Shown: positions 1 to 64,000 of the stretch, piece by piece
Position numbering within the stretch: position 1 is the stretch's first letter
Layout of the letters: each line of letters starts with the position of its first letter
Source: Pseudomonadota bacterium
GTDB taxonomy: Bacteria > Pseudomonadota > Gammaproteobacteria > Burkholderiales > Rhodocyclaceae
Length of the DNA stretch: 64,000 nucleotides
Direction: 5' to 3'
NCBI GenBank assembly: GCA_021849505.1
Contig: JAJZSW010000002.1
Span: forward strand, 1 to 64,000
The notes under the pieces: generated by a model
The model's input: the letters and a program-made list of their open reading frames with translations, nothing else
What the model was told of the DNA's origin: nothing
Database searches by the model: none
Made by a program: the position numbers and the translations under genes

Positions 1-94
1 GGAACGCCACCTCGCCATGCAGCAGGCCGAAACCCGAGTCGATGTAGGTCGAGAAGACATCGAGGAAGTGGTCGATGACCGACAGGTTGTTCAT
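1..94 (-). CDS. trbL: Conjugal transfer protein TrbL, N-terminal fragment (runs off left edge)
   Basis: Reverse complement of 1-94 reads MNNLSVIDHFLDVFSTYIDSGFGLLHGEVAF, a TrbL-like N-terminus; position next to trbK/trbJ. Confidence 0.75.
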   Translation of the reverse strand, partial: MNNLSVIDHFLDVFSTYIDSGFGLLHGEVAF

Positions 95-97
95 GGC

Positions 98-361
98 TCA
101 GTCTTTCGGTGCGGAAGCGGGCGCGGCCGGTGGCGCGGGCGTGTACGGCGTGCCGCTGCCCATGAAGCGCCGCCGCGTCGCCTCACTCGCCTTGTTGCAC
201 AGGGCGTCCCCCATCTTGTCGTGGTCGGCCTTGCACTGCGCGTGGACTTCCTTCAGGCGCTCAGGATTGGCCAGCAGCGATTCAACGGTGTCGGTGGGTG
301 CCGGCTTGTTGCACGCGGCGAGTAGCAGGGTGCAGGCGATTAGGGGAAGGAGGGTTTTCAT
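98..361 (-). CDS. trbK: TrbK/EexN-like entry-exclusion lipoprotein
   Basis: 87 aa, lipobox LLAAC, located between trbJ and trbL; VESLLANPERLKEVHAQCKADHDKMGDALCNKASEATRRRFMG. Confidence 0.7.
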   Translation of the reverse strand: MKTLLPLIACTLLLAACNKPAPTDTVESLLANPERLKEVHAQCKADHDKMGDALCNKASEATRRRFMGSGTPYTPAPPAAPASAPKD

Positions 362-370
362 ATGGGTTCC

Positions 371-1099
371 TCAGTTGCCGTAGAAGTTGACGGGGGATGG
401 CGTATACGGTGTGCCGGTGCCATGGAAGCGGTCGCGCACCTCGACGGCACGCGCATGCACCGCGACCTGCCGCGCCTGTTCGAGGGCGACGGCACGGTCT
501 TGCGTGACCTGGAGCTGCTGCGCCTGGATCGCCTGCCGGGCCTGCAAGGCCAATAACTGGTTCGTCACCTGGGTAGCCTGCAAGGCGCCCACCGCCGACT
601 GGCTGCTGTTCACGAGGGCGCTCAAGGTCTGCTCGTCGGAAGCGAAGTTCTGCACCGACTGCGACTGCACCTCGGCCGCGGTGCGCAGTGCTTCCAGTGC
701 GTTCTGCCAATGCTGGCTGGCGTCGAGCGCCATCTGGTTGGCCGGGGTCGAGGCGGTGTAGGCAGCGGGATAGAGCTGCGCAAACTGGGTCTCCATCTGC
801 GTCAGGTTCAATGACAGCCCCTGTGCCTGCTGCAGCAGCTGGTTCGTCGCGGACAGCGCAGATTGCAGTTGATTGAGCGCGCTGAAGGGGAGACTGGTCA
901 GGTTCCTCGCCTGGTTGGTCAGCATCTGCGCTTCGTTCTGCAGCTGCTGGATCTGGTTGTTGATCTGCTGCAGGGTGCGAGCAGCGGTCAGGATGTTCTG
1001 CACCAGATTGGCCGGATCGATCACCACCCATTGCGCCTGTGCTGCGGGCATCACGGTCATGAGCATGGCGGCGGCGATGGCAGGCAGGGGATTTTTCAT
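371..1099 (-). CDS. trbJ: P-type conjugative transfer protein TrbJ
   Basis: 242 aa with signal peptide, WVVIDPANLVQNILTAARTLQQINNQIQQLQNEAQML typical of TrbJ; synteny. Confidence 0.85.
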   Translation of the reverse strand: MKNPLPAIAAAMLMTVMPAAQAQWVVIDPANLVQNILTAARTLQQINNQIQQLQNEAQMLTNQARNLTSLPFSALNQLQSALSATNQLLQQAQGLSLNLTQMETQFAQLYPAAYTASTPANQMALDASQHWQNALEALRTAAEVQSQSVQNFASDEQTLSALVNSSQSAVGALQATQVTNQLLALQARQAIQAQQLQVTQDRAVALEQARQVAVHARAVEVRDRFHGTGTPYTPSPVNFYGN

Positions 1100-3534
1100 G
1101 ACGGATTCTCCTTGGGAGCGGACGGGACGAACGGGAAGGACGGAATGAGGTCAGCGGCCCAGACCAGGCCGCGATAGCGCAGCCAGGCGGCTGCGAAGTC
1201 CGTCGGCGGCACCGACGCGGAAACGGCGTCGATGGCGCGCTGGTCCTCAGGTCTGGCCGCACCGGCGAACGCCAGCGTCACCGGCCCGAGCCCCAGATCG
1301 AAGACCCGATTGCCGAGCCGCGACTGGTAGTAGTAGTCGCGCTTGGGCTGGGCCTGCGCCACGATCTCGATCTGCCGTGCATTGAGGCCGAAGCCTTCGT
1401 AGATGACGCGAATCTGCGGCTCGGTCCCCTGCGGGTTGGGCAGGAAGATACGGTTCACGCAGCTCTCGATAATGGCTGGCGCAATGGTCGAATCCTTGAT
1501 GTCCGCCAGCGACTGCGTGGCGAAGATCACCGACACGTTTTTCTTGCGCAAGGTTTTGAGCCACTGGCGGATGCGCGCGGCGAACACCGGGTCGTCGAGG
1601 AACAGCCAGGCCTCATCGAGGATCAACAGTGTCGGAGCACCATCAAGGCGTTCCTCGAAGCGCGCGAACAGGTAGCGCAGCACCGCCAGCGCCGCTGCCT
1701 TGCTGTGCATCAGCTCTTCCATCTCGAACGCTTGCACGTCGGCGACACCGAGCCGGTCATGATCGGCATCGAGCAGCCTGCCGTGCGCGCCACCCAGCAC
1801 ATAGGGTTGCAGCGCCTGGCGCAGTGCGTTCGACTGCAGCAGCACGGATAATCCGGTCAGCGTGCGCTGATCGAGCGGCGCGCTGGCGAGACTGTTCAGC
1901 GCTGACCATACGATTTCCTTCTCGTCCGGCCCGACGGCCACGCCTTCGTGAATCAACAGGCCCTGGACCCACTCGGCCGCCCAGGCGCGGTAGCTGTCCT
2001 GGTCGATGCGGGCTAGCGGCTGGAAGGCGATCGCGCCCTCCGCGCCCAGGTCGTAGTGCTCGCCGCCGAGTCCGAGCACGGTGGCGCGAATCGAGCACCC
2101 CATGTCAAACGCGAAGATGCGCGAGCCGGCATAGCGGCGGAACTGCAATGCCAGCGTCGCGAGCAGCACCGATTTGCCCATGCCGATGGGGCCGACGACC
2201 AGCGTGTTGCCCACATCGCCGATGTGCGTGACCAGCCGGAACGGTGTCGCGCCATCGGTGCGCGTCACGATCAGTGGTGGGCCGTCCAGGTGGGTATTCC
2301 GCTCCTGTCCGGCCCAGACGGCGGAGACCGGCATCATGTGCGCGAGGTTCAAGGTCGAGACGATAGGCTGGCGCACGTTGGCGTAGGCGTGTCCCGGGAT
2401 CGACGACAACCAGGCATCGACCGCATTCAAGGTCTCGGGGATCGTAACGAAGCCACGGCCCTGAATCGTTCGCTCCACCCCGCGCAGCTTCTCGTCGGCA
2501 GCGGTCGCGTCGGAGTCGAGCACAGTGACGGTGGCCGTGACGTAGCCGAACGAAACCTGATCGCTGCCCAGTTCCTGCAAAGCGGCATCGGCATCGGACG
2601 CCTTGTTCGACGCATCGGAATCGACCAGCTGGCTCTCCTGCTGAAAGATTGTCTCGCGCAGCAGCGCGACGATGTTCTTGCGTTTGGCGAACCACTGGCG
2701 GCGCAGCCGACCCAGCTCGCGCTCGGACTCGGCCTTGTCGAGGCACAGGAAGCGGGTGCTCCAGCGGTAGGCGAAGCCCAGGCGGTTGAGGTCGTCGAGC
2801 AAACCGGGCCAGGTCGAGGTCGGGAATCCACGCACCGACACCACGCGCAGGTGTTGGCTCCCGAGCATCGGTGCGAGGCCACCCGTCAATGGCTCGTCGG
2901 CCAGCAGCGCATCGAGGTGCATCGGAACCTCGGGCACGGCCACCGGATGCCGACGGGTGGATACGCAGGCATGCAGATAGGTTAGGGTCTGACCATCGTC
3001 GAGCCACGCGATCTCCGGCATCACCCCTTCGAGCAGGCCGAAGAAGCGTTCGGTCTCCGACACGAAGCCATCCAGCCGCTCGCGCCAGTCCACGCCTTCG
3101 ATCTTGGTGTTCTCATAGAGCAGCTTGGCGGCGCGGGCCGTCGATTCCTCGGGCGGCAGGTGCAGCAACGTCAGGTGGTAGGCGCTCTCGAAGTGGCTAT
3201 CGGCCTCCTCGAACGCAGCACGGCGTTCTTCATCTACCAGCCAGGACAATGGCTCGGGGAACGTGGAGTTTGGATAGTCAGCCGCTTCACGCCGCTCGGC
3301 CTCGACGAACAACGCCCAGCCCGACCCAAGGCGACGCAGCGCGTTGTTCAGTCGCGCAGAGGTCGCGACCAGTTCGCCCTGAGTCGCGCTGTCCAGATCA
3401 GGCCCGCGAAAGCGTGCCGTGCGCTGAAATGAACCGTCCTTGTTCAACACGACGCCGGGTGCGACCAGACCGGCCCAGGGCAGCCAGTCGGCCAGCAGCG
3501 CGGGACGCTTGCGGTATTCGGCGAGGTTCATCAT
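1096..3534 (-). CDS. trbE: Conjugal transfer ATPase TrbE (VirB4 family)
   Basis: Start set to MMNLAEYRKRP; Walker A GPIGMGKSVLLATL, Walker B LLILDEAWLFLDD; 4-nt overlap with trbJ. Confidence 0.9.
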   Translation of the reverse strand: MMNLAEYRKRPALLADWLPWAGLVAPGVVLNKDGSFQRTARFRGPDLDSATQGELVATSARLNNALRRLGSGWALFVEAERREAADYPNSTFPEPLSWLVDEERRAAFEEADSHFESAYHLTLLHLPPEESTARAAKLLYENTKIEGVDWRERLDGFVSETERFFGLLEGVMPEIAWLDDGQTLTYLHACVSTRRHPVAVPEVPMHLDALLADEPLTGGLAPMLGSQHLRVVSVRGFPTSTWPGLLDDLNRLGFAYRWSTRFLCLDKAESERELGRLRRQWFAKRKNIVALLRETIFQQESQLVDSDASNKASDADAALQELGSDQVSFGYVTATVTVLDSDATAADEKLRGVERTIQGRGFVTIPETLNAVDAWLSSIPGHAYANVRQPIVSTLNLAHMMPVSAVWAGQERNTHLDGPPLIVTRTDGATPFRLVTHIGDVGNTLVVGPIGMGKSVLLATLALQFRRYAGSRIFAFDMGCSIRATVLGLGGEHYDLGAEGAIAFQPLARIDQDSYRAWAAEWVQGLLIHEGVAVGPDEKEIVWSALNSLASAPLDQRTLTGLSVLLQSNALRQALQPYVLGGAHGRLLDADHDRLGVADVQAFEMEELMHSKAAALAVLRYLFARFEERLDGAPTLLILDEAWLFLDDPVFAARIRQWLKTLRKKNVSVIFATQSLADIKDSTIAPAIIESCVNRIFLPNPQGTEPQIRVIYEGFGLNARQIEIVAQAQPKRDYYYQSRLGNRVFDLGLGPVTLAFAGAARPEDQRAIDAVSASVPPTDFAAAWLRYRGLVWAADLIPSFPFVPSAPKENPS

Positions 3535-3544
3535 GGGATCGTCC

Positions 3545-3844
3545 TCACACGTCCAGTAGCTGCCGGTGCTTGATGTGCCGGGCGAACACGGCCATGAACT
3601 GCGCATCCACTCGCGCGCCCCACACGGCCAGCGAGTGCCCGACGATCCACAGCACCATGCCGGGCAGCCAGAGTTGCAGCCCGAGCCCCACGGCGGCGGC
3701 CAGCGTGCCGTTGGCAATCGCCACGGTGCGCGGTGCGCCACCCAGCAGAATCGGTTCGGTCAGCGAGCGATGCAGCGGAATCTCGAAACCATTCGCGAAG
3801 CTTGCTGTATTAGTGGTTGGCGCATTCATGCCAGCCGCGTTCAT
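3545..3844 (-). CDS. trbD: Conjugal transfer protein TrbD
   Basis: 99 aa from MNAAGMNAPT; FEIPLHRSLTEPILLGGAPR motif; trbC-trbD overlap. Confidence 0.85.
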   Translation of the reverse strand: MNAAGMNAPTTNTASFANGFEIPLHRSLTEPILLGGAPRTVAIANGTLAAAVGLGLQLWLPGMVLWIVGHSLAVWGARVDAQFMAVFARHIKHRQLLDV

Positions 3845-4173
3845 GCGATCACCGCTCCGCCCGTGAAGCTGAAGAAGGTCAGGAAGAACGAGGACGCGGC
3901 GAACGCGATCGATAGGCCGAACACGATCTGCACCAGCTTGCGGAAGCCGCCGCTGGTGTCGCCGAAGGCCAGCGTCAACCCGGTGGTTATGATGATGATT
4001 ACCGCGATGATGCGGGCCACCGGCCCCTGGATCGAGTCCAGCAGGGATTGCAGCGGCGCTTCCCACGGCATGTTCGAGCCTGCGGCGTGCGCGGGAATGG
4101 CGATGGCCAGCAGCAATGCGGCGAGGGCTACGAACTGCAAGGCAGGTTTTACGGAAATACGTGAAGTCGTCAT
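3841..4173 (-). CDS. trbC: Conjugal transfer pilin TrbC
   Basis: 110 aa, signal peptide plus two TM segments (VirB2-like); synteny. Confidence 0.85.
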   Translation of the reverse strand: MTTSRISVKPALQFVALAALLLAIAIPAHAAGSNMPWEAPLQSLLDSIQGPVARIIAVIIIITTGLTLAFGDTSGGFRKLVQIVFGLSIAFAASSFFLTFFSFTGGAVIA

Positions 4174-5186
4174 GACGGTTCTCCAGGGGTTGAGGAAATG
4201 GATGGGAAGGACGGCATCAGCTCGCTACTGAGCTGGTAGCGGTGGCTGTCGAAGCCGGTGACACAGGCGATTTCCTGCACGCGGCGCGCATGGCCGCGAC
4301 CGGCGATGTAGACGATGACGTTGACCGCTTCCGCGATCAGCGCACGTGGTGGTGTCACCGCGACTTCGAGGATCAGTTGTTCCAGCCGCAGCAGCGCGCC
4401 CGCGGCGGAACCGGCATGGACAGTGGCGATGCCGCCCGGATGTCCGGTTCCCCAGGCCTTGAGCAGGTCCAGCGCTTCGGCGCCGCGCACTTCACCGACG
4501 ACGATGCGGTCCGGGCGCAGCCGCAGCGTCGAGCGCACCAGCTCGGTCATGGTCACGACACCGGCGCGGGTGCGCAGCGGGACGTGGTCACGTGCCGTGC
4601 ATTGCAGCTCCACCGTGTCTTCGAGCACGATCACGCGGTCGCCGGTGGTGGCGATTTCGTCGAGCAGGGCATTGGCCAGCGTGGTCTTGCCGGTGCTGGT
4701 GCCGCCTGCGATCAGGATGTTCTGGCGTTCGCGCACCGCGTTACGCAGGAATTCCGCCTGAGCCTCGATCAGGATGCCGTCGGCCACGTAGGCGTCGAGC
4801 CGGATCAGGCCGACTGCGCGCTTCCTCAGCGCGAAGACCGGTCCTGGCGTCACCGGTGGCAGCGCACCCTCGAAACGTTCGCCCGTCTCCGGCAACTCGG
4901 CGGACAGCAGCGGCTTGCCCGCATGCACCTCGGCGCACACATGCGCTGCGACCAGGCGGATGATGCGTTCGCCATCGGTGTGGGTGAGGCGGATACCCAG
5001 CGGTTCGCGACCGCTGCCCAGCCGGTCCACCCACAGCAAACCGTCCGGGTTCAACATGACCTCCACCACGTCGGGGTCGTCCAGGGCTCTGGCGATGTCC
5101 GGGCCCATCGCCGTGCGCAGCATGCGCACACGACGTTCCTGCGCCAGCGAGGCCGATTCGTCATGATCACGCAGTTCGCAGATCAT
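4170..5186 (-). CDS. trbB: Conjugal transfer ATPase TrbB (VirB11 family)
   Basis: Walker A AGGTSTGKTTLANALL, VVGEVRGAEALDLLKAWGTGHPGG. Confidence 0.9.
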   Translation of the reverse strand: MICELRDHDESASLAQERRVRMLRTAMGPDIARALDDPDVVEVMLNPDGLLWVDRLGSGREPLGIRLTHTDGERIIRLVAAHVCAEVHAGKPLLSAELPETGERFEGALPPVTPGPVFALRKRAVGLIRLDAYVADGILIEAQAEFLRNAVRERQNILIAGGTSTGKTTLANALLDEIATTGDRVIVLEDTVELQCTARDHVPLRTRAGVVTMTELVRSTLRLRPDRIVVGEVRGAEALDLLKAWGTGHPGGIATVHAGSAAGALLRLEQLILEVAVTPPRALIAEAVNVIVYIAGRGHARRVQEIACVTGFDSHRYQLSSELMPSFPSISSTPGEPS

Positions 5187-5668
5187 GACGGGACTGCTCC
5201 TGATTCGTCGTCAGGCGCTGCGGTGGGAACGTCTTCTTGCTGGGTGAAGAACTGGCTCTGATCGGGCTGGATTTCCTCGACCACATCCTTGACCAGGCTG
5301 CGTCCGCGCAGCAGATGCCGGCCGAGCTGTTCGATGAACTGCTCGAAGCGCGCCCGGCCCTGGGCGCGCGCTGCCTCCTGATGCGCTTCCGGCACGGGTG
5401 TGCTGACGGTGAGGAAGTAGCGCACATAGAGCGCCAGCGTCTCGATCAGGATGTTCTGGTCGCGTTCCAGCTTGTCGAGCTGGCGCGACAAGCGATCCAG
5501 CCGTTTGGCGATGGCGGCTTCGCGCTGGTCGCCGGAATCGGGCGACAGGAACGAAGCCAGCGCGGCGGCGACGATCGAGGACTTGGACAAGCCCTTCATG
5601 GTCGCCAGCTCGTCGAGCCGCCTGGCGTGCCCGGGTTCGATGAAGAGGTTCAGGCGGGTGCGGCTCAT
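5183..5668 (-). CDS. CopG/RHH-type regulatory protein between traG and trbB
   Basis: N-terminal MSRTRLNLFIEPGHARRLDELATMKGLSKSSIVAAAL ribbon-helix-helix pattern; conserved position in Tn4371-like modules. Confidence 0.75.
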   Translation of the reverse strand: MSRTRLNLFIEPGHARRLDELATMKGLSKSSIVAAALASFLSPDSGDQREAAIAKRLDRLSRQLDKLERDQNILIETLALYVRYFLTVSTPVPEAHQEAARAQGRARFEQFIEQLGRHLLRGRSLVKDVVEEIQPDQSQFFTQQEDVPTAAPDDESGAVPS

Positions 5669-7656
5669 AGCGCGATCCCGTCGTCAGGGTCGAGAGCGGC
5701 CAGCCGCGCCGTGCGTTGCAGGCGCGGATCGAGCTGGGCGGGCAAGGGCAGCGGCAGGTCGTCGTCATCGAGGAGAATCAGATCGTCTGCCGCGTGTTCG
5801 GGCTCCGGCGTGACCGTAACTTCTGCCAGTTCCGGCTGCTGCTGGTGACCGCCGTCGTCGATGGCCTCACCGTGTGCGGGGAAGATCAGACCAGGAATCG
5901 GTGCGTCGGGGATGGCCCGTCCGCTCCAGTCGTCGGACCGTGGCGCCGGACCATCGGCATAGTGACCCTGCACAAGTTGCGGTGGCGCCTGGATGCGCGT
6001 CTTGAAATTCGCATCCAGGTAGTAGCGAATTTTCTGGGCCTTGATCGGTGGATGGCCGGACACCATCACCACCTCGTCATCGGGCGGCAACTGCATGACT
6101 TCGCCGGGCGTGAGTAGCGGCCGTGCGGTTTCCTGCCGCGACACCATCAAATGACCGAGCCACGGTGCCAGCCGGTGGCCCGCGTAGTTGCGCTGTGCGC
6201 GCAGCTCGGTGGCCGTGCCCAAGGCTTCCGAAATGCGCTTGGCGGTGCGTTCGTCGTTGGTGGCGAACGTGATGCGCACATGGCAGTTGTCGAGGATGGA
6301 ATGGTTCTGCCCGTAGGCCTTGTCGATCTGGTTGAGCGACTGCGCGATCAGGAAGGCGCGCAGGCCGTAGCCCGCCATGAAGGACAGCGCCGACTCGAAG
6401 AAATCCAGCCGACCCAGCGCAGGAAACTCGTCCAGCATCAGCAGTAGCTTGTGGCGGCGCGCAATGCCGTCCGAGCCGTCGAGCGATTCAGTCAGGCGTC
6501 GGCCGATCTGGTTGAGGATCAAGCGGATCAGCGGCTTGGTGCGACTGATGTCGGATGGTGGTACCACCAGGTAGAGCGATACCGGATGATCTGCGTCGAT
6601 CAGGTCGGCGATACGCCAGTCGCAGCGCGAGGTCACTTCAGCCACCGTGGGATCGCGGTACAGGCCGAGGAAACTCATCGCGGTGGACAGCACACCCGAG
6701 CGCTCGTTGTCGCTCTTGTTGAGCACTTCGCGTGCGGCAGACGCGACAACCGGGTGCGGTGCTTCGCCTAGATGGTGCGTCGTCATCATCCGGTGCAACG
6801 TGACCTCGAAAGGGCAGGCCGGATCGGACAGAAAGTTGGCGACGCCGCGCAATGTTTTATCGTCGCTGGCGTAAAGCACATGCAGGATCGCACCAACCAG
6901 CAGGGCATGCGAGGTCTTCTCCCAATGATTGCGGCGCTCCAGCGCGCCTTCGGGATCGACCAGGATGTCGGCGATGTTCTGCACGTCGCGTACTTCATGC
7001 ATGCCACGTCGCACTTCGAGCAACGGGTTGTAGGCCGCCGAGCACGCATCGGTCGGGTTGAACAGCAGGCAGTGCGAGAAGCGCGAGCGCCAGCCGGCAG
7101 TCAAGTCCCAGTTCTCGCCCTTGATGTCGTGGATGACGGTGGAGCCGGGCCAGGAGAGCAGGGTAGGGATGACCAGACCGACACCCTTGCCGGATCGGGT
7201 GGGCGCGAAGGCCATCACATGTTCGGGGCCTTCGTGGCGCAGGTAGTCTCCGGCCTTGCGACCGAGGAACACGCCGGCAGGGCCAGTCAGCCCGGAACGG
7301 TGGATTTCAGCGGGCAGCGCCCAGCGTGCCGAACCGTAGGTCGTGACCAGCCTGGATTGCCGGGCGCGCCACACCGACATCGCAATAGCGGCGAGGGCAC
7401 CAGCGAAGCCGCTGCACGCCGCGATGGCGCCGCCGCGTAGGAAGATGTCGGGCGCATAGGCATCGAAGAAGTACCACCACTCGAACAGCTTCCATGGGTG
7501 ATAGACGGGTGTACCCATCAGGTCGAACCACGGCATGCCGAGTCGCATCTGGTATCCCAGTGCAGCCGCCGTCCACTGGGTGGCACTCCATAGCCCCAGT
7601 AATACGATGGTAAACACCATCATGATCTGGCCAGTCAGCACGCCGGTCGGCACCAT
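5665..7656 (-). CDS. traG: Type IV coupling protein TraG/VirD4
   Basis: Walker A FAPTRSGKGVGLVIPTLL; LLLMLDEFPALGRLDFFESALSFMAGYGLRAFLIAQSLNQI. Confidence 0.92.
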   Translation of the reverse strand: MVPTGVLTGQIMMVFTIVLLGLWSATQWTAAALGYQMRLGMPWFDLMGTPVYHPWKLFEWWYFFDAYAPDIFLRGGAIAACSGFAGALAAIAMSVWRARQSRLVTTYGSARWALPAEIHRSGLTGPAGVFLGRKAGDYLRHEGPEHVMAFAPTRSGKGVGLVIPTLLSWPGSTVIHDIKGENWDLTAGWRSRFSHCLLFNPTDACSAAYNPLLEVRRGMHEVRDVQNIADILVDPEGALERRNHWEKTSHALLVGAILHVLYASDDKTLRGVANFLSDPACPFEVTLHRMMTTHHLGEAPHPVVASAAREVLNKSDNERSGVLSTAMSFLGLYRDPTVAEVTSRCDWRIADLIDADHPVSLYLVVPPSDISRTKPLIRLILNQIGRRLTESLDGSDGIARRHKLLLMLDEFPALGRLDFFESALSFMAGYGLRAFLIAQSLNQIDKAYGQNHSILDNCHVRITFATNDERTAKRISEALGTATELRAQRNYAGHRLAPWLGHLMVSRQETARPLLTPGEVMQLPPDDEVVMVSGHPPIKAQKIRYYLDANFKTRIQAPPQLVQGHYADGPAPRSDDWSGRAIPDAPIPGLIFPAHGEAIDDGGHQQQPELAEVTVTPEPEHAADDLILLDDDDLPLPLPAQLDPRLQRTARLAALDPDDGIAL

Positions 7657-8084
7657 GCCCCTCCCCCCTCCTCTGGATTACGCGATCCAGTCCCTCGACG
7701 TGCCGTCAGCGTGGCACCTGCGAATCAGGATCGGCCTGTTGTCAAGGTTCGGGCGGCGCCGATCCAGCACCGCTTTTGACATCACAAGTTTGAGAGCACC
7801 GCGCGCAGGAGAAAACCTGCTCCGGCGTAAGTCAGCCAAGAGGGGAGTGCAACGATGATTGTTGCTGTCACGGTCAGTGCCGCTCGTCCGTCGGCTCGAA
7901 CGGACGACTTGCAACCAAGCGCGGCTATAAGGCGGGACTTCGCCTTTGACGCGGCCTTTGATTGAGATTTCGCCCGGGCCGTGCGCCAGCGGTTTCCCCT
8001 CCGATTGTTTGATTGGGACGATAAGTGAATGGCGTGACGATCATGTGTGTAATTGTCTGTCGCTGCATGACCAAAACGTACCTT

Positions 8085-8115
8085 AAACTAAAGTTGTATT
8101 GACAGATTTTAGTTT
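8085..8115. promoter_or_regulatory. Inverted repeat AAACTAAA-n15-TTTAGTTT in the traG/GGDEF divergent intergenic region
   Basis: AAACTAAA at 8085-8092 and TTTAGTTT at 8108-8115, with TTGACA (-35-like) at 8099-8104 between the arms. Confidence 0.35.
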
Positions 8116-8302
8116 GGCGAAACGGTCCGGTTCACGTGGCTTGGCACGCTGCTTCAGTTTACAGAGGTTGCTTTTTGGAGCATGAACTCAACCGCCACTG
8201 CCGGGCAGATGTGGGAGTTCGGGTCGGTGGCTCAACCGACTCTTGACCACCCACCTCAGCCGTGGTCTGCTGTCAGCTAATTGCGGTGAACTACATAAAA
8301 CA

Positions 8303-11272
8303 ATGAAACAAGATGACACCATGGGCCGCAGTAGTCCTTGCTTGCGGGTTTACTTAATCGGACGCGCTCTCGCGCTATTCGGGTTGCTGGTCATTATTGG
8401 ATGGATCAGCCGTGAGCCAAGACTGATTCAGGTCGTTCCTGGGTTTTCCGGGGTGCCCTATTCGACCGCGTTCGGCTTTGTGATGTTGGGATTGACTCTC
8501 CTTGCCGCCGGAGCGCGTTCCAGGTCCAGGATTGTTCGCCATGATGCGGCACCCGTGTGGGGCTATTCGCTTTCACGCATCCTCACGGCAATTCTGCCAG
8601 TATCACTCATCGTCCTGGGCTTGCTGGCACTCGTCGAATGGCTGACAGGCATTCGCCTGGGGCTCACTCCGAATCCGGATGCTGTCCGGCAGTGGTTCGC
8701 CGACTCGAACCCTTATTCGAGCCAAATGCGTCCGATGGCGGCGCTTGCGTTTGTTGTTGTCGGACTTGCGATGGGATTGGTATCGTGGACCCGCGGGCCG
8801 CGAGCAGCCGTTCTTGCCCATGGCCTCACTTTGCTTGCCATGTTTCTTGGTCTTGTGGGCGTCGTTGGAGACGTTGCCGGGCTTGGTCGTATCTCTCCGT
8901 GGTACGTTGGCCCCGGATTCTTGGAGGGCATCGCTTTCCTGGCAGCAGGCTTTGCGATGCTTGCCATACTGCGTCAGCACTCTATCCACCGCTTGCGTTG
9001 GGACAGCGAGGACGCAGACAAGATCGGTTTAATCGCGGGCGCGATAATCCTCATCACGGGGATAAGCGGCGTCTTTGGCGGCTTCGCCGTACTATATCCG
9101 CAAGCCGTTGGCGAACTGGAAAGCAATCTTGCCATTTCCCTGAAGAGTCGAAGCAACATACTCGAGGCCGACATCCAGCAAGCCCGGACCGACAGCTATA
9201 ACTTTGCCAATCAACCGCTCCGTGTCGATGCCATGCGGCGGCTGGATGCGGATCCCAAGGACACCCATCAGTGGGGCAAAATCCAGGAGGTGGCGGCCGG
9301 ATTTCGGGCATTTGGCCTTTCGGGGGTGGTATTCCGAGACGCAAGCGGCGTCGAAATTGCCCGAGCTGGTTCCTTCGCCGCCGCCCCTGCACTTTCCGTT
9401 TTCCTGGCTACGTCTACACCAAGCCAGTTGCTTTGGGATGCAGGATACGTCCTGCACACCCATGTCGATATGGTAAGCAAAGGGAGCGTAGTCGGCTCGC
9501 TCGAAGCCGAGCGGCGGTTACCCGTGCGGCAGGACCTGAATGACACTACCCATTTCGGCAATACCCTGGACTTCGCCGTCTGTGCTCCTGCTGGCCGCGA
9601 TGCGATGAACTGTTTCCCCTTCCGCTCTACAGGTGGAAAGGTCTTGCGAAATCTTCCAGTATCCTTCAATGGTAAGCTGATTCCGGCGGCGCATGCCCTT
9701 ACTGGACAGACGGGGATTATCCATACGAGGGACTATCGCGGCGCCCAGGTCATTGCTGCTCACCAGCCCATCAATCCACTGGGGCTTGGCGCGGTCCTGA
9801 AAATCGACGCGGACGAGTTATACAGTCCCATAGCGAATCGACTCAAGCCGTTGCTCCTGCTGGTTTTTATCCTGGGTGTCTCGGGGATTTACCTGCTCCG
9901 CCTCCAGGTTATGCCGCTGATGCGCAAATTGACCGAAGAGATCAACGAGCGCAGAAAGGCCGAGGCCAGACTCGAACAGGCCCGCGCCGAGCTTACGGAA
10001 ATCACCAGTACCTTGGGCGAGGGCGTATATGTCCTTGACGAGAAAGGGATCGTGACCTTCGTTAACCCGGAGGCGGAGCGACTGTTGGGCTGGACGTCCC
10101 CCGAACTCGTCGGTAAGAATGCCCATGATACGTTCCACTACAGAACGCCGGAGGGAACCACAATACCGGCCGAAGCCTGCCCGGTCCATCAGACGATCAG
10201 GGACGGCCAAGTCCACCGCTCACTCAATGACTGGATCATACGTAAGGACGGCAATTTTGTTCCTGTCTCCATCGTCTCCAGCCCGATTCTTCGTGACGGT
10301 GCGGTCAAGGGGGCTGTCGTGTCGTTTTATGACATTACGCAGCGCCTCACTCAGGAGGTGGCACTGCGCGAAAGCGAAGAGCGATTCCGCCTTATCAGCA
10401 CGGTCGCCACGGAGGGGATCATTACCATGGGCCCCACGGGGGAAATTGGTTACTGGAATCCGGCAGCGGCCAAGATATTCGGGTACAGCGAGAGTGAGGC
10501 CATCGGTCAGCAGTTGCACGATCTAATAGCGCCTTCACGGCATCTCGCGGCCTACCATGGAGGATTCGAACAGTTCCGGGGAACTGGCACTGGTCCGATC
10601 GTCGGCAGGACCTTCGAAATTACGGCCATGCACCGAAATGGCCAGGAATTTCCGGTCGAGTTATCCGTCTCCGCGCTTCGCATCAAGGATCAATGGCACG
10701 CCTTGGGCTTGATCCGCGACATCAGCGAGCGCAAGCAGACGGAAGAACAGATTCGCCACCTCGCGTACTACGACTTTCTCACCAATCTGCCAAACCGTCG
10801 CTTGTTCATAGACCGGTTGAATCAGGGACTCATGCAGGCGAAACGCAATCGACGGTCTCTTGCCGTCCTCTATCTCGACCTTGACCGCTTCAAGGTGATC
10901 AACGATACGCTAGGGCACGATGTGGGAGACGGTCTGCTGGTCGCCGTCGCCAGCCGGCTGCGCGACTGCGTGCGCAGCAGCGACACGGTCGCTCGCCTCG
11001 GCGGCGACGAGTTCGCCATTGTGCTGGTGGAGATTGCCCAGCCGCGAGACGCCGCTATTGTTGCGGAAAAAGTTCTTGAAAGCCTGCAGGAAACGATCCT
11101 GGTCGGCGACCACCATCTGGAGATATCCACGAGTATCGGAATCGCCATCTATCCGGTTGATGGAATAGATAACTCCCAGGCTCTCATCAAGAAAGCCGAC
11201 ATCGCCCTGTATGAAGCGAAGGGGGCTGGCAGGAAACGGTATGTCTTCGCCACAGATGTCGGTGCAAACTAA
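8303..11272 (+). CDS. Membrane-bound sensor diguanylate cyclase (PAS-PAS-GGDEF)
   Basis: N-terminal TM segments, two PAS-like blocks, RSSDTVARLGGDEF (I-site plus active site); no EAL; start site uncertain. Confidence 0.85.
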   Translation: MKQDDTMGRSSPCLRVYLIGRALALFGLLVIIGWISREPRLIQVVPGFSGVPYSTAFGFVMLGLTLLAAGARSRSRIVRHDAAPVWGYSLSRILTAILPVSLIVLGLLALVEWLTGIRLGLTPNPDAVRQWFADSNPYSSQMRPMAALAFVVVGLAMGLVSWTRGPRAAVLAHGLTLLAMFLGLVGVVGDVAGLGRISPWYVGPGFLEGIAFLAAGFAMLAILRQHSIHRLRWDSEDADKIGLIAGAIILITGISGVFGGFAVLYPQAVGELESNLAISLKSRSNILEADIQQARTDSYNFANQPLRVDAMRRLDADPKDTHQWGKIQEVAAGFRAFGLSGVVFRDASGVEIARAGSFAAAPALSVFLATSTPSQLLWDAGYVLHTHVDMVSKGSVVGSLEAERRLPVRQDLNDTTHFGNTLDFAVCAPAGRDAMNCFPFRSTGGKVLRNLPVSFNGKLIPAAHALTGQTGIIHTRDYRGAQVIAAHQPINPLGLGAVLKIDADELYSPIANRLKPLLLLVFILGVSGIYLLRLQVMPLMRKLTEEINERRKAEARLEQARAELTEITSTLGEGVYVLDEKGIVTFVNPEAERLLGWTSPELVGKNAHDTFHYRTPEGTTIPAEACPVHQTIRDGQVHRSLNDWIIRKDGNFVPVSIVSSPILRDGAVKGAVVSFYDITQRLTQEVALRESEERFRLISTVATEGIITMGPTGEIGYWNPAAAKIFGYSESEAIGQQLHDLIAPSRHLAAYHGGFEQFRGTGTGPIVGRTFEITAMHRNGQEFPVELSVSALRIKDQWHALGLIRDISERKQTEEQIRHLAYYDFLTNLPNRRLFIDRLNQGLMQAKRNRRSLAVLYLDLDRFKVINDTLGHDVGDGLLVAVASRLRDCVRSSDTVARLGGDEFAIVLVEIAQPRDAAIVAEKVLESLQETILVGDHHLEISTSIGIAIYPVDGIDNSQALIKKADIALYEAKGAGRKRYVFATDVGAN

Positions 11273-11334
11273 TGCCAAGAAGCACACCAAGAAGCGGTAG
11301 GGGTACATCTCGAACCTCCGTTTGCTCATGGCGT

Positions 11335-11355
11335 CTCCCGGCAAAATGCCGGGAG
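11335..11355. terminator. Hairpin terminator between convergent genes
   Basis: CTCCCGGCA-AAA-TGCCGGGAG, 9-bp perfect stem, followed by GCGCTTTTAG on the plus strand. Confidence 0.55.
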
Positions 11356-11366
11356 GGTAGGCGCTT

Positions 11367-12764
11367 TTAGCGATCTCTAGACGCAGGCAATGTGAGTTGG
11401 AACCGTGTCATCCCGTTTGCAGACGTCACGGTAATTGCCCCCTCATGCGCGTCAATGATGGACTTGACGATGGCAAGTCCCAGCCCGGCACCATCGCCTT
11501 TGCGCTGCCGAGATGGGTCGACACGGTAGAAGCGGTCGAACAGTCTGGGAAGGTGCTCTGCCGGAATTTCCGGGCCCGGATTCTCGACCGTAACGATGAC
11601 CTTGTCGCCATGCCCAGATAGCGATACCCGCACGGCCTGGCCGGGCGGCGTATGTCGGATGGCGTTCGATATGAGGTTGCTGAGTGCACGCCGCAGCATC
11701 AGCCTGTCTCCAAAGGTGGTGGCCGATCCCATCAGAGTCAGCGAAACGCCGCGTGCCTCCGCCCAGGCTTCAAAGTAATCAAACAGCCCTTGTGTTTCAT
11801 CGGCCAGATCGACGTTATCCGGCCCCGGTCTTAGCAGGCCGTTGTCTGCCTGAGCAAGATAGAGCATGTCGCCGACCATCTGGGCCATGCGTTCGTACTC
11901 CTCCAGACTGGAATACAGGACTTCCTTGTATTCGTCCTTGTCGCGCGCACTGGAAAGCGCCACCTGGGTCTGGGTCATGAGATTGGAGATGGGGGTACGC
12001 AGTTCGTGCGCGATATTGGAAGAAAACTCCGAAAGCCGCCGGAAGGAGTCATCCAGGCGGGCCAGCATGGCATTAAAGGCGGCCGCGAGAGGTATGAGTT
12101 CGGTAGGCAAGTTTGCAACCTGCAGGCGATCCGACAGACGTTCGGCGGAAATGTTGGCCACTGTATCGGTGACCTGGCGCAAGGGGGAAAGACCCCATCG
12201 GGTAACAATCCAGCCCAAACTGGCTGTGGCGAAAGCGGCCAGGGTAATGGCAATGGCCAAGACTGACCGGAACTTGCCAATGAAGTGCTCATGGTCCTGG
12301 ATGTCCTGGGCCACGATTACGGTATAGGGCTTGCCACCGCCAGCGGTTATCGATAAGGCCATCCCGCGATAACTTCCCCCGGCCTGCTTCCATTGCTGCA
12401 GGGTACCGGGCGCACACCCTCTTGACTGAGTCTGGCACTCTTGTAGCAGCGCGCGCGGGAAATCCGATCCTGACGTAACGAACCAGAGGCCCCCAGCCGC
12501 ATCCACCACCACCACCGCAAGACCGGGGTGCCCGACCAGAGCGTCGTCCAGCTGTTGAGGCAGTTGGTCCAGCTCTTTATTGCTTGTGGCGTGCTTGAAC
12601 AGGTTCTGGATGAGTTCCAGCTTGCCAGTGAGTTCGTGCCGATCCTGATCTTCAAAATGCGCTTCTACTACTTGTGTCAGGATATAGCCCGTTACAAGCA
12701 GAACCAGCGAAGCGGCTACCGCAAAGAGCAAGCTGATCCGGGTAGTCAGTGACAAGGATTTCAT
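11367..12764 (-). CDS. cusS: Heavy-metal sensor histidine kinase (CusS/CopS-like)
   Basis: 465 aa, two TM, HAMP, H-box [22 protein letters not shown]-box [14 protein letters not shown]. Confidence 0.85.
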
Positions 12765-13453
12765 GGGGCCGTGCCTCTCGGGCCAGCTTCCAACACATAG
12801 CCCATCCCTCGCACGGTGTGGATGAGCTTGAATTCAAAGCCATCGTCAATCTTGACCCGCAGCCGGCGCACCGCGACATCGATGACATTGGTGTCGGAGT
12901 CGAAATTCATGTCCCAGACCTGGGAGGCGATCAGGCTGCGTGGCAACACCTCACCCTGACGACGTAGAAACAGCTCCAGCAGAGCGAATTCCTTGGCTGT
13001 CAGTTCGACCTTGCGTCCCGCCCGTGTGGCGCGTCGCCGCAACAGATCCAGTTCAAGATCGGCAGCCTTGAGGAAAGAGGATTCCATGCCGGCATGCCCA
13101 CGGCGCACCAGACTGCGCACCCGGGCCAGCAGTTCGGCGAAGGCGAAGGGCTTTACCAGATAATCGTCGGCACCCGATTCCAGCCCTTTGACCCGGTCCT
13201 CGACCCGATCGCGTGCGGTCAGAAACAGTACCGGCACTTCGATACCTGACCGGCGTATGCCTTCGAGCACCTGCCAGCCATTGAGGCCGGGCAGCATTAC
13301 GTCCAGGATCATCAGGTCGTAATGACCCGCTTTGGCGAGTTCAAGCCCCTCCCATCCATCGCGTGCCAGATCCGTGACAAAACCGGCCTCGCTGAGACCT
13401 TGCTTCAGGTAATCGCCTGTCTTGGGTTCGTCTTCGACGATCAGGATTTTCAT
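12761..13453 (-). CDS. cusR: Heavy-metal response regulator (CusR/CopR-like, OmpR family)
   Basis: [25 protein letters not shown] receiver domain; C-terminal winged helix; overlaps the kinase gene. Confidence 0.88.
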
Positions 13454-13513
13454 GTGAGGATATTCAGGCCGAGAGTGAAACATCCTGCCACAGCTAGCGC
13501 AACCGGTGGGCGC

Positions 13514-13540
13514 ATTACAGATTTGTAATTCAACCGTCAG
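13514..13540 (+). promoter_or_regulatory. CopR/CusR box-like site 1 (divergent cusR / cusC promoter)
   Basis: ATTACAGATTTGTAATTCAACCGTCAG; ATTACA-n4-TGTAAT palindrome; shared with sites 2-4. Confidence 0.65.
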
Positions 13541-13584
13541 ATTCGTGTTGGGTGTGCACATGCAGGATGCTGGGGCTATATTTC

Positions 13585-14904
13585 ATGAGTCCATTTATGT
13601 CACCACATTGGATCAACAAGGGTGCATGGCACCTCTTCATTTTTCTTGTCGGTAGTGTCTTGTTGGACGGCTACAGTCCGAGCGCCAGCGCGGCAGAACT
13701 GACACTACCGCAAGCAATCGATCTCGCTGTTCAAGGCAATAAAGATCTGCAAGCCGTGCGTTATGCCGTGGATCAAGCGCGTGCACGTTTGCTGCAGGCG
13801 GGACTGCCGCCGAATCCACGGCTGGATATTGCTGCGAAAAATGATTTCATTTTCAGGAACGAGGGCGAGTACGCCGCCAGCATTGGCGTAAGCCAGCAGT
13901 TTTCTGTAGCGAACCGTATTGGTCATCAAAAAGAAGTTGCGCGCGTGGATGTGGCCTTGGCTTTGGCCGAGATCAGACAGGCCGAGCTTAAGCTGGCAGG
14001 CGAGGTGGCGTCCCGATTTTATAGCCTTCTGACGCTGAATCGGCAGATCGAGGCACGCGAACGTTTGATTGATGTCGATCAAAAACTGGTGCGGGGCACC
14101 CGTAACCGTTTCAAAGCTGCCGAAGTTTCCGAGCTTGACGTCAATACGGCCCAACTTGATCTGCAGCGGCTAACTCAGGAACGCGCGCTGTTGTTGAGTC
14201 AACGGGCAACCCAATTGGCCCAGTTGAATCAGCTTCTCGGACGGCCTGCAACACAAGCCATAGAGCTGGAAGATAACCTGCCCATCAGCGACTCATTGCC
14301 AAGTTTGGCGGACCAGCAACGCCAGGCATTGTCGTCACGACCCGACCTGCATTTTGCGCTGCTGAACGCGGACCGCGCTCAGGCTAACCGGGCATTGGCG
14401 CATACGCAACGCTGGGAAGACTGGACTGTGGGCGTGGGGCTGGAACAAGGCCGCCAGGTAATCGACGGTGCTCCACCCCAGGGAACCAGCCGCGCCCTGG
14501 GCTTGAGCCTGTCGATTCCATTGCCATTGCGGAATCAGAATCAGGGGAACATTGCTGAAGCAGCCGCTACCGGCGCACAAGCCAACGCGCGTATTGAAGC
14601 GCTCAAGCTCAGTATCGGCAACGAGGTGGCCAGCGATTATGCGGAAACCAAGCGTTTGCAGCAGGCGTTATCGGAATACCAGCGCAATATGTTGGCGGTG
14701 AGCACGCGCAACGTACGTCTTGCCCAGCAGGGATACAACCAGGGGCTCATCCCTATCAGCGACGTCGTTCTGATACAGCGCCAACAGGGCGAGCTGAATA
14801 TTGCCTATCTGAATACGCTCGATCAATACCTTCAGGCATTGGCGAGATTGCATATCGCTACTGGGGATTTAATCAGAAATGTGCCCGAACAAAAGGCACC
14901 CTGA
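13585..14904 (+). CDS. cusC: TolC-family outer-membrane efflux protein (CusC/CzcC-like)
   Basis: OEP repeats, LTLPQAIDLAVQGNKDLQAVRYAVDQARARLLQAGLPPNPRL; upstream of RND adaptor and permease. Confidence 0.85.
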   Translation: MSPFMSPHWINKGAWHLFIFLVGSVLLDGYSPSASAAELTLPQAIDLAVQGNKDLQAVRYAVDQARARLLQAGLPPNPRLDIAAKNDFIFRNEGEYAASIGVSQQFSVANRIGHQKEVARVDVALALAEIRQAELKLAGEVASRFYSLLTLNRQIEARERLIDVDQKLVRGTRNRFKAAEVSELDVNTAQLDLQRLTQERALLLSQRATQLAQLNQLLGRPATQAIELEDNLPISDSLPSLADQQRQALSSRPDLHFALLNADRAQANRALAHTQRWEDWTVGVGLEQGRQVIDGAPPQGTSRALGLSLSIPLPLRNQNQGNIAEAAATGAQANARIEALKLSIGNEVASDYAETKRLQQALSEYQRNMLAVSTRNVRLAQQGYNQGLIPISDVVLIQRQQGELNIAYLNTLDQYLQALARLHIATGDLIRNVPEQKAP

Positions 14905-14923
14905 AGTCAATCAGCCATCCGGA

Positions 14924-15910
14924 ATGAATAACATGCAAAATTTTTCGAAGCGACTTATGCGCAGTCAGTTGCTGAGGCGGTTACGCGCTCTGCTATTTCT
15001 GGCACTATTTCTTGCACCCGGCGCATCGCCTTCTGCTTTTGCGCATGGCGGGGAGATCGAAGTGGGCGGTGGCGTGCGCGGGCCGGTGCAATTGAGCGCC
15101 GCACAGCAGAAGGCGATCGCCTTGCAGTTGGCATCGGCCAGTCTCCGTCCGCTTTCCACCGAGTTGAATCTGAACGGTGAGGTACAGTTGCTCCCGAATC
15201 GCCAGGCCGACGTCAGCTTGCGCATCAGCGGCCAGGTCAAGGCGCTTTACGCCAACCTGGGAGAGACGGTTCGGGCCGGCCAGCGTTTGGTGCGGGTGCA
15301 ATCCCGTCTGGTGGGCGACCCGCCTCCCAGCGTGACCATCAACGCGCCCATGAGTGGGGTGATCGACGCCCGTAACGCAGTTGTTGGTCAAGCGGTGGAA
15401 CCCAACACGGTATTGTTCCATATCAGCGACCGTTCGCAGCTTGCCGTCGTCGCTCGAGTGTACGAAGAGGACATCGGCAAGATCAAGACAGGTCAGGAAG
15501 CCCGCGTCCGGGTGTTGAGCGAACCGAAGCAGGTCTTCGCCGGCAGGGTCACCTTGATCGATCCCAATCTGGATCCGTTGAACCGCACCGTGAAGGTGTG
15601 GATACAGCTCGCCAATCCGCAGGGCTTGCTCAAACCCAACATGTTTGCCCGTGCAAGCGTTATTTTGCGGCGCAACGGGGCAGCGCTGACCATCCCCAAT
15701 AGCGCCATTATCGAAGCCAATGGCGAGAAATTCGTGTTCGTGCGCGATGGGAATAAATATAACCGTGTGGAAATAAGCCTTGGCGCCAAGGACGACGAAT
15801 ACAGCGAAATCACCGATGGCCTGGTGCCCGGAGACGAGGTCGTGACACAGGGCAATCGCCAGATCTATACGATGTGGCTTACCGGCGGTCAAATGAAGGC
15901 GGATGAATAA
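14924..15910 (+). CDS. cusB: RND efflux periplasmic adaptor (CusB/CzcB-like)
   Basis: Membrane fusion protein pattern, barrel-sandwich NAPMSGVIDARNAVVGQAVEPNTVLFHISD. Confidence 0.85.
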   Translation: MNNMQNFSKRLMRSQLLRRLRALLFLALFLAPGASPSAFAHGGEIEVGGGVRGPVQLSAAQQKAIALQLASASLRPLSTELNLNGEVQLLPNRQADVSLRISGQVKALYANLGETVRAGQRLVRVQSRLVGDPPPSVTINAPMSGVIDARNAVVGQAVEPNTVLFHISDRSQLAVVARVYEEDIGKIKTGQEARVRVLSEPKQVFAGRVTLIDPNLDPLNRTVKVWIQLANPQGLLKPNMFARASVILRRNGAALTIPNSAIIEANGEKFVFVRDGNKYNRVEISLGAKDDEYSEITDGLVPGDEVVTQGNRQIYTMWLTGGQMKADE

Positions 15911-15913
15911 ATC

Positions 15914-18900
15914 ATGTTCAATCGCCTGATTGCCTGGTCGCTCCACAACCGCCTGATTGTCCTCGCTGTCACGCTGGTCTTGTTTGTCGCGGGTGGATAC
16001 GCATTGCAGCGGATGCCGGTAGACGTCTTCCCCGAGTTCGCCCCCCCTCAGGTGGTGATACAGACCGAAGTGTCAGGAATGGCGCCGCAGGATGTGGAAT
16101 CACTGGTGACCTATCCGCTCGAAAGCGCGATCAACGGTACGCCGGGTGTGACCGACGTACGTTCCAAGACCTCCGTGGGCCTATCCACCATTACCGTCAT
16201 ATTCAACGCGAATACCGATGTCTACCTGGATCGGCAACTGATTAACGAGCGTATCCAGAACGTGCTCAGCCGGCTTCCCGCGGGAGCCAAGCCGCCGGTG
16301 ATGCTGCCCGTCACATCGGCAGTGGGATGGCTGGTCAAATATTCACTGACCAGCGATACCTTATCCCCGGAGGAACTGCGCACGCTGTCCGATTGGGAAA
16401 TCCGCCCGCGTATCCTTGCGCTGGGTGGCATCGCATCGGTGGTATCCATTGGCGGCGAGGTCAAGCAATATCAGGTGCGCCTGGACCCAACCCGGATGCT
16501 GGCCTATCAGATCAGCGCCGAAGAAATACGCAAGGCTTTGGAAAGATCCAACACCAACGTACCGGGCGCCTTTCTGCAGCAGCCCGGACAGGAATTGATT
16601 GTCGGCGGCGTCGGGCGCATTACCTCACTGGACGACCTGAAAAATACCATTGTTACCATTCGTAATGGCGCCCCGATCACGATCGCCAACGTGGCGGAAG
16701 TCGCCTTCGGCGGCGAGATCAAACGCGGCGATGGCGCATTCGCCAGGAAGAATGCGGTGATCGGAACCATCTCCAAGGCCTACGGCGCAGATACCCTGAC
16801 CACGACGTATAAGGTGGAAAAAGCGCTGGCCGAAATAAAAAAACAATTACCGGCGGGCGTCCGGATGGATGCGCAGGTATTCCGGCAGGCGAATTTCATC
16901 GAGACGGCGATTCACAATCTGAACGTATCCCTGCTGGAGGGCGCGCTGGTCGTGATCGGGGTGCTGTTCCTGTTCCTGATGAACTGGCGCGCCTCGTTCA
17001 TTACTTTTTTGTCCATGCCGGCCTCCTTCGTCGGCGGCATCCTGGTGATGCATGCCTTCGGCATCGGCATCAACTCCATGACCCTGGGCGGCCTGGCGAT
17101 CGCCATCGGCGAAGTGGTGGATAACGGCATTATCACGGTGGAGAACGTGGTGCGGCGATTGCGGCTGAACCGCAATGCGGTGCGTCCGTTGCCGCCGATC
17201 GAGGTGGTGTTCGATGCCGTGCAGGAAATCCTCAACTCGGTGGTGTACGCGACGCTGATCGTGATCATGATCTTTCTGCCGATCTTCTTCCTTCAAGAAC
17301 TGGCTGGGCGCATCTTCAGTCCCCTTGGTGTGGCCTATATCGCTTCGGTGACGGCCTCTCTGGTGGTGGCGGTGACCATGATCCCGGCCCTGTGTTATCT
17401 GCTGCTGGTGCGAAACCAGGAAAAAGCACAGGATGAAGGCGTGGTGCTGCATGCCACGAGCAGCCGCGAATTGCTTGCCGATACCACGCCGGTGAATGAA
17501 GCCGGGGAACAGGAGACCCGCTTTGTCCTCTGGCTGAAACGTCATTTTCTGCGCCTCCTGAACCTGGCATTGCGCAAGTTCTGGTGGGTGGTCGGGCTGT
17601 CGCTGGCAGCGCTGGTGTCGTCGCTGGCCTTGCTGCCGTATTTCGGCCTGTCTTTCCTGCCCGAGTTCCGCGAAGGCAACTACATCATTGCCATGACTAC
17701 ATTGCCCGGCACCTCGCTGGAAGAATCGATGCGTCTGGGCGCCCTGGTGCGTCAGGATCTGCTCAAATATCCACAAGTGGTCTCGATTGATCAGCGCGCA
17801 GGCCGCAGCGATCTGGACGACGATGCACAGCCTCCCAATTTCAGCGAGTTCGATGTTCGGCTTGATTATTCCAAAAATCCGGATATGCCAGCAGAAGTCC
17901 TGCTTGAGAAAATTCGCCGGGATCTGGCCGACATACCGGGTGTCGTATTCAACGTTGGGCAGTTCATCGCGCATCGGATGGATGAGGTGCAATCGGGAGT
18001 GCGCGCCCAGGTTGCCATCAAGATTTTCGGGAGCAACCTGTCCACGCTGTATCAGCTGGGACAGGATGTCCAGCAGGTATTGCATGGCGTACCCGGTGCG
18101 GTGGATATCAATCTGGAACAGCAGATCAGTGTGCCGCAAGTGACCATCAGGATTGACCGCGCGAAAGCCGCCCGTTATGGCATGACGGTCGGAGACATTG
18201 CGCAGGACATCCAGATGTCATTGAACGGGGAAACCTTGTCCAGTGTGCAGGAAGGAAGCCGGACTTTCGATCTGTACGTGCGTTTGGAGCATAAGGCACG
18301 TAATAGCGTGGATGCAATCCGTGACATCCTGGTGGATGCACCCGGCCTCAACCCCGATGGAAAAGCCAAGATACCGCTACGGGAAGTGGCTGATGTGGCG
18401 GTACAGGACGAACCCTATTCCATCAACCGCGAAAGCGTACAGCGTCTGATTGTCGTCGGCTTCAACGTGCAGGGACGGGATTTGGCAAGCGTTATCCGGG
18501 ACACGCAGTCGAAAATCGACACCCGGGTAAAACTGCCGGCAGGGTACTACATCGAGTATGGCGGCCAGTTTGAAAGCCAGCGCCAGGCCAACCAAACGCT
18601 ATTAAGCTTCGGCGCACTGGCTCTGCTTGGTGCCGTCATCCTGCTGTACAAGGTATTCGGAACATTCCGCGAGGCGCTGCTGGTACTGTTCAACCTGCCG
18701 CTGGCCATGATCGGCGGCATCGTCTCGCTCTATCTCGCCGGTGCGAACATGAGTGTGGCCGCAGTGATCGGCTTCATCACGCTATTTGGTATCGCTACCC
18801 GCAACGGGATCATCCTGGTCACCCATTACAACCAACTGCGCAAGGAGGGGAAACCTTTACAGGAAGTCGTGGTGCAAGGCACCCTCGACCGCCTGGTGCC

Positions 18901-19138
18901 CGTCTTGATGACGGCGGCCACCGCGGCATTGGGGCTGATCCCGCTATTGTTGGGCTCGCCGGTCGGCAAGGAACTGGAACAACCCCTGGCGCAGGTGGTA
19001 CTGGGCGGTCTGGTGACATCTACTTTTCTGAACATGATCGTCGTGCCCACGGTTTACAACCGCATCGAACACTGGCGTGAACAGCGCCAACACCGCCATG
19101 CATCGTTGTCATCTATGCAGGAAGAGCCGTTGACCTGA
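15914..19138 (+). CDS. cusA: Heavy-metal RND efflux permease (CusA/CzcA family)
   Basis: 1074 aa, RND topology, TM4 AIAIGEVVDNGIITVENVVRRLR; operon with adaptor and OEP. Confidence 0.88.
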   Translation: MFNRLIAWSLHNRLIVLAVTLVLFVAGGYALQRMPVDVFPEFAPPQVVIQTEVSGMAPQDVESLVTYPLESAINGTPGVTDVRSKTSVGLSTITVIFNANTDVYLDRQLINERIQNVLSRLPAGAKPPVMLPVTSAVGWLVKYSLTSDTLSPEELRTLSDWEIRPRILALGGIASVVSIGGEVKQYQVRLDPTRMLAYQISAEEIRKALERSNTNVPGAFLQQPGQELIVGGVGRITSLDDLKNTIVTIRNGAPITIANVAEVAFGGEIKRGDGAFARKNAVIGTISKAYGADTLTTTYKVEKALAEIKKQLPAGVRMDAQVFRQANFIETAIHNLNVSLLEGALVVIGVLFLFLMNWRASFITFLSMPASFVGGILVMHAFGIGINSMTLGGLAIAIGEVVDNGIITVENVVRRLRLNRNAVRPLPPIEVVFDAVQEILNSVVYATLIVIMIFLPIFFLQELAGRIFSPLGVAYIASVTASLVVAVTMIPALCYLLLVRNQEKAQDEGVVLHATSSRELLADTTPVNEAGEQETRFVLWLKRHFLRLLNLALRKFWWVVGLSLAALVSSLALLPYFGLSFLPEFREGNYIIAMTTLPGTSLEESMRLGALVRQDLLKYPQVVSIDQRAGRSDLDDDAQPPNFSEFDVRLDYSKNPDMPAEVLLEKIRRDLADIPGVVFNVGQFIAHRMDEVQSGVRAQVAIKIFGSNLSTLYQLGQDVQQVLHGVPGAVDINLEQQISVPQVTIRIDRAKAARYGMTVGDIAQDIQMSLNGETLSSVQEGSRTFDLYVRLEHKARNSVDAIRDILVDAPGLNPDGKAKIPLREVADVAVQDEPYSINRESVQRLIVVGFNVQGRDLASVIRDTQSKIDTRVKLPAGYYIEYGGQFESQRQANQTLLSFGALALLGAVILLYKVFGTFREALLVLFNLPLAMIGGIVSLYLAGANMSVAAVIGFITLFGIATRNGIILVTHYNQLRKEGKPLQEVVVQGTLDRLVPVLMTAATAALGLIPLLLGSPVGKELEQPLAQVVLGGLVTSTFLNMIVVPTVYNRIEHWREQRQHRHASLSSMQEEPLT

Positions 19139-19216
19139 GCGGGTGCTTATGTAGGAGCGCAGTTCTTACTGGCAATCCAGAACTTCCCTGATTTATCTAC
19201 CAATGGAGAAAGTGCC

Positions 19217-19651
19217 ATGAACCTCAAGAAAACCCGTACCGCAGTATTTACCGCCCTCCTGCTCACCGGCACAGCCGTCATCTCGCCAGCCCAGGCCAGC
19301 GAAGAGGCGCCCGTGCAGATACCGGCGACGAGTGCCGCCATCTGGCAAGCAATAGACCAACAGGTTGCAGCGTTACGCAAAGCCATCCAAACGGGGGGAT
19401 TCGACGAGGTGCACCATCGCGCTTTTGCCATCCGCGACCTGGTGGCGGCCCTGCCGGCGCGTTCCGGCTCGCTGCCTCCCGAAAAACTCGCACAGATCAA
19501 AACAAACGTACAGTTTGTCGCTACCCTGGCACAGCGGCTGGATGCCACTGGCGATGCCAAGGACAAGGCTGGAACGGAATCGAATTTCAAAAAATTGCAG
19601 GGGATACTGGGTGTGATCCGTGCGGATTATCCAAAAGCCGCCGGTAAATAG
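19217..19651 (+). CDS. Periplasmic hypothetical protein in efflux operon
   Basis: 144 aa, signal peptide ending SPAQA, RBS-like GGAGAAA upstream. Confidence 0.6.
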   Translation: MNLKKTRTAVFTALLLTGTAVISPAQASEEAPVQIPATSAAIWQAIDQQVAALRKAIQTGGFDEVHHRAFAIRDLVAALPARSGSLPPEKLAQIKTNVQFVATLAQRLDATGDAKDKAGTESNFKKLQGILGVIRADYPKAAGK

Positions 19652-19742
19652 TATTGGAGGAGGGTAGTCCATGCACTGTACTTTCCGGGAAAAACAAGAC
19701 CACCGTAAAACTCGCCTCCGCCGGTGAAATGCCTTGAGGGGC

Positions 19743-19773
19743 GCGTCCCCGGCACAGCCCGTGCCGGGGACGC
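19743..19773. repeat. 13-bp perfect inverted repeat with 5-nt loop directly abutting CopR-box 2
   Basis: GCGTCCCCGGCAC-AGCCC-GTGCCGGGGACGC. Confidence 0.8.
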
Positions 19774-19800
19774 ATTACATATTTGTAATTCATCCGTAAG
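19774..19800 (+). promoter_or_regulatory. CopR/CusR box-like site 2 (multicopper oxidase promoter)
   Basis: ATTACATATTTGTAATTCATCCGTAAG; extended similarity to site 1 through GTGTTGGGT.TGC...GCAG.ATGCTGG. Confidence 0.65.
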
Positions 19801-19861
19801 ACTCGTGTTGGGTATGCCCCGGCAGAATGCTGGCAACACTAAATCAGAGGGTGGTTCCCGC

Positions 19862-21556
19862 ATGAAGCATTATTCGATGTCCAATTCTTCATTTCCTTTG
19901 GCTATGCCGAATTTGCCGCGCCGCCGATTCGTTCAGGGGCTTGCCGCGGGTGGCCTGCTGCTCGGCTTGCCGTCGCTTTCTCCACGGGCTTGGGCGGATG
20001 CACCCGCGACCCAGACGGGTAGCGCCCCGGTCCTCCGGGGTACGGAATTCGACCTGGTGATCGCGGAAACGCCGGTCAACTTCACCGGTGCGCCGCGCAT
20101 GGCCACCACCATCAACGGCTTGATCCCCGGCCCCACGCTGCGGCTGCGCGAAGGGGATACCGTGACCATCCGTGTCCACAACCGGCTGGCCGAAGATACC
20201 TCGATCCACTGGCACGGCATCCTCCTGCCCTTCGGCATGGACGGCGTGCCGGGCATCAGCTTCAAGGGCATCCCGCCGGGGGAGACCTTCACCTACCGCT
20301 TCAAGGTGCGGCAGACCGGGACCTACTGGTACCACTCGCACTCCGGCATGCAGGAACAGACCGGCATGTATGGCGCGATCATCATCGACCCGGCTGACGA
20401 CGAACCGCGTGACGAGCGCGACTACGTGGTGCAGCTGTCCGACTGGACCGACGAGGACCCGATGCGGGTGCTCGCCAAGCTCAAGATGCAGGGCGACTAC
20501 TACAACTTCAACCAGCCCACGGCGGTCGACTTTTTCCGCGACGTGGCGAACGAAGGCCTCGGCGCCGCGCTTGACAAGCGCAAGATGTGGAACGAGATGC
20601 GAATGAGCCCAACGGACCTGGCCGACGTGTCCGGCTACACCTACACCTACCTCATGAACGGCACCGCACCTGCCGGCAACTGGACCGGGCTGTTCCGTCC
20701 GGGCGAAAAGGTGAGGCTGCGCTTCATCAACAGCGGTGCGATGACCTTCTTCGACGTCCGCATCCCGGGGCTCAAGATGACCGTGGTCCAGGCCGACGGC
20801 CAGGACGTCGATCCGGTCACGGTGGACGAGATCCGCATCGGCGTGGCCGAGACCTACGACGTGATCGTCACGCCGAAGGACGAGGCCTACACGATCTTCG
20901 CCCAATCAATGGATCGCACCGGCTACGCGCGCGGCACGCTGGCGCCGCGCGTCGGCATGGCGGCGGCGGTGCCCGCGCTGGACAAACCGCAACCGCTCGA
21001 GATGGAGGACATGATGGGCGACATGACCGGGACGGCACGCGCGCACCATGCCAGGACCGAATACGGCCCGAGCGTGGATATGCGCGTGGACACGCCCCGC
21101 ACCGACCTCGACGACCCGGGCGTCGGCCTGCGTGACAACGGGCGGCGCGTCCTGACCTATGCCGACCTGCACACGATCGGCGGTCCGCTTGACAGCCGGG
21201 GGCCTGGGCGGGAAATCGAACTGCATCTCACCGGCAACATGGAACGCTATACCTGGTCAATCGACGGAGTCGAATTCGGCAGGTCCACGCCCGTGCATTT
21301 CCGTCACAACGAGCGCCTGCGCGTGGTGTTCGTCAACGACACCATGATGACCCATCCCATGCACCTGCACGGCATGTGGAGCGAACTGGAAAGCCCCGAG
21401 GGGCGCTTCCAGGTACGCAAGCACACCATAGCCGTGCAGCCGGCGCAGCGCGTGAGCTTTCTCGTCACCGCCGACGCGCTGGGCCGCTGGGCGTGGCACT
21501 GCCATCTGCTCATCCACATGGACATGGGCATGTTCCGCGAAGTGGTGGTGGCATGA
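19862..21556 (+). CDS. copA: Copper-resistance multicopper oxidase CopA
   Basis: Tat signal RRRFVQGLAAGGLLLG; HWHGILLP, YWYHSHSGMQEQ, HPMHLHGMW, HCHLLIHMDMGM copper motifs. Confidence 0.93.
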   Translation: MKHYSMSNSSFPLAMPNLPRRRFVQGLAAGGLLLGLPSLSPRAWADAPATQTGSAPVLRGTEFDLVIAETPVNFTGAPRMATTINGLIPGPTLRLREGDTVTIRVHNRLAEDTSIHWHGILLPFGMDGVPGISFKGIPPGETFTYRFKVRQTGTYWYHSHSGMQEQTGMYGAIIIDPADDEPRDERDYVVQLSDWTDEDPMRVLAKLKMQGDYYNFNQPTAVDFFRDVANEGLGAALDKRKMWNEMRMSPTDLADVSGYTYTYLMNGTAPAGNWTGLFRPGEKVRLRFINSGAMTFFDVRIPGLKMTVVQADGQDVDPVTVDEIRIGVAETYDVIVTPKDEAYTIFAQSMDRTGYARGTLAPRVGMAAAVPALDKPQPLEMEDMMGDMTGTARAHHARTEYGPSVDMRVDTPRTDLDDPGVGLRDNGRRVLTYADLHTIGGPLDSRGPGREIELHLTGNMERYTWSIDGVEFGRSTPVHFRHNERLRVVFVNDTMMTHPMHLHGMWSELESPEGRFQVRKHTIAVQPAQRVSFLVTADALGRWAWHCHLLIHMDMGMFREVVVA

Positions 21557-21588
21557 TGCGGCCCGAACGTGCGACGGAGAACCGAACC

Positions 21589-22449
21589 ATGATGAAGCAA
21601 CCCGTTTCCCTCCTTGCCGCCGTGGCGCTGGCGCTCGTGTTTAGCCAGGCATGGGCGCAGGGTGCCGGAAAAGACATGCCTGACATGGCCGACATGAAAC
21701 AGGGCGATAGCATGGACATGGGTTCCATGTCCATGCAGGGCGGCTCGCCTCCGCCCGACGCCCGCGATCCGCATGCCTATTCCGGTGGCTACACGCGGGG
21801 GCCGCTACGACTCGCCGACGAACACCGCTACGGCTCGTTGCTGGTCGACCGGCTCGAAGGCATAGGCGGGGGCGACAACACCTCGACGGAATACGACCTG
21901 CTGGCCCGGTATGGCACCAACTACGATCGCGCCGTGCTCAAGGCCGAAGGCGGCATCGATTCCGGAAAACTTCAGGATGCCCGCACCGAACTGCTGTGGG
22001 GGCACGCGGTCGCCACCTACTGGGACACGCAGCTCGGGGTGCGCTACGACAGCGGAACCGGGCCTGATCGGGGCTGGCTCGCCTTCGGCGTCCAGGGCCT
22101 GGCGCCCTACTGGTTCGAGGTGGATGCCGCCGCGTATGTCGGCGAGCAGGGGCGCACGGCGTTGCGGTTCTCCGCTGAATACGAACTGCTGCTGACCCAG
22201 AAGCTGATCCTGCAACCGCGCTTCGAGGCGAATGCCTACGGCAAGCGTGACGCCGGGCGCGAGATCGGTTCCGGCCTGTCAGACCTGGCCCTGGGGCTGC
22301 GGCTGCGCTACGAAATCCGGCGCGAGTTCGCCCCCTACATCGGCATCGAACGCGTCGCCTTGTCTGGCGAAACAGCGGATTTCGCGCGCGCCGCCGGCGC
22401 GGACACCCAGGAGACGCGCTGGGTTGCGGGCTTGCGCTTCTGGTTCTGA
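21589..22449 (+). CDS. copB: Copper-resistance outer-membrane protein CopB
   Basis: Met-rich N-terminus MPDMADMKQGDSMDMGSMSM; CopB barrel LLVDRLEG...LARYGTNYDRAVLKAEG. Confidence 0.9.
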   Translation: MMKQPVSLLAAVALALVFSQAWAQGAGKDMPDMADMKQGDSMDMGSMSMQGGSPPPDARDPHAYSGGYTRGPLRLADEHRYGSLLVDRLEGIGGGDNTSTEYDLLARYGTNYDRAVLKAEGGIDSGKLQDARTELLWGHAVATYWDTQLGVRYDSGTGPDRGWLAFGVQGLAPYWFEVDAAAYVGEQGRTALRFSAEYELLLTQKLILQPRFEANAYGKRDAGREIGSGLSDLALGLRLRYEIRREFAPYIGIERVALSGETADFARAAGADTQETRWVAGLRFWF

Positions 22450-22488
22450 GCAATTTTTCGGACGGTGTGATTTTATGGAGAAACGAGT

Positions 22489-22959
22489 ATGAAGAAGACG
22501 ATGTGGGTTCTTGGTCTGGGTATGTTGCCTGTGTTCGCCCTGGCCGGCGGCATGCACGAAGGCGGGCACGGACACGAGGAAACCCTGGCCTACGGCGAAC
22601 CGGGCGACGCCGGGCGCGTCACCCGTACCGTGGTGGTGGCGGCTACGGACAGCATGCGCTACCAGCCGGATGCGATTACGGTGAAGCGTGGCGAGACGGT
22701 CAGGTTTGTCGTGAAGAACACCGGGAAGCTGTCGCACGAGTTCGTGCTGGGCGATGCGGAATCGCTCAAGGAGCATGCCGAGACGATGCGCAAATACCCG
22801 GATATGGAGCACGCCGATCCCAACATGACGAAGGTGGCACCGGGCGAGACCGGAACCCTGGTCTGGAAATTCACTCAAGGCGGAAAAGTGCAGTTCGCCT
22901 GCCTGGTGCCCGGTCATTACGAGGCCGGCATGAAGGGCAGCATCCAGGTGAGTCGATAG
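22489..22959 (+). CDS. Plastocyanin/azurin-like cupredoxin
   Basis: Signal peptide; SHEFVLGDAES and FACLVPGHYEAGMKG copper-ligand motifs. Confidence 0.85.
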   Translation: MKKTMWVLGLGMLPVFALAGGMHEGGHGHEETLAYGEPGDAGRVTRTVVVAATDSMRYQPDAITVKRGETVRFVVKNTGKLSHEFVLGDAESLKEHAETMRKYPDMEHADPNMTKVAPGETGTLVWKFTQGGKVQFACLVPGHYEAGMKGSIQVSR

Positions 22960-22977
22960 GAAAACGACGAAAGGAGT

Positions 22978-23316
22978 ATGAGCATGAAAAGCACGATGTG
23001 GTCAATAGTTATCGCGGCCGCCCTTGGCATGGGCACGGGCGGAGGTTCGGTTGCTCTCGCCGGTGAGGCCGCGCAGACGCAGGCGCAGACCGTCTCGGCG
23101 ACCGGTGTCGTCCAACAGGTGAATACCGCCAATGGCAAGGTCAAAATCGCACACGATCCCATCCAGGCATTGGGTTGGCCCAAGATGATGATGTTTTTCC
23201 GCGTGAAGGACGCCGCGGTGCTGGAAGGCGTGGCCCAGGGCGATGCGGTGCGCTTCGAGTTGGAGAAGGGGCCGACCGGGATGGTGATCACGCGCATCGA
23301 GAAGGCAGCCAAGTAA
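22978..23316 (+). CDS. cusF: CusF-like periplasmic copper-binding protein
   Basis: HDPIQALGWPKMMMFFRV matches the CusF H/W/M ligand region. Confidence 0.88.
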   Translation: MSMKSTMWSIVIAAALGMGTGGGSVALAGEAAQTQAQTVSATGVVQQVNTANGKVKIAHDPIQALGWPKMMMFFRVKDAAVLEGVAQGDAVRFELEKGPTGMVITRIEKAAK

Positions 23317-23462
23317 GTCGAGCCCTGCTGCGCCCGGCGCATCTCCCAGTCCGGTGGGGGACAGGCATCGGGCGGCAGTTTAGCTCGGGTAGTACTCGCA
23401 GATGAAGCAAGGCTCTTCGGACCGGGCGTATTTTCGAGGATGGAAAATCAGGGCCAGCAAAG

Positions 23463-23489
23463 ATGACGCAAATGTAATTCATTTGTCAG
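23463..23489 (+). promoter_or_regulatory. CopR/CusR box-like site 3 (DUF411 gene promoter)
   Basis: ATGACGCAAATGTAATTCATTTGTCAG; CAAAGATGACGCAA context shared with site 4. Confidence 0.55.
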
Positions 23490-23536
23490 GTTGATATGCG
23501 AAATCTTGTTCCATACTGAATTTCGTTTTCCCAAGA

Positions 23537-23977
23537 ATGCCTCGTATGAAAAGTATCGTTGCCAGTTTTCTTGCCATTGCCCAGATGTCCTGGGCTGCCC
23601 CGGCAGTTCCGGTGATTGATGTCTACAAGAGCCCGACTTGCGGGTGCTGCAAGGGGTGGATCGATTATCTCAGGGAAAATGGATTCTCCGTCAGAAGCCA
23701 CGACACGGACAACGTCGTTCAGCACAAGGTTCGGTTCGGCGTACCGTCTGGCTACGGTTCCTGCCATACCGCTGAGATTGGTGGTTATCTGGTCGAAGGT
23801 CACGTCCCGGCCAGGGAAATCAGGCGCCTGCTCAAGGAAAGCCCGCAGGCCCGCGGCCTCACCGTGCCGGCCATGCCGATCGGCTCGCCCGGCATGGAAG
23901 CGGATGGCCGCAAGGATCCCTATAAGGTTTTTCTCGTGGAGCGGGATGGGTCCGTCCAGACCTACGCCCAATACTGA
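23537..23977 (+). CDS. DUF411 metal-binding protein
   Basis: VYKSPTCGCCKGWIDYLRENGF ... GSCHTAEIGGYLVEGHVPA. Confidence 0.88.
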   Translation: MPRMKSIVASFLAIAQMSWAAPAVPVIDVYKSPTCGCCKGWIDYLRENGFSVRSHDTDNVVQHKVRFGVPSGYGSCHTAEIGGYLVEGHVPAREIRRLLKESPQARGLTVPAMPIGSPGMEADGRKDPYKVFLVERDGSVQTYAQY

Positions 23978-24026
23978 AAGAAAAAACAAACCGTAATTCT
24001 CTCTTTACCCACGCAAAGGAGTCACC

Positions 24027-24530
24027 ATGAAATGCCACGCACTGTTTGCCACCCTGATGCTTTCCACCTTGGCCATGCAGCCTGTTTTTGCGGACGACGC
24101 GCACCATCCCGATCAAAAAGCCGGTGCGGCAGCACCCACTGCCGATCAGACGATCCAGAAGATGGAGGCCAATACCAAACGAATGCAGCGTCAGTTGGAG
24201 CAGATGGCCAAGTCCAAAGACCCGAGTCAGCGCCAGAAATTGCTGCAGGAGCACATGCAGACCATGCAGGAAAACATGATGGCGGCGAAAAGCATGATGG
24301 GCGGCATGATGGACTGTCCGATGATGAAAGGCGGGATGATGGGCGGCGGCATGGGCATGATGGGGGGTGGCGGGATGATGGGCCAGGGCATGCCGGGTGG
24401 CATGGCTGGGCAGGACGACATGATGGCCAAGCGCATGGACATGATGGAGAAGCGCATGGACATGATGCAGATGATGATCCAATCGAATAGGGGCAAGCCT
24501 CAGGGCAGCCCTGAGGAACCGGCCAAATGA
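24027..24530 (+). CDS. Methionine-rich periplasmic protein (putative Cu(I)-binding)
   Basis: 167 aa, signal peptide, dense MM/MGGM motifs. Confidence 0.75.
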   Translation: MKCHALFATLMLSTLAMQPVFADDAHHPDQKAGAAAPTADQTIQKMEANTKRMQRQLEQMAKSKDPSQRQKLLQEHMQTMQENMMAAKSMMGGMMDCPMMKGGMMGGGMGMMGGGGMMGQGMPGGMAGQDDMMAKRMDMMEKRMDMMQMMIQSNRGKPQGSPEEPAK

Positions 24531-24589
24531 TGGCCGTTCGCGACGGAAATTGCCGTCGTGTTTAGTTAGCTAAAGTGAAGGAGCAAGTC

Positions 24590-24871
24590 ATGAAAGCTGC
24601 TATTGCATTCGCTACCCTGGCCTTGCTGGCCACCCCGGCATGGGCTTATCACCAAGACAGCGACCCCGACATGAAACAGAGCATTACCAATGTGCATGAC
24701 AGTCATTTCCCCCACGTTGACGGGGACAGCCATGATCCGGAAAGGGGGAGCGGCGATACGTATGGTTCGATCCTGCTCGATGTTCAGGCGGGTGAGCGAC
24801 ATGTGCCGCACAAGCCTGGCGATAGCCATGCCCCCGGGAAAGGTAGCGGCGATACTTATCTCGACAACTGA
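24590..24871 (+). CDS. Small secreted hypothetical protein with two 20-aa repeats
   Basis: Signal peptide MKAAIAFATLALLATPAWA; HFPHVDGDSHDPERGSGDTY / HVPHKPGDSHAPGKGSGDTY. Confidence 0.7.
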   Translation: MKAAIAFATLALLATPAWAYHQDSDPDMKQSITNVHDSHFPHVDGDSHDPERGSGDTYGSILLDVQAGERHVPHKPGDSHAPGKGSGDTYLDN

Positions 24872-24896
24872 TTTATAAAACAGCCAATAGAAAGCA

Positions 24897-24918
24897 CCCA
24901 GCGGTGCAAGCCGCTGGG
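24897..24918. other. Intergenic hairpin without a T-tract
   Basis: CCCAGCGG-TGCAAG-CCGCTGGG. Confidence 0.5.
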
Positions 24919-24968
24919 GTCTGAGGGTGTATCGCGTTGCCATGTGCCAATCAGAATAAGGGTCGGAA

Positions 24969-25181
24969 ATGTGGGGCTTTGAACACTATGGTATGGGATG
25001 GGAAATGATCCTGGTCTGGCTTATCCCGATTCTGCTGGTCGCACTTGTCATGCTCTACGGTATCCGCGGCCGGAATGGGAAACCTGAGCGCACAGCCCTG
25101 GACATCCTGGAAGCACGTTATGCACGTGGCGAAATCGACCGGGAAGAGTTTCTGAAACGGCGCGCCGATCTAGCAGGGTGA
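24969..25181 (+). CDS. SHOCT-domain membrane protein
   Basis: One TM plus ALDILEARYARGEIDREEFLKRRADL. Confidence 0.85.
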   Translation: MWGFEHYGMGWEMILVWLIPILLVALVMLYGIRGRNGKPERTALDILEARYARGEIDREEFLKRRADLAG

Positions 25182-25377
25182 TGTTGTGACCATTTGGCCA
25201 ACGAATGAACCTGGAGGCCAAATTCGGCGTCGGCAGCCGTTGGCGGCTTGGTATGCAAGCCACACCTTCTCTGTGCGCCCGGCGATCCAGGACACTGGCC
25301 GATCGGGGTCGGGCAAAGCGTTACGGTGCACATTGAATAGTCGCAATTGCATCTCAAGCAACCGAAGGAGGATGACA

Positions 25378-25848
25378 ATGAAATCTATTCTAAATGTACT
25401 GCTGGCACTGACCACGGTCGTGGCAACCGCTACCCTGGCAGGGAAGTTATCCATGCCCCCGAACTTCAGCGAGCAGGCGGGCCCGGAAACCGTGTTGCGC
25501 GCCTATCCCCTCGGTGTCATCACCAAACAAGCCGCTTTCATCCACCATGGCAAAGCCGTCCGTACCTTGATCCTGCCCAACGGCAAGGAAGGTTGGGTAT
25601 ACGAGGTGGGTGGCAAGCAAGCCAAAACCTACCAGCATCCCACAAAGGAAAAGCAAAAGCACACTGTCTATGAAACCGAGCCGGGGAACGGTGTGCGCAC
25701 CTATACCCTGGTGTTCGACAACAAGGGTGTGGTCATCGACGTGCTTTACAACGAGCAAGGGCGACACGACGGCCTCACTGCCCTGCAGGTGCAGCGCAAA
25801 CTTCGCGGCGAGGGAACTCGCAAAGACGAAGGCGACGGCGTGAAATGA
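25378..25848 (+). CDS. Periplasmic hypothetical protein (SmpA/OmlA-like fold suspected)
   Basis: AAGGAGG upstream, signal peptide; ETVLRAYPLGVITKQ...YTLVFDNKGVVIDVLYNEQG. Confidence 0.6.
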   Translation: MKSILNVLLALTTVVATATLAGKLSMPPNFSEQAGPETVLRAYPLGVITKQAAFIHHGKAVRTLILPNGKEGWVYEVGGKQAKTYQHPTKEKQKHTVYETEPGNGVRTYTLVFDNKGVVIDVLYNEQGRHDGLTALQVQRKLRGEGTRKDEGDGVK

Positions 25849-25923
25849 CAAAGGCCATGATGCATAGGCAGATGATAGGGGCTGAACAATTTATGAAACC
25901 AATAATATTTAAGGAGGTGCGTC

Positions 25924-26178
25924 ATGGCCGGCTTCTGGAAAGTGCATGCGTTTTCGCTGGCGACCACTCTGGGTATGGCTTACATCCTCTGCGCCATTTT
26001 CGACGTACTATTCCCGCCCTTTGGACTGCTGGCCGCGCTTGCACCGGCCAGCCCGTGGCCGATTTCCGGCAGTCCCATCGCTTTCCTGGCGGGGTTCGCG
26101 CTGTTCACCGCCACAGGTTTTGTGCTTGGCACGCTCTATGGAATCGCGTGGGGGTTCTGGAGCAAAAAACTGCGGTGA
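25924..26178 (+). CDS. DUF5676-type small membrane protein
   Basis: 84 aa, two TM, LATTLGMAYILCAIFDVLFP ... GFVLGTLYGIAWGFW; AAGGAGG upstream. Confidence 0.75.
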   Translation: MAGFWKVHAFSLATTLGMAYILCAIFDVLFPPFGLLAALAPASPWPISGSPIAFLAGFALFTATGFVLGTLYGIAWGFWSKKLR

Positions 26179-26311
26179 GAAGCGTCGTGGATAGGGATAT
26201 CCTGGGAAAAGGTCGGCTGGTCACCACTCTGGGTCGTCGCGCTTTTCGTGACGCGCAACGATAACGGGCAGTCGGATAAGTGAAGTTTTTACCCATATAG
26301 GAGATCAAGTT

Positions 26312-26539
26312 ATGAACGTCAGGATCATTGCTACACGCAGTTGCAGCCACTGCCACAACCTTGAACGCGAGCTCAAAGATTTGGCTGTCGCCTACGAAGT
26401 GCTGTTCGTAGAGGACCATCCGGAAATGGTGCAGCGATATAGCATCCGGCACTCACCCAACCTGGTTGTCGATGACGAAGTGGTGTTCCGCCGCCAGCCA
26501 ACCGAAGGTGAGTTGCGAGCGCTCTTCACGAGTAGCTAA
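26312..26539 (+). CDS. Glutaredoxin-like thiol protein (CSHC)
   Basis: 75 aa, RIIATRSCSHCHNLERELKDL, SPNLVVDDEVV. Confidence 0.75.
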   Translation: MNVRIIATRSCSHCHNLERELKDLAVAYEVLFVEDHPEMVQRYSIRHSPNLVVDDEVVFRRQPTEGELRALFTSS

Positions 26540-26771
26540 GGGCGCGTGGCGCTCGCAGTGTTCGTGTTCGGCTGGATGGGGCTGCCTGTTCCTGGATCGA
26601 TCGGGGCCATTCGACATTGCCGCCCTGACCAACTGAGCACATCTGACAAGACGCTGGCGAAGGGTTGGTGGAGACTCTAAAAGTTCGATGATTGGACTTT
26701 CTGGGCTCCATTAAGGTGTCTCCCGCTGGGAGCGTATGGTGGGTCATTTTCTAAAACCGAAAGGAAGAATC

Positions 26772-27167
26772 ATGAAACAGCACGTCACTTTATCCACGTT
26801 GTTGTCTTCCCTGGCCGCGGCCGGTGTTTTCGCGCTGGCACTTCCGGCCAATGCCCAAATGGGGTCGGGCATGATGGATGCTAAAAAAGACGGGCAGTGC
26901 CCCGGGGCGCAGCAAATGTCAACCACGGAGCGTGACATGGCCGATCAGATGATGGGTATGTCCGGGGAGATGTCCAAAGGCACTATGAGTGGAGCGCAGC
27001 AAAAGCAGATGAGCGAACGCATGCGCAAGATGGCGACCATGATGAACGACATGTCAGGGATGATGGGCAAGGGCATGATGATGGACGCCGACACCCAGAA
27101 GCGCATGGACCAGATGCGCAAGCAGATGGACGAGATGATGCACGGCGACGCACCCAGGAAGAAGTGA
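26772..27167 (+). CDS. Second Met-rich periplasmic protein
   Basis: Signal peptide ending ALPANA; ADQMMGMSGEMSKGTMSG...MATMMNDMSGMMGKGMMMD. Confidence 0.75.
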   Translation: MKQHVTLSTLLSSLAAAGVFALALPANAQMGSGMMDAKKDGQCPGAQQMSTTERDMADQMMGMSGEMSKGTMSGAQQKQMSERMRKMATMMNDMSGMMGKGMMMDADTQKRMDQMRKQMDEMMHGDAPRKK

Positions 27168-27179
27168 TCTTGGGCAGGG

Positions 27180-27210
27180 CCCGGCAGAGAAGTTTTCGCC
27201 GGGTTTCTTA
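27180..27210 (+). terminator. Rho-independent terminator-like hairpin
   Basis: CCCGGC-AGAGAAGTTTTC-GCCGGG followed by TTTCTT, just after the Met-rich gene. Confidence 0.55.
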
Positions 27211-27480
27211 ATGCAGGATAAAAGGCCGAGCGTGATGACGATAACCCATCCCAACATGCGCAGTGCCATGCAGGGGCGGAATGCGCGCTGACCTGTCATA
27301 TCTGTGTTCGCGCCATTCGAACGGGAGGAAGATCGGTCCCGCTTTTTTTGGACAAAATGCGCTCCCCATCACAGATAAGGAACGCAATCTAGGGTCGCCC
27401 GAGGGCGAAAATTAACAATTTAATGTAACTGCTAGCGGTGGAAAGGTTTTTTTCAGGATGTAAAGGCGAAAGGAAAAGCC

Positions 27481-29808
27481 ATGGCAACTGATCCGGTATG
27501 CGGAATGACGGTGGACGAGCACGCGGCAGCGGGCAGCGTCACGCATGCGGGCAAAATCTACTATTTCTGCTCGCCCCGCTGCCAGCATGAATTCGAAGCC
27601 CATCCGACTCAATACGCCGCTAGCGGCAAAGCCGCAACCGCGGCGTCTCACGGCCACGGCATGGCCGCCGCAGCAACATCTGCCGGGGGAAAAGCCAAGG
27701 ACCCGATCTGCGGCATGCTGGTGGACAAGGCCACCGCCCTGAAATCGGAGCGCGGCCGCCGCGCCTATTATTTCTGCAGCGTCGGCTGCCAGCGCACCTT
27801 CGAATCGCCCGAGCAGGAACTCAAGTCGATGCGCAACCGTGTCACGATTGCGCTCACCGGGGTGCTGTTCCTGGCCATCCTGCGCGCCGGCGCGTTTCTG
27901 GGGCTGGCGACCGGCGCCACCATCGTCACCTGGGCGCCGATTCCGCAACTGCCGTGGTTCACCTGGGGGATGTGGCTGTTCCTGCTGGTCACGCCAGTGC
28001 AATTCATCGGCGGCTGGAGCTTCTACAAGGGCGCGTGGCAGGCTATTCTCACGCGCCGCATCAACATGGATTTCTTGATCGCGCTCGGCACCTCGGTCGC
28101 CTATTTCTACAGCGTGGCGGTGCTGTTCTTTCCCGAGGTGCTGCCGGTGAAAGTGGAAGAGCGCGCCGTCTATTTCGAGGTATCCGCCGTCATCATCGCC
28201 TTCGTGCTGCTGGGCAAGTACATGGAGGAGATCATCAAGAAGCGCTCCTCGGCGGCAGTGCGCAAGCTCCTCAATCTGAAGCCGGCGGCTGCCTGCGTGA
28301 TCCGCGGCGGCGCGGAAATGGAAGTGCCCGCCGAGTCGGTAATGGTGGACGAGACCGTGGTGGTACGGCCGGGCCAGAAGATCCCGACCGACGGAGTCGT
28401 GCTGGAGGGCACGTCGGCGGTGGACGAGTCGATGCTCACCGGCGAGTCCATGCCAGTTGAAAAAAACCCCGGTGAACCGGTTATCGGCGGCACCCTCAAC
28501 CGCGCCGGCCTGCTGCACTGCAAGGCGACGCGGGTCGGCGCCGAGACCGCGCTGGCCCAGATCATCAGGATGGTGGAGGACGCCCAGGCCAGCACCGCCG
28601 CCGTGCAGCGCCTCGCCGACAAGGTGACCGCGTATTTCGTCCCGGCGGTGGTGGCGGTCGCTTTCCTCGCTTTTTTCGGCTGGTGGGCGGCCGGCAATTT
28701 TCCGCAGGGCCTGCTCGCCTTCATCGCCGTGCTGATCATTTCCTGCCCGTGCGCGCTGGGCGTCGCCACCCCGGCGGCGCTCATGGTGGGCGTGGGCAAG
28801 GGGGCCGAAGCCGGCATTCTGATCCGTGGCGCCGACGTTCTGGAACGCGCGGAAAAGCTGAGCGCCGTGGTATTCGACAAGACCGGCACGCTGACCCGGG
28901 GCGAGCCCAAGGTCACCGATATCGTTGTGCTCGGCGCCGCGACCGAGGAAGAAATCCTGCGGCTCGCCGCCGCGGTCGAGGCCGGTTCCGAGCATCCCCT
29001 CGGCGAAGCGATCATACGCGCCGCGCAGCACCGCGAACTCGTGCTGCCCCAGGTGGAGGGCTTCGAGGCCGTTCCCGGCCATGGCATTCGCGGCCGGGTC
29101 GACGGCCGGCAGGTGCTGATGGGCAACCGCCGCCTGTTCACGCGCGAGAACATTGAGGTGTCAACGGCCGAAGCCGACATGACCCGGCTGGAGGCGGAGG
29201 GCAAGACCGCCATGCTGGTGGGCCGGGATGGTGCGCTGTCCGGCATCATCGCCGTCGCCGACACCTTGAAGCCGGAGGCGCAGGAGGCGGTGTCCGCACT
29301 GAAGCAGGCCGACATCGAGGTGATTCTGCTGACCGGCGATAACCAGCGCACTGCGAATGCCATCGCCAAAGAGCTCGGTATCGAGACCATCATCGCCGAG
29401 GTGCTGCCGGGCGACAAGGCGCGCATCATTCAGGACCTGCAGCGACAAGGTAAGGCGGTCGCCATGGTGGGCGATGGTGTCAACGACGCGCCGGCGCTAG
29501 CGGTGGCCGACATCGGCATCGCCATCGGCTCGGGCTCCGACGTGGCGAAGGAGACCGGCGGCATCGTCCTGATCAAGGACGACGTGCGCGACGTGGTTGC
29601 GTCGATCCGCCTGTCGCGCGCCACCATGCGCAAGATCAAGCAGAACCTGTTCTGGGCCTTTATCTACAACTCCATCGGCATCCCGGTGGCGGCCCTGGGC
29701 TTCTTGAACCCCATCATCGCGGCAGCGGCGATGGCCATGAGCTCGCTCTCGGTGATTGTGAACTCGGCGTTGCTGAAGCGCGCGAAGCTGAAGGAGGAGC
29801 CGGCATGA
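27481..29808 (+). CDS. copA: Copper-translocating P1B-type ATPase with two N-terminal YHS domains
   Basis: Two DPxCGM...YYFCSxxCQ YHS units, [26 protein letters not shown]. Confidence 0.92.
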
Positions 29809-30608
29809 TGTATCGATGGTCCTGGCTCTGCCCCTGGCTCGCGATAGCCCTCGCGGCAGCGGTGTTCATGCTGTTTGGCCTCACTTGGTGGAGCGCCCTG
29901 CTTGCCGCATTCCTGCTGGTGTGCCCGGCGCTATTGCTGTGGGGCTTGTTCGTCATCCGCCCGAAACCGGACGAACCGACGACGGTTCATACCCGTGGCA
30001 TGGTCATGGATTGGGCCGCGCCGTTCTACGATATGTATTGCCGTGCAGTCGGCCTGGGCCAAGGCTTCCGTGACCAAACGCTGCAGGTGGCGGCGATTCG
30101 CGCGGGAGACGCCATCCTCGATGTGGGCTGCGGCACCGGGGTGCTCACGCGGCGCGCGGGTGAGGCCGCAGGGCCGGCGGGCCTGGCCGTCGGCATCGAC
30201 CCAGGGCAGGACATGATTCGCATCGCCAAAGAAAACGCGCAACGATTCGGCAGCCGCGCCGCATTCAAGGTCGCCACAATCGAAAACTTGTCGTTCGAAA
30301 GCGCACGCTTCGACGTCGTCCTGTCCAGCCTCATGCTGCATCACCTGCCGCCCGATTTGAAGCGAAAGGGCTTGCGCGAGGTGTATCGCGTGCTCAAGCC
30401 GGGCGGCCACCTCGTCGTGGTGGATTTCTACCGTCCCGAGAATCCCTTGTGGTGGCTAGTTGCCTGGCCGTTCCTGTTCATGCCCACGACCGCGGAGAAC
30501 TTCCACGGAACACTCCCGGACTATTTCCGGGAAGCGGGTTTCGATCCTGTGCAAGGCAAGGGCCGGCGGGCTGGAATCCTGGCGTTCTGGAGCGCCATCA
30601 AACCTTAG
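29805..30608 (+). CDS. Membrane-anchored SAM-dependent methyltransferase
   Basis: Two N-terminal TM segments, then [24 protein letters not shown] overlap with the ATPase gene. Confidence 0.85.
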
Positions 30609-30619
30609 GAGGAAACATC

Positions 30620-31099
30620 ATGCGCCCTCATTTCAAGACTTTTTTGCGGGCAGTCCTGGCCGGCATCATGGCCTTGTTCCTAACCGCCACGTTCGCAGCC
30701 GATGCCTCCACGTACAAAGTGGTGAACGGCGTAGCCATCTATCTTGGCGTGATTCCGGCCGAGATGATCCTCGGGCACCCCAAAGCGCACACTGAAACGG
30801 AAATGCACGGCGGCGTGCCGCCCGGGAAACATCAGCAACATGTCGTCGTGGCGCTGTTCGACAACGCCACGGGTAAGCGCATCAGCGATGCGAAAGTGAG
30901 CGCGCAAGTGCATGAAATCAATCTGGCCGGGACCCGGAAAGAACTTGAACCCATGCTGATTGCGGGTACGGTCAGCTATGGCAATTACTTCAACATGCCG
31001 GTCACCAGTAATCCTTACCGCATCCGTGTGCTGATCAAATTGCCCGGTGTGGCGGACGTGATCGAAGCGCAATTCGATTACCAGCATGGGCGCGATTGA
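30620..31099 (+). CDS. Periplasmic hypothetical protein
   Basis: AGGAGGAAA RBS; signal peptide; VVNGVAIYLGVIPAEMILGHPKAH. Confidence 0.7.
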   Translation: MRPHFKTFLRAVLAGIMALFLTATFAADASTYKVVNGVAIYLGVIPAEMILGHPKAHTETEMHGGVPPGKHQQHVVVALFDNATGKRISDAKVSAQVHEINLAGTRKELEPMLIAGTVSYGNYFNMPVTSNPYRIRVLIKLPGVADVIEAQFDYQHGRD

Positions 31100-31122
31100 T
31101 CTCTGCGCGCGAAAGTGACGCC

Positions 31123-31365
31123 ATGAAACGCCTTTATTCCGTTCCGCATCAGCATGTGGGAACTATCCAGATAAACCTGGCCGTGTTGGGTTTTTTCGCC
31201 ATCACGGTATTTTTTCTGCTGACCAAGCATCGCGCCCACCTGTTCGGCACGCTGCCCTTCCTGCCGTTGCTTGCCGGTCCGTTTCTGCGTTCCTTCATGC
31301 ATCGCGGTCATGGTGGCAACGGCGAATACCAGCACCCCCATGGCAGCAAAGGAGGCAAGACATGA
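31123..31365 (+). CDS. DUF2933-like small membrane protein
   Basis: FFAITVFFLLTKHRAHLFGTLPFLPLLAGPFL plus HGGHG-type tail. Confidence 0.65.
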   Translation: MKRLYSVPHQHVGTIQINLAVLGFFAITVFFLLTKHRAHLFGTLPFLPLLAGPFLRSFMHRGHGGNGEYQHPHGSKGGKT

Positions 31366-32003
31366 ATGACACTGCGCCTGCCTATGGCTTATGGCTTCTG
31401 GTACTGATCAACTCCGCAGTATTCATCATGTTCGCGTTCAGCTTCACCAAGCCGAAAACGAAGCGCGACTGGCGCTCGTTCGGCGCGTTCTCGGCGTTCA
31501 TTGTCGCGCTGTTCACCGAGATGTACGGTTTTCCGCTGACGATTTATTTGCTCTCCGGCTGGTTGCAGAGCCGCTATCCGGGCGTGGACTTCATGTCGCA
31601 CGATGCCGGCCATCTGCTGGAAGTCATGTTCGGCTGGCGCACCAACCCGCACTTCGGCCCGTTCCACTTGCTGAGCTATGTCTTCATCGGCGGCGGTTTC
31701 TGGCTGCTGGCCTCGGCCTGGAAGGTGCTGTATGCGGCACAAGCGAGCCATACCCTGGCGGTGGCCGGGCCCTATGCCCATATCCGCCATCCGCAGTACG
31801 CGGGGTTCGTGCTCATCATGCTGGGCTTCCTGGTGCAGTGGCCAACGATCCTGACGCTCGCCATGTTCCCGGTGCTGGTATTCATGTACGTGCGCCTGGC
31901 GCGGCACGAGGAGCGCGAGGTGGCGGCCGAGTTCGGCGAGACGTATGCGAGCTACGCGGCGCGCGTGCCGGCGTTCTTTCCAAGGCCAAGCGTCCAGGAT
32001 TGA
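31362..32003 (+). CDS. Isoprenylcysteine carboxyl methyltransferase-like (PEMT/ICMT family) membrane protein
   Basis: GPYAHIRHPQYAGFVLIMLGFLVQWPT, RLARHEEREVAAEFGETYASYAARVPAFFP. Confidence 0.82.
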   Translation: MNDTAPAYGLWLLVLINSAVFIMFAFSFTKPKTKRDWRSFGAFSAFIVALFTEMYGFPLTIYLLSGWLQSRYPGVDFMSHDAGHLLEVMFGWRTNPHFGPFHLLSYVFIGGGFWLLASAWKVLYAAQASHTLAVAGPYAHIRHPQYAGFVLIMLGFLVQWPTILTLAMFPVLVFMYVRLARHEEREVAAEFGETYASYAARVPAFFPRPSVQD

Positions 32004-32074
32004 GGTACCAAAGGCTGACCGAACCGTAGTAGTGCGCTTCATTTTTTCGATGTTTTCGACTGGAGGTATCCATC

Positions 32075-33310
32075 ATGAATCGAAGAAATTTCCTGAAAGG
32101 CGTTTCCGGCGGTCTGGTTCTCGGCGGCGCCGGGCTGGCGTTGCCGCGCATGGCCCTGGCCGCGCCGCTGTCGATGGGCCCGGCGGAGCTGCCGTCCGGG
32201 ACGCTGGAATCCTCGCTGCTGGACGCGCTGCCGGGAAAGAAACCGCTCATCAAGCGCACGTTCCGCGCGCCCAATTACGAAACGCCGGTGGCCTACTTCA
32301 ATGCGCTGTATACGCCCAACGACGTTTTCTTCGTGCGCTACCACGTCATGAACATTCCCGAAGTCGCGGCGGCGACGTGGAAGCTCAGGATCGGCGGCGA
32401 GGCACTGCAGACGCCGATGGAACTGAGCCTGGACGATCTCAGGCGAAGCTTCGAGCGGGTGGAGCTGCCGGCGCTGTGCATGTGCGCCGGCAACCGGCGC
32501 GGGCTGTTCCAGCCCCATGTTCCCGGCGTGCAGTGGGGCAACGGCGCCATGGGCAATGCGCGCTGGGTCGGGGTGCGCCTGCGCGACGTGCTCGACAAGG
32601 CCGGCGTCAGGAAGGAGGCGGTGGAGGTGGTGTTCGACGGCGCGGATTCCGGCATCGCCGCGTACAAGACGCCGGATTTTGTGAAAAGCCTGCCGATGTG
32701 GAAGGCGCTCGACGAGAACACGCTGATCGCCTTCGAGATGAACGGCGCGCCGCTGCCGCACTGGAACGGCTTTCCGGCGCGGCTGGTGGTGCCCGGCTGG
32801 GTCGGGACTTATTGGGTCAAGAATCTCGTGAGCATCGATGTGGTCGCCAAACCGTTCGAGGGCTTCTGGATGAAGCCCGCCTACCGCATCCCGCTCGGCA
32901 AGTTTCCCAACGTGGACCGCTTCATCACGCAGGAAACGGCGGTCAACACGCCGATCACCGACATGGTGGTCAACTCGCTCATCACCAATATCGAGGAAGG
33001 CCAGCGCTTCCGCCCCGGCCAGCCGGTTGACGTGAAAGGCGTGGCCTGGGACGGCGGCTACGGCATCCGCACGGTGGAGGTTTCCGTCGACGAAGGCCAG
33101 TCCTGGCGGCCGGCCGCCCTGGGCCAGGACCTCGGCCGTTTCGCGTGGCGTCCATGGTCGTATCGCTTCAAGCCGGCGCGGCGCGGCAAGCTGACGGTGA
33201 TGGCCAGGGCGTCCAACCGCATCGGCCAGACCCAGACCGCCGAGCTGATCCTCAACCCCGCGGGCTATCACCACAACCTGATCCAGAAGGTGACCATCCA
33301 GGTCGGATGA
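32075..33310 (+). CDS. Periplasmic molybdopterin sulfite oxidase family protein (SorA-like)
   Basis: Tat signal NRRNFLKG; ALCMCAGNRRGLF (Mo-ligand Cys); Mo-co dimerisation domain at C-terminus. Confidence 0.88.
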   Translation: MNRRNFLKGVSGGLVLGGAGLALPRMALAAPLSMGPAELPSGTLESSLLDALPGKKPLIKRTFRAPNYETPVAYFNALYTPNDVFFVRYHVMNIPEVAAATWKLRIGGEALQTPMELSLDDLRRSFERVELPALCMCAGNRRGLFQPHVPGVQWGNGAMGNARWVGVRLRDVLDKAGVRKEAVEVVFDGADSGIAAYKTPDFVKSLPMWKALDENTLIAFEMNGAPLPHWNGFPARLVVPGWVGTYWVKNLVSIDVVAKPFEGFWMKPAYRIPLGKFPNVDRFITQETAVNTPITDMVVNSLITNIEEGQRFRPGQPVDVKGVAWDGGYGIRTVEVSVDEGQSWRPAALGQDLGRFAWRPWSYRFKPARRGKLTVMARASNRIGQTQTAELILNPAGYHHNLIQKVTIQVG

Positions 33311-33323
33311 GAAGGAGACGACC

Positions 33324-33599
33324 ATGAAACGCTTGTTATTGCTTGTGCTGCTGCCGGTGACGGCGGCCGCGGCCGACGAAGGCCAGATTCGTTTGAAGGA
33401 CGGCGCGGGCAAAGCGCTTGTCGAATCCAACTGCGCGACCTGTCACAGCCTCGACTACATCCAGACGAATTCACCGTTTCTGGACAAAAAGGGGTGGGAG
33501 GCCACCCTGAGCAAAATGGTAAACGCGATGGGCGCGCCCGTCCCGAAAGAGGATGTGCCGGCGATTGTCGAGTATCTCAACCGGTATTACGGGAAGTAG
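33324..33599 (+). CDS. Small monoheme cytochrome c (SorB-like)
   Basis: 91 aa, signal peptide, SNCATCHSLDYIQTNSPF. Confidence 0.88.
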   Translation: MKRLLLLVLLPVTAAAADEGQIRLKDGAGKALVESNCATCHSLDYIQTNSPFLDKKGWEATLSKMVNAMGAPVPKEDVPAIVEYLNRYYGK

Positions 33600-33607
33600 G
33601 CGCGTCG

Positions 33608-35164
33608 ATGACCCATGACGCAAGCGATGTGGTGCTTATGATCCCTGACGCGTATCGGGGGTTGTCCCACGCGCTGCGCCTCAAGCGCCTGGGCATCGAC
33701 ACCTACCAGGAACCCGTGATCTATATGCGCAGCGACTGTCACGTGTGCCGTGCCGAGGGCTTCGAGGCGCAGTCGCGCGTGCAGGTCGCGCACAACGGCC
33801 ATGCCATCGTCGCCACGCTGAATGTCGTCACCGGCGATCTGCTGGCGTTAGACGAGGCGGGCCTCTCGGAGGCGGCGTGGCGGCGCCTCGGTGCGCGCGC
33901 GGGCGATGCGGTGGCGCTGTCGCACCCGCCGGTGCTGGAGTCACTGGGCCGGGTGCGCGCCAAGGTGTACGGCGAGCGGCTCGGCGACGCCGACATGCGG
34001 GCGATCGTGCGCGACATTGCCGCGGGACGCTATGCGGACATTCACCTCTCGGCCTTCATCGCCGCCTGCGCCGGCAACCGGCTGGATCTCGACGAAACGG
34101 TCGCGCTCACACGCGCCATGATCGACGCCGGCGAGCACCTTGCCTGGAGGCACGCGCCGGTGGTGGACAAGCACTGCGTTGGTGGTCTGCCGGGCAACCG
34201 CACGACCTTGATCGTGGTGCCGATCGTCGCGGCCTTCGGCCTCACCATGCCCAAGACCTCGTCGCGCGCCATCACCTCGCCCGCGGGCACCGCGGACGTG
34301 ATGGAGACGCTCACCGAGGTCGACCTGGATGTCCCGGCCATGCGCCGGGTGGTGGAGCGCGAAGGCGGTTGCGTCGTCTGGGGCGGCGCGATGCGCCTGA
34401 GCCCCGCGGACGACATCCTGATTCGCGTCGAGCGCCCACTCGATCTCGACAGCGAGGGCCAACTGGTCGCCTCGGTGCTGTCGAAAAAGGCTGCGGCCGG
34501 ATCGAGCCATGTCGTCATCGATGTCCCGGTGGGCGAGACCGCCAAGGTGCGCAGCTGTGAGGCGGCTCAGGCACTGAGCCATCGCCTGATGGAAACCGGT
34601 CGCGCCATCGGCCTCACCGTGCATACGGTTGTCACAGACGGCACCCAGCCCGTGGGCCGTGGCATCGGCCCGGCGCTCGAAGCGCGCGACGTGCTCGCGG
34701 TGCTGCGCCGCGAAGCCGGCGCGCCGGCCGATCTGCGCGAGCGCGCGCTGCAACTCGCCGGTGCGGTGCTCGAATTCGCGCCGGGGATTGCGCCGGGCGA
34801 GGGCGTGCGGCGGGCGCGAGAGATTCTGGGCGACGGCCGCGCGTGGACTAAATTCGAGGCCGTCTGCACAGCCCAGGGCGGCCTGCGCATGCCGCCGGTG
34901 GCGGCGCATACGCGCGCGGTAACGTCCGCGCGGCGCGGGCGCGTGACGGCGATCGACAATCGCCGGCTGGCACGCGTGGCCAAGCTCGCCGGTGCGCCGC
35001 GCGCACCGGCCGCCGGGCTCGACCTGCACGTGCCGCTTGGAACGGAGGTCGAGGCGGGCCAGCCGCTCTTCACGGTGCATGCCGAGGCGCCGGGCGAACT
35101 CGCCTACGCGCTCGACTACGTCGCCGCGCAGCCCGGAATCGTGCGCGTGGAGGCCGAGCCATGA
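33608..35164 (+). CDS. Thymidine/AMP phosphorylase family protein (archaeal AMP phosphorylase-like)
   Basis: VVDKHCVGGLPGNRTTLIVVPIVAAFGLTMPKTSSRAITSPAGTADVME; N-terminal extension. Confidence 0.87.
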   Translation: MTHDASDVVLMIPDAYRGLSHALRLKRLGIDTYQEPVIYMRSDCHVCRAEGFEAQSRVQVAHNGHAIVATLNVVTGDLLALDEAGLSEAAWRRLGARAGDAVALSHPPVLESLGRVRAKVYGERLGDADMRAIVRDIAAGRYADIHLSAFIAACAGNRLDLDETVALTRAMIDAGEHLAWRHAPVVDKHCVGGLPGNRTTLIVVPIVAAFGLTMPKTSSRAITSPAGTADVMETLTEVDLDVPAMRRVVEREGGCVVWGGAMRLSPADDILIRVERPLDLDSEGQLVASVLSKKAAAGSSHVVIDVPVGETAKVRSCEAAQALSHRLMETGRAIGLTVHTVVTDGTQPVGRGIGPALEARDVLAVLRREAGAPADLRERALQLAGAVLEFAPGIAPGEGVRRAREILGDGRAWTKFEAVCTAQGGLRMPPVAAHTRAVTSARRGRVTAIDNRRLARVAKLAGAPRAPAAGLDLHVPLGTEVEAGQPLFTVHAEAPGELAYALDYVAAQPGIVRVEAEP

Positions 35165-36300
35165 AGCCGGTGGTGCTGACCGTCAACACGGGAAGTTCCT
35201 CCGTCCGCCTCGCGGCGTTTGCGCCGGATGGAGAGTCGCTGGCGCGGGGGGCGAGCGCGCATTACTCCGGCGAATGGACCGGCCCGCCGGCCATGCTGCG
35301 CACCTTTATCGAGGGCCACGGCATCGAGGCGGTGGCGGCCGTTGCGCACCGCGTCGTCCACGGCGGCGCGCGCCTCACGGTGCCGTGCCGCATCGACGCC
35401 GCGGTGGAGGCCGAGATCGAGCGGCTGGCCCCGCTCGCGCCGCTGCACAATCCGCACGCGCTCGAATGGATACGCGCCTGCCGCGCGCTGTTCGGGGCGG
35501 AAACCGCGCAGGTGGCGGTGTTCGATACGGCGTTTTACGCTGCGCTGCCGGAGGTCGCTGCGACCTACGCACTGCCGCGCGCGCTCTGCGCGCGCCACGG
35601 CATTCGCCGCTACGGTTTCCACGGGCTCGCGCATCAGGCGATGTGGCGGCGCTGGCGCGAACTGCGGCCCGAGCTGCGCGCGGGCGGGCGCGTGATCTCG
35701 CTGCAGCTCGGCGCCGGCTGCTCGATCACCGCCGTTCGCGACGGGCAGGCCATCGATACGTCGATGGGCTTTTCGCCGCTGGAAGGGCTGGTGATGGCGA
35801 CCCGCAGTGGCGATGTCGATCCCGGGCTGCTGCTGTTTTTGCAACGCGCCGAAGGGCTGACGCCGGAGCGCATGGAACGCCTGCTCAACGAGGAGTCCGG
35901 CCTGCTGGGCCTGTCGGGCGTGAGCGGGCATATGCGCGCGCTGCTGGATGCGGACGACGCGGACGCGCGGCGGGCGGTCGAGGTCTACTGCTACCGCGCG
36001 CGCAAGTATGTCGGCGCCTACCTTGCCGCGCTGGGCGGCGCCGACGCGATCCTGTTCGGCGGCGGCGTGGGCGAGCAGGCGCCCGAGGTGCGCGCGCGGA
36101 TTCTCGATGGCCTAGAAGGGCTGGGCATCGCGCTGGACGAGGACGCCAACCGCGCCGCCATCGGCGCCGAGATGCACATCAGCCATAGCAGCAGCGCAAC
36201 CGCGGTGTGGGTCGTTCCCGTGGACGAGGCCGTGATTTTGGTGCAGGCGGCCGTGATGGCGGCCCCCGAAGCCGTCGGTATTCGGAAGGAAAGTTCATGA
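35161..36300 (+). CDS. ackA: Acetate kinase
   Basis: [35 protein letters not shown] overlap. Confidence 0.9.
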
Positions 36301-38705
36301 ACGAAACCACGATTCAATCCCGGCTCGCAACCGGTCCGCTTGCCAACGAGGAACTGCAGCGCATGGATGCCTGGTGGCGCGCGGCGAACTATCTCTCGGT
36401 CGGGCAGATCTATCTGCTCGACAATCCGCTGCTCAGGGAGCCACTTTCGCTCGCGCACGTCAAGCCCAGGCTGCTCGGCCACTGGGGCACCACGCCCGGG
36501 CTCAATTTCCTCTACGTGCACCTGAACCGCGTCATCAATCAATATGGCCTCGACGTGCTCTACGTCGCCGGCCCCGGCCACGGTGGCCCGGCGCTGGTCG
36601 CCAACACCTGGCTCGAAGGCAGTTACAGCGAGTTCTACCCGAATGTCGGGCGCGATGCAGAGGGCATGAAACGGCTGTTCCGGCAGTTCTCGTTTCCCGG
36701 CGGCATCGGCAGCCACGTCACCGCCGAAACCCCGGGCTCGATTCACGAAGGCGGCGAGCTCGGCTACGCGCTGTCGCATGCCTACGGCGCTGCCTTCGAC
36801 AACCCGGAGCTGATCGTCGCGTGTGTCGTGGGCGACGGCGAGGCCGAAACCGGGCCGCTCGCCGCCGCCTGGCATTCGAACAAGTTTATCAACCCGGCGC
36901 ACGACGGCGCGGTGCTGCCGATCCTGCACCTCAACGGCTACAAGATCGCCAACCCCACGGTGCTCGCGCGCATCCCGCGCGCCGAGCTCGAAAGCCTGTT
37001 CGTGGGCTACGGCTACCGGCCGCACTTCGTCGAGGGTGACGAGCCCACGGCCATGCACCAGCAGATGGCGGCGACGCTGGATGCCGTGGTCGGCGAGATC
37101 CGCGCCATCCGGCAAGCGGCGCGCGCCGGCGGCGTCATCGAACGGCCGCGCTGGCCGATGATCGTTCTCAAGACCCCCAAGGGCTGGACCGGCCCCAAGG
37201 AAGTGGACGGCCAGAAGACCGAGGGCAGCTGGCGCTCGCACCAGGTGCCGTTCGGCGAGCTGGCGGAAAAGCCCGCGCACCTGAAGCTTCTCGAACAGTG
37301 GATGCGGAGCTACAAACCGGAGGAGCTGTTCGACGACAACGGTGTTCTCAGGGCCGAAATTGCGGCGCTCGCCCCCAAGGGAACGCGGCGCATGGGCGCG
37401 AGCCCGCACGCCAACGGCGGGATTCTGCTCAGGGACCTGCAGCTGCCCGATTTCCGCGACTACGCGGTGGACGCGGCGCAACCGGGACAGGTCGAGGCCG
37501 AACCGACGCGCATCCTGGGTAAGTACCTGCGCGACGTGATGCGGCTCAACACCGACTCGCGCAATTTCCGCGTGGTCGGCCCGGACGAGACCAATTCCAA
37601 TCGCCTGGGCGCGCTGTTCGAGGTCACCGACCGGGCCTGGGTGGCCGAGCGCCTGCCGGAGGACGACCATCTCGCCCCCGGCGGGCGCGTCATGGAAATC
37701 CTCTCCGAGCACACCTGCCAGGGCTGGCTCGAAGGCTATCTGCTCACCGGCCGCCACGGGCTGTTCTCGTGCTACGAGGCCTTCATCCACATCGTCGATT
37801 CGATGTTCAACCAGCATGCCAAGTGGCTCAAGGTGAGCCGCGAAATTCCGTGGCGGCGGCCGATCGCTTCGCTGAACTATCTGCTGACCTCGCACGTCTG
37901 GCGCCAGGACCACAACGGCTTCTCGCACCAGGACCCGGGTTTCATCGATCACGTGGTCAACAAGAAGGCTGGCGTCATCCGCGTGTACCTGCCGCCCGAC
38001 GCCAACACGCTGCTGTGCGTCGCCGACTGCTGCCTGCGCTCACGCCATCTGGTGAACGTCATCGTCGCCGGCAAGAACGCGCAGCCGCAGTGGTTGGACA
38101 TGGACGCCGCCATCAAGCACTGCGCGGCCGGGATCGGCCTGTTCGAATGGGCGAGCAGCGACGCCGACGGCGAGCCGGACGTGGTCATGGCGGCGGCCGG
38201 CGACGTGCCGACGCTGGAGATTCTGGCGGCGGTCGACCTGCTGCGCACGCATCTTCCCGATCTCAAGGTGCGGGTGGTGAACGTCGTCGACCTGATGACG
38301 CTGCAGCCCCGCGAAGAGCATCCGCACGGGCTTAACGACCGGGAGTTCGACGGCCTGTTCACCACCGACAAGCCGGTGATCTTCGCCTACCACGGCTATC
38401 CGTGGCTGATTCACCGTCTCACCTACCGCCGCACCAATCATAGGAACCTGCACGTGCGCGGCTACAAGGAGGAGGGCACGACCACCACGCCCTTCGACAT
38501 GGCGGTGCTGAACGACCTCGACCGCTTCCATCTGGTCATCGACGTGATCGACCGCGTACCGACGCTCGGCTACAAGGCCGCTTATTTGAAACAGCTGATG
38601 CGCGACAAGCTCATCGAACACCACGAGTACATCGCGCGCCACGGCCAGGACATGCCGGAGATACTGGCGTGGAAGTGGCCCGACCGCAGCGGGAGGCCCG
38701 CATGA
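36297..38705 (+). CDS. xfp: Phosphoketolase (xylulose-5-P/fructose-6-P)
   Basis: [44 protein letters not shown] overlap. Confidence 0.95.
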
Positions 38706-40465
38706 ACGAACTGAACCGACAGGATGCAACGAACGAAGCCTCGCCGCCGGGGGGGCTGCCCCTGCTCGACGACTTTACCCACGAGCCGCGCGTCGCCTAC
38801 TTCACCATGGAAATCGCGCTGCGCAACGAAATACCGACCTACTCCGGCGGCCTGGGCGTGCTGGCCGGCGATACCGTGCGTTCGGCCGCCGACCTCGTGC
38901 TGCCGCTGGTGGCGGTGAGCCTGGTCTCCCGCGCCGGCTATTTCTGCCAGGCGATCGACGCCCAGGGCCGGCAGGTCGAGCAGGCGGCCACGTGGGAACC
39001 GCACGACTGGGCGCAGCCGCTGGACGCCAAGATCGCCGTGTCGATCGAGGGCCGGGCGGTGTGGATCGGTGCATGGCTGTATGTGCTCGATGGCTACCTG
39101 GGCGGCCGCCAGCCGGTGCTGCTGCTCGATACCGATCTGGACGAGAACCATGCGGACGACCGCGAGATCACGCATTACCTGTACGGCGGCGACGATACCT
39201 ACCGGCTCAAGCAGGAGATCGTGCTCGGCATCGGCGGGGTGCGGCTGCTGCAGGCGCTCGGTTTCAAGATTCGCCATCACCACATGAACGAAGGGCATTC
39301 CGCGCTGCTCGGGCTCGAACTGCTGCGGCGCTATGAATATCCACCCGAAGACCTGCGCCCCGGCGAGCTGCCCTACGACGTGCCGCGGGTACGCGAACAG
39401 TGCAACTTCACCACCCACACGCCGGTCGAGGCCGGCCACGACCGTTTTGCCTACCCGCTGGTGCAGCGCGTGCTCGGCACCATCGTCGATGCTGCGACCC
39501 TGAAGCATCTCGCGGGCGAGGACAGCCTCAACATGACGCGGCTCGCGCTCAACCTGAGCGAATACGTGAACGGCGTGGCCAAGCGCCACGCCGAAATCTC
39601 GAACACGATGTTCCCCGGCTACCGGGTGCACGCCGTCACCAACGGCGTGCACCCCTTCATCTGGACCAGCGAGCCCTTCCGCACGCTCTACGACCGTTAT
39701 CTGCCGAGCTGGTGCCACGAGCCCGAGCAGCTGGTGCGCGCCGACTGCTGCATCCCCGACGCCGCCTTCCGCGAGGCGCACGCGCAGGCGAAGCGGACGC
39801 TGATCGAGCGGGTGCGCGCGCGCAGCGGCGTCAGCCTCGACCCGCAGACGGCCATCCTCGGCTTCGCCCGGCGCATGACCGCGTACAAGCGTCCCGACCT
39901 TCTGTTCAGCGACCTCGAACGCCTCAAGGCCATTGCCCGCCAGCGCCCGTTCCAGGTCGTGCTCGCCGGCAAGGCCCATCCGCGCGACGACGGCGGCAAG
40001 CGGCTGATCGAAGAACTGCACGCCCGGGCGCGCGCACTCGAAGGCAGCGTGCCGGTGGTCTATCTGCCCGACTACGACATGGAGATCGCCCAGGCACTGG
40101 TGGCCGGCGTCGACGTCTGGCTCAACACGCCGCTGCGTCCGTTCGAGGCCTCCGGCACCAGCGGCATGAAGGCGGCGTTCAACGGCGTGCCGAGCCTGTC
40201 GGTGCTGGACGGCTGGTGGATCGAGGGCTGCATCGAGGGGGTGACCGGATGGGCGATCGGCCATGCCGCGGACGCGGACGACGGCGACGCGCGTGCCCTG
40301 TACGACAAGCTCGAACAGGTGGTGCTGCCGCTCTACTATGCTGAGAAGCAGGACGACCCCGCCGGCTGGGTCCGAGTCATGAAGGGCGCAATCAGCAAGA
40401 ACGCGTCCTACTTCAACAGCCACCGCATGATGCGCCGCTACGCGGCCGAGGCGTACATCCGGTGA
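38702..40465 (+). CDS. glgP: Alpha-glucan (glycogen) phosphorylase family
   Basis: [41 protein letters not shown] overlap. Confidence 0.92.
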
Positions 40466-40496
40466 GCCGCCCGCAATGAAGCCAAGGAGCCACACC

Positions 40497-41234
40497 ATGA
40501 GCCTGAACCGACGTGTTTTTCTGGGTCTGGCCGGCGGCGCCGCTGCCGCCGCCGCCCTCGGGCCCGGCCTGAATCTGATCGAACTCGCCCGCGGGCGCCC
40601 TCTCGACGAAGCCGCCTCCAGCCTGCAGCGCTGGGGTTTGCTGATCGATGCCAACCAGTGCGCCGACGGCTGCACCGCCTGCGTCGACGCCTGCTTCACC
40701 GAAAACGGCGTGTGGGGCCACGGGCGGCCCAGGACCGATGCGCAGTGGATCCGCAAGCTGACCGTCACCGACGAGCAGACCGGGCACACGCAGGCCTTCC
40801 CCGTCATGTGCCAGCACTGCGAGTTTCCGCCCTGCGTCGACGTCTGTCCCACCGGGGCGTCGTTCCGCCGCGCCGACGGCATCGTGCTGGTGAACAAGCA
40901 CACCTGCATCGGCTGCCGCTACTGCATGATGGCCTGCCCCTACAAGGCGCGTTCGTTTATTCACGAGCCCACCCACAACCAGAAAGCCTACGCGCCACGC
41001 GGCATCGGCACGGTCGAGTCCTGCACCCTGTGCGTGCACAAGGTGGATCGCGGCGACGGCATCACCGCCTGCGCCGAGGCCTGCCTGCGGGCCGGGCATC
41101 AGGCCATCCTGTTCGGCGACCTGAAAGATCCCGACAGCGAGATCAGCAGGCGCCTGGCGGCGCAGCCTTCGAAGCAGATCAGGGCCGACCTGAACCTGAA
41201 TACCGGCGTGCGTTACCAGAATTTACTGGGATGA
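40497..41234 (+). CDS. Tat-exported 4Fe-4S ferredoxin-type electron-transfer subunit (DsrO/NrfC-like)
   Basis: Tat signal NRRVFLG; CADGCTACVDAC, CQHCEFPPCVDVCP, CIGCRYCMMACP, CTLCVHKV. Confidence 0.88.
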   Translation: MSLNRRVFLGLAGGAAAAAALGPGLNLIELARGRPLDEAASSLQRWGLLIDANQCADGCTACVDACFTENGVWGHGRPRTDAQWIRKLTVTDEQTGHTQAFPVMCQHCEFPPCVDVCPTGASFRRADGIVLVNKHTCIGCRYCMMACPYKARSFIHEPTHNQKAYAPRGIGTVESCTLCVHKVDRGDGITACAEACLRAGHQAILFGDLKDPDSEISRRLAAQPSKQIRADLNLNTGVRYQNLLG

Positions 41235-41256
41235 GGCGGCCGGCGAGGAGATACGG

Positions 41257-41739
41257 ATGAGCACCACGGTCAAGGATCCGGTCTGCGGAATGGAGGTCGA
41301 CCCAGCGCAGTTCGAGACGACATTCGAGGGGTTGCACTATGCCTTCTGCTCGGAGCAGTGCCGGCAGCGCTTCGCCGCCAATCCCCACCTCTACATCGGG
41401 GTGCCCGGCGAGAAGGCGCCCGCGCAGAAGGGCGAGGAACTGCTCAAGCGCCGACGCTTCCAGCTCGACGCGCCGCTCGCCGCGCACGACGCCGCCCTCC
41501 TGACCGAGGCGCTGGGCGCCATGATGGGAGTGAAGGCCGTCGAGATCGTGGGCGACACGGTGACCCTCACCTACGACCTGCTCCAGGCCACGGCGGATCA
41601 GCTCGAAGCGAAGATGGAGGAGGCGGGCGCCAAACTCGGCGCAGGCTGGGCGGAGCGCCTGCGCCGCGGCTTCGTGCATTACATGGAAGATACCGAGGTG
41701 GGAAACCTGGAAGTGCATCCGCACCATGGGCACGGTTAA
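41257..41739 (+). CDS. YHS-domain protein with C-terminal HMA-like region lacking CxxC
   Basis: KDPVCGMEVDPAQFETTFEGLHYAFCSEQCRQRFAANPHLYIG. Confidence 0.82.
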   Translation: MSTTVKDPVCGMEVDPAQFETTFEGLHYAFCSEQCRQRFAANPHLYIGVPGEKAPAQKGEELLKRRRFQLDAPLAAHDAALLTEALGAMMGVKAVEIVGDTVTLTYDLLQATADQLEAKMEEAGAKLGAGWAERLRRGFVHYMEDTEVGNLEVHPHHGHG

Positions 41740-41760
41740 CGGCAAGCGAGGAGATCAATC

Positions 41761-41970
41761 ATGGACTGGTTAACGCAGAACTGGGTTTTTGTCGTGTTTC
41801 TCATCCTGTTCGTCGGCATGCATCTGTTCGGCCACGGCGGGCATGGCGGCCATGGCGGGGGGGGAGGCTGCGGCGGGGGGCATGGAGGTCACGGCGGCGG
41901 CGGGGACGACCAAGGGTCCGCGGGCAAAGAGCCGCCGCGCAAGGACGCCCCGCAAGGCCATCAACACTGA
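41761..41970 (+). CDS. Small His/Gly-rich membrane protein (DUF2933-like)
   Basis: TM then HLFGHGGHGGHGGGGGCGGGHGGHGGGG. Confidence 0.65.
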   Translation: MDWLTQNWVFVVFLILFVGMHLFGHGGHGGHGGGGGCGGGHGGHGGGGDDQGSAGKEPPRKDAPQGHQH

Positions 41971-41981
41971 GGAGAGCCGTC

Positions 41982-42248
41982 ATGCTGAACATCAAGCTCG
42001 TTTCCTGGGCGCTCGGCTTGTGGGGCGCAGTCACCTTCGCGGTGTGCGTCATCTACGGCCTGGTCACGCCGCAGAGTCTGCACATGCACGTATTCCTCGA
42101 GCAGATACTGCCGGCGTTCAAATGGCTCACCTGGTGGGGCTTCCTGCTCGGGCTCGCCGAGAGTTTCCTTTACGGCGTGTACGCCGGGCTGGTGTACGTG
42201 CCGATCTACAACGTTCTCCAGCGGCGCTGGGGTGACGCACGGCCGTAG
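41982..42248 (+). CDS. DUF5676-like small membrane protein
   Basis: 88 aa, LVSWALGLWGAVTFAVCVIYGLVTP ... SFLYGVYAGLVYVPIYNVL. Confidence 0.7.
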   Translation: MLNIKLVSWALGLWGAVTFAVCVIYGLVTPQSLHMHVFLEQILPAFKWLTWWGFLLGLAESFLYGVYAGLVYVPIYNVLQRRWGDARP

Positions 42249-42312
42249 CCGCAAGGAAGGTCTGACGATCCGATTGCCGGATGTCTGGCAGAAAAACCTG
42301 ACGGGAGTAGCG

Positions 42313-43272
42313 ATGCGCAAGACCTGGCTGTGGACACTTCTTGGCATGATTGGCCTCGCGGGTGTTTCATATGCAGTGTTCCTGTGGCTGTTGCCGCCGG
42401 CATTGCCGGCGGGGATTCTCTATGGCAACGGGCGCATCGAGGCGACCGAGGTAACGGTGAGTGCCGAGGTGGGCGGGCGGGTGCAGGAGAGCGCGCTTGT
42501 CGAGGGGCGAACGGTGCGCAAGAACGACTTGCTGGTGCGGCTCGACGAAACCGATTTGAACACGCGCCTTGCGCAGACCGAGGCCAATGCCGCCGCCGCG
42601 CAACGCGCCCAGGTGCAGGTCGCGCGCCAGCTCGACACCGCGCGGCACCATGTGCAGACCGCGGACGAGGAGCTCGCGCGCTACCGCAAGCTGCGCGAAA
42701 CCGGCTACGTGTCCGCGCAGATGCTCGATCGTGTCGAGAACCAGCAACGCGAGGCGCGCGGGCAGGTCGAGACGCTCATTGCCCAGCGGTCGCAAGCGGC
42801 GGCGAGCCGGGAGGCGGCGAGCCGCGAAGTCGAGCTGCTGCGCTCGCAGGTGGGCAAGGCCGTGATCCGTGCCCCGGCGGCCGGCACGATTCTCACCAAG
42901 GGCATCGAGGCCGGCGAGCTTGCTGCACCGGGCCGGACCATTGCCGTGCTTGCCGACCTGGCGCGCATCGAGCTGAAGATCTACGTGCCGGAGAGCGAGA
43001 TCGGCAAGGTCAAGCTCGACGACCCGGCGCGGGTGCGCGTGGACGCCTTCCCGCAGCGCAGCTTCGATGGCCGCGTGGCGCGCGTCGATGCGCGTGCCCA
43101 GTTCACCCCCAAGGACGTGCACATGCCGGACGAGCGCGCGCGCCTGGTGTTCGGCGTGACGCTCGCGGTGGACAATCCGGAAGGCTATCTCAAGCCCGGC
43201 ATGCCGGCCGACGCCTGGGTGCGCTGGAAACCCGACGCCGCGTGGCCGCAAAAGCTGACGGTGCCGCGCTAG
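42313..43272 (+). CDS. HlyD-family secretion adaptor (YbhG-like)
   Basis: GNGRIEATEVTVSAEVGGRVQESALVEGRTVRKNDLLVRLDETDL. Confidence 0.88.
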   Translation: MRKTWLWTLLGMIGLAGVSYAVFLWLLPPALPAGILYGNGRIEATEVTVSAEVGGRVQESALVEGRTVRKNDLLVRLDETDLNTRLAQTEANAAAAQRAQVQVARQLDTARHHVQTADEELARYRKLRETGYVSAQMLDRVENQQREARGQVETLIAQRSQAAASREAASREVELLRSQVGKAVIRAPAAGTILTKGIEAGELAAPGRTIAVLADLARIELKIYVPESEIGKVKLDDPARVRVDAFPQRSFDGRVARVDARAQFTPKDVHMPDERARLVFGVTLAVDNPEGYLKPGMPADAWVRWKPDAAWPQKLTVPR

Positions 43273-43274
43273 CC

Positions 43275-45221
43275 ATGAACGCGCCTGCCGAAGACCCGGT
43301 GATCGAGGCGGCGGGCCTCACCCGGCGCTACGGCCAACGGACGGTGCTTGCCGGTCTCGATCTCGCTGTTCGCCGCGGCGAAGTATTCGGGCTCCTCGGC
43401 TCGGACGGCGCCGGCAAGACCACGACGCTGCAGATTCTGGCCGGCATCCTCGACCCCAGCGCGGGGCACGCGACGGTGCTGGGTCACGACAGCGTGCGCG
43501 AGGCGGGCGAGATCACCGCGCGCATCGGCTACATGTCGCAGGTATTCAGTCTCTACGGGCGCCTGACGGTGGACGAGAACCTCGACTTTTTCGCCGCCCT
43601 GCACCGCGTGCCGGACGCGGCGCGCGTCGAACGCAAGTCGCGCTTGCTGGCATTTGCCCGCCTGGAGCGACACCGCGACCAGCTGGCGCGCTTTCTCTCC
43701 GGCGGCATGCAGAAGAAGCTCGCGCTGTGTTGCGCCCTCGTCCATGCGCCGCCGCTCCTTATCCTGGACGAGCCGACCACCGGCGTCGATCCGGTATCGC
43801 GGCGAGAATTCTGGAGCATCCTTTACCGGGCGCTCGCCGAAGGCACCAGCATCGTGGTGTCCACCCCCTACATGGACGAGGCCGAGCGCTGCACGCGCGT
43901 GGCGCTGCTGCACGATGGCCGTCTAATTGCCTGCGATGCGCCCGGGCGGCTGCGCGCAGCGCTGCCGGGAAAGATGCTTGAACTCGATGCGCGTCCACAG
44001 CGCCGCGCGCTCGCCGTGCTGCAGCGTGCACTGCCGCAGGCCGCGCCCTACGTGTTCGGCGAACGCCTGCACCTGCGGCTGCCGGAGGACGGCGGCGGGG
44101 AGGGCGAGTGGCGCGCAGCACTTGCGCGCGAGGATGTGCAGGTCGAGGCGGAGCGGGCGGTCGCGCCGAGTCTGGAGGACGTGTTCGTCGCGCTGCTGCC
44201 GGCCACGCCGGTCGGCGCGGCTCCCGTTGAACCTGCCGACGAAATGTCGGCAGCCGCAAGCGGCCCGGCGGTCGAGGTGCAGGAACTCGGCATGCGCTTC
44301 GGCAACTTCACCGCGGTGGATCGGGTGAGTTTTGCCGTGCGGCGCGGCGAGATATTCGGCTTTCTCGGCCCGAACGGCTCGGGTAAGACCACCACCATCA
44401 AGATGCTGTGCGGCCTGCTCGCGCCGAGCGCCGGGCGGGCTACGGTCGCCGTCGTCGGACTCGGCGCCGATACGCGCGCACTCCGCGCGCGCATCGGCTA
44501 CATGTCGCAGCATTTCTCGCTCTACGAAGACATGACGGTGGGCGAGAACCTCGATTTCTTCGCCGGCGTGTATCAGGTTCCGCGCGAGAAGCTCGCCGCG
44601 CGCCGCGACTGGGCCTTGCAGCTTGCCGGCCTCGCCGGCGACGAGGCGCGGCTCACGCGCGCGCTGTCCGGCGGGCTCAAGCAGCGCCTGGCGCTGGCCT
44701 GCGCCGTGCTGCACGAGCCGCAGGTGCTGTTCCTCGACGAGCCCACCGCCGGGGTCGATCCGCTGTCGCGCCGGCGCTTCTGGGAACTGATCGGCGATCT
44801 CGCCGCGCGCGGCGTCACGGTGTTCGTGACCACGCATTACATGGACGAGGCCGAGCACTGCCATACCCTCGGGCTGCTCTACTACGGGCGACTCATTGCC
44901 CTTGGTTCGCCGCAGAAATTGCGCACCGGCATGCGCGCCGGCGAGATGCTCGAACTCGAATGCGACCAGCCGATCCCGGCGCTCGCGCTGTTTGGCGACG
45001 ACCCCGGCGTCCAGGCCTCGTTTTTCGGCGACCGCCTGCACCTGCTGGTGGACGACGCCGCGGCCGCGCGTCCGCGTCTGCTCGCGCGTCTCGAACAGGC
45101 CGGCCATCGGGTGCGGCGCATCGAAACGGTCCCGCTCGGCATCGAGGACGTGTTCATCGCCTTCATCCAGATGGAGCAGGCGCGCCTCGAGATGGCTGAT
45201 GCGCGGCGGAGCACGGGATGA
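43275..45221 (+). CDS. ABC transporter ATPase with two fused nucleotide-binding domains (YbhF-like)
   Basis: Walker A GSDGAGKTT and GPNGSGKTT; LSGGMQKKL and LSGGLKQRL signatures. Confidence 0.92.
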   Translation: MNAPAEDPVIEAAGLTRRYGQRTVLAGLDLAVRRGEVFGLLGSDGAGKTTTLQILAGILDPSAGHATVLGHDSVREAGEITARIGYMSQVFSLYGRLTVDENLDFFAALHRVPDAARVERKSRLLAFARLERHRDQLARFLSGGMQKKLALCCALVHAPPLLILDEPTTGVDPVSRREFWSILYRALAEGTSIVVSTPYMDEAERCTRVALLHDGRLIACDAPGRLRAALPGKMLELDARPQRRALAVLQRALPQAAPYVFGERLHLRLPEDGGGEGEWRAALAREDVQVEAERAVAPSLEDVFVALLPATPVGAAPVEPADEMSAAASGPAVEVQELGMRFGNFTAVDRVSFAVRRGEIFGFLGPNGSGKTTTIKMLCGLLAPSAGRATVAVVGLGADTRALRARIGYMSQHFSLYEDMTVGENLDFFAGVYQVPREKLAARRDWALQLAGLAGDEARLTRALSGGLKQRLALACAVLHEPQVLFLDEPTAGVDPLSRRRFWELIGDLAARGVTVFVTTHYMDEAEHCHTLGLLYYGRLIALGSPQKLRTGMRAGEMLELECDQPIPALALFGDDPGVQASFFGDRLHLLVDDAAAARPRLLARLEQAGHRVRRIETVPLGIEDVFIAFIQMEQARLEMADARRSTG

Positions 45222-46351
45222 AGAGCCTGATCTTTGCCGTGGTGTGGAAAGAGGTGCGCGAGATCCGCCGCGACCCGATCACGATCGCGGTCGCGGTGGT
45301 GCTGCCGCTGCTGATGCTTTACCTCTTCGGCTCGGCGCTGTCGCTCGACGTCAAGGACGCGAGCCTTGCGGTCTACGACCAGGACCGCAGCGCGGCGAGC
45401 CGCGCGCTGATCGAGCGCTTCCCGCAATCGGGTTACTTCAAGCGTGCGCACGATGTTCGTACCGAGAGCGAGATTGCCAAGCTGCTCGACCGTAGCCGGG
45501 TGCGCCTGGTGCTGATCGTACCGCCGGATTTCTCGCAAAAGCTCGCGCGCGGCGAGACGGCCGAGGTGCAGGCGCTTGCCGATGGCTCGTACTCCGCCAC
45601 CGCGATGATGATCCTCGGCTACGCCGAGGCCATCGTCCAGAGCTATTCGCTCGAGCGTGCGAGCGCGCGCCTGGCTGCGCAGGGCATGGCCGCGCAGCCG
45701 GTCCCGGTCCGGGTCGAGAGCCGGGTGTGGTTCAACGCGCCGCTCGAAAGCGTGAACTACATCGTGCCCGGCCTGTTCGGCGTGATCCTGATGGCATTCC
45801 CGCCGCTGCTCACCGCGCTCGCGGTGGTGCGCGAGAAAGAGGCGGGCTCGGTACAGCAGATTTTCGTCTCGCCGATCCGGCCGTACGAGTTCATCGCCGG
45901 CAAGATGATCCCGTACGCCGCGATCGCCTTCATCGAGATGCTCATGATCCTGGTCGCCGGGCTGTGGTGGTTCCATATCCCGTTCCTCGGCAGCTTCCCG
46001 CTGTTCCTGATGGCGACCGTGATCTACGTGTTCTGCACCGTGGGGCTCGGGCTGCTCATCTCGATCATTACCCGCAGCCAGCTCGTCGCCATGCTGCTGT
46101 CGCTGCTCGCGACCCTCATGCCCTCGTTCCTGTTCTCCGGGTTCCTGTTCCCGATCTTCACCATGCCAACGCTGCTGCAGCTCTACACCTATCTTTTCCC
46201 GGCACGCTACTTCATCGAGATTTCGCGCGGCATCGCGATGAAGAATGTGGGCCTGGAGGTTCTGTGGCCGCAGTTCCTGGCGCTGCTGCTTTACACGGTG
46301 CTGGTCTTCGTCGTCACCACGCGGCTGTTCCGCAAGAAGGTGGCTCGATGA
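45218..46351 (+). CDS. ABC-2 type permease (YbhS-like)
   Basis: KEVREIRRDPITIAVAVVLPLLMLYLFGSAL; ATGA overlap. Confidence 0.9.
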   Translation: MKSLIFAVVWKEVREIRRDPITIAVAVVLPLLMLYLFGSALSLDVKDASLAVYDQDRSAASRALIERFPQSGYFKRAHDVRTESEIAKLLDRSRVRLVLIVPPDFSQKLARGETAEVQALADGSYSATAMMILGYAEAIVQSYSLERASARLAAQGMAAQPVPVRVESRVWFNAPLESVNYIVPGLFGVILMAFPPLLTALAVVREKEAGSVQQIFVSPIRPYEFIAGKMIPYAAIAFIEMLMILVAGLWWFHIPFLGSFPLFLMATVIYVFCTVGLGLLISIITRSQLVAMLLSLLATLMPSFLFSGFLFPIFTMPTLLQLYTYLFPARYFIEISRGIAMKNVGLEVLWPQFLALLLYTVLVFVVTTRLFRKKVAR

Positions 46352-47460
46352 CGCGCTACGGCAGAATCGCAGCGCTCGTGCGCAAGGAACTGATCCAGTT
46401 CCTGCGCGCCCGCACCATGCTGGCGCTGATCCTGTACCTCTACACCGGCGAGGTCGTCATGTGCACCTACGCCATGTCCTTCGACGTGCGCAACCTGCCG
46501 ACCGTGTTTGTGGATGATGCGCGTTCCGCCGAGAGCCGCGCGCTCATGCAGGACTTCGGCAGTTCGGGTTATTTCAAAATCACGCACACCGCCGCCGCGG
46601 ATTCCGAAGTGGCGACGATGCTCAATCGCGGCGAGGTGCTGGCGGCGGTGGTGGTTCCGCCGGAGTTTTCCCGCCAGCTTGCGCAGGGTGTGCCTACCAC
46701 CGTGCAACTCCTGCTCGATGGTTCCAATGCCAACACCGCGAGCGTCGCCCAGGGCTATGCGCAGCGCATCGTGCAGAACTTCGCGTTGCAGCGGGCGCCA
46801 CCGCAACATATATCCGGCCCGCCAGTCGAACTGCGCCCGCGCGTCTGGTACAACTCGGAACTCGACTACCGCCACTTCATGGTGCTGTCCATGATGGCGC
46901 TCGCCGGCATGATGGTGGGCGTGATCACGGCCGCGGCCGGCGTCGTGCGCGAGAAGGAGTCGGGCACGATGGAGCAGCTCTTGGTGACGCCGGTGTCGCC
47001 GGGCGAGACGATCGCGGCCAAGATGATGCCGCCATTTCTGGTCGGCCTGATCGCGCTGTTCCCCGGCCTTCTGGTTGCGGCCGTGTTCGGCGTGCCGCTG
47101 CGCGGCAGCCTCGCGCTGTTCATGCTGTTCTCCGGCGCGTTCCTGCTGAGCAGCCTGGGCATCGGCATCCTGGTGGCGGTGATTGCGGACACCTTGCAGC
47201 AGGCGCTGCTGATGTCCTTCCTGGTGCTGTTTCCGCTGCTGTTTCTGTCCGGCACCGTGGTGCCGCTCGAAAGCATGCCGTCAGGCTTGCAGGTCCTGGC
47301 GGAGGCAAGTCCGCTGCGCCACTACATGGACGCGGTGCTCGGCCTGTTCCTGAAGGGCGTGGGGCTCGATGTGCTGTGGCCGCGGCTCGCGGCCATGCTG
47401 GCGATCGGCGGCGTGCTGCTCGCCTTGAGCGTGTGGCGCTTCCGGCGCCATCTTGGTTGA
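46348..47460 (+). CDS. ABC-2 type permease (YbhR-like)
   Basis: RKELIQFLRARTMLALILYLYTGEVV; REKESGTMEQLLVTPVSPGE; ATGA overlap. Confidence 0.9.
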   Translation: MTRYGRIAALVRKELIQFLRARTMLALILYLYTGEVVMCTYAMSFDVRNLPTVFVDDARSAESRALMQDFGSSGYFKITHTAAADSEVATMLNRGEVLAAVVVPPEFSRQLAQGVPTTVQLLLDGSNANTASVAQGYAQRIVQNFALQRAPPQHISGPPVELRPRVWYNSELDYRHFMVLSMMALAGMMVGVITAAAGVVREKESGTMEQLLVTPVSPGETIAAKMMPPFLVGLIALFPGLLVAAVFGVPLRGSLALFMLFSGAFLLSSLGIGILVAVIADTLQQALLMSFLVLFPLLFLSGTVVPLESMPSGLQVLAEASPLRHYMDAVLGLFLKGVGLDVLWPRLAAMLAIGGVLLALSVWRFRRHLG

Positions 47461-47482
47461 CTCATGAGAAAGGAGACGAGCG

Positions 47483-47671
47483 ATGGAAAAAGATCCCGTA
47501 TGCGGCATGCTGGTGCGGCCCGAAGAGGCGGCCGCGCAACGCACCGTCCTAGGCAGGACGTATTATTTTTGCAGTGAGGCCTGCGTCGCCAGGTTCGACC
47601 AGGCGCCGCAGCAGTACGTGCCGGAGCGTGTGGACGACGCGCGCGGGCAGCCGACGAAGGACTCGGGTTAA
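47483..47671 (+). CDS. YHS-domain protein
   Basis: EKDPVCGMLVRPEEAAAQRTVLGRTYYFCSEACVARFDQAPQQYV. Confidence 0.88.
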   Translation: MEKDPVCGMLVRPEEAAAQRTVLGRTYYFCSEACVARFDQAPQQYVPERVDDARGQPTKDSG

Positions 47672-47717
47672 TGGGCGCAGACACACTGCGATTTGTGGTG
47701 TTCGACAAGGAGGGCAT

Positions 47718-47945
47718 ATGAACTACATGGGATGGAGCTTTATAGGAATGCACGCGCTGTGGTGGCTGTTCTGGATCGCGCTGATCGTGGTGTTCTTCGC
47801 ACTGATTGAACCGGTGCCGCGAAGTCGGCCGCGCATGTCGCCGCTCGAAATATTGCAGCGCCGTTACGCAGCGGGCGAGATATCGGACAAGGAATACGAA
47901 GAACGCAAGGCCAGGCTCGAACGCGACACGCAGCCGCGCAAGTAG
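47718..47945 (+). CDS. SHOCT-domain membrane protein
   Basis: TM plus MSPLEILQRRYAAGEISDKEYEERKARLE. Confidence 0.85.
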   Translation: MNYMGWSFIGMHALWWLFWIALIVVFFALIEPVPRSRPRMSPLEILQRRYAAGEISDKEYEERKARLERDTQPRK

Positions 47946-48012
47946 CGCGGTCATTACCCCGCGCCGGGCGCCAGTTGCGTTTCAACAGGGCTGTTAACTT
48001 CGGAGAAATAAA

Positions 48013-48645
48013 ATGCGTAAATTATGGGCAAGCCTTGCAGCGTTGGTCACGTTAAGCCTTACCGGCTGCGGCTACAATACCTTGCAAAGCAACGACGAAC
48101 AGATCAAGGCGAGCTGGTCGGAAGTTGTGAACCAGTACCAACGCCGTGCGGATCTGGTTCCCAACCTGGTGAATACCGTGAAGGGCTACGCCGCCCAGGA
48201 AAAGACGGTATTGCTGGGCATCACCAATGCCCGCGCCAAAGTCGGCAGCATCCAGGCAACCCCGGAGCTCATCAACAACCCTGAGGCGTTTGCCAGATTC
48301 CAGGCCGCCCAGGGAGAACTGTCGGGTGCCTTGTCCAGGCTGCTGGTGGTATCCGAAAACTATCCGCAGTTGAAGTCCGACGCCAACTTCCGCGACCTGC
48401 AGGCACAGCTGGAAGGTACCGAAAACCGCATTACGGTCGCGCGCAACCGCTACATCAAGTCGGTGCAGGAATTCAACGTCACGGTGCGCTCCTTCCCCTC
48501 CAATCTGACGGCAATGGCGTTCGGATATAAGGCGAAGCCCAACTTCGCGGTGGAAAACGAAAAGGTAATCTCCAGGCCACCCACGGTGGATTTCGGGACG
48601 GCGCCGGCCGGGCCCCAAGGCGAGGCTCAGGGAGCGGCCAGGTGA
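48013..48645 (+). CDS. LemA family protein
   Basis: LTGCGYNTLQSNDEQIKASWSEVVNQYQRRADLVPNLVNTVKGYAAQE. Confidence 0.92.
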   Translation: MRKLWASLAALVTLSLTGCGYNTLQSNDEQIKASWSEVVNQYQRRADLVPNLVNTVKGYAAQEKTVLLGITNARAKVGSIQATPELINNPEAFARFQAAQGELSGALSRLLVVSENYPQLKSDANFRDLQAQLEGTENRITVARNRYIKSVQEFNVTVRSFPSNLTAMAFGYKAKPNFAVENEKVISRPPTVDFGTAPAGPQGEAQGAAR

Positions 48646-49490
48646 TGGCGATGCGCATGGCAAGAACGGCATTGCTTGCATTCGCGCTTTGCTGGTCTTT
48701 CATGGCCGGAGCGCAGATTCCGGTCCCGCCCTTGACCGGGCGCGTCACCGACCTGACCGCCACGCTCACCGCAGGGCAGCGGGCCGCCCTGGAGCAGACC
48801 CTGCAAGCGTTTGAAGTCAGGAAAGGCAGTCAGGTCGCGGTCCTGATCGTTCCCACCACCGCCCCGGAAACGATCGAGCAGTATGCCTTGCGCGTTGCGG
48901 AGCAATGGAAGCTGGGGCGGAAGAAAGTGGACGACGGCGCAATCCTCGTCGTCGCCAAGGACGACCGCGCGCTTCGCATCGAGGTGGGGTACGGCCTGGA
49001 AGGGGCGCTCAATGACGCCACCAGCAAGCGCATCGTCAGCGAGATCATTACGCCGCGCTTCCAGCAAGGGGATTTCTATGGAGGGATTACCGCCGGCGTC
49101 GACCGGATCATCCGCGTTATCGACGGCGAGCCGTTGCCGGAACCCAAGGGTAGGCCCACCAGCGACTCTGCGGATATTCAACAATATATTCCCGTCATTT
49201 TTATTCTTGCGCTCGTGGTGGGCGGGGTGCTGCGCGCCGCGCTGGGCAGGTTTCCCGGCGCACTCGTGACCGGCGGGGCCGTGGCCCTCATTGCCTGGTT
49301 GCTCGTCGGCGCGGTATCCATTGCGTTGGCCGCGGGCGTGATCGCGTTGTTCTTCACGTTGCTCGGGGGCGGTATGGGCGGATACGGCGTCGGGGGGCAT
49401 CGTGGAGGATTCGGCGGCGGCTTTGGCGGCGGCGGTTTCGGTGGAGGCGGAGGCGGCTTTGGCGGCGGCGGCGCGTCGGGGAGGTGGTAA
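48642..49490 (+). CDS. TPM-domain protein (YgcG-like) with Gly-rich tail
   Basis: IPVPPLTGRVTDLTATLTAGQRAALEQTLQAFE; C-terminal GGGFGGGGGGFGGGGASGRW. Confidence 0.9.
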   Translation: MMAMRMARTALLAFALCWSFMAGAQIPVPPLTGRVTDLTATLTAGQRAALEQTLQAFEVRKGSQVAVLIVPTTAPETIEQYALRVAEQWKLGRKKVDDGAILVVAKDDRALRIEVGYGLEGALNDATSKRIVSEIITPRFQQGDFYGGITAGVDRIIRVIDGEPLPEPKGRPTSDSADIQQYIPVIFILALVVGGVLRAALGRFPGALVTGGAVALIAWLLVGAVSIALAAGVIALFFTLLGGGMGGYGVGGHRGGFGGGFGGGGFGGGGGGFGGGGASGRW

Positions 49491-49492
49491 CG

Positions 49493-49990
49493 ATGAACAT
49501 CAAGCGCATAGCGAAGCATCTGATGACGACCCACTGGCAAGTCAAACGAGCCTTCCCCCACCATACCCTGATCGCGATCGAGCAAGCGATCAAGGCGAGC
49601 GAGACCGCACACGTCGGAGAAATCCGCTTCGCGGTGGAAGGCGCACTGGACGTCACGCCGCTCTTCAACGGGCAATCCGCGCGCGAACGTGCGATCGACA
49701 TGTTTTCGCAACTGCGGGTGTGGGATACCGAACACAACAACGGCGTGCTGATTTATCTGTTGCTCGCCGACCGGGACGTCGAGATTGTTGCCGATCGCGG
49801 GATTCACGCGAAGGTGGGCTCGCAGGAATGGGCGCGGATATGCCGCAAGATGGAAGCCGACTTTAAACAGGCGAACTATGAAGGCGGCGTGGTCGGCGGC
49901 ATTCGGGCGGTGACGCGGCATCTGGCAGGACATTTTCCCGCCTGCGGCGCAGGCCGGAATGAATTGCCGGACAAACCGGTGTTGTTATAG
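49493..49990 (+). CDS. Second TPM-domain protein
   Basis: IKASETAHVGEIRFAVEGALD ... NNGVLIYLLLADRDVEIVADRGIHAKV. Confidence 0.88.
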   Translation: MNIKRIAKHLMTTHWQVKRAFPHHTLIAIEQAIKASETAHVGEIRFAVEGALDVTPLFNGQSARERAIDMFSQLRVWDTEHNNGVLIYLLLADRDVEIVADRGIHAKVGSQEWARICRKMEADFKQANYEGGVVGGIRAVTRHLAGHFPACGAGRNELPDKPVLL

Positions 49991-50024
49991 ATCAACCACG
50001 ACACGGGCTTATTCGGGCCCCCAG

Positions 50025-50071
50025 GGCCGCCGGTAACGATTTTCCGAGCCTTCCCGGCGGCCAGGTTTTTT
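50025..50071 (+). terminator. Rho-independent terminator
   Basis: GGCCGCCGG (50025-50033) / CCGGCGGCC (50054-50062), then AGGTTTTTT. Confidence 0.65.
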
Positions 50072-50103
50072 CCCGAGCGCCCATGAATTGGCCGGATCCA
50101 AAG

Positions 50104-50130
50104 ATGACGCAACTGTAATCAATCCGTCAG
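50104..50130 (+). promoter_or_regulatory. CopR/CusR box-like site 4
   Basis: ATGACGCAACTGTAATCAATCCGTCAG, aligned end to end with sites 1-3. Confidence 0.55.
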
Positions 50131-50238
50131 GTAAATCTTCGAATTTCATTCTATTGTGGAGTTTCATTCTTGGAGAAGGCTCGGCTGCAATGGGGGGCTG
50201 CCCCCTTGCAAAGGGTATGAAACAGGAGGAACGGACGC

Positions 50239-50478
50239 ATGGACGTGAAAATCATTGCCACGCATGGCTGCACGCACCGGCCGAACCTGGAACGCGAACT
50301 CCGCGACCTGGGGATTCCCTACGAGCTTGTCTATGTGGAGGAGCATCCCGAGGTGGCCGAACGCTACCGCATCCGCCACTCGCCCAACCTGGTCGTCGAC
50401 GACGAAGTGGTATGTCGGGGACAACCCTCGGAGGGTGAAATAAAGGCCTTGCTCCTGCGCCCGAAGCCCGAGGCCTGA
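50239..50478 (+). CDS. Glutaredoxin-like protein with CTHR in place of CxxC
   Basis: KIIATHGCTHRPNLERELRDLGIPYELVYVEEHPEVAERYRIRHSPNLVVDDEVV, clear paralog of 26312-26539. Confidence 0.72.
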   Translation: MDVKIIATHGCTHRPNLERELRDLGIPYELVYVEEHPEVAERYRIRHSPNLVVDDEVVCRGQPSEGEIKALLLRPKPEA

Positions 50479-50547
50479 GAACGGCGGTGACGTCCCTGTC
50501 GTCGCAGCGTGATATTTCATGCCCAAGCTAACGGTGGACAGACCGCC

Positions 50548-53442
50548 ATGAAACCAAAAAGAAATATCGTCCTCGTCACCGGCTGCAACGGGCGCATCGG
50601 CAGCGTGGTGATGCAGCGGCTGAGCGGACGCTTCAGCGATGTCGTCGGCTTCGACCGCAACGCGCCCGCCCCGCCGCCGCCCGATTGCGTGCGCATCCCG
50701 GTCGACATCGCTTCCGACGACAGCGTGCGCGAGGGACTGCGCATCCTGCGGGAACACCACGGGACCCGCATCGCCGCCGTGGTGCACCTGGCCGCCTATT
50801 ACGATTTCCTCGGCAAGCCGAGCCCGAAATACGACGAGATCACGGTCGAAGGCACGCGGCGCCTTCTGCGCGGGCTGCGCGAGGGCACGGGACGCATGCT
50901 GCGCGGGCTGCGCGAGGGCTTCGCGGTCGAGCAATTCATTTTCGCCAGCACCATGCTCGTGCACCGGCCGGGCGAGCCGGGGGAGCTCATCACCGAGGAC
51001 TCGCCGATCGGGCCGACCTGGGCCTATCCGGAATCGAAAGTCCGCACCGAGGCGGTCATCCGGGCGGATCGCGGCGCCATTCCCGCCGCGATCCTGCGGC
51101 TTGCCGGCGTCTACGACGATGTCTGCCACTCGCCGCCGCTCGCGCACCAGATCCAGCGCATCTACGAGGTGCAGCTCGCCGGCCACCTGTATTCCGGCGA
51201 GACCTCGCACGGCCAGGCCTTCGTCCACCTGGACGACGTGGTTGACGCGATCGAGCGCGCCATCGAGCGGCGCGCCCACCTGCCGCCGGAAACGGCGATC
51301 CTGATCGGCGAGCCGGAGACGCTGAGCTACGACGAATTGCAGCATACGTTTTCGCGGCTGATTCGCGGCGAGTCGTGGGAGACGCACAATGTCCCCGGGG
51401 CGATGGCAAAGGTGGGCGCATGGGTTCAGGACCACATGCCCGGCCAGGATCAGTTCATCAAGCCGTGGATGATCGACCGGGCCAACGATCATTACGCCCT
51501 CGACATCGCGCGCGCCCGTACCTTGCTCGATTGGGCGCCAAGCCGTTCGCTGCGCCAGACCCTGCCGAAGATGGTGGCGGCATTGCAGGCCGACCCGCTC
51601 GGGTGGTACCGCGAGCATGGCCTGGAGCTGCCCGCGTCGTTAACGAAGAAGGCGGCGCGCGCCGTGCCGGGGGCGCCCGGGCAGCCCGATCGTGCCAGCC
51701 ATCCCGAGCACGCACCCGCGCGCGGTCCGGACGCCGCTCCCGCCGGGATGGCGGCCGAACCGGCTGCCACGCACGGCTGCCTGATGCATGTCTGTCCGAT
51801 GCACCCGGAAGTCTGCCAGTCTTCGCCGGGCAACTGCCCGCGGTGCGGCATGACCCTGGAACCCGCCGCGCCGCCGTCCCCGCGGGCGGTTGAATACACC
51901 TGCCCGATGCACCCCGAAGTGGTGCGCAACGAGCCGGGCAACTGCCCCAAGTGCGGCATGACGCTGGTGCCGCGCGGCGCCCCGATGGAACATGGGGGCG
52001 GCGGGCAGGCCGGGCACGGCGACATGATGGTCGAGGACCACCGCAAGCTGCTGTGGCCGCATTATCTCAACCTGATGCTCGGCCTGTGGCTGCTGACCAG
52101 CCCGTTCACGTTGGGCTACCTGAGCGACTTCGTTCCCGACGCCAACCAGTTGCGGGTCATGGCCGAGCGCGGGCTACCGCCGTTCGCGCATCGCAACCTG
52201 CTGATGACCTGGAGCGATGTCGCCAGCGGCATCCTGGTGATCGTGTTCAGTGCGCTGTCCGCGGACGCCTGGCGCCGCAATCCGTGGGCGCAGTGGGCCA
52301 ATGCCTTCGTCGGCCTGTGGCTGCTGTTCGCACCGCTGGTGTTCTGGACCCCGTTGCCCGGCGCCTATGCCAACGGCACCCTGGTGGGCGCGCTGGTGAT
52401 CGCGCTTTCCGTGCTGATCCCGATGATGCCGGGCATGAGCATGGCCGGCATGATGGGCAAGCCGGACGTGCCGCCGGGCTGGGCCTATACGCCGTCGAGC
52501 TGGCTGCAGCGCATGCCGATCGGTGTGCTCGCCCTGATCGGTTTTCTCATCGCGCGCGTCCTGGGCGCCTACCAGCTTGGCCACATCGATAGCGTTTGGG
52601 AGCCGTTTTTCGCGGGTGTCGGCGAGAAGCAGGGCGTGATGAACGGCACCGAGACCATCATCACCTCGAACGTCTCCAAGGCCTGGCCGATCCCCGACGG
52701 GGCGCTGGGCGGTATCGTCTACACGCTTGAACTGGCGATGACCTGGATGGGCGGCAAGGACCGCTGGCGCACCATGCCGTGGATGGTACTGGGGCTGGCC
52801 ATCCTGATTCTGCCGCTGGGTGTCGTCAGCATCTATTTCATCATCATCCAGCCGATCGTGATCGGCACCTGGTGCACGCTGTGCCTGGTCGCCGCGCTCG
52901 CGATGGCGGTGATGATTCCGTATTCGCTCAACGAGTTCGTCGCCATGGGCCAGTTCCTCACCTGGGCGCGCCGCCAGGGCAAACCATTCTGGCGCACCTT
53001 CTGGATCGGCGATGCGATGGACGGCGGCAGCGACGATACGTCCAAGGGGATCGTTGGAACGCCGCGGGAGCAGATCGCGCAGGCCACCCGCGGCGTGACC
53101 TATCCGTGGACGCTGCTGCTCGGCATCGCGATCGGCGTCTGGCTCACCTTCACGCGGCTTGCCTTCGACAGCTCCGGCACCATGGCCGACAGCGATCACC
53201 TGGTCGGCGCCCTGGTGGTGACGTTCTCGATCATGGCCTGGGCCGAGGTCGGGCGCGCCATTCGCTTCATCAATATCCCGTTCGGCGCCTGGCTGATCGC
53301 GGCACCGTGGCTGCTCGACGGCGTCGGTTCGCCGCTCGCGGCCTGGAACGGCGTTATCTGCGGAGTGCTGCTGATTGTATTGGCGATCCCGCGCGGGCCG
53401 GTCAAGGATTCCTATGCGGGCTGGGACCGCTATGTCGTGTAA
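50548..53442 (+). CDS. Multidomain fusion: NAD-dependent epimerase/SDR - 2x heavy-metal-binding motif - SPW - VKOR-like - SPW
   Basis: VTGCNGRIGS and YPESK; two CPMHPEV...NCPxCGMTL; LMLGLWLLTSPFTLG; GTWCTLCLVAALAM. Confidence 0.85.
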   Translation: MKPKRNIVLVTGCNGRIGSVVMQRLSGRFSDVVGFDRNAPAPPPPDCVRIPVDIASDDSVREGLRILREHHGTRIAAVVHLAAYYDFLGKPSPKYDEITVEGTRRLLRGLREGTGRMLRGLREGFAVEQFIFASTMLVHRPGEPGELITEDSPIGPTWAYPESKVRTEAVIRADRGAIPAAILRLAGVYDDVCHSPPLAHQIQRIYEVQLAGHLYSGETSHGQAFVHLDDVVDAIERAIERRAHLPPETAILIGEPETLSYDELQHTFSRLIRGESWETHNVPGAMAKVGAWVQDHMPGQDQFIKPWMIDRANDHYALDIARARTLLDWAPSRSLRQTLPKMVAALQADPLGWYREHGLELPASLTKKAARAVPGAPGQPDRASHPEHAPARGPDAAPAGMAAEPAATHGCLMHVCPMHPEVCQSSPGNCPRCGMTLEPAAPPSPRAVEYTCPMHPEVVRNEPGNCPKCGMTLVPRGAPMEHGGGGQAGHGDMMVEDHRKLLWPHYLNLMLGLWLLTSPFTLGYLSDFVPDANQLRVMAERGLPPFAHRNLLMTWSDVASGILVIVFSALSADAWRRNPWAQWANAFVGLWLLFAPLVFWTPLPGAYANGTLVGALVIALSVLIPMMPGMSMAGMMGKPDVPPGWAYTPSSWLQRMPIGVLALIGFLIARVLGAYQLGHIDSVWEPFFAGVGEKQGVMNGTETIITSNVSKAWPIPDGALGGIVYTLELAMTWMGGKDRWRTMPWMVLGLAILILPLGVVSIYFIIIQPIVIGTWCTLCLVAALAMAVMIPYSLNEFVAMGQFLTWARRQGKPFWRTFWIGDAMDGGSDDTSKGIVGTPREQIAQATRGVTYPWTLLLGIAIGVWLTFTRLAFDSSGTMADSDHLVGALVVTFSIMAWAEVGRAIRFINIPFGAWLIAAPWLLDGVGSPLAAWNGVICGVLLIVLAIPRGPVKDSYAGWDRYVV

Positions 53443-53452
53443 CGCCGCCCGA

Positions 53453-54154
53453 TCATCCGCGCGCCTGGAGATGCTTCCACGTGAAGTGCTCGTACACGCC
53501 GGACCAGTAGGCGCCGAAGGCGAAGGCAAACAGCAGTTCCTCCAGTGGGAGACCGAGCACCTCCAGTCCGGAGATTGCCTGCATGTTCCAGATCCTGTGG
53601 ATGTAGCCGGGCGAGAGCCAGTCGAGCCCCCACAGGAACAGGGCGTAGTAGACCAGGAAGAGCAGTCCGCCGACCGCGGTCTTGGCCGCGAGGTCGGGCC
53701 GGCAGGCGGCACCGGCGAGGGCGCCGACAGCCATCGCGGCGATGGCCGGATAGATCGGGTTCCAGGGCAAAACGTAGAGCGGCGGAAAGGCCAGCAGCGG
53801 CGCGGCGATCGCCCAGCGATGGTAGCGATGCCTGTGGGCGAGCATTTCGCCGCTGGCGATGGGATGCGCGATGCGCCGGGTCGCGATGTTGTAGAGCACG
53901 GCGGCCACGCCGCCGATTCCGAACGAGAAAATGGGACTCTCGATATCGAAGCCCGTCCGGTGCGCCAGGTCGAACAGGCTGGGCGGGTCCCAGTACTCCG
54001 GCACGAAGAGCGGTTCGGTCAGGCCGAAGGGCGCGGTGAACGCCGCGGCCCAGAGCATGGCCCGGCGATGAGCCGGGAAGGCCCAATACAGCAGCGCCCA
54101 GGGGATCAGGAAGGCGCAGGACCAGACCATCCATACATACCGTTCCGGAACCAT
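53453..54154 (-). CDS. Lycopene cyclase domain-containing membrane protein
   Basis: Multi-TM; FGLTEPLFVPEYWDPPSLFDLAHRTGFDIESPIFSFGIGGVAAVLYN. Confidence 0.82.
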   Translation of the reverse strand: MVPERYVWMVWSCAFLIPWALLYWAFPAHRRAMLWAAAFTAPFGLTEPLFVPEYWDPPSLFDLAHRTGFDIESPIFSFGIGGVAAVLYNIATRRIAHPIASGEMLAHRHRYHRWAIAAPLLAFPPLYVLPWNPIYPAIAAMAVGALAGAACRPDLAAKTAVGGLLFLVYYALFLWGLDWLSPGYIHRIWNMQAISGLEVLGLPLEELLFAFAFGAYWSGVYEHFTWKHLQARG

Positions 54155-54202
54155 GCGAATGCCCTTGAATGTATCCGGACACGATTATAGGAAGAAGACG
54201 AC

Positions 54203-54727
54203 ATGAAAACAGTCCTTGCAACCCTGGTCATCGGCGCGCTTCTCGCTGTGCTCGGCGCGCTCGGGGTGGTCTATTCGGGCCTCTTCAACGTGGCGGCGAC
54301 GGTGGAGGACGCGCCGCTGCTGCGCTGGGCGCTGGTCGCCACGCGCGAAGCTTCCATCAAACGCCATGCGCGCGACATTCACGCGCCGCCGCCGGGTGGC
54401 GTGGCGCAGGTGGAAACCGGGTTTCGCATCTACCGGGAGTGGTGTGTCATGTGCCACGTCCCGCCTGGCCGGCCGGGGCCGCCGATGGCGAAAGGGCTGA
54501 ACCCGGAGGCACCCGACCTGGTGGAGGCAGCCGAGGAGATGAGCCCTGCCGAGTTGTTCTGGGTGACCAGGAACGGCATCCGGTTCACCGGCATGCCGGC
54601 CTGGGCGGCGACGCTCAGCGACGCGCAGATGTGGGATGCGGTCGCGTTCATGAAGACGCTGCCGCAAATGAAACCCGCGGATTACGATGCGCTGGAGCGT
54701 CGCATCCCGCTCGCGCCCCAACAGTGA
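54203..54727 (+). CDS. Membrane-anchored monoheme cytochrome c
   Basis: N-terminal TM; EWCVMCHVPPGRPGPP; GMPAWAATLSDAQMWDAVAFMKTLP. Confidence 0.88.
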   Translation: MKTVLATLVIGALLAVLGALGVVYSGLFNVAATVEDAPLLRWALVATREASIKRHARDIHAPPPGGVAQVETGFRIYREWCVMCHVPPGRPGPPMAKGLNPEAPDLVEAAEEMSPAELFWVTRNGIRFTGMPAWAATLSDAQMWDAVAFMKTLPQMKPADYDALERRIPLAPQQ

Positions 54728-54759
54728 CGATCCGGAATACGGCACACAAGGAGATCGAC

Positions 54760-56136
54760 ATGGCCAGACTGAGCGCAACATTCGCATCGCCCGTGGCGCG
54801 GGTCGCGGCGCTGTTTGTTCTGTTGGCCGCGTTGTTCTCTGGCGGCGCGCACGCCGTACCCAGCTTCGGGCGCCAGACGGGCGAGGAATGCATCGAGTGC
54901 CACACCGTCTATCCCATGCTCAACGCGGATGGCCGGAAGTTCAAGCTCGGCGGTTACAGCATGCGCACCCCCAAGCCCGCCGATGCCCCGTTCTTCGACA
55001 AGGTGCCCCTCTCGGCGCTGCTCCAGGTTTCCAGGACGGCGACCCGGGACACCGGCACGCCGGGCGCCACGGACGCCGATTTCCCGCGCGACCGCGACAC
55101 CCTCGTCCAGGCCGCGGGCCTCTATTATGGCGGCAGGATCAGCGACCGTTCGGGGGCGCTCATCCAGTACAGCTACGACGGCGTCGAGCGCAAATGGGCC
55201 ATGGAGATGTTCGACGCCCGCTATGCGGACAGCGCGACCCTCGGCGGCAAGGAGCTGCTTTACGGCGTCACGCTGAACAACTCGCCGACGATCTCGGACA
55301 TCTACAACAGCACGCCCATGTGGGCCTTTCCCCACACCGAATCGGTATCGGTGATGCCCAACGCCAACACCCTGGTCGACATGGGACTGGCGAGCCAGGT
55401 GGGTGGCGTCGGGATTTACGGGCTATGGAACGATCTGCTGTATGCCGAATTCGCGCTCTATCGCCAGGCTGACCGGGGCATCTTCCGGCCGCTGGCGGCG
55501 AATGTCACGGTGGAGAACGTGGTGGACGGCGCCGCGCCGTACTGGCGCCTGGCGCTTGAGCGGGAAACCGGGCCGCACAGTTTCTCCCTCGGCACCTACG
55601 GCCTGGTGGCCAAGGTCGATGCGGACCCCGATCAGCCCGGTCTCGGCACCAATCGCTTCCGGGATATCGCCGTGGACGGCCAGTACCAGTATGCGGCGGG
55701 CGACCACGCGTTCTCGACGAGCGCGACCTGGATACGCGAAAAGCAGGAATGGGGCGCGAGCTTCGGCGCCGGGCTCGCCTCGAATCCGTCGGCCGTACTG
55801 AAGACCTTCCGCGCGGACGCCCACTACGTGTACCGCGGCACCTACGCCGGCATCCTCCAGTATTTCGACACCCGCGGCGACGCCGACGCCCGGCGCTACA
55901 ACACCGGCGAGCCGGTCATGGGCAGCGCCAACGGCAGTCCGAACAGCCGCGGCTGGATCGCGGAGCTGAATTACCTCGCCGACGTGGACTGGATGCCTGT
56001 GGTGCAGCACGCGAAGTTCGCGCTGCGCTATACCGTCTATACGCGGTTCAACGGGGCGGGCGACAACTACGACGGCTTCGGCCGCAACGCTAGGGACAAC
56101 GACAGCCTGTTCCTGCTGGTCTGGTTCCTGATGTGA
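54760..56136 (+). CDS. Cyc2-like fused monoheme cytochrome-porin (putative)
   Basis: Signal peptide, VPSFGRQTGEECIECHTVYPMLNADGRKFKLGGY, then ~400 aa beta-barrel-like sequence. Confidence 0.7.
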   Translation: MARLSATFASPVARVAALFVLLAALFSGGAHAVPSFGRQTGEECIECHTVYPMLNADGRKFKLGGYSMRTPKPADAPFFDKVPLSALLQVSRTATRDTGTPGATDADFPRDRDTLVQAAGLYYGGRISDRSGALIQYSYDGVERKWAMEMFDARYADSATLGGKELLYGVTLNNSPTISDIYNSTPMWAFPHTESVSVMPNANTLVDMGLASQVGGVGIYGLWNDLLYAEFALYRQADRGIFRPLAANVTVENVVDGAAPYWRLALERETGPHSFSLGTYGLVAKVDADPDQPGLGTNRFRDIAVDGQYQYAAGDHAFSTSATWIREKQEWGASFGAGLASNPSAVLKTFRADAHYVYRGTYAGILQYFDTRGDADARRYNTGEPVMGSANGSPNSRGWIAELNYLADVDWMPVVQHAKFALRYTVYTRFNGAGDNYDGFGRNARDNDSLFLLVWFLM

Positions 56137-56207
56137 GCGTGCCGAGCCCGTGGCCGAGTTGGGTGGGAAGACGAGAACTGTTACGGGCATGAGCATGGAG
56201 GTATGCG

Positions 56208-56414
56208 ATGGCGATGCATGGAGACGACGAACGAAACCGGGCGGCGCGTCGCCGCTTCTTGCGGATGACGGCGGCGCTGGGGCTGACGATCACCATCAAC
56301 GGCACCGGGCTGTTCCTGATCGGGATGGTCGTCGGCTCTGGCTTCGGGCATGGGCCCGGAGTGGGGGAAGAGGGGTGTCGGCGCGGCGGGATTGACGAAG
56401 GCGACCCGGGATAA
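56208..56414 (+). CDS. Small hypothetical membrane protein
   Basis: 68 aa, one TM, overlaps nothing on the same strand in frame. Confidence 0.45.
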   Translation: MAMHGDDERNRAARRRFLRMTAALGLTITINGTGLFLIGMVVGSGFGHGPGVGEEGCRRGGIDEGDPG

Positions 56415-56416
56415 TC

Positions 56417-57454
56417 GTGCCCAGAAATCCGATGACTTATCTTCAGACCGGCCAGAAAACCTGCCACGACGCCTTCGGGCGGGAGACCGGCTGCGTGGGC
56501 AGCGGCCAGGACGCGGAATTCTGCGCGGGCGCGCCGTGGCTAGAGCCCCGCTTCGAGGCCGGGAACCAGCTCGTCCTGGACCGGCTCACCGGCCTGGTCT
56601 GGACGCGGGACGCCAATCCCGCGGAATTCCCCGTGACCTGGCAGGAGGCGCTGGCGTTCGTGGCGCGCATGAACCGCGACGGTGCGCTGGGTTTTTCGGA
56701 CTGGCGGCTGCCCAACCGGCGCGAGCTGCGCAGCCTGATGAGCCACCAGACCCGCAGGCCGGCGCTGCCGGAGGGCCATCCCTTCCGCAACGTCTTTGCC
56801 GGTTGGTATTGGACTTCGACCAGCGCCGCCATCGGCCCGGCCCACGCCTGGTATGTCCACCTGGAAGGGGCGCGGATGTTTTACGGCGGCAAGGACCAGT
56901 CCTACCTGGTGTGGCCGGTGCGGGGCAGGGGCAACGGCATCCTCCCGGCCACGGGACAGACCCGCTGTTTCGACCTTGCGGGGCGCGAGATTCCCTGCGA
57001 GGGGAGCGGGCAGGACGGCGAGCTGCGCACCGGCCGCGCCTGGCCTTCGCCGCGTTTCGCGCTGGAAGGGGATGCCGTCGTCGACCGTCTGACCGGCCTC
57101 GGCTGGTGGCGCGGCGCGGACCTCACGGGCAGGCTCGTGAACTGGGAAGAGGCGCTGGCCGCGGTGGCCGAGCTGAACCGCGCCGATCCGAGGCGGCGGT
57201 GGCGCCTGCCCAACATCAACGAGCTTGAATCCCTGGTGGACTGCGCAGCCCACAGCCCGGCCCTGCCACCGGGCCATCCTTTCAGGGAGGTTCGGGCGGC
57301 GTATTGGTCCTCCACCACCAGCGCCTTCGAGACTGACTGGGCGTGGGCCTTGTACCTGGACAAGGGTGCCGTCGGCGTCGGCCAGAAGGGTGGGCGGCAC
57401 TTTCACGTTTGGGCGGTGGGTGGCGGACAGGCGGCGCAGGAAGCGCCGCCTTGA
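56417..57454 (+). CDS. DUF1566 (Lcl C-terminal) protein with two tandem domains
   Basis: VLDRLTGLVWTRDAN...FSDWRLPNRRELRSL and VVDRLTGLGWWRGAD...RWRLPNINELESL. Confidence 0.82.
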   Translation: MPRNPMTYLQTGQKTCHDAFGRETGCVGSGQDAEFCAGAPWLEPRFEAGNQLVLDRLTGLVWTRDANPAEFPVTWQEALAFVARMNRDGALGFSDWRLPNRRELRSLMSHQTRRPALPEGHPFRNVFAGWYWTSTSAAIGPAHAWYVHLEGARMFYGGKDQSYLVWPVRGRGNGILPATGQTRCFDLAGREIPCEGSGQDGELRTGRAWPSPRFALEGDAVVDRLTGLGWWRGADLTGRLVNWEEALAAVAELNRADPRRRWRLPNINELESLVDCAAHSPALPPGHPFREVRAAYWSSTTSAFETDWAWALYLDKGAVGVGQKGGRHFHVWAVGGGQAAQEAPP

Positions 57455-57548
57455 TTGCTATAGAGGACTGACTGTTTTCCTGTTCGCGTGAAAAAGCGGG
57501 CTTGCTGTCCGAAAGCCATGTTTCATGGCGAAGGAAGGAGGAATCCGG

Positions 57549-58892
57549 ATGGAGATTTCTTTAACGGAAAGCACCGGGGCAAACCGGGCGAAGCAGGTCG
57601 TGCGGCGGACTTTCCGCGCTTATCCTGGCAGCCTGGCGGTGCGCCTGTGGAATGGCGAGACCCTGACGATTGGCCGGGGCCAGCCGGATTTCACCCTGGT
57701 CTTCCATGACCCCCGCCCCTTCCGCGACCTGATCCTGTTCCGTGATCCCCTGCGCCTGGCCGAGGCCTATTTTCAAGGTTCGATGGACGTGGAGGGGGAT
57801 ATCTACGCAGCGCTCGGCCTGAAGGATCACCTGCAATCCGTGGCCCTGACCCTCGCCGATAAAGCCGCTTTCCTGGCGACGGCCCTGCTGCTGGCGGACA
57901 GCCCGCGTACGAAGGCCGCTGCCGGCGTGTCGAGGGGGGCGAAACCGCTGCTGGCCCACCTTCCCCGCAGGCATTCCCGACGCACCAACCGCCAGGCCAT
58001 CGCCTTCCATTACGACGTCTCCAATGATTTCTATCGAATCTGGCTCGACGCGCAGATGGTCTATTCCTGCGCCTACTTCGAGGAGGCCGACGACAGCCTG
58101 GAGCAGGCACAGGAAAACAAGCTAGACCACCTCTGCCGCAAGCTGCGGCTCCGGCCCGGCGAACGCCTGCTCGATATCGGCTGCGGCTGGGGCGCCTTGA
58201 TCCGCTGGGCGGCCGTGCATTACGGCGTGATCGCCCACGGCATCACCCTCAGCCGCAATCAATACGAGCACTGCCTGCATCAGATCGCTGAAGCTGGCCT
58301 GCAGGGCCGGGTCAGCGTGGAACTGAAGGACTACCGCGACCTGGAAGGCGAGGCGGTGTACGACAAGATCGTCAGCGTCGGCATGTTCGAGCACGTCGGC
58401 ATCGGGAATTTCCCCGTCTACTTCGAGACGGCCCGCCGCCTGCTGAAACCGGGCGGGCTGTTCCTGAATCATGGCATCACCCACGATACGGAAGGCTGGC
58501 GCAAAAGCGTCTCGACGACGTTCATCAACCGCTACGTGTTCCCCGACGGCGAACTGGACACGGTGAGCAACGTGCAGCGCGCCATGGAGCGCTCCGGCTT
58601 CGAAATCCTGGACGTGGAGGCGCTTCGCCCCCACTACGCCCTGACCCTGCGGCACTGGGTGCGGCGCCTCGAACACCGCCGGGACGAGGCCTTGCGGCAC
58701 GTCCCCGAGCCGACCTACCGGGTCTGGCGCCTGTATATGGCGGCCTGCGCCCTGGCCTTCGAGGCGGGCGACGCGGGCGTCTACCAGATACTGGCCGGCA
58801 AACGCGCCAAGGGCGTGAATCCGGTTCCCCTGACGCGGCGGGATGTTTATCGGCATGAAAGCACGATGGCTGTTTCTACGGAGGCCGCATGA
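57549..58892 (+). CDS. cfa: Cyclopropane-fatty-acyl-phospholipid synthase family
   Basis: HYDVSNDFYRIWLDAQMVYSCAYFEE, LLDIGCGWGALIRWAA. Confidence 0.92.
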   Translation: MEISLTESTGANRAKQVVRRTFRAYPGSLAVRLWNGETLTIGRGQPDFTLVFHDPRPFRDLILFRDPLRLAEAYFQGSMDVEGDIYAALGLKDHLQSVALTLADKAAFLATALLLADSPRTKAAAGVSRGAKPLLAHLPRRHSRRTNRQAIAFHYDVSNDFYRIWLDAQMVYSCAYFEEADDSLEQAQENKLDHLCRKLRLRPGERLLDIGCGWGALIRWAAVHYGVIAHGITLSRNQYEHCLHQIAEAGLQGRVSVELKDYRDLEGEAVYDKIVSVGMFEHVGIGNFPVYFETARRLLKPGGLFLNHGITHDTEGWRKSVSTTFINRYVFPDGELDTVSNVQRAMERSGFEILDVEALRPHYALTLRHWVRRLEHRRDEALRHVPEPTYRVWRLYMAACALAFEAGDAGVYQILAGKRAKGVNPVPLTRRDVYRHESTMAVSTEAA

Positions 58893-59311
58893 GGCGAACG
58901 CTCGCGGGCCTCGCGCTCGCCATAGCCGGCATTCCGCTCGCTCCGCCGGCATGGCCGCAAGCGGTTGAGCACAAGCCGAGACTGCAATCGCACAGTGCGA
59001 TGGAGCACGAGATGGACCGCTTCCGCACAGACCTCGCCGCCCTGCGCGAGGCGATGATTCGCTTTCGCGAGCTTTGTCGTCGCGAGCGGCAAGCGGCCCT
59101 CAAGCCGCATCTGGAACGCGTGCGCGACAACATGGAGCGGGCACTCGCGATGGAAGAACAGATGCAACAGGACCTCAACGGTGGCCGGATGGTGAGCGAC
59201 AGCGAGTTGCGTCACCGGATCCGGCTTCTCGGAGAGCAGGTGCGCATGCTGATCGAGATGAACGCGTTGGCGCTCGATGAAACCGAGCGGCCCGACTGTT
59301 CCAATCCATGA
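58889..59311 (+). CDS. Hypothetical periplasmic protein
   Basis: Signal-like N-terminus, helical; ATGA overlap with the CFA synthase gene. Confidence 0.6.
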   Translation: MRRTLAGLALAIAGIPLAPPAWPQAVEHKPRLQSHSAMEHEMDRFRTDLAALREAMIRFRELCRRERQAALKPHLERVRDNMERALAMEEQMQQDLNGGRMVSDSELRHRIRLLGEQVRMLIEMNALALDETERPDCSNP

Positions 59312-59345
59312 ATCGGGTGACGCCCGGCGGCGGGCGGCGAATATG

Positions 59346-59386
59346 CGGAGACGGCCACGGCCGGTTGGCGCCCGTGGCCGTCTCCG
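59346..59386. repeat. 15-bp perfect inverted repeat (11-nt loop) upstream of ftsH
   Basis: CGGAGACGGCCACGG-CCGGTTGGCGC-CCGTGGCCGTCTCCG. Confidence 0.8.
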
Positions 59387-59436
59387 GGGACATGAGGCGC
59401 TGCGTGCGGACGAGGTTCCGACTCTAACGGTGAGAC

Positions 59437-61332
59437 ATGGAAAAGACACGGCAACAGTTTTCGCTCTGGTACTTCCTGATCGTATTCCTGGCGATCCTGG
59501 CGATGCAGAACTTCCTGTTCGCGCCGCACGCAGCGAACCTCGCCTACAGCGAGTTCAAGACGCTGCTCCAGGCCGGCAAGATCGATAAGATTGAGCTCGG
59601 CGAGCGCACGATCAGCGGAACGCTCAAGCCCGACGGACTCGCGGGCCTGCTGCCGAACAAACAGATCGAGGAACTCAAGCGCGCGGGAGAAGGCAAGGAA
59701 CACCGTTTCGTCACGGTGCGCGTCGACGATCCCAACCTCGTCAAGGAGCTCGAAGCGGCCAAGGTGCGCTTCGCCGGCCAGATCGAGAGCAAGTGGCTCT
59801 CCACGCTGCTCTCCTGGATTCTGCCCGCCGTCGTTTTCTTCGCGCTGTGGGGATTCATCATGAAGCGCATGGGCGGCGCGGCCGGCGGATTCATGGAGAT
59901 CGGCAAGAGTCGCGCCAAGGTCTACATGGAGAAGCAGACCGGTGTGACATTCGAGGATGTCGCCGGGGTGGGCGAGGCCAAGGAGGAGCTGAAGGAGATC
60001 ATCGAGTTCCTCAGGAACCCCAAGGCATACGGCAAGCTCGGCGCGCGCATGCCGAAGGGCGTGCTGCTGGTCGGCCCACCCGGCACCGGCAAGACCCTGC
60101 TCGCGCGTGCGGTGGCGGGCGAGGCCAGCGTGCCGTTCTTCTCCATCAGCGGTTCGGAGTTCGTGGAAATGTTCGTGGGCGTGGGCGCGGCGAGGGTGCG
60201 CGATCTGTTCGAGCAGGCGCGTGGCAAGGCCCCGGCAATCATCTTCATCGACGAACTCGACGCCCTCGGGCGGGCGCGCGGGGCGTATCCGCTCGCCGGC
60301 GGGCACGACGAGAAGGAGCAGACCCTGAACCAGCTGCTGTCCGAGATGGACGGCTTCGACCCGAGCCAGGGACTGGTGCTGCTCGCCGCCACCAACCGCC
60401 CGGAGATTCTCGACCCCGCGCTGCTGCGCGCCGGGCGCTTCGACCGCCAGGTGCTGGTGGACCGCCCGGACAAGAAAGGGCGCATGGACATCCTCAGGGT
60501 GCATCTGAAGAAAGCACACCTGGCCGCCGATGTCGATCCGGAGCAGATCGCCGCGCTGACCCCCGGCTTTTCCGGCGCCGATCTTGCCAATCTGGTTAAC
60601 GAGGCTGCGCTGCTCGCCACGCGCCGCGGCGCCGAAGCCGTTGGGCTCGACGATTTCACCGCGGCGGTGGAACGCATCGTCGCGGGCCTGGAGAAAAAGA
60701 ACCGGCTGCTCAACCCGAAGGAGCGCGAGATCGTCGCCTTCCATGAGATGGGCCACGCGTTGGTGGCGCTGTCGCTCCCCGGCACCGACCCGGTGCACAA
60801 AGTCTCGATCATCCCGCGCGGCATCGGCGCGCTCGGCTACACCATCCAGCGCCCGACCGAGGACCGCTACCTGATGACGCGGGAGGAGCTGGAAAACAAG
60901 ATGGCCGTGCTGCTGGGGGGGCGTGCCTCGGAGCACATCGTGTTCGGTCATCTCTCGACCGGCGCGGCCGACGACCTCGCCAAGGTGACCGACATCGCGC
61001 GTGGCATGGTCATGCGCTACGGTATGGACGCGAAGCTCGGGCACGTCGCCTACGAGGCCGAGCACCCGGCATTCCTGCAAATGCCCGATGCGATGCCCAG
61101 GATGCGCGAATACAGCGAAGAGACCGCGCGCGAGATCGACCGCGCGGTGCGCGACATCCTGCAAACAGCGTTCGACCGGGCGTCCGCGGTCCTGAACGAG
61201 CGGCGCGAGACGCTCGAGCGCGGCGCGCACGAACTGCTCGCCCATGAAACGCTGACCGAAGGCGCGCTGCGCGAACTGCTCGAGCCGGGGCTGCCCGCGG
61301 CCGCAGCGGCGGGCGCCGCGCAGCCCGAATAA
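59437..61332 (+). CDS. ftsH: ATP-dependent zinc metalloprotease FtsH
   Basis: [37 protein letters not shown]. Confidence 0.95.
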
Positions 61333-61340
61333 GGGCAGGC

Positions 61341-62858
61341 ATGTCTGGTCTGAGACGACTGTTCCAGATCGGCTTCGCGATCAGCGCTTGGCTGCTGGGG
61401 TGGCTGCTGGTGCGCCTGCATCTGTTGCGCCCGGCGCTGACGCCGGCGCAGCGGCTGTGCCGCACGCTGGATCGTCTGGGCGCGACCTTCGTCAAGCTCG
61501 GCCAGGGCCTGAGCCTGCACCGCGACCTGTTGCCGGACGAGTACATCCGCGCGCTGCAGAGCCTGCAGGACCGCGTCGCGCCGTTTCCGGACGAGGTCGC
61601 GCGTCGGGAAGTGGAGCGGGCGCTGGGGAAGCCCCTCCCCGAATTGTTCGCCGAATTCGAGGCGCACCCGCTGGCGGCCGCGTCCATCGCGCAAGTGCAT
61701 CAGGCGCGCCTGCACGATGGGCGGCGGGTGGTGGTGAAGATCCGCAGGCCGCGCATCAAGGCCGAGATCGACCGCGACATGCGCCTGCTGCGCGGCGTGC
61801 TGCGCGCGCTGCTCGCGTTGGTGCCGTGGCTGCGGCGCTTCGACCCGCTCGCCCTCGTCGACGAAATCGGGAGCAACCTGCGCAAGGAAACCGACTTCCG
61901 CCGCGAGGCGCGCAGCACCCTGCGCTTCGCCGAGGCCTTCCGCGGGTCGGCGACCGTGCACGTTCCCGCGGTGCGCGCACACGGGGCGCAACTCGCGCAG
62001 GCCCTGGTCGAGGCCTATCTGCAACAGTTGTTCGTCATCGGCGTGTTCCACGGCGACCCCCATCCCGGCAACCTGTTCATCATGGAAAGCGGGCATATCT
62101 GCTTCCACGACTTCGGCATCGTCGGCACGCTCGATCCGTCCACGCGCCGCAACCTGGCGGCGTTCCTGCTGGCCTTCGTCCACCAGGACAGCGAGTGGAT
62201 GCTGGATGCGGCGCTCGACCTGGGCCTGCTCGCAGGAATGCTCGACCGTGCGGAGTTCCGCCAGGGAATGCAGGAGGTCATCCAGGATTATGCCGGCCTG
62301 CCGCTCAAGGACTGGTCGCTGGCCGAAGCGTTCGTGCGCGTGGCGCGCCTCGGCCGCGGGCGCAACATCCGCATCCCGCACAACCTGCTGGTCCTGATGC
62401 GCATGCTGTATCTGATGGAAAACGCCGTGCGCGACCTCGACCCGGACTTCAATCTGCTCCAGAGTCTGCTCGGCAAGGCCGAAGCGGTGCTCAGCCCGTC
62501 GGTCGGCGCCGGCGTGGAAACGGGGTTGAACCGGCTGCGCTTCGAGGCCGCGGAGGGGGTGCGGGAACTGCCGGCCGAGCTCGGCGCCTGGATCCACCGG
62601 ATACGTGCCAGCGGCCTGGAAATGCAGGTACAGCACCACGGCATGGAAGAACTGGAGCAAACCATAGCCCGCGGCAGCAATCGCGTGGCGCTGGCGCTGG
62701 TGACGCTGGGCCTCTACATCGCCGCCTCGCTCCTGATGCAGCACTCGATCGGGCCGCGCCTGGGAGGGATGCCGCTGTTCGCCGCCGCGGGCTATGCGCT
62801 GGCGTTGTGGTTCACCTGGCGTCTCGCGCGGGGAATTTCACGTTCGGGGAAGCTGTGA
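61341..62858 (+). CDS. AarF/UbiB-family kinase-like protein
   Basis: FVKLGQGLSLHRDLLPDEYIRALQSLQDRVAPF, GVFHGDPHPGNLFI. Confidence 0.92.
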   Translation: MSGLRRLFQIGFAISAWLLGWLLVRLHLLRPALTPAQRLCRTLDRLGATFVKLGQGLSLHRDLLPDEYIRALQSLQDRVAPFPDEVARREVERALGKPLPELFAEFEAHPLAAASIAQVHQARLHDGRRVVVKIRRPRIKAEIDRDMRLLRGVLRALLALVPWLRRFDPLALVDEIGSNLRKETDFRREARSTLRFAEAFRGSATVHVPAVRAHGAQLAQALVEAYLQQLFVIGVFHGDPHPGNLFIMESGHICFHDFGIVGTLDPSTRRNLAAFLLAFVHQDSEWMLDAALDLGLLAGMLDRAEFRQGMQEVIQDYAGLPLKDWSLAEAFVRVARLGRGRNIRIPHNLLVLMRMLYLMENAVRDLDPDFNLLQSLLGKAEAVLSPSVGAGVETGLNRLRFEAAEGVRELPAELGAWIHRIRASGLEMQVQHHGMEELEQTIARGSNRVALALVTLGLYIAASLLMQHSIGPRLGGMPLFAAAGYALALWFTWRLARGISRSGKL

Positions 62859-62952
62859 TGGCGTTAGGGAGAGCAAGCATTGTCGGCAGGGCCAGGGTCA
62901 CATTGTCAGCACTGCGTAGAGTAGGGTACGTTCAACACGCGGAGGTCTCATC

Positions 62953-64000
62953 ATGAAAACCGTTACCATCGAAGTCGGCAATCTGCTGTCGGCGTTGAGC
63001 GCACTCGGCGTGGAGAAGCAGCTCGCGAGGCTGCCGGGCGTGCATAAGGCCGAGGTCAACTACGTCGCCGGCAGCGCCACCGTTGTTTACGACGAAACCG
63101 CCACAGACCTCAAGACTATCAAGGCGCGGGTGCACGAATGCGGCTATCACTGCGCCGGAGAGAGCCTGCCCAGACACATCTGCGTGCCCGAGGATCCGCC
63201 GGCCGCGGCCATGGCGCCGCACGCCGGCCACGCGGCAACGACGCCGGCGCCCGCCGCGCCCGCAATCGGCCACGCTGAACACGCGGGCCATGACGCGATG
63301 GCGCGACCCGCCGCGGCTGCGGCCGGTCACGCCGACGCCATGGCGCACGAGATGGGTCACGGCGCCGGCATGGACCTGGCGGCGATGGCGCGCGACATGC
63401 GCAATCGCTTCCTCGTCGCGCTCGTCTTCAGCCTGCCGATCTTCCTCTACTCGCCGATGGGCGGGCTGTTCACGCCGCCGGCACCGCCCTTCGGGTTGCG
63501 GCTCGACCTGTGGCTGTTTGTCCTCGCGAGTGCCGCGGTGCTGTGGCCGAGCTGGCCGTTCTTCGTCGCCGCCTGGCGCGCGCTCAAGAACAGGGTGCTC
63601 AACATGGCGGTGCTGGTGGTGCTGTCGGTCGGCACCGGCTATGTGTTCAGCGTCGCCGGCACGTTTCTCTTCCGGGGCGAGCAGTTCTATGAGGCAGTCG
63701 CGGTGCTGCTGGTGTTCATCCTGCTAGGCCACTGGTTGGAGATGCGCGCCCGCGCAGGGGCTTCGGACGCGATCCGTGCGCTCATGGACCTGGCGCCGCC
63801 GATGGCCACGGTGATCCGCGGCGGCAACGAGATCGAACTGCCGACTGCCGAGGTGCTGGCGGGCGATATGGTCGTGATCCGCCCCGGCAACAAGATTCCG
63901 GTGGACGGCGAGGTGACCGAAGGCGAGTCGCAGGTGGACGAATCGATGCTCACCGGCGAGTCCATGCCGGTCGGCAAGAAACCCGGCGACACGGTGATCG
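62953..64000 (+). CDS. Copper P1B-type ATPase, N-terminal part (runs off right edge)
   Basis: [22 protein letters not shown]-like fold, His-rich linker, [22 protein letters not shown]. Confidence 0.9.

Follow-up and report, generated by a model that had tools for sequence, protein, structure and literature searches.

Proteins in which an NAD-dependent epimerase domain is fused to a VKOR domain embedded in SPW repeats have entered sequence databases under one of two kinds of names, either "NAD-dependent epimerase" and "NAD-dependent epimerase/dehydratase family protein" or "vitamin K epoxide reductase family protein" and "VKOR family protein." A 2021 paper mentions SPW proteins bearing VKOR or epimerase domains (PMC8078820). 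Our search of the open literature retrieved neither papers on the Epimerase-SPW-VKOR-SPW fusion nor a published function for such proteins, of which WP_189424537.1 and WP_015447607.1, found on plasmids in copper or metal islands, are examples. The modules of these proteins are related to described systems. Enzymes of the VKOR/DsbB type share a VKOR fold, a CxxC motif, and a loop serine. Their loop cysteine pair (Cys43/Cys51 in human) has been called fully conserved in the VKOR family, in a survey from which sequences lacking conserved residues had been removed (PMC4555120). Extended SDRs of the UDP-sugar 4-epimerase type are recognized by a glycine-rich motif, a Ser/Thr-Tyr-Lys catalytic set, and a common fold. 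Copper-exporting P-type ATPases (8ovl and 3rfu) carry an HMBD with the metal-binding motif CPMHPE...CPxCGM.

The window analyzed here, by which we mean the entire stretch of 64,000 nucleotides (positions 1 to 64,000 of contig JAJZSW010000002.1 from a Rhodocyclaceae genome, GCA_021849505.1), contains a gene at positions 50548 to 53442 of the forward strand encoding an Epimerase-HMBD2-SPW-VKOR-SPW protein. Translation gave 964 amino acids with no internal stop, and the gene was found as a single copy in one open frame in the 2.75-Mb source genome, in agreement with the original prediction of an uninterrupted open reading frame. An alternative in-frame GTG start at position 50509 would extend the product to 977 residues. 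All Pfam matches exceeded the gathering score (Epimerase, residues 8 to 254; two HMBDs; SPW in three stretches; VKOR, residues 657 to 793). The motifs initially reported were all present, namely, TGCNGRIG, YPESK (Y160 and K164), the cores of the two HMBDs (residues 416 and 452), and CTLC (residues 776 to 779), and SPW repeats were located on both sides of the VKOR-like domain. The two halves, epimerase and membrane, had pN/pS ratios of 0.2 to 0.3, versus 0.5 to 0.6 for the linker, indicating that all parts of the fusion are maintained by purifying selection.

The fusion had been considered novel, but an architecture search showed that it is common and already annotated. The window protein displays the domain order and the conserved SPW/VKOR core of the Epimerase-SPW-VKOR-SPW family and is 45 to 60% identical to annotated members such as WP_189424537.1 and WP_015447607.1, which, unlike the window protein, have no HMBD linker. 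A genome scan returned at least 470 confirmed relatives. The family also occurs in the model organism Sinorhizobium meliloti, on pSymB. The tblastn searches matched 429 plasmid records, many of them through the epimerase alone, and at least 80% of the query was covered at one place in 116 of these records. Among whole genomes of the same class, the fusion was patchy (8/369), as expected for an accessory gene. Within a set of 98 SPW-VKOR-SPW proteins, the epimerase was fused in 73, encoded by a separate adjoining gene in 10, and not seen in 15, 5 of which run off a contig edge while the others stand alone. The parts are therefore not always encoded separately, as the original prediction had envisaged as a reason to discard it. 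This set was mostly retrieved with the peptide patterns RWRTMPW and AWPxxD..L, and the invariance of these two patterns is for that reason partly by construction. An assembly-made join of two neighboring genes could be suspected from two close relatives (L004 and L005) that encode two overlapping genes with HMBDs on either side of the break. However, seven or more other assemblies carry the HMBD-bearing fusion, and dozens more, among them complete plasmids, carry the HMBD-free one. We consider such an artifact extremely improbable and rejected it on the basis of these independent assemblies and plasmids; the gene is a single, genuine fusion. Thus, the HMBD-bearing form is a variant of a widespread, uncharacterized family, and it is the extra HMBD linker, rather than the fusion, that makes the window protein unusual.

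The extended SDR or NAD-dependent epimerase domain (residues 1 to 360; positions 50548 to 51627) was recognized by Pfam (PF01370 above the cutoff), by its relatives, and by a fold match, and contains the GxxGxxG motif, D36, S134, Y160, and K164, that is, the GxxGxxG and Ser/Thr-Tyr-Lys features of extended SDRs. Catalytic residues Y160 and K164 were invariant in the 83 relatives compared, S134 was kept in 81, and the glycines were conserved. An NAD(H)-favoring Asp was present in 79, suggesting a preference for NAD(H). The predicted fold is closest to that of UDP-sugar epimerases. This likeness does not fix the substrate. The domain is ~20% identical to SDRs of the UDP-sugar 4-epimerase type, from which it also differs by its tethering to a membrane core, and it reached none of the NCBIfam equivalog cutoffs. 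Alignment with relatives and the model also revealed an 11-residue insertion containing a near-duplication of LRGLREG (positions 50878 to 50910), which was modeled with low confidence, was missing in 81 of the 83 relatives, and is apparently common to the window protein and one relative, L030.

The two HMBDs of the linker, CPMHPEVCQSSPGNCPRCGMTL (positions 51787 to 51870) and CPMHPEVVRNEPGNCPKCGMTL (positions 51895 to 51978), were identified by Pfam and position. They share the metal-binding motif of the copper ATPase domains but occupy a different setting, between the SDR and the membrane core. HMBDs are confined to one clade, which comprises the window protein and those of Thiogranum, Sulfuriferula, Hydrogenophilales, Devosia, and others, with one to four copies per protein, and their presence on the tree requires two changes. 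The linker may bind Cu(I) in this clade. The position of the gene break in L004 and L005, flanked by HMBDs, designates the linker as a site of fission or fusion.

For the membrane half, AlphaFold run with 40 sequences gave a pLDDT of 86.8 and 12 long helices, corresponding to 4 SPW, 4 VKOR, and 4 SPW helices, whereas the full-length model had a pTM of 0.50. Pfam and the AlphaFold helices place the N-terminal SPW pair (about four transmembrane helices) at positions 52015 to 52467 and the C-terminal pair (also about four) at positions 53065 to 53439. Loop charges are consistent with both termini being cytosolic; the SDR and the HMBDs would then lie on that side of the membrane, and CTLC close to the periplasmic face. 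Between the first SPW pair and the VKOR-like domain lies a Met-rich motif, PMMPGMSMAGMM (positions 52420 to 52455), a candidate Cu(I) site. The corresponding pattern, PMMPGMSMxGMM, was conserved in the main clade of the family and missing in an outer clade (Sinorhizobium and others), whose members mostly have no copper neighbors either.

The VKOR-like domain (four transmembrane helices; positions 52495 to 52947) was identified by Pfam, hhalign, and Foldseek. Comparison with ordinary four-cysteine VKORs of the same class by hhalign gave a P value of 2.4e-8, and Foldseek gave probabilities of 0.96 for 6wv3 and 0.80 for 3kp9, although with E values of ~0.5; a profile search of solved structures with the membrane half as the query detected no convincing sequence relative. 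The domain has the four-helix fold and is homologous to VKOR. As originally noted, it has no obvious loop cysteine pair: there is no Cys between residue 657 and C776, and the pair is absent from the window protein and from all 98 relatives. In the hhalign alignment, the second loop Cys position corresponds to T701, and the loop Ser is kept (S707). The active-site CxxC, equivalent to Cys132/Cys135, is present in the window protein as CTLC (C776 and C779; positions 52873 to 52884). It was intact in 74 of the 98 relatives, including the whole clade of the window protein, and replaced by SxxA in the other 24, which form two separate lineages. Since the loop pair is absent from all 98 proteins and the CxxC has been lost in two lineages, a DsbB/VKOR-type disulfide relay is unlikely to be the function of the family, and the proposed quinone/disulfide redox coupling, as in VKOR or DsbB, found no support. 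The CxxC, kept in most relatives and throughout the window clade, may still have some function involving thiols or metals. The protein thus departs from VKOR/DsbB enzymes by the lack of the loop pair, by a CxxC that is dispensable in the family, by its SPW surroundings, and by the fused SDR.

The window is a copper-resistance island. Its copper genes encode a CusS-like kinase and a CopR/CusR/SilR-type regulator (above the TIGR01386 and TIGR01387 cutoffs), CusCBA-type efflux, the CopA oxidase, CopB, a cupredoxin, and DUF411, together with a copper ATPase of the YHS type and a P-ATPase of the HMA type. Positions 11370 to 24527 form a complete copper-resistance cluster (CusS/CusR-like pair, CusCBA, CopA oxidase, CopB, cupredoxin, and DUF411), within which palindromic TTACAnnTnTGTAAT boxes occur at positions 13514 and 19774. 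The original prediction had connected the fusion with copper through an upstream CopR-like box, and the connection proved stronger than it had supposed. The box is indeed present, at positions 50105 to 50119, and the consensus TGACANNNNTGTNAT with at most one mismatch had 9 matches in the window versus 1.5 expected, a number reached in none of 100 shuffles; such boxes were, however, not enriched upstream of relatives (0.047 versus 0.027 per kb). The box belongs to a 28-bp CopR/CusR-like promoter element (positions 50103 to 50130, forward strand), of which a genome pattern search allowing three mismatches found exactly two copies, one before the thioredoxin-like/fusion gene pair and the other (positions 23462 to 23489, forward strand) upstream of the DUF411 gene (positions 23546 to 23977). 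The pattern was derived from these two sites, and its informative part is their mutual match and the lack of a third site. A consensus scan for a sigma-70-type promoter found none. With a box and a CusRS-like pair both present, the genes form a candidate CopR/CusR regulon. Among 72 relatives with long flanks, 47 had copper genes within ~7 kb, a raw count that includes a MerR cluster possibly containing non-copper regulators. Copper neighbors likewise occurred on annotated plasmids. Several loci of the HMBD clade lacked copper genes within 7 kb.

The box and the fusion are separated by a gene that had been overlooked (positions 50239 to 50478, forward strand), which encodes a 79-residue thioredoxin-like protein (PF13192) with a single-Cys CTHR motif. 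It has a paralog at positions 26312 to 26536 with the motif CSHC, the pair being 75 to 79 residues long and the CTHR form having lost the second Cys; the CTHR form is also found in HMBD-clade relatives L024, L029, and L030. On the other side of the fusion, domain searches and neighbor comparison identified a membrane-anchored mono-heme cytochrome c (positions 54203 to 54727, forward strand) as a recurrent neighbor in the HMBD clade, its gene directly following the fusion or its split form in L004, L031, L032, L033, and L039. A CFA synthase and a PEMT/ICMT-like methyltransferase also recur around HMBD-clade fusions; ICMT genes are part of copA clusters in Alteromonas (PMC8478169). In the window, positions 31362 to 41736 and 57549 to 61329 are a combined metal and membrane-stress island, with genes for an ICMT/PEMT-like methyltransferase, a molybdopterin oxidoreductase, a phosphoketolase, a phosphorylase-like protein, a YHS protein, a CFA synthase, and an FtsH-like protease. 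In haloarchaea, Nitrospirota, and Pseudomonas-like genomes, genes for a stand-alone SPW-VKOR protein have a second SDR gene and a GH15 gene as neighbors; the membrane core is thus associated with an SDR also where the two are not fused. On plasmids of haloarchaea and Candidatus Manganitrophus (L121, L122, and L123), genes for the stand-alone SPW-VKOR protein, the SDR, and GH15 form a cassette near copper genes, a set conserved across domains.

The reading that we favor, with a confidence just short of an even chance, is a copper-induced protein with 12 transmembrane helices, a cytosolic NAD-dependent SDR, and a VKOR fold that no longer makes disulfides. The protein would be an accessory inner-membrane component of the copper-resistance island, probably induced together with DUF411 by a CusRS/CopRS-type system. 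Its NAD(H)-dependent extended SDR would be tethered in the cytosol, via a copper-binding HMBD linker, to the SPW2-VKOR-SPW2 core, in which the relay-less VKOR fold would act as a membrane scaffold or anchor binding a quinone, an isoprenoid, or another lipid. Under copper stress, the SDR would act on a substrate that is derived from the membrane or is a sugar lipid. This reading is favored by the invariant SDR residues, the absent loop cysteines and lost CxxC, the VKOR homology, the 12-helix model, and the purifying selection, as well as by the copper island, the element shared only with DUF411, the copper neighbors of relatives, and the SDR near the unfused core. It is weakened by the CxxC kept in 74 of 98 proteins, the lack of box enrichment, the HMBD-clade loci without copper genes, the outer clade devoid of the Met-rich motif and mostly of copper neighbors, and the low pTM of the full-length model. 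A more specific version, in which this thiol-free branch of VKOR provides the membrane half of a copper-induced NAD-dependent oxidoreductase acting on a quinone or another membrane lipid and is adjusted to Cu(I) by cytosolic HMBDs, is unlikely.

The cysteines that are kept bear on another possibility, a thiol oxidoreductase as originally proposed, in which a CxxC-only VKOR would link quinone to a thiol partner in the periplasm by electron transfer, the SDR contributing NADH chemistry. Retention of CTLC in 74 of 98 proteins and in the window clade, the occurrence of DsbA, CcdA, or TlpA genes in the vicinity of 18 of the 72 relatives, and the thioredoxin-like gene upstream of the fusion speak for such an enzyme. 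We nevertheless judge it quite unlikely, as the loop pair is universally missing, the two lineages devoid of CxxC retain the same fusion and copper context, and the upstream thioredoxin-like protein has CTHR rather than CxxC and is expected to be cytosolic. The same CxxC, together with the HMBDs and the Met-rich motif, might instead serve to bind copper or hand it on at the membrane, in a Cu(I)-handling protein with the SDR as a redox or sensory module. The similarity of the HMBDs to those of copper ATPases, the conservation of the Met-rich motif in the main clade, and the copper island with the promoter element shared with DUF411 point in that direction, but HMBDs are limited to one clade, Foldseek returned no transporter fold among the structure matches, and the SDR catalytic residues are conserved above any metal ligand, making this role improbable. 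The fold likeness to UDP-sugar epimerases and the neighboring GH15, SDR, CFA synthase, and methyltransferase genes would also suit an envelope-remodeling enzyme whose SDR epimerizes or oxidizes a nucleotide sugar or glycolipid presented by the membrane part. No glycosyltransferase or polymer-export genes were seen nearby, and fold similarity leaves the substrate unfixed, so that we regard this last option as quite improbable.

Automatic VKOR annotation is misleading, because these proteins of copper islands and plasmids are probably not ordinary disulfide-forming enzymes. The VKOR-labeled set concerned spans proteobacteria, Bacteroidota, Nitrospirota, and haloarchaea, and its members appear to contribute to bacterial copper tolerance as a mobile component that has escaped study.

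Two further comparisons concern the halves of the protein. The membrane halves encoded by a Jiella plasmid (L017), annotated as split, and by Aurantimonas (L043), in which the gene is fused, are nearly identical, the difference being either a recent split or a frameshift. In L030 (positions 5528 to 8413), the epimerase half is the closest to that of the window protein (pS of 0.25), whereas its membrane half has diverged further (pS of 0.43), a mismatch hinting at recombination between the two halves.
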